From positions 1-22,746 of the IMG/VR virus record IMGVR_UViG_3300001533_002814: a DNA stretch of 22,746 nucleotides; one strand, given 5' to 3'. The number at the start of each line of letters is the position of its first letter. The stretch's first letter is position 1. The notes under the pieces were generated by a model. It searched no databases and had not been told where the DNA came from. It saw nothing but the letters and a program-made list of their open reading frames with translations. The stretch is from a virus. Below are positions 1 through 22,746 of this stretch, piece after piece. The translations under genes and the position numbers were made by a program.

Positions 1-258
1 ACCAGCTCGGTATGCGCCGCAATCGAATCCGGAAACTCTGACCTCGGCATGTCGCCGGTCTCGGAAGTCAGATAACCCCGGCTTCCGACCCAGGTCTCGG
101 TCGCCATATCATCGATGTCATACTTTGTAGCAATCGCACCGGTCGTATCGCTCCAGACCACCAGCTCGGTATGCGCCGCAATCGAATCCGGAAACTCTGA
201 CCTCGGCATGTCGCCGGTCTCGGAAGTCAGATAACCCCGGCTTCCGACCCAGGTCTCG
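1..258. repeat. 159-bp tandem repeat in fibre gene
   Basis: Bases 1-99 and 160-258 are identical by eye, giving a period of 159 bp, exactly 53 codons. A 45-bp core of the same unit recurs at 680-724. In the minus-strand reading frame the unit encodes a fibre-type repeat with the phrases WVGSRGYLTSETGDMPRSEF and DSIAAHTELV. The repeat starts at the very edge of the window, so further copies may lie outside it. The identity of the second copy ends at 258, exactly where the reading frame of the gene to its right is lost, which suggests recombination or an assembly misjoin. Confidence 0.9.
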
Positions 259-269
259 CACCAAGCGCA
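1..269 (-). pseudogene. Fibre repeat module, out-of-frame 3' continuation
   Basis: This minus-strand frame is open from base 269 to the left edge of the window. It encodes the 53-residue fibre repeat almost twice (GYLTSETGDMPRSEF ... TELVVWSDTTGAIATKYD ... ETWVGSRGYLTSE). It has no start codon of its own and a stop lies just upstream at 270-272. It must therefore be the continuation of the fibre gene at 227-1435, displaced by one base near 257-262. The same phrase GYLTSETGDMPRSEF occurs in frame inside the upstream gene, so the two stretches belong to one protein family. Either the gene is truly frameshifted, or the join at the edge of the repeat is an assembly error. The true C-terminus lies outside the window. 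Confidence 0.7.
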
Positions 270-1435
270 TTATTGAGATCTGTTTGATTACTTAAAGTAC
301 CTGTGATAGAGCCCCAAGTGCCGCCGCCGCCAGGTGTTTGATTGTTTTGGATGAATGTTTGCCACTTGGTCCGATTTATTGCCGTCTCAGTGGTATCTAT
401 TTTCAAATCGCTATCTAACAAATCATCAAAATCTTTATTTCCATAAGCAGTCGCAGCGCTATCCGCTGTCGCGCTACCGCCTCCGCCGGCTGCATCAGTA
501 TCCCATGCCGGCAAATTATTTCCCTGCATTTTCAATACCTTACCGGGACTTCCCTTTGCCAAATTAGTCCAACCGTCGTTATAATAAAATAAATCACCAT
601 TCGCCTCTGTCATGGATAAAACATTATTTAGCTTGTCAATATCATCGCTCGAACGCACTAATTCGTTATGAGCATTCAGCGAATCCGGAAACTCTGACCT
701 CGGCATGTCGCCGGTCTCGGAAGTTAAATAACCAGCATCGTTATTCAACAATGAGATATTTTCACCCTCAACCATAACAGTTGATTGCAGCTTGCTGGCC
801 GAAATAGCTGCAGATGCATCTATATGAGCATTGCTGATTAGACGTAAACCAAGCGCACCATCAGCGCCCGCGGGAGTCGCCAGAACTCTGCCCGCAGTTG
901 TATCGCTAAAATCAACGCTAAAGGTTCCGGACGTCGTTATAGGAGATCCCGAAATAGAAAAAATTGACGGCATCGATAGACCGACGCTTGTAACTGTACC
1001 AGTACCCTCGCCAACTTTCCATAAACCAAGATTAGCATCATATTTTAGGATTTTGCCGTCCGCTTTCCCGCTTGTATCTATATCCGCCAAACCACCTACG
1101 CTCTGCCCGGATAGAGTGGTCAAATAACCTGGCGCGGTATGATTTCCCCATGCATAAGCTTCATTCCATTTTGTGCGTTGGATCGTAGTTGGAATAAAAT
1201 GACCGTATGAAAGTGAGAGCACACCAGTCAAAGAAGAATAATCAAGCCCCAGTACGGTCTCACTAAAAAAAGAATAAGGACTAATCCACTTCAACGAATC
1301 ATCAACTGAATCGAAGCTTAACAAACTTCGATTCAAAGGAGTTAGTTTTGTAATTGGATAATTTCTTAGCGATGTCGCATTCTGGCCATAAACAAAATTC
1401 ACCGCCAATAATAAAAGAATAAATGTTTTCTTCAT
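227..1435 (-). CDS. Phage tail-fibre-like protein with signal peptide (3' end disrupted)
   Basis: The 402-residue product resembles the repeat-rich tail fibre or receptor-binding proteins seen in Bacteroidota-related phages. It has the typical phrases GTVTSVGLSMPSIFSISGSP, SAAISASKLQ, AYAWGNHTAPGYL and GYLTSETGDMPRSEF, plus glycine-rich linkers (AAGGGGSA, TPGGGGTWGS). Residues 1-17 form a clear Sec signal peptide (MKKTFILLLLAVNFVYG, cleavage before Gln). That is unusual for a virion protein, which normally assembles in the cytoplasm. An AAGAGG ribosome binding site precedes the ATG. The final residues (ARPGSEAGVI) are read out of frame through the repeat, so the stop at 227 is probably not the original end. 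A host-type exported adhesin built from fibre repeats is the alternative. Confidence 0.75.
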   Translation of the reverse strand: MKKTFILLLLAVNFVYGQNATSLRNYPITKLTPLNRSLLSFDSVDDSLKWISPYSFFSETVLGLDYSSLTGVLSLSYGHFIPTTIQRTKWNEAYAWGNHTAPGYLTTLSGQSVGGLADIDTSGKADGKILKYDANLGLWKVGEGTGTVTSVGLSMPSIFSISGSPITTSGTFSVDFSDTTAGRVLATPAGADGALGLRLISNAHIDASAAISASKLQSTVMVEGENISLLNNDAGYLTSETGDMPRSEFPDSLNAHNELVRSSDDIDKLNNVLSMTEANGDLFYYNDGWTNLAKGSPGKVLKMQGNNLPAWDTDAAGGGGSATADSAATAYGNKDFDDLLDSDLKIDTTETAINRTKWQTFIQNNQTPGGGGTWGSITGTLSNQTDLNNALGARPGSEAGVI

Positions 1436-1449
1436 CTTTTTTTATCCTC

Positions 1450-1950
1450 TTAATCTATATCAGGCCAATCACCAGCCTGTATCGGATCATCTACTTCAAC
1501 CAAATTGTAATAATCCCCGCTCACACTGCCGGGTTTCAAAATAAGAAGTAATGGAAGTTTTCTCGTTTCTGTTGCAAAATTCAAATCAATTCTGGGAACG
1601 ACAATACATCGATAACCAAGCCTCCAAAGCTGCCAAATAATCGTTTCTGATTCTGTAATGGGAACTCTATAACGAGCAAGGATCTCATTGCCGGCATTAT
1701 TCCTGATGAAATCAATCTCATCCTTATTTGTCTGTAATAAAGTCGTCTCAACGACGACCTTTTCATTGCCGCATAACAGACTCTGATATCTACCGGTTTC
1801 ATAGTATATGTCCTCGGTCTCTATCTCGTCCAATAGCCTGGTGCTTTCAAGATAGCCCAATTCAGAATAGATAAATTCCTCATTATCGCAAACCTCGAAA
1901 ATACCACCACCCCTAATATTGACCCGATGTCTTTTTTTACCAAGCGCCAT
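1450..1950 (-). CDS. Tail-tube-like structural protein, copy 2
   Basis: This 166-residue protein is a paralogue of the upstream gene (1951-2451), about half identical by eye and of the same length. Shared blocks are MALGK-R-RVNI-GGG, GYLE-T, LLQTNK-EID, RNNAG, the IDLNFATETRKLPL stretch, and EVD-PI--DWP at the end. The pattern of a lysine-rich start, a DE-rich block (LLDEIETEDIYYETG) and an LLQTNKDEID segment resembles major tail-tube proteins of siphophages. That and its position after the connector genes suggest tail tube, but I have no catalytic or diagnostic motif. The start codon directly follows the upstream stop and no good Shine-Dalgarno site is visible, so translation is probably coupled. 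Confidence 0.6.
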   Translation of the reverse strand: MALGKKRHRVNIRGGGIFEVCDNEEFIYSELGYLESTRLLDEIETEDIYYETGRYQSLLCGNEKVVVETTLLQTNKDEIDFIRNNAGNEILARYRVPITESETIIWQLWRLGYRCIVVPRIDLNFATETRKLPLLLILKPGSVSGDYYNLVEVDDPIQAGDWPDID

Positions 1951-2451
1951 TTAATTAACCGTGGGCCAATCTAATTCTTCGATGGGGCTATCAACTTCGG
2001 CAACATCATAATATTTGCCTGTAACAGTGCCCTTATGCAACACCAAACTCAACGGCAATTTTCGGGTCTCTGTTGCAAAATTCAAATCAATTTTTGGCAC
2101 AATTTGACATGCTCCAAACGCCCAGATTTGCCACACGATTGTTGACGATTCCGTAATGCCAACCTGATAGCGGGCTAAAACCGTGTCCAAACCCGCATTA
2201 TTGCGTACCAGATCGATTTCTTCTTTGTTTGTTTGCAATAATACAGTTTCTACTGACACCTTCTGATTGCCAGGTAACATACGCACATATTCACCAGCCT
2301 CATCATGTTGATCAACAACTTCACTTTCATCAACAATATGCGTATTCTCAAGATAACCGACAACACTCCAGCTCGTCCCCTCATCTATACTTATTTCAAG
2401 CACTCCGCCGCCCTTAATGTTTACTCTTGCTCTATTTTTTCCCAGAGCCAT
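1951..2451 (-). CDS. Tail-tube-like structural protein, copy 1
   Basis: The first of two tandem 166-residue paralogues (see 1450-1950). The start chosen is the ATG before ALGKNRARVNIKGGG, because a GAGGAGG ribosome binding site lies about 9 bases upstream and the paralogue starts at the same point. A longer frame exists, but it would read into the palindromic repeat at 2503-2575. Conserved blocks with the paralogue are ETVLLQTNKEEID, RNNAG, ITES-TIVWQIW and IDLNFATETRKLPLSLVL. The likely role is the tail tube or another oligomeric virion component that assembles beyond the connector. The duplication may give two specialised subunits. Head-tail joining proteins are possible alternatives. Confidence 0.6.
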   Translation of the reverse strand: MALGKNRARVNIKGGGVLEISIDEGTSWSVVGYLENTHIVDESEVVDQHDEAGEYVRMLPGNQKVSVETVLLQTNKEEIDLVRNNAGLDTVLARYQVGITESSTIVWQIWAFGACQIVPKIDLNFATETRKLPLSLVLHKGTVTGKYYDVAEVDSPIEELDWPTVN

Positions 2452-2502
2452 GACAAAAACCTCCTCAATTATATTCGTTACGGACAGGAACTCCAGTATC
2501 CC

Positions 2503-2575
2503 TGTCATTCCTGCGGATGCAGGAATCTCCTTATTGATAGATGGTTAGGAGATGCCTGTATTCGCAAGCATGACA
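2503..2575. repeat. Nested palindromic element (MITE/REP-like), copy A
   Basis: A 28-bp left arm (2503-2530, TGTCATTCCTGCGGATGCAG...) and a 28-bp right arm (2548-2575) are inverted copies, 23 of 28 positions matching, around a 17-bp centre. The left arm is itself a hairpin (ATTCCTGC-GGAT-GCAGGAAT). The outer ends are TGTCAT...ATGACA. The same design occurs at 13266-13377. Such TGTCATTCC elements are dispersed, non-coding repeats in many bacterial genomes, mobilised in trans. Here one lies between the exported-protein gene and the tail-tube genes. Confidence 0.75.
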
Positions 2576-2609
2576 TGAGAAACTAACATTTAATGAATAT
2601 ATTTACAAG

Positions 2610-2631
2610 AAAGGCAGCCGAAGCCGCCTTT
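2610..2631 (-). terminator. UUCG-loop hairpin, probable terminator
   Basis: On the minus strand the sequence folds as AAAGGCGGC-TTCG-GCTGCCTTT, a 9-bp stem with one G-U pair and a very stable UUCG tetraloop. It lies after the tail-tube upstream region and before the exported-protein gene stop at 2652 in map terms; transcripts from 2652-3182 enter it just after their stop. The U-run is poor on the minus strand and better, after a gap, on the plus strand (2640-2649), so it may act as a processing or pause hairpin instead of a strong terminator. Confidence 0.5.
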
Positions 2632-2651
2632 AATATCTTGTTTTTTTTTAT

Positions 2652-3182
2652 TTAATCCCAGAAGGTGAGCCCAACTTCCCCGCCAACAGTGCATGTATCT
2701 CCGGAAGCTGCAGCCGCCACAACTCTGAATCGTCCGACTCTTGTGTAAGGATGTGTGGAAATCTGTTTTATTCGTTTCATTGTTGCACCCTTGTCGGATG
2801 TCGTACTCTTTAATGTATCCCAAATACCATTGCTATTATCCCAGGGATACCAAGTCCACCCTCCGGAGCTATTCTTATAATTTGCCAGATCGAGATAAAT
2901 AACATTAAACATTGAATCCGTACTATCAGACTCTGTCGCCCAAAACGTAGTGCTAAGGGTCGTTGCAAATTGTTTTGAAAGTTTACGCGGATTCTCATTT
3001 ATCGCCAAAAAAAATACTTTGCTGGTATCCTTTCCGGTAGCAGCAATCAAATTGCGGGTGTACAAAGTGTTTTCCGAATAGTTATTACCAGCCCAGGATA
3101 GATAATGCGTTTGGTGCATCTGAGCAGCTACCAAAAACGCAATCGAGAACAAAACCAACATAAAAGCCAAAAGCCCCTTCAT
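2652..3182 (-). CDS. Exported protein of unknown function in tail region
   Basis: The 176-residue product begins with a Sec signal peptide (MKGLLAFMLVLFSIAFLVAA, then QMHQTH). The mature part is rich in Ser, Thr, Trp and aromatic residues (YLSWAGNNYSENTLYTRN, GGWTWYPWDNSNGIWD) and looks like a soluble beta-rich domain; I recognise no family. It sits between the tail-completion gene and the tail-tube paralogues, a place where virion genes are expected, but the signal peptide points to the periplasm or cell surface. It may be a lysogenic-conversion gene or an exported decoration. A palindromic repeat and a hairpin lie downstream. The ribosome binding site is weak. Confidence 0.7.
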   Translation of the reverse strand: MKGLLAFMLVLFSIAFLVAAQMHQTHYLSWAGNNYSENTLYTRNLIAATGKDTSKVFFLAINENPRKLSKQFATTLSTTFWATESDSTDSMFNVIYLDLANYKNSSGGWTWYPWDNSNGIWDTLKSTTSDKGATMKRIKQISTHPYTRVGRFRVVAAAASGDTCTVGGEVGLTFWD

Positions 3183-3207
3183 GATTCACTGCTTGTTTAA
3201 ATGATGT

Positions 3208-3654
3208 TTAAATTACCTTTTCTGCTTCATCAATTGCTTCTGAAAACTTTGTCAAAAATACAAGTTCCGCTGCGACAACCTCTCTTCCGCCGATGACAAA
3301 TCTCCGGTAAATTCTACGCTCCAATTGAATCGAGAAGTTTATTTCACTCATAATTTGAACATTGACTAACTTTGACAATCTTTCAACATTGCGCCACTGA
3401 CTATCTAAATTGTCTCGCCCCTCTGTTAAAGTATCCAATACATAGCATTTGCAACGGCGCGCTACAATGTTCATCTCCAATGATTCATCTTTAGATATTA
3501 CATCATCCCAAACTTCATCCAACACAAACGCCGGATAATCTTCATATTCCGCATCATCAAACGGATAATTGGTAACCTTTTTAAATTCATTAAGATTATT
3601 TACCAAATCCAACAGCGGAAAAATGTAATCATCCTGGATATTATTATAGAACAT
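3208..3654 (-). CDS. Putative tail terminator / tail completion protein
   Basis: This 148-residue protein follows the HK97-gp10-like gene, overlapping it by 11 bases. That is the usual position of the tail terminator, which caps the tail tube and joins it to the head. The length fits, and the sequence alternates strand-like segments (FVLDEVWDDVIS, EMNIVARRCKCYVLD, ELVFLTKFSEAID) in the manner of this alpha/beta family. The assignment rests on synteny and size rather than on a motif. A Mu gp37-like protein of unknown function would be the alternative. Confidence 0.5.
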   Translation of the reverse strand: MFYNNIQDDYIFPLLDLVNNLNEFKKVTNYPFDDAEYEDYPAFVLDEVWDDVISKDESLEMNIVARRCKCYVLDTLTEGRDNLDSQWRNVERLSKLVNVQIMSEINFSIQLERRIYRRFVIGGREVVAAELVFLTKFSEAIDEAEKVI

Positions 3655-4114
3655 TGAATCTTTCTCTCAATCTGTCCGCAATCAATTTAACAATAGTCTT
3701 TTCATATTGTCTTAAAACAAATCCGATGAACGGCTTTCCCTTGGTCCCTTTTTGGGAAATCGCAAATCGCACCGCGCCGGTAACCTTCTTGACCTCATCC
3801 CCTGAATAGCCGAATTTTTTGATTACCCAGCGTTTTATCGGTGCCTCCGGTGGCCAATGCGGCTTGGTTCCCTCATGAACATATACGCCATACTCGATAT
3901 TGGATCCCACTTGCAGGACAACCCGCGCCAATTCTTTTTTCACTTCAGAGGTGATCGACTTTTTTAAATCACCCTGTACCTGAATCTGATATCTTTCAAT
4001 ATAATCGACAATATCGCGCTCTATTTCCATTCCGATTCGCTTTAACACCGATTCGATCTGATCGAATATCCAGCGCTCTGCGCCGCGGATGTTTTCATCT
4101 AAACCGCTATCCAA
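3644..4114 (-). CDS. HK97 gp10-like / virion morphogenesis neck protein
   Basis: The 156-residue product has the layout of HK97-gp10/Mu-gpG-type tail-completion or neck proteins. An N-terminal amphipathic helix (IESVLKRIGMEIERDIVDYIERY) is followed by the phrase GDLKKSITSEV, a strand pair ending VGSNIEYGVYVHEGTKPH, a basic block (IKRWVIKKFG), and the KGKPFIGFVL motif near the C-terminus. The YG-YVHEGTKPHWPP and G-PF segments are characteristic of the family. The protein joins head and tail during assembly in the cytoplasm. Short overlaps with both neighbours (16 and 11 bases) indicate translational coupling within the head-tail joining operon. Confidence 0.75.
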   Translation of the reverse strand: MDSGLDENIRGAERWIFDQIESVLKRIGMEIERDIVDYIERYQIQVQGDLKKSITSEVKKELARVVLQVGSNIEYGVYVHEGTKPHWPPEAPIKRWVIKKFGYSGDEVKKVTGAVRFAISQKGTKGKPFIGFVLRQYEKTIVKLIADRLRERFNVL

Positions 4115-4530
4115 TCTATACTCCCGCCTTCGATAATATCTGAATATTCATCGATCTCGACATACTTAGAAACCAGATCTATCGCACTTTTATAAAAATG
4201 GTCCGCCAGTTTATTTGCATCATCATAACTGACAAAGTCATTTCTGCCATCGCCGAAGCCGGTGCTACGAACAAACCCGCCCTTGGGGCCTGCCCTGATA
4301 TTCAATACCGGAATTGCAAATGAGAGCGCGATCATACTCTCCGCGCGGATGAGATTCTTTTTCCTCTGTTCATTTGCACTTTCTACCAGCACCTCATCAT
4401 AAAGATCTTCACCTAAAAGGGAGCGGAGTCTAACCTCCGCTCCCTCCAGGTGGGGCGTTAATTTGATCTCAGGGAGATCACCAGGGAGATTGCCTTCGTT
4501 ACGTATTTTTTCTAAAGTCGTTAATGGCAT
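4099..4530 (-). CDS. Head-tail connector (gp36/gp6-like adaptor)
   Basis: The 143-residue product is predicted to be mostly helical: LEGAEVRLRSLLGEDLYDEVL, RKKNLIRAESMIALSFAIPVLN, ANKLADHFYKSAIDLVSKYV. This fits small head-tail adaptors that bind below the portal, encoded just after the major capsid (Mu gp36, HK97 gp6). The glycine-rich middle (RAGPKGGFVRSTGFGDGRN) separates two helical parts. Its start codon overlaps the stop of the upstream gene by one base (TAATG), and its end overlaps the next gene by 16 bases. Synteny and fold pattern are the main evidence. Confidence 0.6.
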   Translation of the reverse strand: MPLTTLEKIRNEGNLPGDLPEIKLTPHLEGAEVRLRSLLGEDLYDEVLVESANEQRKKNLIRAESMIALSFAIPVLNIRAGPKGGFVRSTGFGDGRNDFVSYDDANKLADHFYKSAIDLVSKYVEIDEYSDIIEGGSIDWIAV

Positions 4531-4835
4531 TATTTACGTTGTTTGTGTTTTTTTAGAGTCGTCCGGAAATTATCAGAGGCATCCTGTTTGATGGCTTCTT
4601 TCTCTTCCGGGGTTGCCGCTGCAAGCGTAATCTGCTTCACCTGATCCGGATTGTCTTTATCAGCTATCGAGATCTTTCCGGACTTTGGTTCTGTCTGTTT
4701 AGCTTCATCGACTTTCTCGAAATATTGCTTAATCCGCTCAGGCAAAGCTTTAAATTCCTCTTCTGATATTTTATCGCTCTTACAAATTGAGCGCATACCA
4801 AATCCAATCGAAGATTTACCTGTTAAAACATACAT
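4530..4835 (-). CDS. Small capsid-adjacent protein (gp35-like)
   Basis: This 101-residue protein is read from the ATG before YVLTGKSSIGFG, chosen because GGAGGAG lies 6 bases upstream; a longer frame would include that site as codons. The short hydrophobic start is followed by an acidic/basic helix (EEEFKALPERIKQYFEKVDE) and a Lys/Gln-rich, probably disordered tail ending in KKHKQRK. In Mu-like phages a small protein of this kind (gp35) follows the major head protein, and its role is not settled. It is one-base coupled to the next gene. Function here is unknown beyond its place in the head operon. Confidence 0.65.
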   Translation of the reverse strand: MYVLTGKSSIGFGMRSICKSDKISEEEFKALPERIKQYFEKVDEAKQTEPKSGKISIADKDNPDQVKQITLAAATPEEKEAIKQDASDNFRTTLKKHKQRK

Positions 4836-4881
4836 AGCATCTCCTCCACTTATGATAATTGACATCTCGGACAGATACTAA

Positions 4882-5802
4882 TTAATCTGATCCATAAACA
4901 ATGGCATCAGATACAGCATACTTCGCATCGATGCCGGCGGTGATCGTCACTTCAACCAGCCTCTTTCGATTATAAATATCACGACCAACTTGTATCTCAT
5001 CGCCAAATCCAATCGCCAGATTCCGTTTCGGGGTCAACAACATTTTTCCGTCCGGATTCTGAAAAACCGCGACAATCTGAATACCGTGATAGTAAAGCGG
5101 TTTTTCACCGAACAATACTGTATCACCCAACGCAGTGACACGCTCTCCGATCTGGTCCGCGTAAGCTTCATAAACATCAGGCGAAACAAACATGCCCAGC
5201 TCCGAACGATCATCTTTGTAATCTTTGGGAAGTTGCGCCAACATACCAGGAAAAATAGTTCCCAAATAATCTGATCCGGAAATCACATAATCATGAACAT
5301 TTGCATCGGCGCTTGCTTGTTTATAAAAACCGTTGAAAATCCGCTTGCACTTGTTGAGGCGGGAATTGGCTGCCAACGTCGTATCGCCGTTGAAAGCAAC
5401 AATCACACAGTCCTTTCCGAATCGCTTCGAGAAAATTTTGTTCAGCGTTTCGTTGACGCTACTTCCTTCGATATTCTTACGTAAGAAATCAAATGTGATA
5501 TCATACGCAAGCAGTACCTGGTTAGGTGTTAAGGCTTTCCGTGTGATTGTCGGGGTAACAACATCTTCGCTATCAGGTGCGGTAGCTTCGGTCGCCGCAA
5601 CCATGGCCGGATCGCCAAGCTCAATCGAATCCAGATTGCGCGCCACCTTAATTCCGGTCTCTGTTCTGATCATTCCCAAAACTTTAGTTTGCTCGGTCGC
5701 CAAATCGATAAATGCCTCAGCATCCTCGGTTTGCGCCAGTCCGCCGACACTGGTCGTTATCTGAGCCTTGAGAAGCTCTAACAATTCCTCATTGTTTAAC
5801 AT
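4882..5802 (-). CDS. Major capsid protein (HK97 fold)
   Basis: The 306-residue product has the length and layout of a major head protein that needs no large N-terminal delta domain. The N-arm (FIDLATEQTKVLGMIRTETG) is followed by the E-loop/P-domain region (ALTPNQVLLAYDITFDFLRKN). A central segment SPDVYEAYADQIGERVTALGD leads to a C-terminal A-domain ending PDGKMLLTPKRNLAIGFGDE and YAVSDAIVYG, phrases typical of phage capsids of the XkdG/P2-type HK97-fold groups. It is encoded right after the XkdF-type protease, the usual arrangement. A strong AAGGAG site precedes the start. It forms the icosahedral shell around the packaged genome. Confidence 0.85.
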   Translation of the reverse strand: MLNNEELLELLKAQITTSVGGLAQTEDAEAFIDLATEQTKVLGMIRTETGIKVARNLDSIELGDPAMVAATEATAPDSEDVVTPTITRKALTPNQVLLAYDITFDFLRKNIEGSSVNETLNKIFSKRFGKDCVIVAFNGDTTLAANSRLNKCKRIFNGFYKQASADANVHDYVISGSDYLGTIFPGMLAQLPKDYKDDRSELGMFVSPDVYEAYADQIGERVTALGDTVLFGEKPLYYHGIQIVAVFQNPDGKMLLTPKRNLAIGFGDEIQVGRDIYNRKRLVEVTITAGIDAKYAVSDAIVYGSD

Positions 5803-5830
5803 TGGAGAATCTCCTTCGTGTTTGTTTTGA

Positions 5831-6967
5831 TTAAATGAACTTCAAACCTTTTTTTGCTTCTCCCTTATCATCTCCATCCTGACCCTTTGCAGACTGCCGG
5901 CCCGGCGATGCCTTCTCGATCTTTTCCAACCGAGTTAAAACAGGCTTCAAAGCCTTTTCGATGGCATCTGATACATGGTCCTGATTGTCGACTTTTTTGT
6001 CGTCGTCAGGTTTTTTGTCCTTGCCATTTTCATCGGGCTTTGTATCGGGCTCTTGTTTCTCAAGTTTTCCCAAACGATCAATAACCGGCTGCAAACTTTC
6101 ACCCAACAACTTTTTGACATCATCGATTTCCATCTTTTCCACCTTCTTGTTTTGTGATTCATAGATTTTTATCAATTCACCCAATGCATTGTGCGCTGCC
6201 TTAATTTGATTGAAATTCGTAGCGCTAAAAACCTTTCCCTCTTTCTTGAGATCTATCTTGTCGATCACTTTCAAAAATTGATCGATATTTTTCTTAATCT
6301 GATCACGTTGCTGCGCGGGTGTCGCCTTCTTTTTATCCGGGTGATCTTGCCATATTATCTTATCGATTGAGCGATTTAAAGCACTCGTCGCCCGGCGCAA
6401 TTCTTCGTTTTCATACTCGGCATTAAAATCTTTTTCGATGCCTATTTTTTTTAGCAATTTTGTAAAAAATGAATCGTCTTTTGTTATATTATCCGTCTCG
6501 ATTTCTCTCGCTACTCCCGCCAAACTAACCCCTGTAATTTCTCCTTTTTTAATCGACTTCCAGGTATTATCATTCGTTATCTTTATACCTACCGCCCAGG
6601 AACCCTCCGGATCATCAGCAAACAAAGGATCATTGCTTTTAGTCAGCCATGATTCTGCAACGAAACCTTCATCAGGATTAAAATCATGTTGTTTGTCGAC
6701 TTTAGTAGTGCGCCGCCTCTCCATAAAACGATATGCAGCTTTTTTTATTTCTTCTGCGCTACTAATGTCGCCCTGAAGATCCTCTTCTTCGGGCGAATAA
6801 ACAATACAATAAATGATACGTTCGTCTTCATCAACCTTCCGAATAGTAACCTGCCGCAGCTCTGGTTCATCATCAAATTCCGCTGATTTCCAAATTAGCT
6901 TTTTCTGATTCGCTCCCTTCCGAACAAGCGAAATAAATGTTACATCTATATCGAAAAGTCTGCGCAT
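5831..6967 (-). CDS. XkdF-type capsid maturation protease fused to scaffold
   Basis: The N-terminal ~165 residues match the XkdF/S78_2 serine protease group: an LVRKGANQKKL opening, IVYSPEEEDLQGD with the following AEEIKKAAYRFM helix, KVDKQHDF with the presumed catalytic His about residue 94, WAVGIKI, and GEITGVSLAGVA with the presumed Ser about residue 148. The rest is helical and charged, with long Lys/Asp-rich stretches (KDKKPDDDKKVD) and heptad-like repeats, as in scaffolding domains. Such fusions build the procapsid and then cleave themselves. The ATG at 6967 is preferred over the GTG at 6979 because AGGTGGG lies upstream. It is the first gene after the promoter region at 7015-7078. Confidence 0.85.
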   Translation of the reverse strand: MRRLFDIDVTFISLVRKGANQKKLIWKSAEFDDEPELRQVTIRKVDEDERIIYCIVYSPEEEDLQGDISSAEEIKKAAYRFMERRRTTKVDKQHDFNPDEGFVAESWLTKSNDPLFADDPEGSWAVGIKITNDNTWKSIKKGEITGVSLAGVAREIETDNITKDDSFFTKLLKKIGIEKDFNAEYENEELRRATSALNRSIDKIIWQDHPDKKKATPAQQRDQIKKNIDQFLKVIDKIDLKKEGKVFSATNFNQIKAAHNALGELIKIYESQNKKVEKMEIDDVKKLLGESLQPVIDRLGKLEKQEPDTKPDENGKDKKPDDDKKVDNQDHVSDAIEKALKPVLTRLEKIEKASPGRQSAKGQDGDDKGEAKKGLKFI

Positions 6968-7014
6968 AAAATAACCCACCTTTATTATTTTATAAATCGG
7001 ATAAATAATTTTGA

Positions 7015-7078
7015 AATCATGCTACATGATATTGTATTAATTATAATTTTACAATATTAACAATACATTATATTGTTA
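7015..7078 (-). promoter_or_regulatory. Late (head/tail) operon promoter with two dyads
   Basis: On the minus strand a -35-like TTGTAA (7049-7054) and a -10-like TATCAT (7026-7031) are separated by 17 bases, upstream of the protease/capsid operon. A perfect 6-bp dyad ATCATG-CTA-CATGAT (7016-7030) covers the -10. A perfect 8-bp dyad TAACAATA-CATTA-TATTGTTA (7058-7078) lies just upstream of the -35, where an activator would bind. The region 6968-7085 is otherwise non-coding and very AT-rich. Late promoters of Mu depend on an activator with a dyad site, so this layout is suggestive; which protein binds is unknown. Confidence 0.6.
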
Positions 7079-7088
7079 TTTAGTTGTT

Positions 7089-7123
7089 AAAAAAAAACCC
7101 GCCTGATTACTAAATCAGGCGGG
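7089..7123 (-). terminator. Rho-independent terminator
   Basis: A perfect 10-bp stem (7098-7107 CCCGCCTGAT with 7114-7123 ATCAGGCGGG) with a 6-base loop is followed on the minus strand by a run of Ts (complement of the A run at 7089-7097). It ends transcription of the gene at 7157-7468, and so separates the upstream block from the head/tail operon, which has its own promoter just to the left. Confidence 0.92.
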
Positions 7124-7156
7124 CTTGTGATTAAAAACTAAATTACTTAAAACTTA

Positions 7157-7468
7157 TCAGGTTATCTCATAAATATATCCATCACATTCAAGGCAAATAA
7201 ATCTCTCTTTTCTCTCCCTTTGCCCCTCAACCTGATGTTTATACCAGGCCAGTGGTTTTCCGCAAATTACACAATTCAATTTAAAATCTTCATCATACTT
7301 TTTAATATCTTTTTCTAGCTTATTCAATTTCATCTCAAAAAAACTGAATTGTTCATTAATTAATCCACCATGTTTCAGTTTCTTCAATTCCGACAAGCGC
7401 TCGTCAATGTTTTTAAGAGATTTCTTTATCTCAGTAATTTGTCCGACCAATTCCTCAAAAGTTTTCAT
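7157..7468 (-). CDS. Coiled-coil protein with C-terminal zinc ribbon
   Basis: The ATG at 7468 is chosen because GAGGGA lies about 7 bases upstream. The 103-residue product has a coiled coil over residues ~1-65 (LVGQITEIKKSLKNIDERLSELKKL, then FEMKLNKLEKDIKKYDEDF) followed by two CxxC pairs, CVICGKPL and CLECDGYIYEIT, about 25 residues apart. These should bind one zinc ion. Such small coiled-coil plus zinc-knuckle proteins often bind nucleic acid or partner proteins. It is the last gene before the strong terminator and has a possible promoter of its own at 7629-7637. I recognise no family, so a regulatory role is only a guess. Confidence 0.75.
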   Translation of the reverse strand: MKTFEELVGQITEIKKSLKNIDERLSELKKLKHGGLINEQFSFFEMKLNKLEKDIKKYDEDFKLNCVICGKPLAWYKHQVEGQRERKERFICLECDGYIYEIT

Positions 7469-7705
7469 AAAAATTTCCCTCGTCTTAACTTTCACTTAAA
7501 AAAATCGGCGATATCCTCAAAACACCCCTTTTTGAAACAGCGATTTTCCTCACCACCAATTTATTGGCAATTCCAACTTAACTTAAACACCGTTTAAACG
7601 GGTGAAAATACGTTTTTTTAATACCCATATCATACCATTACTTTTTAATAAAATCGCTCTATGGGGCTTAAAATCGTTTTTATTGATTTCAGAAATTGAC
7701 CCAAT
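7469..7705 (-). promoter_or_regulatory. Intergenic leader with extended -10 promoter
   Basis: This 237-base gap holds no gene. On the minus strand it contains an extended -10 element, TGGTATGAT (7629-7637), which could start a transcript with a leader of about 150 bases ahead of the coiled-coil/zinc gene. Inside that leader lies a 12-bp perfect palindrome, CCGTTTAAACGG (7588-7599). No good -35 is visible. The dyad might be an operator or part of a leader structure. Confidence 0.4.
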
Positions 7706-8101
7706 TCATCTCTGAATATAATCAATCTTTAGTTGTTTTCTCAACTCGTAATTATATTTCTCCGCTTCCTTCATGGCCGAAACCGCTGAAAATAATTTTA
7801 CAAATGAAATCATATAAACTTCACGCGGGCGTTGCTTGATTAGGTAATATGTCAAACCGATCTCGATAGCCAATACTATCGGCGCAAATTCACTGGATGC
7901 ATAAAAATGACCGCCGCCAGGTAATATCAGTGCCATAACAAATGCGGTTCCAACATCCTTCTTCTGTTCCGCGTAAGTCAAAACATTCCGGCTAAATTTT
8001 AATTGCTCACCATTAAATACTGAATCTTGTTTGTTAAATTGAGCAATCAAAGGCGAGGTAAGGATAGAAAACAATGCAATCAAAACAACTAACTTTTTCA
8101 T
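7706..8101 (-). CDS. Exported DUF5683-like membrane-associated protein
   Basis: The 131-residue product starts with a Sec signal peptide (MKKLVVLIALFSILTSPLIA, then Q). It continues with the motif ALILPGGGHFYASSE, followed by a hydrophobic segment (FAPIVLAIEIGLTYYLI) and a charged C-terminal helix. The PGGGHFYAG-type motif is typical of a small family (DUF5683-like) of exported or membrane proteins found mainly in Bacteroidota and relatives. Its biochemical role is unknown. It has a good ribosome binding site (GGGAG). In a phage it is best seen as a cargo gene taken from the host. A short divergent gene lies upstream on the other strand. Confidence 0.75.
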   Translation of the reverse strand: MKKLVVLIALFSILTSPLIAQFNKQDSVFNGEQLKFSRNVLTYAEQKKDVGTAFVMALILPGGGHFYASSEFAPIVLAIEIGLTYYLIKQRPREVYMISFVKLFSAVSAMKEAEKYNYELRKQLKIDYIQR

Positions 8102-8164
8102 AGCAATCTCCCTATTTGTAAATTATTCTATTGATTTTTAAAATTGTTTTTCATATTTTAAGAC

Positions 8165-8320
8165 ATGAAAAAACAATTTAGTTATTTTGTACGTTCCTTA
8201 TTTGGTTTCCTTTTGGGATATAAAGAAATCCATAACAGTGGAAAATTGACCCTTTACGAATGGATAGCATTAGTTTTTTTAATGCTCTTCATATTAATTG
8301 CCTTTATCACTTTCGGTTGA
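8165..8320 (+). CDS. 51-residue membrane peptide on opposite strand
   Basis: An ATG at 8165 opens a 51-codon frame ending TGA at 8320. The product starts MKKQFSYFVRSLFGFLLGYK, has a short polar middle (EIHNSGKLTLYEW), and ends in a hydrophobic segment (IALVFLMLFILIAFITFG) that would span the membrane. This basic/amphipathic start and C-terminal anchor are plausible for a real peptide. The ribosome binding site is weak, which lowers confidence. It points against all surrounding genes and overlaps the end of the zinc-ribbon gene by 27 bases. Apart from the repressor it is the only candidate plus-strand gene in the window. Holin-like or small inhibitor roles are possible. Confidence 0.5.
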   Translation: MKKQFSYFVRSLFGFLLGYKEIHNSGKLTLYEWIALVFLMLFILIAFITFG

Positions 8321-8491
8321 ATCTCTAACAGTAAGCTTCTCAGTGGTAATAAAAACTGCGCCACAATTACTGCAAAGTCTGACCCGCTTTATAACCCTGA
8401 ACTCATCCAAATACCGCGTGTCTTTAACCCGCGGCCGCCCCTCTTTACAAAGGGGGCAAAAAACCGCCTGTGTCAGATTGCGTTCCACCAC
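8294..8491 (-). CDS. NrdR-like zinc-ribbon protein
   Basis: This ~65-residue protein contains the pattern CPLCKEGRPRVKDTRYLDEF, then IKRVRLCSNCGAVFITTEKL. That is the spacing and wording of the NrdR-type zinc ribbon (CPxC..VxDTR....IxRRRxCxxCxxRFxTxE) but without the ATP-cone that follows in NrdR. Four Cys should bind one zinc. Free-standing ribbons of this type in phages are often DNA-binding regulators, for example the Ogr/Delta late activators of P2-like phages, so a late-gene regulator is conceivable. No ATG is available; a GTG at 8491 lies 7 bases from GGAGG, and a TTG one codon upstream is the alternative. It overlaps the previous gene. Confidence 0.7.
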   Translation of the reverse strand: MVERNLTQAVFCPLCKEGRPRVKDTRYLDEFRVIKRVRLCSNCGAVFITTEKLTVRDSTESDKGN

Positions 8492-8733
8492 CAAAATCCC
8501 TCCTTCGCTCGTTTGCTGAATGGTTTCATAAAGTCCTTAAATGGTTTCCACTTAAAATCTTTATTCTCTTCTATTGCTTGTCGTAGCTCATCCCAGAGAT
8601 CAGCGTTTTTTGATTGATCCAAACCCTCCAGAAATTCAAAAGCCGAATATATTGCTTCCGGAGGACGTGTCGCACGCCAGCCTTCGATCTCCTCGATGAT
8701 TCTCTTTAATTTTTCTTTTTCACTTGCAGCCAT
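8473..8733 (-). CDS. Small acidic helical protein, candidate immunity partner of MuF toxin
   Basis: The 86-residue product is charged and helical (KEKLKRIIEEIEGWRATRPP, AFEFLEGLDQSKNADLWDEL) with an aromatic C-terminus (GFWWWNAI). It starts inside the end of the MuF gene (28-base overlap) with a good GGGAG site, so it is translated together with it. Small, partly acidic proteins encoded directly after polymorphic toxins are usually their immunity proteins. Because the MuF C-terminus looks like a BECR-type nuclease, this is the best candidate for the antidote. I recognise no named family, so the role is inferred from position. Confidence 0.6.
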   Translation of the reverse strand: MAASEKEKLKRIIEEIEGWRATRPPEAIYSAFEFLEGLDQSKNADLWDELRQAIEENKDFKWKPFKDFMKPFSKRAKEGFWWWNAI

Positions 8734-10046
8734 AGCTCCCTGTCCTTTAATTTATCAAATGTAATGTTTACATCTTTTTGAAAATAACAACCCCGAACCC
8801 TCATCCCACGATCAACAATGACCATGCAATTACTTTTCGTCGAATAAAAACAGAACTGCAATTCGCTTTTATCTCCGCTATATTCATAGATTTTTGCCGT
8901 GATCTTATCTGCATTTTTGATCGCTTCATTTGCATAAGCCTCATAATCTGCTGCTGTTTTGAAATTAATACCTGATCTCCACGCATGTTTTTTAAAATCA
9001 TGTCCCAGATCTTTGCGGTCGAAAGTTATTTTCTCGCGGTCCAAAACAGCCTGCATCCAATTCGCATATTCCTCTTTTGAATATGCATCCAGCCGTCGAC
9101 GTTGTTCTTTATCAGTAATATCCGATCCTATATGTTTATCAACTTTATATTCATTCTCTTTATAAATAACTGTTCGCGTTCGGCAATTCCAGTGATACGG
9201 CGGCAACTTTACGCCCAGTGGAAGACTATCTGTTTTTAGATCCTGAACATCAAATTCACGCTGCCACGGAGCAAATTCTTTCACTTCTTCCGGAGATTTG
9301 GCATTAATAAAACTATCTCTCAACTTTACCGCATCCGCTACCTCGAAAATTCTGCCATGCATCTCCCTACATATCGGAGTTGTACGATGATCCAATACTG
9401 CCCTAATCTCGTAGCGGGTTATTTCGGCCTTGACCATCGCCTCGACTTGACCCAATGATCTGGACCTGGTTACAACATGATTGGCAAACCCCTCCCAATA
9501 CTTCGTACCATGCGCATCATATTTATCAGCCAACTCTGTAGCAAACAACTTCCCCGCCTCGATGCGTGGAATTCCTTCTTGTATGATTTGATTGCCAAGT
9601 TCATAAGTAAGCTCAGCTAAATTATTATCCCATTGATTTTTTACCCAATAGATATTATGCTCTTCTAACGCCCTGATCGCGCGCTGATCCACCACATTAA
9701 ATGACGGCTTGACACCAATAAGCTGGCGTTGTGAATGCCCATAGCAATCGGTCTCAATCTCGAACATTGGATTCGCCATCCGGTTAGCAAATTTTATTCC
9801 CAAATCATTAGAAAGCCCCTGATAAATTTCTTCCATCTCAGAATCGGTAATCTTTCCCTTTCCCTTTGCCAATCGTGTTATCACATCAGCAATCGCTTGT
9901 TTGCTCGTTTTTTCCCATTCATGTAACAAAAGATCCTGCAAATCGCGCACTAACCGATCAAATTTGTCTCCCTTGATAACCACAAAAATAGAATCGATCT
10001 CTCTTATTGTCTGTCGTTTTAAATTCATTTTATCGGCTAATTCCAT
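8706..10046 (-). CDS. MuF minor head protein with C-terminal nuclease-like toxin domain
   Basis: The 446-residue product has a helical N-terminus, then the MuF (gp30/SPP1 gp7-like) core at about 130-295. Its signature is D-HRTTPICREMHGRIF (residues ~219-234) and PPYHWNCRTRTV (~282-293). MuF proteins sit inside the head near the portal and can travel with the DNA. Residues ~345-446 are an extra module, GHDFKKHAWRSGINFKTAADY followed by strands including CFYSTKSNCMVIVDRG and VRGCYFQKD. This matches the pattern of the Barnase-EndoU-ColicinE5-RelE (BECR) nuclease-like domains found at the C-termini of polymorphic toxins, with His349 or His354 as possible catalytic residues. The MuF part is firm; the toxin assignment is by pattern. 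Confidence 0.85.
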   Translation of the reverse strand: MELADKMNLKRQTIREIDSIFVVIKGDKFDRLVRDLQDLLLHEWEKTSKQAIADVITRLAKGKGKITDSEMEEIYQGLSNDLGIKFANRMANPMFEIETDCYGHSQRQLIGVKPSFNVVDQRAIRALEEHNIYWVKNQWDNNLAELTYELGNQIIQEGIPRIEAGKLFATELADKYDAHGTKYWEGFANHVVTRSRSLGQVEAMVKAEITRYEIRAVLDHRTTPICREMHGRIFEVADAVKLRDSFINAKSPEEVKEFAPWQREFDVQDLKTDSLPLGVKLPPYHWNCRTRTVIYKENEYKVDKHIGSDITDKEQRRRLDAYSKEEYANWMQAVLDREKITFDRKDLGHDFKKHAWRSGINFKTAADYEAYANEAIKNADKITAKIYEYSGDKSELQFCFYSTKSNCMVIVDRGMRVRGCYFQKDVNITFDKLKDRELWLQVKKKN

Positions 10047-10408
10047 CTATTTCCAATATTCATCATCCTTTGATTGAAGCGGTAGTCTTCTTTCCAACGG
10101 TCCATCTTCTTACGCCAGATCAACCGATAACTCAATTGCCATCCTATTACGCCCGCAATAATATGACCAACAAACCAGAAATGTGTAATCCTGTAATGCC
10201 AGAAATCCCAGATCCAATCCCAGTTCCCCATCAAATAATAAATCAGAAAATGCCCATAGATACAAAAGCATGGAATTGTTGCAAACCAATACGCAAAATG
10301 CCAGATAAAATCCCAACGCTTATCTATCCACAAGCCTGAATGACGAATCCCTTGTTGAAACGCATCAAACTGCATCGCGATAAAATATGTAACATAAATA
10401 TAAATCAT
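10037..10408 (-). CDS. Polytopic membrane protein, Trp/His-rich
   Basis: The ATG at 10408 follows a GGAGAG site; the 123-residue product ends 10 bases inside the MuF gene. It has about three hydrophobic segments (MIYIYVTYFIAMQFDAF; FAYWFATIPCFCIYGHFLIYYL; FWFVGHIIAGVIGWQLSYRL) rich in Trp, Tyr and His, and a basic C-terminal tail (RKKMDRWKEDYRFNQRM), presumably cytoplasmic. I recognise no family. A membrane protein between portal and MuF genes is unusual. Holin, superinfection exclusion or a cargo function are possible; no endolysin is nearby to support holin. Confidence 0.65.
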   Translation of the reverse strand: MIYIYVTYFIAMQFDAFQQGIRHSGLWIDKRWDFIWHFAYWFATIPCFCIYGHFLIYYLMGNWDWIWDFWHYRITHFWFVGHIIAGVIGWQLSYRLIWRKKMDRWKEDYRFNQRMMNIGNRWN

Positions 10409-10426
10409 AGCGCTCTCCAAATACGC

Positions 10427-10633
10427 TTAATGAAACAATTCAAATCGCTCATCTTTTTCTGTTTCCGTCTGCTTATCCAGTAATTTTTGTTCCTCAGTGC
10501 GAGGATCCTGAAACATATCTTTTTCCTGATCCATCTTTTTTTTGTGTTGCATCATTTGCTCATCCATTGTTGGCGGCTGATCGCCACAGTTTGTCATGCT
10601 CAATATCAGCAGCAACACTAATATTTTTCTCAT
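10427..10633 (-). CDS. Small lipoprotein (Rz1-like in form only)
   Basis: This 68-residue protein has a classical lipoprotein signal, MRKILVLLLILSMTNCGDQP, with Cys16 as the lipidated residue. The mature part is highly charged, helical and Met/Gln/Lys-rich (MMQHKKKMDQEKDMF, EEQKLLDKQTETEKDERFEL). A GGAG site precedes the ATG, and the gene starts inside the preceding gene (74-base overlap in another frame). Small lipoproteins embedded in another frame recall Rz/Rz1 spanins, but the gene it overlaps has no membrane anchor, so that pairing is not supported. An outer-membrane lipoprotein acting in exclusion or in lysis is possible. Confidence 0.7.
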   Translation of the reverse strand: MRKILVLLLILSMTNCGDQPPTMDEQMMQHKKKMDQEKDMFQDPRTEEQKLLDKQTETEKDERFELFH

Positions 10634-10922
10634 TTTCTTCTCCGAGCATTTGTTTTAATTTTCTTCTAATAAAAATACCATTTAAACCCACAACCTCACA
10701 ACACCAATAAAATGAAAAAGCATCCTTTGAATTGTCAAATATCCACTCAGTTGCTGTCTTTTTATAAAACGCCTTTTTCCTTTTCATAGTGGAGTTTCTA
10801 TTTCGTGATATTTTCAAAGCATCTTTAACCGCTAAATCGATTATCTGAACTGCAAGCCTCTTTAAACTATCTTCGGCAAACACTTCTATTTGATAACCGG
10901 CTTCTCCCTCGATTTTCATCAT
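10560..10922 (-). CDS. Phage protein with helical DNA-binding-like domain, unknown function
   Basis: The 120-residue product contains the segment KKTATEWIFDNSKDAFSFYWC followed by CEVVGLNGIFIRRKLKQMLG. It resembles a short conserved phrase (a WIFS..D..FSF..ICE.LGLD..yIRRGL pattern) of small phage proteins in diverse Proteobacteria. The part after it looks like a helix-turn-helix. The N-terminal region (EDSLKRLAVQIIDLAVKDALK) is helical. It lies directly after the portal gene, which ends 3 bases before it in map order, and its 3' end overlaps the lipoprotein gene. A regulatory or DNA-binding role is suggested but unproven. Confidence 0.65.
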   Translation of the reverse strand: MMKIEGEAGYQIEVFAEDSLKRLAVQIIDLAVKDALKISRNRNSTMKRKKAFYKKTATEWIFDNSKDAFSFYWCCEVVGLNGIFIRRKLKQMLGEENEKNISVAADIEHDKLWRSAANNG

Positions 10923-10925
10923 GAT

Positions 10926-12215
10926 TTATCCCTCGTTTTCGAGCCGTTCCCTGACTGTTTGTAAACCTTTCAAAAAACTCCCGAGATTATCATCCCCTTT
11001 CCTGATCAGCGGCGGTCTGCTTATAACATCACGAGCTTCATCCTCGGTAAGCAATTCGGCAGTGCGCAATTTAATAGCATATTCAGCATCTTGCATCATA
11101 TCAGTAACGTCCATTTCATTAAACTTTATCCGCCACTTCTTTGCATCCAGCCCTTTCAAAATACTCTTATTTATTAACTCCTCGAACCGGTGTTGCTCCG
11201 GGTCGATCACGGTTTCCTTGAAAATCTTGAATTGCTCCATCGCCTCTTGTGAGTCCCCAATCTTACCGGCTGTAACAACTCCAACCAGTCGCGGTGGGAC
11301 GCCATGCGCCGCGATTACCTCATCCCGGGAATTTTCCCGCAGTTTCATAAATCCGCCCTCCTTCTCTTTAGCTTCCAATTGCGCTTTTTCGACACGAACC
11401 TTAACGTTTGGATCTTTGACCGGTATAACTATCAATCTGCCCGTATTTTTTATACCTTTCCCATGCATACCGAGAAAATTCCGCAGTTCAGCTTTAGCAT
11501 TAGGGCTTATATCTCCACCCTCGATGATGAGAAATGATGTTGCCAACATCCCATTTTCGAACATATAAGTATTGAACGATGCCGCCGCCCGATCCAGACC
11601 CATCGTAACCATTGATGGAATCCAATCAGGAAGTCCATAATAATCGCTTTGGGGATCATAATTGTAATAATGTAATATTTCATTATCCCCGAATTCTTTA
11701 TCTCCAAAATTGCGGAAAAACTTTTTCTTTTGTGCCCGCAGCTGCCAATATCCACCGAACTCTTTATCTCGGCGTACTGTTCTCCCGGGGATATGATAGA
11801 TATCTGAAATTTCACCCAGATTATTCCTGGCCACCTCTATATATCCATTGCCTATGCTCAAATAGTCGATCAAACATCGATAACACAATTCCGTAAATGT
11901 CAGCTCCTCTCCGAATATATTATCTTGACTCGGTTTTTTGAGAAAATCTGAAATTCTATTGTATTCATCATCAGGATTCTTATTTTGGTCGTCCGTATCA
12001 AGTGTCCAGCCAAAACCTCCGATAACTCGCGCTTTTAATGCAATGCACCGCCTATGCCAGGTATTGATTTCGAAAAACTGCATCAGATCATCAAAATCAA
12101 GCCGTGGCGTTACCGCATTAATTGAGCTCCATATTTTATCAGCTATCTGCTCGCTTGCTTTTTTAATGGGAACCGCATCAAGAATAAAAACATTGTCTAT
12201 TGCCGGCTTTTCCAT
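10926..12215 (-). CDS. Portal protein (PBSX/HK97 type)
   Basis: The 429-residue product is a phage portal of the PBSX-like group. Early motifs are WSSINAVTPRLDFDDLMQFF and the TWHRRCIALKARVIGGFGW segment. The middle has LIDYLSIGNGYIEVARN and IYHIPGRTVRR, followed by EILHYYNYDPQSDYYGLPDW. The helical crown region carries the diagnostic VIAAHGVPPRLVGVVTAGKIG, then KIFKETVIDPEQHRFEELIN. Twelve copies form the ring at one head vertex through which terminase pumps DNA and to which the tail joins. AGGTAGG precedes the ATG. It lies between terminase and MuF genes, separated from terminase by five small genes, which is more than usual. Confidence 0.9.
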   Translation of the reverse strand: MEKPAIDNVFILDAVPIKKASEQIADKIWSSINAVTPRLDFDDLMQFFEINTWHRRCIALKARVIGGFGWTLDTDDQNKNPDDEYNRISDFLKKPSQDNIFGEELTFTELCYRCLIDYLSIGNGYIEVARNNLGEISDIYHIPGRTVRRDKEFGGYWQLRAQKKKFFRNFGDKEFGDNEILHYYNYDPQSDYYGLPDWIPSMVTMGLDRAAASFNTYMFENGMLATSFLIIEGGDISPNAKAELRNFLGMHGKGIKNTGRLIVIPVKDPNVKVRVEKAQLEAKEKEGGFMKLRENSRDEVIAAHGVPPRLVGVVTAGKIGDSQEAMEQFKIFKETVIDPEQHRFEELINKSILKGLDAKKWRIKFNEMDVTDMMQDAEYAIKLRTAELLTEDEARDVISRPPLIRKGDDNLGSFLKGLQTVRERLENEG

Positions 12216-12240
12216 TACACCTACCTCTTTAAATATATAA

Positions 12241-12531
12241 TTAGATTATCCTACCGCGATGAGCCCGCGGCAGAGGTTTAAATCCGGCGGCATTATCTGC
12301 CTCCCGGTCCTCGATCAATTTATCGATATGTATTTTTTTCAACTCATAAAACTGCTTTAAATCAGGTTTCCCAACATACCACCAATTTTCATCATCTTTT
12401 TCCGGAACATTATAACAAGCCGTCTGCAATCTCTTTATCTCTTTCAAAAATCCTTTCCAATCCGCCGAGAAATCAATCTTACTCAGTTTGAAATATAACC
12501 CGCCGGTACTGTTATTTTTCTCTATCTGCAT
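12241..12531 (-). CDS. Small phage protein, unknown function
   Basis: The ATG at 12531 (MQIEKNNSTGGLYFKLSKID) is preferred because CGGAA lies 7 bases upstream; an upstream TTG at 12552 is the alternative. The 96-residue product is Lys/Trp-rich (FSADWKGFLKEIKRLQTACYNVP, DENWWYVGKPDLKQFYELKK) with a basic C-terminus (PRAHRGRII). The phrase around NWWYVGKP could form a compact alpha/beta fold. It overlaps the preceding Cys-rich gene and is followed closely by the portal. I recognise no family. Confidence 0.65.
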   Translation of the reverse strand: MQIEKNNSTGGLYFKLSKIDFSADWKGFLKEIKRLQTACYNVPEKDDENWWYVGKPDLKQFYELKKIHIDKLIEDREADNAAGFKPLPRAHRGRII

Positions 12532-12736
12532 ATCTATTCCGAAGCTTATCAAATTCTGGTTTTTTGCCGAAATCTATCTTTATCGGACACGCATCAATAA
12601 TTGCTTTCATAGCCGGTCGCATCGCTTCAAGCATTTCAGCAGTATCTAAAAATGTCAAACCGCATTGAAAATCACAACATGCTTTGTCATGACACCACTT
12701 ACAAACAACCTTTATTTGTTTCGGTCTTCTTCTCAT
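12512..12736 (-). CDS. Cys-rich small protein, probable zinc binder
   Basis: The 74-residue product has five Cys in its first 25 residues (VVCKWCHDKACCDFQCGLTF), with a His in between. It continues with a helical segment (DTAEMLEAMRPAMKAIIDAC) and a basic tail. The CxxCH....CC...C cluster should bind zinc. Its start lies 4 bases after the stop of the exported beta-domain gene and no good ribosome binding site is visible, so it is probably translated by coupling. Function unknown; small zinc proteins of this type are frequent between terminase and portal genes. Confidence 0.65.
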   Translation of the reverse strand: MRRRPKQIKVVCKWCHDKACCDFQCGLTFLDTAEMLEAMRPAMKAIIDACPIKIDFGKKPEFDKLRNRYADREK

Positions 12737-12740
12737 CGCT

Positions 12741-13169
12741 TTATTTGTCTTTTAGCGGTTTAATAAATTCTACCGGACCGGGTTGGGTGCGGTCAATTCC
12801 AATTCGCCACTTACCGTGTTCATTATCTTCGCTATTGCTCCATAATACCGTACTTTCATTGCCAGCGGCATCGATAGCAACAATACCGACAATATATTTA
12901 CCTTCAGGAAATTGTTTCGAATCGATGGTCAAAAATGTATCTATCCAAACAGATTCGAAAACATCAGCCGTATCCGGATATATTCTTTTTGCAGAAATCT
13001 TATAATAAACAGAATCCTCCAATCCCCCTTTGATATCTCTGGTAACCCGGCTCCAACAAATCGGGATCTCCTCATCGAAAAAATAAACATCCCGATAACG
13101 AATATGACTATAGACAACCACAAAAATAATTACCAATGCCATAACAAACAAAAATAACTTGCTTTTCAT
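12741..13169 (-). CDS. Membrane-anchored protein with Ig/FnIII-like beta domain
   Basis: Residues 4-21 (KLFLFVMALVIIFVVVYS) form a single signal anchor, so the rest faces the periplasm. The remaining ~120 residues resemble an Ig- or fibronectin-III-like fold: the phrase DSVYYKISAKRIYP, SVWIDTFLTID, and especially GKYIVGIVAIDAAGNESTVLW are typical of FnIII strands F-G as in exported proteins of FCB bacteria. The end is Pro-rich (RTQPGPVEFIKPLKD). An anchored periplasmic domain among packaging genes is odd and suggests a lysogenic or lysis role, or a host-derived cargo gene. It lies downstream of a palindromic element. Confidence 0.7.
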   Translation of the reverse strand: MKSKLFLFVMALVIIFVVVYSHIRYRDVYFFDEEIPICWSRVTRDIKGGLEDSVYYKISAKRIYPDTADVFESVWIDTFLTIDSKQFPEGKYIVGIVAIDAAGNESTVLWSNSEDNEHGKWRIGIDRTQPGPVEFIKPLKDK

Positions 13170-13265
13170 TATAATCCTCTTTCTCCTTATGTTTAAAGCC
13201 GCCGCAGTTGATCCTCAAGCTCAGAAATACGATTGTTGTGATAGTTCAGCACTCTTAACTAATAA

Positions 13266-13377
13266 TGTCATTCCGGCATGTTTTTAGCCGGAATCTCCTG
13301 AATATATGTGCAAATTAATATTTAAAAGTTCTATTATTGAGATTCCGGCATTCCGCTTCGCTCCAGCCGGAATGACA
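13266..13377. repeat. Nested palindromic element (MITE/REP-like), copy B
   Basis: The left arm (13266-13298) TGTCATTCCGGC...GCCGGAATCTC and the right arm (13339-13377) GAGATTCCGGC...GCCGGAATGACA are inverted copies, and each arm is itself a hairpin closed by CCGGC/GCCGG. The ends are the same as in copy A at 2503-2575 (TGTCATTCC, GGAATCTC). An additional outer inverted pair, GTGATAGTTCAG near 13240 and GTGAACTATTAC near 13380, flanks it. It lies between the 48-residue gene and the anchored beta-domain gene, in a 217-base non-coding gap (13170-13386) that contains no other supported gene. Confidence 0.8.
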
Positions 13378-13386
13378 GGTGAACTA

Positions 13387-13533
13387 TTACCGATTGTTGA
13401 GCTCATCCTCTATTTCATCGCGCGCCTCGTCAGCCGCTCTCCCAAGACAATCTTCACACGGCTCGATCACCACCATTGGAAACATTTGATTTATGACTTT
13501 GTTGATACAATTATTGATTGTGAATGTTAGCAT
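13387..13533 (-). CDS. 48-residue protein with CEDC motif
   Basis: A GGAGGAGGAGGG ribosome binding site, one of the strongest in the window, directly precedes the ATG at 13533. The frame runs 48 codons to TAA at 13387. The product is MLTFTINNCINKVINQMFPM, then VVIEPCEDCLGRAADEARDE and IEDELNNR. It has a CxxC pair and an acidic helical C-terminus. The site lies downstream of the terminase stop, in the normal operon direction, so this is very likely a real small gene. Function unknown. A nested palindromic repeat follows immediately, and the gene might have been shortened by its insertion. Confidence 0.7.
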   Translation of the reverse strand: MLTFTINNCINKVINQMFPMVVIEPCEDCLGRAADEARDEIEDELNNR

Positions 13534-13563
13534 TCCCTCCTCCTCCTTCAAAACCTTATAACA

Positions 13564-15030
13564 TTACATAATCTCTATTTCTTTAATTTCCGAATCAAAT
13601 CCATGTTCTAACAATCTGACCGCTCCTTCCAATGCATCCGGCCCATCATCTTTCACCACCGAGCTCGGAAACGCTATCAACTGTTCGATTAAATCAATTT
13701 GACCATCCTGCAGTAATATCTGGCCACGTTCGAACATCGGCGATAACCTACCGATACGCACCTCCTTGTTTACCGTCTGCGGATATCCCCTCACCGGCAG
13801 AATATAACCTTTTTCTTTACCCATCCGCTCGAATTCGGGAAGCAACAATTCAAACGCCCCCACAGCCTCCAAACCGATCTGCGCAATGATGCCGCCCTGT
13901 TGACGAAAATACTCGTAAATACTATACGTAGCATAAATCATCTCCATCGTAGAAGCATGTTTAATCCACGTATGAAGTACATAGAAATATGGATATCCTT
14001 CAAATGGTTTTCCAACTGTGACTATCGCTTTATAATCATGCTGTTCTTTCTGTTTTACACTTGGATCGATATATGATATGATATGTAATTTCTTTAAATC
14101 CAGCGTTCGCAAATTGAAATATTTGAACCACTTGTCATCAAATAGAGACACCTCGCTGCGTACATCAAGCATATATTCTTTGAGATATTTGACTGTACCG
14201 ATGACCCTTTTAATGTTTTTAAGTCTGCGCTTATTAAAAACACCCGGCCAGGTCGGCTTACCATCCGCTGTTTCAGCAGGAATCTCGATAGTTCTGATAT
14301 TCTCGTTCTTCTTCAATTCGGTCGCCGCACACTTTTTAGCGATGACCGTTCCCAAAAAATAAATCTGAAAATCATCACCCATCGCCGGGACCAATTGATC
14401 CATCAGAATATCGACTCCCTCCTTGACATATCTGGGATTTTTGACATTCTTGTCGTTCTCCCATTCATCTATAATCGCCAAATCAGGACGATATTGAATA
14501 TATTTACGGCTGCGGATTTTAGACATCCGTCCCAGACATTTACCCATACAACCGCATTTCAAAATAAACTCCTCGCTTTCCCAATGCTTTGAACGCTGAT
14601 CGCCGAAGTCCTCCCGCAACCGGAGATTGTTCTCTATCTCCGTCCGAATAGTCAACGAATAGACAAGCTCTGCCTGATCAACCGTATCACTTAAAAAGAG
14701 TACAAAGCGCCTCTTCTTTTGCAACATCTTCAGCAATGCATAAATTGAAAAAAACGTTGTCTTCCCGAATCCCCGGAAAGCTAATATCTGCACCAACTCA
14801 TTATTAATATCAAGAACATCCAATAAACTTTTATGCTTTCCGCTCCAGCGATCAGGAAAATGATGCGGAAAATAAGTTTTCATTGCCCAGAGAATATCAG
14901 TCTCCGTCTGTTGCAATCGACGTTGTTTTGCTTCCGCCGAGTTGTCTTCAAAAGGCCGAACTTCCGAGCGAATCTGTTGAATAAGCATCTCCGCCCGGCG
15001 ATCATACTCATGTAATGATGTTTTTCTCAT
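13564..15030 (-). CDS. Terminase large subunit
   Basis: The 488-residue product is the packaging motor. The ATPase part has a Walker A at residues 85-92 (FRGFGKTT) with the adenine-side ILA before it, and a Walker B with catalytic Glu in LAIIDEWE (184-191). The coupling motif lies near YFLGTVI (224-230). The RNase H-like nuclease part has Asp322 in SYIDPSVK, Glu388 in IGLEAVGA and Asp465 in DDGPDALEGA, the usual three metal-binding acids. It cuts and pumps phage DNA into the head through the portal. The order small terminase, inserts, large terminase, portal matches Mu gp27-gp28-gp29. The start overlaps the coiled-coil gene upstream by 23 bases. Confidence 0.92.
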   Translation of the reverse strand: MRKTSLHEYDRRAEMLIQQIRSEVRPFEDNSAEAKQRRLQQTETDILWAMKTYFPHHFPDRWSGKHKSLLDVLDINNELVQILAFRGFGKTTFFSIYALLKMLQKKRRFVLFLSDTVDQAELVYSLTIRTEIENNLRLREDFGDQRSKHWESEEFILKCGCMGKCLGRMSKIRSRKYIQYRPDLAIIDEWENDKNVKNPRYVKEGVDILMDQLVPAMGDDFQIYFLGTVIAKKCAATELKKNENIRTIEIPAETADGKPTWPGVFNKRRLKNIKRVIGTVKYLKEYMLDVRSEVSLFDDKWFKYFNLRTLDLKKLHIISYIDPSVKQKEQHDYKAIVTVGKPFEGYPYFYVLHTWIKHASTMEMIYATYSIYEYFRQQGGIIAQIGLEAVGAFELLLPEFERMGKEKGYILPVRGYPQTVNKEVRIGRLSPMFERGQILLQDGQIDLIEQLIAFPSSVVKDDGPDALEGAVRLLEHGFDSEIKEIEIM

Positions 15031-15214
15031 AGTCTTCTAATGCCTTTTTTAATGAAGAAATAATCTTCTCTTGTCTATTAGTGCGTTCTATTAAATCAGA
15101 AATTATCTCATTCAAAATAGCGCACTCATCAACTGCAGCCGAAAGCTGTTCCCCGAGCTCTGCATTTTCTTCTATCAATTTCCTCAATTCAGAAAAATCA
15201 AACCTTAAAGCCAT
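15008..15214 (-). CDS. Coiled-coil peptide upstream of large terminase
   Basis: The ATG at 15214 follows GAGGGC by 4 bases and gives a 68-residue protein. Almost its whole length is a heptad-patterned helix (LRKLIEENAELGEQLSAAVD, ILNEIISDLIERTNRQEKII, SSLKKALEDYEK). It overlaps the large-terminase start by 23 bases, so both are made together. Small coiled-coil proteins at this place occur in many Mu-like phages, and may help terminase assembly, but no function is established for this one. Confidence 0.65.
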   Translation of the reverse strand: MALRFDFSELRKLIEENAELGEQLSAAVDECAILNEIISDLIERTNRQEKIISSLKKALEDYEKNIIT

Positions 15215-15241
15215 AACGCCCTCATTCATTAAAACTTAATG

Positions 15242-15832
15242 CTATTCCTTTTTAATTATCTTATCACCATAGTCAATAAAATAAGGATAACCATTTTTTA
15301 AACTATCAACCATGCCAGGATCATAATCAATTTCTAAATAATTGCAGATATCTTTTAAACATCTTTTCGAAGATGTCAAATCTTTTAATGTCACTAAAAA
15401 ATAAGGATAAAATAATCCCCTATGAGTTAGAAAAGTCAAATCTTTATTACATTTTATAATATATTTCTCCGCCAATCGTTTGTCATATCCATTTCTTTTG
15501 ATTAAACTTTTTATATTTTCCTTACTATCTCTCTTAATGACTATAATCTTACTATCGAGATCCATAAAATCGAAAATTGACATATTCGATTTGGGAAAGA
15601 CTTTAATAAATCTGTTCAATAAATGAGTTACTCGATTCGCCCTAATCATTTTCATTATTTGTTTGATATAGATCAGTTTATTCCCGCGATATTTTTTCCC
15701 GATAAGCTTTTTTACATTTCCGTGGAAATCCTCTGAGAGCATATTAATATCTTTATGTCCCCCAAGTAAAGTCGCCAATAACGATGTGCCGCTATGTTCA
15801 GCGCCAACAACTAACAGATATTTGCTTTTCAT
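15242..15832 (-). CDS. Sulfotransferase-like protein
   Basis: The 196-residue product begins KYLLVVGAEHSGTSLLATLL, a P-loop of the type that binds the 5'-phosphosulfate of PAPS in sulfotransferases (VGxxRSGTSLLxxLLxxH). Around residues 95-110 the phrase KIIVIKRDSKENIKSLIKRN has the Arg and Ser spacing of the 3'-phosphate-binding motif. It is shorter than most family members (250-300) but both key motifs are present. It would transfer sulfate to an unknown acceptor such as a glycan or peptide. It is more AT-rich than its neighbours, sits only 13 bases after the small-terminase gene, and interrupts the terminase pair, so it looks like an acquired cargo gene. A nucleotide kinase is the alternative. 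Confidence 0.7.
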   Translation of the reverse strand: MKSKYLLVVGAEHSGTSLLATLLGGHKDINMLSEDFHGNVKKLIGKKYRGNKLIYIKQIMKMIRANRVTHLLNRFIKVFPKSNMSIFDFMDLDSKIIVIKRDSKENIKSLIKRNGYDKRLAEKYIIKCNKDLTFLTHRGLFYPYFLVTLKDLTSSKRCLKDICNYLEIDYDPGMVDSLKNGYPYFIDYGDKIIKKE

Positions 15833-15845
15833 TTCAGTTGCCTTA

Positions 15846-16343
15846 TTAATTTTTATATTTCTCTCGCATATAAATCAAAAAACCAGGTATCACTTCCTGC
15901 AGATTATTGAAAAAATTACCATGATTAGTCCTCACAAAAAAAGTCATTTCTTCAACTACCATCAACGTTACTCCCAGAGCATCAAAATCTTGATCCAGCT
16001 TTCTGATCGCGGTCGCTGTCTTGACCAGCATATCCGTAACCCCAGGATCTAATTCATCCACCTTTTGCATATATTGATGCAACATTTTCATCGTCTTTTC
16101 AGCAATGCCGCTGGCGCTCGTCTCCCAATCAAAAAGCCGGTCATCCCAGTTATAAGCTCGACGCCATCGATAAAGTGTCCGCGTCGAAATCCCGGTAGCC
16201 GATGAAATATCAGCCATCGACATCTTTTCCCGGATATACATCCGCTCAACATTACCCAACATTTGCCGCTCTTCATCAGTCACCCGGCGTCGCTTCGTAG
16301 CCGTCTTTTTTTTCTTTACAGTATGCTCTTTTCGATTGTACAT
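15846..16343 (-). CDS. Terminase small subunit (gp27-like)
   Basis: The ATG at 16343 follows GAAGAGGTG and gives 165 residues. After a basic N-terminus (KKKKTATKRRR) comes a helix-turn-helix, MSMADISSATGISTRTLYRW, ending in the phrase RAYNWDDR, as in DNA-recognition domains of small terminases. The remaining helices (IAEKTMKMLHQYMQKVDELD, ATAIRKLDQDFDALG) would form the oligomer. It recognises the packaging start on phage DNA and recruits the large subunit. It is 10 bases downstream of GemA. The gene order fits Mu gp27, but the sulfotransferase-like gene lies between it and the large subunit. Confidence 0.8.
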   Translation of the reverse strand: MYNRKEHTVKKKKTATKRRRVTDEERQMLGNVERMYIREKMSMADISSATGISTRTLYRWRRAYNWDDRLFDWETSASGIAEKTMKMLHQYMQKVDELDPGVTDMLVKTATAIRKLDQDFDALGVTLMVVEEMTFFVRTNHGNFFNNLQEVIPGFLIYMREKYKN

Positions 16344-16353
16344 GATCACCTCT

Positions 16354-16764
16354 TCATGCTTGATTCGCATCTCTTTTTTTAATTTGAAACCGCAACGTCC
16401 TTTCCATTGCAGCGATCAAATAGCCAGCTTCTCTTTTATTGATTTCCTCGATTTCCAAATTCAATATCTTTTTGCAGAAACCTTCCAGCCGCCGCCGGTT
16501 CAATGACCATCCCAATGCCGTCTCTAATTCTTTTATCCGATATTCCTGTGCCCGCGTCATATTTACCCAGCGATGATTTGTCGATTGAAAGCCAACTGAT
16601 TTGAAAAACCTCATCAATCTTTCAAATTTAATTAGCGTTAAATCAATCGAACTTTCTACGCCGCATATATTACGTAATGCATCTCGATAATCAAGATCAT
16701 CAAGTCGCAATTTCGCCTTCGCAACATGAATCAATGCTATCTGTTTTTTGTTGATTTTTGCCAT
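16354..16764 (-). CDS. gemA: GemA / Mu gp16-like regulator
   Basis: The ATG at 16764 (MAKINKKQIALIHVAKAKLR) is taken as the start, because the family begins with the IALIHVAKxxLxLDDxxYRxxL phrase; an upstream extension has no support. The 136-residue product continues LDDLDYRDALRNICGVESSI and a helical middle (KFERLMRFFKSVGF), with a basic Arg/Lys-rich C-terminal half (LGWSLNRRRLEGFCKKILNL). In Mu, gp16 (GemA) affects host gene expression and the switch to late genes by altering DNA supercoiling; its mechanism is not settled. It lies between Gam/Zn gene and terminase, as in Mu-like phages. Confidence 0.8.
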   Translation of the reverse strand: MAKINKKQIALIHVAKAKLRLDDLDYRDALRNICGVESSIDLTLIKFERLMRFFKSVGFQSTNHRWVNMTRAQEYRIKELETALGWSLNRRRLEGFCKKILNLEIEEINKREAGYLIAAMERTLRFQIKKRDANQA

Positions 16765-16942
16765 TAGTATATTCCAAGATAATTTTATTGATTTTTTTAT
16801 AAATACAATCGCAGATAATCTTCTTGCCTGTATTGACATTTTTACCAATAACACCCCGCCCGAAGCAGACCTTACAGTCTGCTTCGGCCGTGATCTCATC
16901 TATTCTGCCCTGTAAATATTGATATGTTGCCTGTGAGATCAT
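16700..16942 (-). CDS. Small protein with DnaJ-type Cys motif
   Basis: This 80-residue protein contains CKVCFGRGVIGKN and a second pair in KKIICDCIYKK, together a four-Cys zinc site similar to the CxxCxGxG repeats of DnaJ. The N-terminal helix (YQYLQGRIDEITAEADC) precedes it. The start at 16942 lies 3 bases after the Gam stop, with its GGGATA site inside the Gam end. The C-terminal 20 residues are read through the GemA start in another frame (65-base overlap). Small Cys proteins between Gam and gp16 are common in Mu-like phages, but no role is known. Confidence 0.7.
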   Translation of the reverse strand: MISQATYQYLQGRIDEITAEADCKVCFGRGVIGKNVNTGKKIICDCIYKKINKIILEYTNGKNQQKTDSIDSCCEGEIAT

Positions 16943-16945
16943 GAT

Positions 16946-17494
16946 TTATCTTATCCCGCTTATAACATCCATTTTCGGCATCGACTGGATGGCCTCTTCC
17001 TTCACCTCATACCAAAAATCATCGGAAATCTCCAGATGTACACCAAATACCGCCATTTCATCATCGGATAGATTGGCCTCTCTGATCGCAGTCTTATTGA
17101 CACTCTCCTTTATTGCAATAAAACGTTTGCGTTTCGCCTCTTTTAACTTTGCCAATACTTTGTTCCAGGTCCATTTTGGAAGTGTCTTCAACGCTGAAGA
17201 TTTCCGATATCCGACCACTGCAAAATTTAATTCCATAGAGCGCTTCGTTTTATCGAAATCGCACTTATTGAACACAGCGAAGTCTTCGACATCTTTTTCC
17301 AGACGTATCTTTTCTGTCTGTAAACTTTCTGCTTTTTTATTCGCCTTTGACTTCGCATCATTGATCGCTTTTTGCATTTCCGTTTCGATCTTCTCCAATT
17401 CCAAATTAATGTAAGCGATCTTCCTTAAGCCTTGATCGACATCATCCCAACTTTTTAGAATTGGGGACTCTGTTACCTTGCTTCTGTTTCTCAT
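16946..17494 (-). CDS. gam: Mu Gam-like host-nuclease inhibitor
   Basis: The ATG at 17494 (MRNRSKVTES) follows AGGAGGTC by 7 bases, giving 182 residues, the normal size of the Mu Gam family. Marks of the family are ILKSWDDVDQGLRKIAYINL near the N-terminus, the long coiled coil (IETEMQKAINDAKSKANKKA), and GYRKSSALKTLPKWTWNKVL in the middle. Gam is a Ku-like dimer that binds linear DNA ends and protects phage DNA from RecBCD-type exonucleases. The gene is followed closely by the Zn-protein gene. Two closely spaced start options exist; the one chosen has the ribosome binding site. Confidence 0.88.
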   Translation of the reverse strand: MRNRSKVTESPILKSWDDVDQGLRKIAYINLELEKIETEMQKAINDAKSKANKKAESLQTEKIRLEKDVEDFAVFNKCDFDKTKRSMELNFAVVGYRKSSALKTLPKWTWNKVLAKLKEAKRKRFIAIKESVNKTAIREANLSDDEMAVFGVHLEISDDFWYEVKEEAIQSMPKMDVISGIR

Positions 17495-17675
17495 CGTGTT
17501 TGACCTCCTGGTTTTTAGTTGCATTTAATAATTTGAGGCAACTATCGGCGTCGAGAATTAAATAACTTCTTCCCCGCAAAACGCCGCTAATCACATACAA
17601 CATAACAATCAGCACACCCATCAAAAAACCGGATGTGCCCACAAAGATAATCAAATAAAGCATCGAGCTTTCCAT
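17442..17675 (-). CDS. Small membrane protein upstream of Gam
   Basis: The 77-residue product starts MESSMLYLIIFVGTSGFLMG and continues VLIVMLYVISGVLRG, a long hydrophobic region that forms one or two membrane segments. The rest is hydrophilic and Lys/Gln-rich (NQEVKHDEKQKQGNRVPNS). A TAGGAGAT site lies 4 bases ahead of the ATG. Its 3' end overlaps the Gam gene by 53 bases in another frame. No family is recognised. It may be one of the holin-like or host-takeover membrane peptides common in early regions. Confidence 0.6.
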   Translation of the reverse strand: MESSMLYLIIFVGTSGFLMGVLIVMLYVISGVLRGRSYLILDADSCLKLLNATKNQEVKHDEKQKQGNRVPNSKKLG

Positions 17676-17856
17676 ACGATCTCCTATTTTATGCGTTCAT
17701 CTATCTGCGCAATCTATGAGAAAAAAATCCCACAATCGCATTAATTAGTAGCGAGCCGTGGATTCGAACCACGATACTCTATGGCTTCCCATACTTCGCC
17801 ATGCTGCTCGCTGACCTACCTGGACTTACAACCTTTCGATGCCGGCTCTCTCTCTT
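17676..17856 (-). other. Non-coding gap containing a tRNA-like element
   Basis: This 181-base stretch contains no open frame with a plausible start and ribosome binding site. Its only recognisable content is the tRNA-like sequence at 17749-17812. An A-rich stretch and a T-rich stretch flank it. Any transcript from the early promoter would pass through it. Confidence 0.5.
17749..17812 (-). tRNA. 64-nt tRNA-like element, acceptor and T arm intact
   Basis: Read on the minus strand, AGCGAGC (5') pairs over all 7 positions with GCTCGCT (3'), followed by a discriminator A. The T arm is perfect: CGTGG, loop TTCGAAT, CCACG, directly adjoining the acceptor stem as in tRNA. The 32 bases between lack a normal D arm and anticodon arm; they can form ATGGC-12 bases-GCCAT or TATGG-GAAG-CCATA instead. 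A normal tRNA would have about 41 bases there. No CCA is encoded (ACTA follows the stem). It is either a shortened tRNA remnant or a functional tRNA mimic. I cannot name an anticodon. Confidence 0.6.
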
Positions 17857-18060
17857 TTAATGGGGTATTTTTTTAATTGGCAATTGTAACGACGTCGTCG
17901 TGAAAAACCGATTGATTGCCTGTGCAATAGCAAACAAGCTATATCCAATAGCAATCCGGATCGTCATCTCATCTGCAATAAAATAAAACGCCCATGTTCC
18001 CAACACCTGGGCGAGAGCCAACGAAATTGTTTTTTTACCTTTCATTTCTGGCATCATCAT
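17857..18060 (-). CDS. Two-helix membrane peptide, overlapping pair member 2
   Basis: The product (65-67 residues; three consecutive ATGs at 18060, 18057 and 18054, the last best spaced from AAAGGT) has two hydrophobic segments, TISLALAQVLGTWAFYFIAD and IAIGYSLFAIAQAINRF, and a basic C-terminus (LQLPIKKIPH). It overlaps the end of the previous membrane gene by 26 bases. Two small, overlapping two-helix proteins could be a holin/antiholin-like pair, but no lysis enzyme is nearby. An alternative is membrane-associated replication or exclusion. Confidence 0.6.
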   Translation of the reverse strand: MMMPEMKGKKTISLALAQVLGTWAFYFIADEMTIRIAIGYSLFAIAQAINRFFTTTSLQLPIKKIPH

Positions 18061-18253
18061 ACCTTTTGATTTTCAAATTGTAGTTTAAAGTTTTGGCCTG
18101 CCATCCGCCTACCGCAAATGCAACGATCCATAATACAAGCTCTATAAATGAATCCTGCGTCAATGGGAAATCCGGTGCCAAAGCTTTCAATATTAAATAA
18201 AAACCAAGCAGCACCGACATTAAAAACATTTTTAACAACGGTTTCCAATCCAT
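18035..18253 (-). CDS. Two-helix membrane peptide, overlapping pair member 1
   Basis: The ATG at 18253 (MDWKPLLKMFLMSVLLGFYL) is chosen because GGAGGTG lies 6 bases upstream. The 72-residue product has two hydrophobic segments (MFLMSVLLGFYLILKALAP and FIELVLWIVAFAVGGWQAK) followed by a charged tail (LKIKRYDDARNER). This layout, N-terminus and C-terminus on the same side, is that of class II holins, as well as of many other phage peptides. It lies 29 bases downstream of MuB. The strong ribosome binding site suggests good expression in the early/middle transcript. Confidence 0.65.
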   Translation of the reverse strand: MDWKPLLKMFLMSVLLGFYLILKALAPDFPLTQDSFIELVLWIVAFAVGGWQAKTLNYNLKIKRYDDARNER

Positions 18254-18282
18254 CTTTTCACCTCCTTCCATATTTTTTTTTA

Positions 18283-19161
18283 TTATTGAACCAGCAATCC
18301 ATAAGCAGCCCGAATCCGCTCCTCATCGGTCTCGCCCATTTCAGCAAATAATTTCGAGCGTTCCAGCAGCTTATCCATTGTCCTTAATTCACCAGAATTG
18401 TGGATCCAACCCATCATATCATTGATAAATTGCCTCGAAAACTTAAAACCATGCCGCTCACAAATCATCTCGACATCCTCGCGCCGCGGAGGCGTAATAT
18501 CGCGCCGGAAGCCAACTCGCGAATATAACTGCGCCAGATTTTCTTTTAGCGTCTGTCCGCGCGTCAACAACATCAACAATCGCGGCAACCCAATCAGGAC
18601 CATCGCGCATGATCCATTATCGAAAATCGCCCTCAAAATCTCCAGATGCCGCACCTGAAGCAAATCCGCTTCATCAACGATTATCATCCTGAAACGCCGT
18701 TGCAAACTTCGTTTGATAGCCGTTAAACGCTCGTTCAAACTGCCGCCAGGAGTAGCCTCGCCCAGAGCAAATAATATCTGATCAAGCAGCTCCTTTGCTG
18801 TAATCGCTTTGTTCATTACCACATAAGCTGCATGTTCATTTAGCATCGAATAATATCTAACTGCTTCGGTTTTGCCTACGCCGGAATTACCAGTAATAAC
18901 AGCCAATTCTCTGCATTTTGAAGTCAATTCCAACACCTTTTGAACAGCTTTAAAACCAGTCGTATTACATAAATTCCAACGATAATCCCACTCATTTAAA
19001 AAATTCTCAAGACCATTAACAATATTGTCTTCACTCGCCTGATACTTGCCCGAGAGAACTTGTGATATTGTCGAGCGCTCATACCCTGTCGCCTTCTTCA
19101 AATCTCCAAGCGTTATCGTTCCCTCATCGAGCATCTTGTTGATTCTTTTTTTGACATCCAT
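18283..19161 (-). CDS. B: MuB-like AAA+ transposition ATPase
   Basis: The ATG at 19161 follows GGAGGGC and shares bases with the stop of the previous gene (TGATG). The 292-residue product has an N-terminal helix-turn-helix (LGDLKKATGYERSTISQVLS) as in MuB. The AAA+ core follows, with Walker A GNSGVGKT (~91-98), a strand with MIIVDEADLL as Walker B (~159-168), and IGLPRLL as sensor. A basic C-terminal part starts at RRDITPPRREDVEMI. MuB binds ATP and DNA, delivers target DNA to the MuA transpososome and activates strand transfer. Its length is close to MuB (312). Confidence 0.9.
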   Translation of the reverse strand: MDVKKRINKMLDEGTITLGDLKKATGYERSTISQVLSGKYQASEDNIVNGLENFLNEWDYRWNLCNTTGFKAVQKVLELTSKCRELAVITGNSGVGKTEAVRYYSMLNEHAAYVVMNKAITAKELLDQILFALGEATPGGSLNERLTAIKRSLQRRFRMIIVDEADLLQVRHLEILRAIFDNGSCAMVLIGLPRLLMLLTRGQTLKENLAQLYSRVGFRRDITPPRREDVEMICERHGFKFSRQFINDMMGWIHNSGELRTMDKLLERSKLFAEMGETDEERIRAAYGLLVQ

Positions 19162-19532
19162 CAGCAAGCCCTCCCCCCTTCATTAACTTTTTTTATTAAT
19201 TGAATCGGTTGAATTTCTTGTGCTTCTACAACTTTCCGAAAACATTCCTTACACGCATTACAAAAATCACCAAGCCCAACCTTGAATTCAGTCGAAATAA
19301 TACTTCCGAATGGTCGTATTAGCCCTATAAATTCGTCTTGATAATAAATATATCCTGTTGATGGGGGCATTCCTTCTTTTTCATGATTTGTTTTGTTATA
19401 TTTAACACCCCAGGATTCATCGATTTTAAATACGATAATATCAGCGCTCTCGTACAATTCCATCCCGTAAGCCATCAAAACCCGCATGAAATTGAAATAG
19501 CCGATGTCAAGAGTAAAACGATTGTTTGTCAT
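19161..19532 (-). CDS. Small Cys protein between transposase and MuB genes
   Basis: The 123-residue product starts after a clear GGGAG site and ends at the MuB start. It has the segments FNFMRVLMAYGMELYESADI, a strand pair around STGYIYYQDEFIGLIRPFG, and near the end LGDFCNACKECFRKVVEAQE, where three Cys (CxxCxxC) may bind metal. In Mu A and B are adjacent; a gene in this place is an insertion characteristic of some Mu-like phages and of transposon families. I recognise no family. Translation of MuB is coupled to it, so a part in transposition or its control is plausible. Confidence 0.65.
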   Translation of the reverse strand: MTNNRFTLDIGYFNFMRVLMAYGMELYESADIIVFKIDESWGVKYNKTNHEKEGMPPSTGYIYYQDEFIGLIRPFGSIISTEFKVGLGDFCNACKECFRKVVEAQEIQPIQLIKKVNEGGRAC

Positions 19533-19562
19533 AGCTAATCTCCCTATTTTTATTAATGGTTA

Positions 19563-21449
19563 TTAATTAGTACCCAATTTTTTCTCGATCCACGCCCATG
19601 AATCTTCTTTCTGTTTTTTATTTTCCCTTTTAATCCTCCTTTCTTTTTGTTGTTGTTCGGCCGCCCGGTCAAATCGCGTCTTCTGAATACGCTCACCCGG
19701 CAATATTATTTTATCGGCTTTGCTTATTTTTTCATTGATTTCCGTCATTACATCTTTGATAATCTTTCGCTTGAATTCGATCCGCTCCCTTGTTAGCGCA
19801 GGATCCTTCATCGATGAGTAAATATAAGGTGTCGCTGTACATATAAACTTATTCTTATAAAACACCTGGATAAATGTCCGATCTGCTGGATCGTAACGCA
19901 CCTCAACATTTCTTCCTATCAAATCGACTAACTTCGCATCATAATATTGTTCATTATTAATGCGAATGCCGATCTTTGAAACCTTGCGTTGCGCCGGCAT
20001 CAGAAATAAAATATCTGCCGAAATTTTAGTTATCGTTGCCGGCTCATATCCATTATTTAAACACGTCTGGAAAGTTTCCACTGGACTCATACCCCGCATT
20101 CCCCTTCCTCCATGCGAAGTATTATTATACTTTTTGACTACCTCAAGCACAAATTGCCAGAATTCATCAATCTTAATATAGCTTTTCTGTTTCCGTATCA
20201 GCTTCAATTCATCTTTATCAGGATCTTCAAGACTACCAACCCGATTTCCAGACCAACCCGGAATCCCTTTGGCTAAAAGTCCCCGTTCAATTTCTTGAAA
20301 TGTCCTTTCAATGAGTTTCGCCTGGCTATTTCTAACAATCGCGCGTATCTGATTAACATCCAACTCTGAATAAATACCTCGATATTCCTTTTCAAAAGCG
20401 TTCTCAAACCACATCTGAAATTCTGCATCATTTGAGCGCACCTTAATATCCAATAACCCGCCGGCTGTCAAATAATTCGACAACTCTGGCTTGCCCCAAT
20501 CTGTATAGACAGAACCGGGAATTCCGTAAATACCCAGATTATCATCATCATCGACAATTCCCATTCTTAATGCCTTGCCAATTGTAAACCTATTATAATC
20601 TTCATCCATTGCGACACCGCTGACCCCCCGTGTTTTCAAATCCTGCCATAAATATCCGGTAGGTCTGAATATCCTATCATCAGCCGGATCCAAAACAAAA
20701 AAGTTGAACCTGTGCTGATCGCCGACCCAAAATTCATTCGCTTCCAGATCGCTATAATCTCTCAATACCGGTGGTCCAACTTCCGTATCCAGCCCCCGCC
20801 GTCCCCGGCGACGGTAAATATCAAGTTTATCAGGTAACTCCTTGATTATCCTTTGTAAGCTCCGTAAACTGCCGATCTTTGCTCCCATAGCTTCCGCCTG
20901 CATCGAAACTCGATAATATATCTCCTTAACTGTAAGCCGCCGTCCTTTTTTGAGAAAAAACCCGATGGCCATCTCCATAACTTCATCATCCCAGCTCCTC
21001 AATTCGCCTATATCAGACCGTTTCTTCCTCGCAAAAGCCATCGGGCTACGTTGTTTCTGATATTCCCCAAGCCAACGATACAGCGTGCGAGATGATATAT
21101 CAGATTGTTTCGCTATCTTCGCTATCCATTCACCTTTCCTAACACCTTCCGGGCTCATCGCCCGCTCACAAATTATTTTTCTGTTTACCAATACGGCCCG
21201 ACGCCCATCATCAAGAAAATCGCTCTCTGATCGACTTTCATTGCCGCCATATTTCGATTTATAATATCGTATCTGCGCCTCTGGCGTAAGCTCGGAAAAA
21301 TGAATGAAATATTTTCTTATCCCATTAGAAAGAATAGAAGTCTGTATTTTGTTATAGTTACCTGCTTCGATCCTTAATCTAATAGCACGGTCTGTCAGTC
21401 TTTCAAATTCAGCAGTTTCCTCTGTGGTAAGATATATACCATTCCCCAT
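19563..21449 (-). CDS. A: MuA-like DDE transposase
   Basis: The 628-residue product is a Mu-type transposase. Residues 1-70 form an end- or enhancer-binding domain (YLTTEETAEFERLTDRAIRL). A helix-turn-helix, DISSRTLYRWLGEYQKQ, lies at ~117-133, followed by a second DNA-binding region to ~225. The RNase H-like core carries the DDE triad: Asp244 (WVGDQHRF), Asp317 (YTDWGKPE) and Glu381 in SQAKLIERTFQEIE, with spacings like Mu (D269, D336, E392). A beta-barrel follows near 500-545 (NVEVRYDPADRTFIQVFYKN), and a basic tail (DRAAEQQQKERRIKRENKKQ) would contact MuB. It cuts and joins phage ends for integration and replicative transposition. The length is slightly below MuA (663). Confidence 0.95.
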   Translation of the reverse strand: MGNGIYLTTEETAEFERLTDRAIRLRIEAGNYNKIQTSILSNGIRKYFIHFSELTPEAQIRYYKSKYGGNESRSESDFLDDGRRAVLVNRKIICERAMSPEGVRKGEWIAKIAKQSDISSRTLYRWLGEYQKQRSPMAFARKKRSDIGELRSWDDEVMEMAIGFFLKKGRRLTVKEIYYRVSMQAEAMGAKIGSLRSLQRIIKELPDKLDIYRRRGRRGLDTEVGPPVLRDYSDLEANEFWVGDQHRFNFFVLDPADDRIFRPTGYLWQDLKTRGVSGVAMDEDYNRFTIGKALRMGIVDDDDNLGIYGIPGSVYTDWGKPELSNYLTAGGLLDIKVRSNDAEFQMWFENAFEKEYRGIYSELDVNQIRAIVRNSQAKLIERTFQEIERGLLAKGIPGWSGNRVGSLEDPDKDELKLIRKQKSYIKIDEFWQFVLEVVKKYNNTSHGGRGMRGMSPVETFQTCLNNGYEPATITKISADILFLMPAQRKVSKIGIRINNEQYYDAKLVDLIGRNVEVRYDPADRTFIQVFYKNKFICTATPYIYSSMKDPALTRERIEFKRKIIKDVMTEINEKISKADKIILPGERIQKTRFDRAAEQQQKERRIKRENKKQKEDSWAWIEKKLGTN

Positions 21450-21469
21450 TTTCGATCCAAGTTGTTTTA

Positions 21470-21721
21470 TTAGTTGTAGGAAATATTTTCTTGACTTTGA
21501 CGTGTAAAGTAATTATTTTCACCATTAGAATAGCGGGTATATAGTCGGTTAAAACATTTCCACACATCTTTACCAGGAGCAAGCCCATAAATAACCTGGT
21601 AAATATATTGACGGCTATATCCCAACGATCTGGCTATATCAGCCTGACTCAAATCAAAATCGATGAGCATTTTTTTTATTACTTTAGGATCACGCGGACA
21701 TGATTTTAGCTTTGTTTTCAT
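21470..21721 (-). CDS. ner: Ner-like helix-turn-helix regulator
   Basis: This 83-residue protein contains LSQADIARSLGYSRQYIYQV, a helix-turn-helix of the XRE/Ner-like type. It is encoded first in the early transcript, divergent from the repressor, exactly where Mu encodes Ner. Ner represses the early promoter and the repressor gene to allow lytic growth. A clean ribosome binding site (CAGGGAG) precedes the ATG. Sequence similarity to Ner proper cannot be judged by eye; position, size and fold support the call. Confidence 0.75.
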   Translation of the reverse strand: MKTKLKSCPRDPKVIKKMLIDFDLSQADIARSLGYSRQYIYQVIYGLAPGKDVWKCFNRLYTRYSNGENNYFTRQSQENISYN

Positions 21722-21768
21722 GGAATCTCCCTGGTAAATATTAAAAACATAATATTAGAATACTGCTC

Positions 21769-21802
21769 TTATGATTATAATAAATATTTTTGTATTTGTC
21801 AA
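21769..21802 (-). promoter_or_regulatory. Early promoter with consensus sigma-70 boxes
   Basis: On the minus strand TTGACA (21797-21802) and TATAAT (21774-21779) match the sigma-70 consensus at all 12 positions with a 17-base spacer. A near palindrome TTATGATTATAATAA (21769-21783) covers the -10 and is a likely operator for the repressor or Ner. The promoter drives the Ner-like, MuA and MuB genes. On the plus strand, TTGTAT (21789-21794) and TAAAAT (about 21812-21817) suggest a weaker, overlapping promoter for the repressor with a very short leader. Confidence 0.9.
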
Positions 21803-21829
21803 GACTTTTTTTTAAAATATTGTGAAAAA

Positions 21830-22288
21830 ATGAATATAAAAAATAAAAGAATAAATGAGTTATTGAAAATACTCAATATAAATCAAAAAGAATTCTGTGA
21901 AAAAACAGGAATAAAACAAAGTAGAATGTCCCAAATTATGTCTGGTAAGATTAAACCGGGCATCGACGTTTTAGAATTGATTAATAAGACATTTGATGTA
22001 AGATTAAGATGGCTACTAGGTGGAGAATATCCTATATTTAAATCTGATTTGGAAGAAAAGGGAATTGTATCTGATGAAGTTGTTTATTTGTCAGATAATA
22101 AAGAATTTAATCTAGATGGTATTGAAGAATTGATTCCTTTCTTAGAATCATATAAAAAAATCAAACAAAACATGGAGAAGAAAATCAAATCAGGAGATGA
22201 TATCACCCAAATATTAAAACATCTCTCAAAAAGGGAAAGAGAGATGTTAATATTTTTGATAAATATCAACAAATCTGGACAAAAATAA
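21830..22288 (+). CDS. c: Phage repressor (XRE family), lysogeny control
   Basis: The 152-residue product has an N-terminal XRE helix-turn-helix, QKEFCEKTGIKQSRMSQIMS, ending IKPGIDVLELINKTFDVRLR, followed by WLLGGEYPIF as in many phage repressors. The C-terminal part is helical and charged (FLESYKKIKQNMEKKIKSGD; ILKHLSKREREMLIFLI) and probably dimerises; there is no peptidase domain for RecA-mediated cleavage. It is the only sizeable plus-strand gene and diverges from the early operon, like Mu c. It is markedly AT-rich. No clear ribosome binding site precedes the ATG, so low or leaderless translation is likely. Confidence 0.85.
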   Translation: MNIKNKRINELLKILNINQKEFCEKTGIKQSRMSQIMSGKIKPGIDVLELINKTFDVRLRWLLGGEYPIFKSDLEEKGIVSDEVVYLSDNKEFNLDGIEELIPFLESYKKIKQNMEKKIKSGDDITQILKHLSKREREMLIFLININKSGQK

Positions 22289-22651
22289 ACAATTAAAAAT
22301 CGAAAAAAAACCACCTAAGTCACTTCCGCATGATTTTTTTTAATTATATTTGCAAGATACTTGTTATTTTAGGTTTAACTGACTTCCGCATCGACTTCCG
22401 CATGATTTTTGATGTTTTTCTTTCTTAATATCTTGTTTTGCATGCTTTTACCACACTTCCGCATAAGATGTCACAAGGTCTAACCGCTTTTTTTTCAGTA
22501 TATTATGTTTTATCGCTTTATTTCTGCATTGCATTTTCCACTATGTGCAAGTCCCTATTTTTCAATCACTCAAACACCCTAATCTTTTCCGCCCCCCAAA
22601 AAATAATTTTCCCTGTTATTGTGTCGTTAGGGCTCCTTTTCTACATTTCAT
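22289..22651. other. Non-coding left-end region of the phage
   Basis: The 363 bases between the repressor stop and the end repeats contain no convincing gene. An open hydrophobic frame on the plus strand overlaps the end repeats and has no ribosome binding site. The stretch holds the four 10-bp repeats at 22322-22464 and T-rich, probably bendable DNA. A weak third end-like site, CCTGTTATTGTGTCGTTA (22612-22629), shares about two thirds of its bases with the 19-bp end repeat. Confidence 0.6.
22322..22464 (+). repeat. Four copies of ACTTCCGCAT, regularly spaced
   Basis: ACTTCCGCAT occurs at 22322, 22382, 22394 and 22455, all in the same orientation, with start-to-start distances of 60, 12 and 61 bases. 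The first and third copies share a longer 17-base stretch, ACTTCCGCATGATTTTT. The 60/61-base distances are close to six helical turns, so the sites would lie on the same face of the helix. This looks like an array of protein-binding sites, either for the repressor or for the N-terminal domain of the transposase. Confidence 0.8.
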
Positions 22652-22746
22652 TGACATTTATTTTGTCGCCAAGTTTTTTTATAAACAACTACCCTTATTG
22701 TATTTAAAACAGTTTTCTTTTTTGACATTTATTTTGTCGCCCCACA
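22652..22746 (-). repeat. attL: Phage left end (attL) with two 19-bp transposase sites
   Basis: TGACATTTATTTTGTCGCC occurs twice, at 22652-22670 and 22723-22741, 71 bases apart. Read on the minus strand, the window starts TGTGGGGCGACAAAATAAAT, that is, a 5'-TG terminus followed within 5 bases by the outer site, as at the ends of Mu-family elements. Within each site TGACA and TGTCG form an imperfect dyad. In Mu, the left end likewise has several MuA sites next to the repressor. The exact coincidence with the window edge fits a contig ending where random host flanks begin. Confidence 0.75.

Follow-up and report, generated by a model that had tools for sequence, protein, structure and literature searches.

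A metagenomic viral contig that very probably stops at the left terminus of a Mu-like transposable phage

The stretch of DNA analysed here (the window) is a complete virus record consisting of one contig of 22,746 bases, and base 22746 is therefore a real contig edge. Proceeding inwards from that edge, the window encodes a phage repressor, a small regulator, a MuA-type transposase with an adjoining MuB-type AAA+ ATPase, Gam and GemA-like proteins and a series of virion genes (Table 1). Residues D244, D317 and E381 of the transposase are invariant, which indicates that its catalytic triad is intact. Since head and packaging genes (terminase, portal, Mu F-like protein, protease and head protein) are present in the same genome, the window is not a bare transposon. 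Between the late regulator and terminase genes, positions 15242-15832 give a weak sulfotransferase match that falls below the cut-off (PF13469, E=0.0018). At the other edge of the window, bases 1-98 are the same as bases 160-257 (a period of 159), and the contig's opposite edge is a repeat break (window 1-257) adjoining a tail-protein-like gene.

Table 1 Features of the window, listed from base 22746 inwards. Distances from the end are counted from base 22746.
Feature	Position	Strand	Basis or remark
Left terminus (very probable), 5'-TGT, phage bases 1-3	22744..22746	-	Same offset to site as in relatives; homologous base is the L170 contig edge
L1, outermost putative MuA-binding site, GGCGACAAAATAAATGTCAA, bases 6-25 from end	22722..22741	-	Outermost site of relatives at bases 6-27
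L2, second putative MuA-binding site, identical to L1, bases 77-96 from end	22651..22670	-	Exact direct repeat
Possible degenerate L3, CGACACAATAACAGGGAA, 42 bases inside L2	22609..22626	-	5 mismatches in 18
Four exact ATGCGGAAGT repeats	22322-22331, 22382-22391, 22394-22403, 22455-22464	-	Spacing 60, 12, 61
CI-type repressor gene	21830..22288	+	Directed toward left end, like Mu c
Small HTH regulator, placed as Mu ner	21470..21721	-	Profile matches and position
MuA-type DDE transposase (D244, D317, E381)	19563..21449	-	Pfam Mu-transpos_C E=4.8e-16, DDE_2, HTH_Tnp_Mu_2; PHROG 310 E=5e-81
MuB-type AAA+ target-selection ATPase	18283..19167	-	PHROG 296 E=1.5e-54; AAA_22
Gam end-protection protein	16946..17524	-	Pfam PF07352 E=1.4e-29; PHROG 491
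GemA-like protein	16354..16899	-	PF06252
Terminase large subunit	13564..15030	-	PHROG 38
Portal protein	10926..12215	-	PF04860
Mu F-like minor head protein	8706..10046	-	PF04233
Head maturation protease	5831..6979	-	PHROG 3017
Virion structural (major head) protein	4882..5802	-	PHROG 1623

Read from base 22746, the minus strand starts with TGTGGGGCGACAAAATAAATGTCAA. Two putative left-end sites lie near this TG, with TGT at base 1 and the sites starting at bases 6 and 77. A sequence-only reading of this DNA had reported a TGTGGGG start and two identical sites 71 bases apart, all of which we recover, while its site length of 19 bp needs correction: the direct repeat of GGCGACAAAATAAATGTCAA extends over 20 bp with no mismatch, at a start-to-start distance of 71. 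Within the terminal 400 bases, this exact repeat is longer than in all 1000 of 1000 dinucleotide shuffles (the largest being 15), and it is also the longest exact direct repeat among all 400-base tiles of the window. A search of the whole window for further copies with up to 3 mismatches returned none, 0.02 being expected by chance. The degenerate copy inside L2 was rejected as evidence for a third left site, an equally good copy having arisen in 272 of 2000 shuffles.

The genes next to the edge are also placed much as they are in Mu. Measured from the window edge, the repressor occupies bases 459-917 (in reverse orientation), the regulator 1026-1277 and MuA 1298-3184, and the same genes of Mu (NC_000929) lie at 339-863 (again in reverse), 1099-1326 and 1328-3319 from the terminus. 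Had the contig broken at an arbitrary point, such an agreement in gene position would be coincidental.

No close relatives of the window were found, with MuA identity reaching a maximum of about 35% in a search that may omit very near records, and single-sequence searches of viral contigs with MuA and the portal gave no matches. The closest MuA relative found, and the best-scoring at 31% identity, is that of L170 (IMGVR_UViG_3300033145_001745), an uncultivated 33-kb contig from a different metagenome. L170 and the window are grouped in the tree with support of 93/79, and the L170 MuA is as long as that of the window and lacks the insert of about 100 residues seen in the other group. The contig edge of L170, TATAGGGCGACAGAATAAATGACA (in a longer reading, TATAGGGCGACAGAATAAATGACATTC), aligns with the window edge from base 1 to base 1 without gaps, matching at 20 of 26 positions, and the two edges are reciprocal best matches when both strands of each whole record are considered. 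In a viral collection of 2.9 million contigs the pattern GGCGACANAATAAATGNCA occurs in six stretches, and only the one in L170 is located at a contig edge. The exact 20-bp site GGCGACAAAATAAATGTCAA is found in no other viral contig; a looser pattern, TGNNNNGCGACA..., was discarded, as it matches only within unrelated coding sequence. From these alignments, a biological end is the best explanation for a pair of contigs from separate metagenomes having their edges at homologous bases. Positions 1-4 of L170 read TATA in place of the TG that the Mu rule predicts, and the TA may reflect either a real change or a contig-end error. Genomes of the D3112 group start with TGT and end with ACA (PMC5977238). 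A candidate sequence in L170, TGTACCACGCC, reads TGT, carries two sites 22 bp apart and ranks 4 of 66,189; it is the probable right end of L170, with moderate support.

Integrated relatives provide a view of complete ends, no integrated copy of the window phage itself having been found. A 42,711-bp prophage in G001 carries a GCCTT duplication on both sides, and its ends, TGTAAGGCGTAACGTATTCGGCGACAAATG and TGTCAGGCGTAATCTATTCGGCGACACAAA, are alike at 24 of 30 positions; a second prophage, of 38,686 bp and located in G015, is flanked by a CCAGC duplication. TG/CA ends with 5-bp duplications, which the sequence-only reading had put forward as a check, are thus seen in both, and MuA is described as joining the ends to phosphodiester bonds of the target that lie 5 bp from each other (PMC5847225). 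The ends of G002-G008 and of most viral relatives were not found by duplication and inverted repeat alone, and a position-weight model of the known ends then located ends in many further contigs. As in the window, base 6 is where the first site starts in another 15 left ends from this group. This outer site of the relatives spans bases 6-27, a second left site often lies about 95-150 bases in, and right-end sites are found at 6, 28 and sometimes 48.

The sequences outside these ends differ in character from case to case. L189 and L206 are 99.99% identical over 10,312 bases from the terminal TG inward, with unrelated flanks outside, and L185 and L205 are one phage with an identical flank in both. 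The L021 contig begins 3 bases (AAT) outside its left end and extends 80 bases beyond its right end (GGGAC...), and since the two flanks do not pair up into a 5-bp duplication, separate insertions are their probable origin. In this group, contigs end 3, 11, 14, 37 and 43 bases beyond the left end, and stops within 50 bases of it are commoner than a uniform spread over 2 kb would give (rough P 9e-6, calculated from 14 edge-reaching contigs, with two carrying about 2 kb of flank excluded and a model trained on some of the contigs themselves). Mu-like phages carry packaged host DNA at each of their ends; its length is 50-150 bp on the left in Mu, 31-36 bp for the D3112 group (both PMC5977238) and 29-31 bp for hankyphage (PMC12135933). 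L175, L180 and L208 start with 255, 256 and 256 flank bases outside their left ends, near-equal lengths that are perhaps an assembler effect.

We propose that, with high probability, the window covers the leftmost 22.7 kb of the genome of a Mu-like transposable phage, that the natural left terminus of this phage falls at base 22746 and that the two repeats are the outer MuA sites L1 and L2. The sequence-only reading had likewise taken the edge for a Mu-like left end, and the homologous edge of L170, the site at base 6 and the Mu-like gene distances all support it. Transposition into many places is the means by which Mu-like phages copy themselves. In the window phage, MuA, aided by MuB, would pair L1 and L2 with the right-end sites, cleave at the terminal TG/CA and attach the phage ends to the target at points 5 bp apart, so that phage copies would adjoin different host sequence in different molecules. 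Because such molecules would share one sequence as far as the first phage base and diverge outside it, the contig would be expected to stop there. The binding of MuA to L1 and L2, the variable flanks of the window phage and its right end are all features that we infer from sequence.

A true terminus at base 22746 does not itself specify where the DNA came from. It is quite conceivable, at somewhat less than even chances, that it came from lysogens carrying the prophage at a variety of sites and not from the replicating or packaged phage that the sequence-only reading had inferred, a reading that otherwise agrees with the one proposed. An assembly will break at the terminus whenever insertion sites are mixed, and the single flank shared by L185 and L205 points to lysogens among the sources in this group. 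Nothing in the window speaks against such a source, although contig edges alone fit free phage equally well. As different lysogen insertions give the same break, the edge is no proof of free or replicating phage.

The exact register of the end deserves separate consideration. When the relatives' end model is applied to the window edge, the edge ranks 8 of 1599 TG positions and the base-6 site scores -7.3. This poor score implies that the window sites belong to a different sequence class and match the relatives in position only, and since the sites go unrecognised by the model, it was kept out of the evidence on the window edge. The 10-mer GCGACAAAAT is found at bases 21-30 in several relatives' right ends as opposed to bases 7-16 in the window; were it to mark the same register, the end would lie 14 bases further out, and the best match of the relatives' model within the first 1297 bases, at base 63, uses GGCGACAA of L2 in that register. 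However, the identity of L1 and L2 covers GGCGACAAAATAAATGTCAA and breaks off directly upstream of it, which places the start of the conserved site at base 6, as in the relatives, and L170 ends at the same base, as a random truncation would not. We consider it improbable that the phage is Mu-like but has its true terminus about 14 bases beyond the contig edge, with a coincidental TG at that edge. Less probable still, the assembly may simply have broken at random and by chance near the left end. In favour of this reading, the window's opposite edge is an ordinary repeat break and many relatives' contigs end well away from phage ends; against it stand the TGT at the edge, the site exactly at base 6 and the homologous edge of the independent sister contig L170.

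Further inside the proposed terminus, the four ATGCGGAAGT repeats lie 280-430 bases from the left end and have no copies elsewhere in the window; judged by sequence and place, they are a candidate operator or transposition enhancer. Differing repeats occur at about the same place in L170 (GCGTTAGTA, three copies), L021 (CGGAACCAC, three copies) and L189 (GTGGTTGCA). A more speculative and rather unlikely extension would make the window and L170 a deep Mu-type branch with its own site class, GGCGACAnAATAAATGnCA, perhaps with a less strict terminal dinucleotide (TA in L170), and maybe with the repeats at 280-430 bases serving as an enhancer or operator that replaces Mu's repressor-side enhancer.

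If base 22746 is indeed the left terminus, the genome end of an uncultivated phage has been fixed without reads. The metagenome contig edges of transposable phages are informative in that public contigs can yield termini and site sequences and, in some cases, target duplications, and such contigs, when classed as fragments, may nevertheless be complete at one end.

The window is a new, distant member of the Mu-type group, and its edge is the expected outcome of a well-known life style. Its nearest counterpart, L170, carries an end site of the window's class, equally far from the contig edge, but differs in its MuA, which is only 31% identical, in its TATA edge and in having no clear second left site. 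The larger MuA group (L008-L023 and L174-L208, uncultivated, together with prophages in Deltaproteobacteria MAGs such as G001) has TG/CA ends and 5-bp duplications and, like the window, an outer site at base 6 and an L2 further in, at about 95-150 bases, whereas its site consensus is AATGAAAGATATTCTGCGACAA and its MuA is longer and 29-35% identical. Bacillus phage BalMu-1 and Fusobacterium phage phiRTG5 are annotated transposase-encoding Mu-like phages, with MuA identities of 27-28% to the window; unlike the window, they fall on Mu's branch in the tree. The window MuA is itself remote from that of Mu (NC_000929), with a Mu end branch of 4.1 in the tree, and the two phages also differ in site sequence and in the HK97-type set of protease, portal and connector among the window's head genes. 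They nevertheless share the TGT end, the Gam, GemA and Mu F-like genes, and a left end in which a reversed repressor, a small regulator, MuA and MuB follow one another at nearly equal distances from the terminus.
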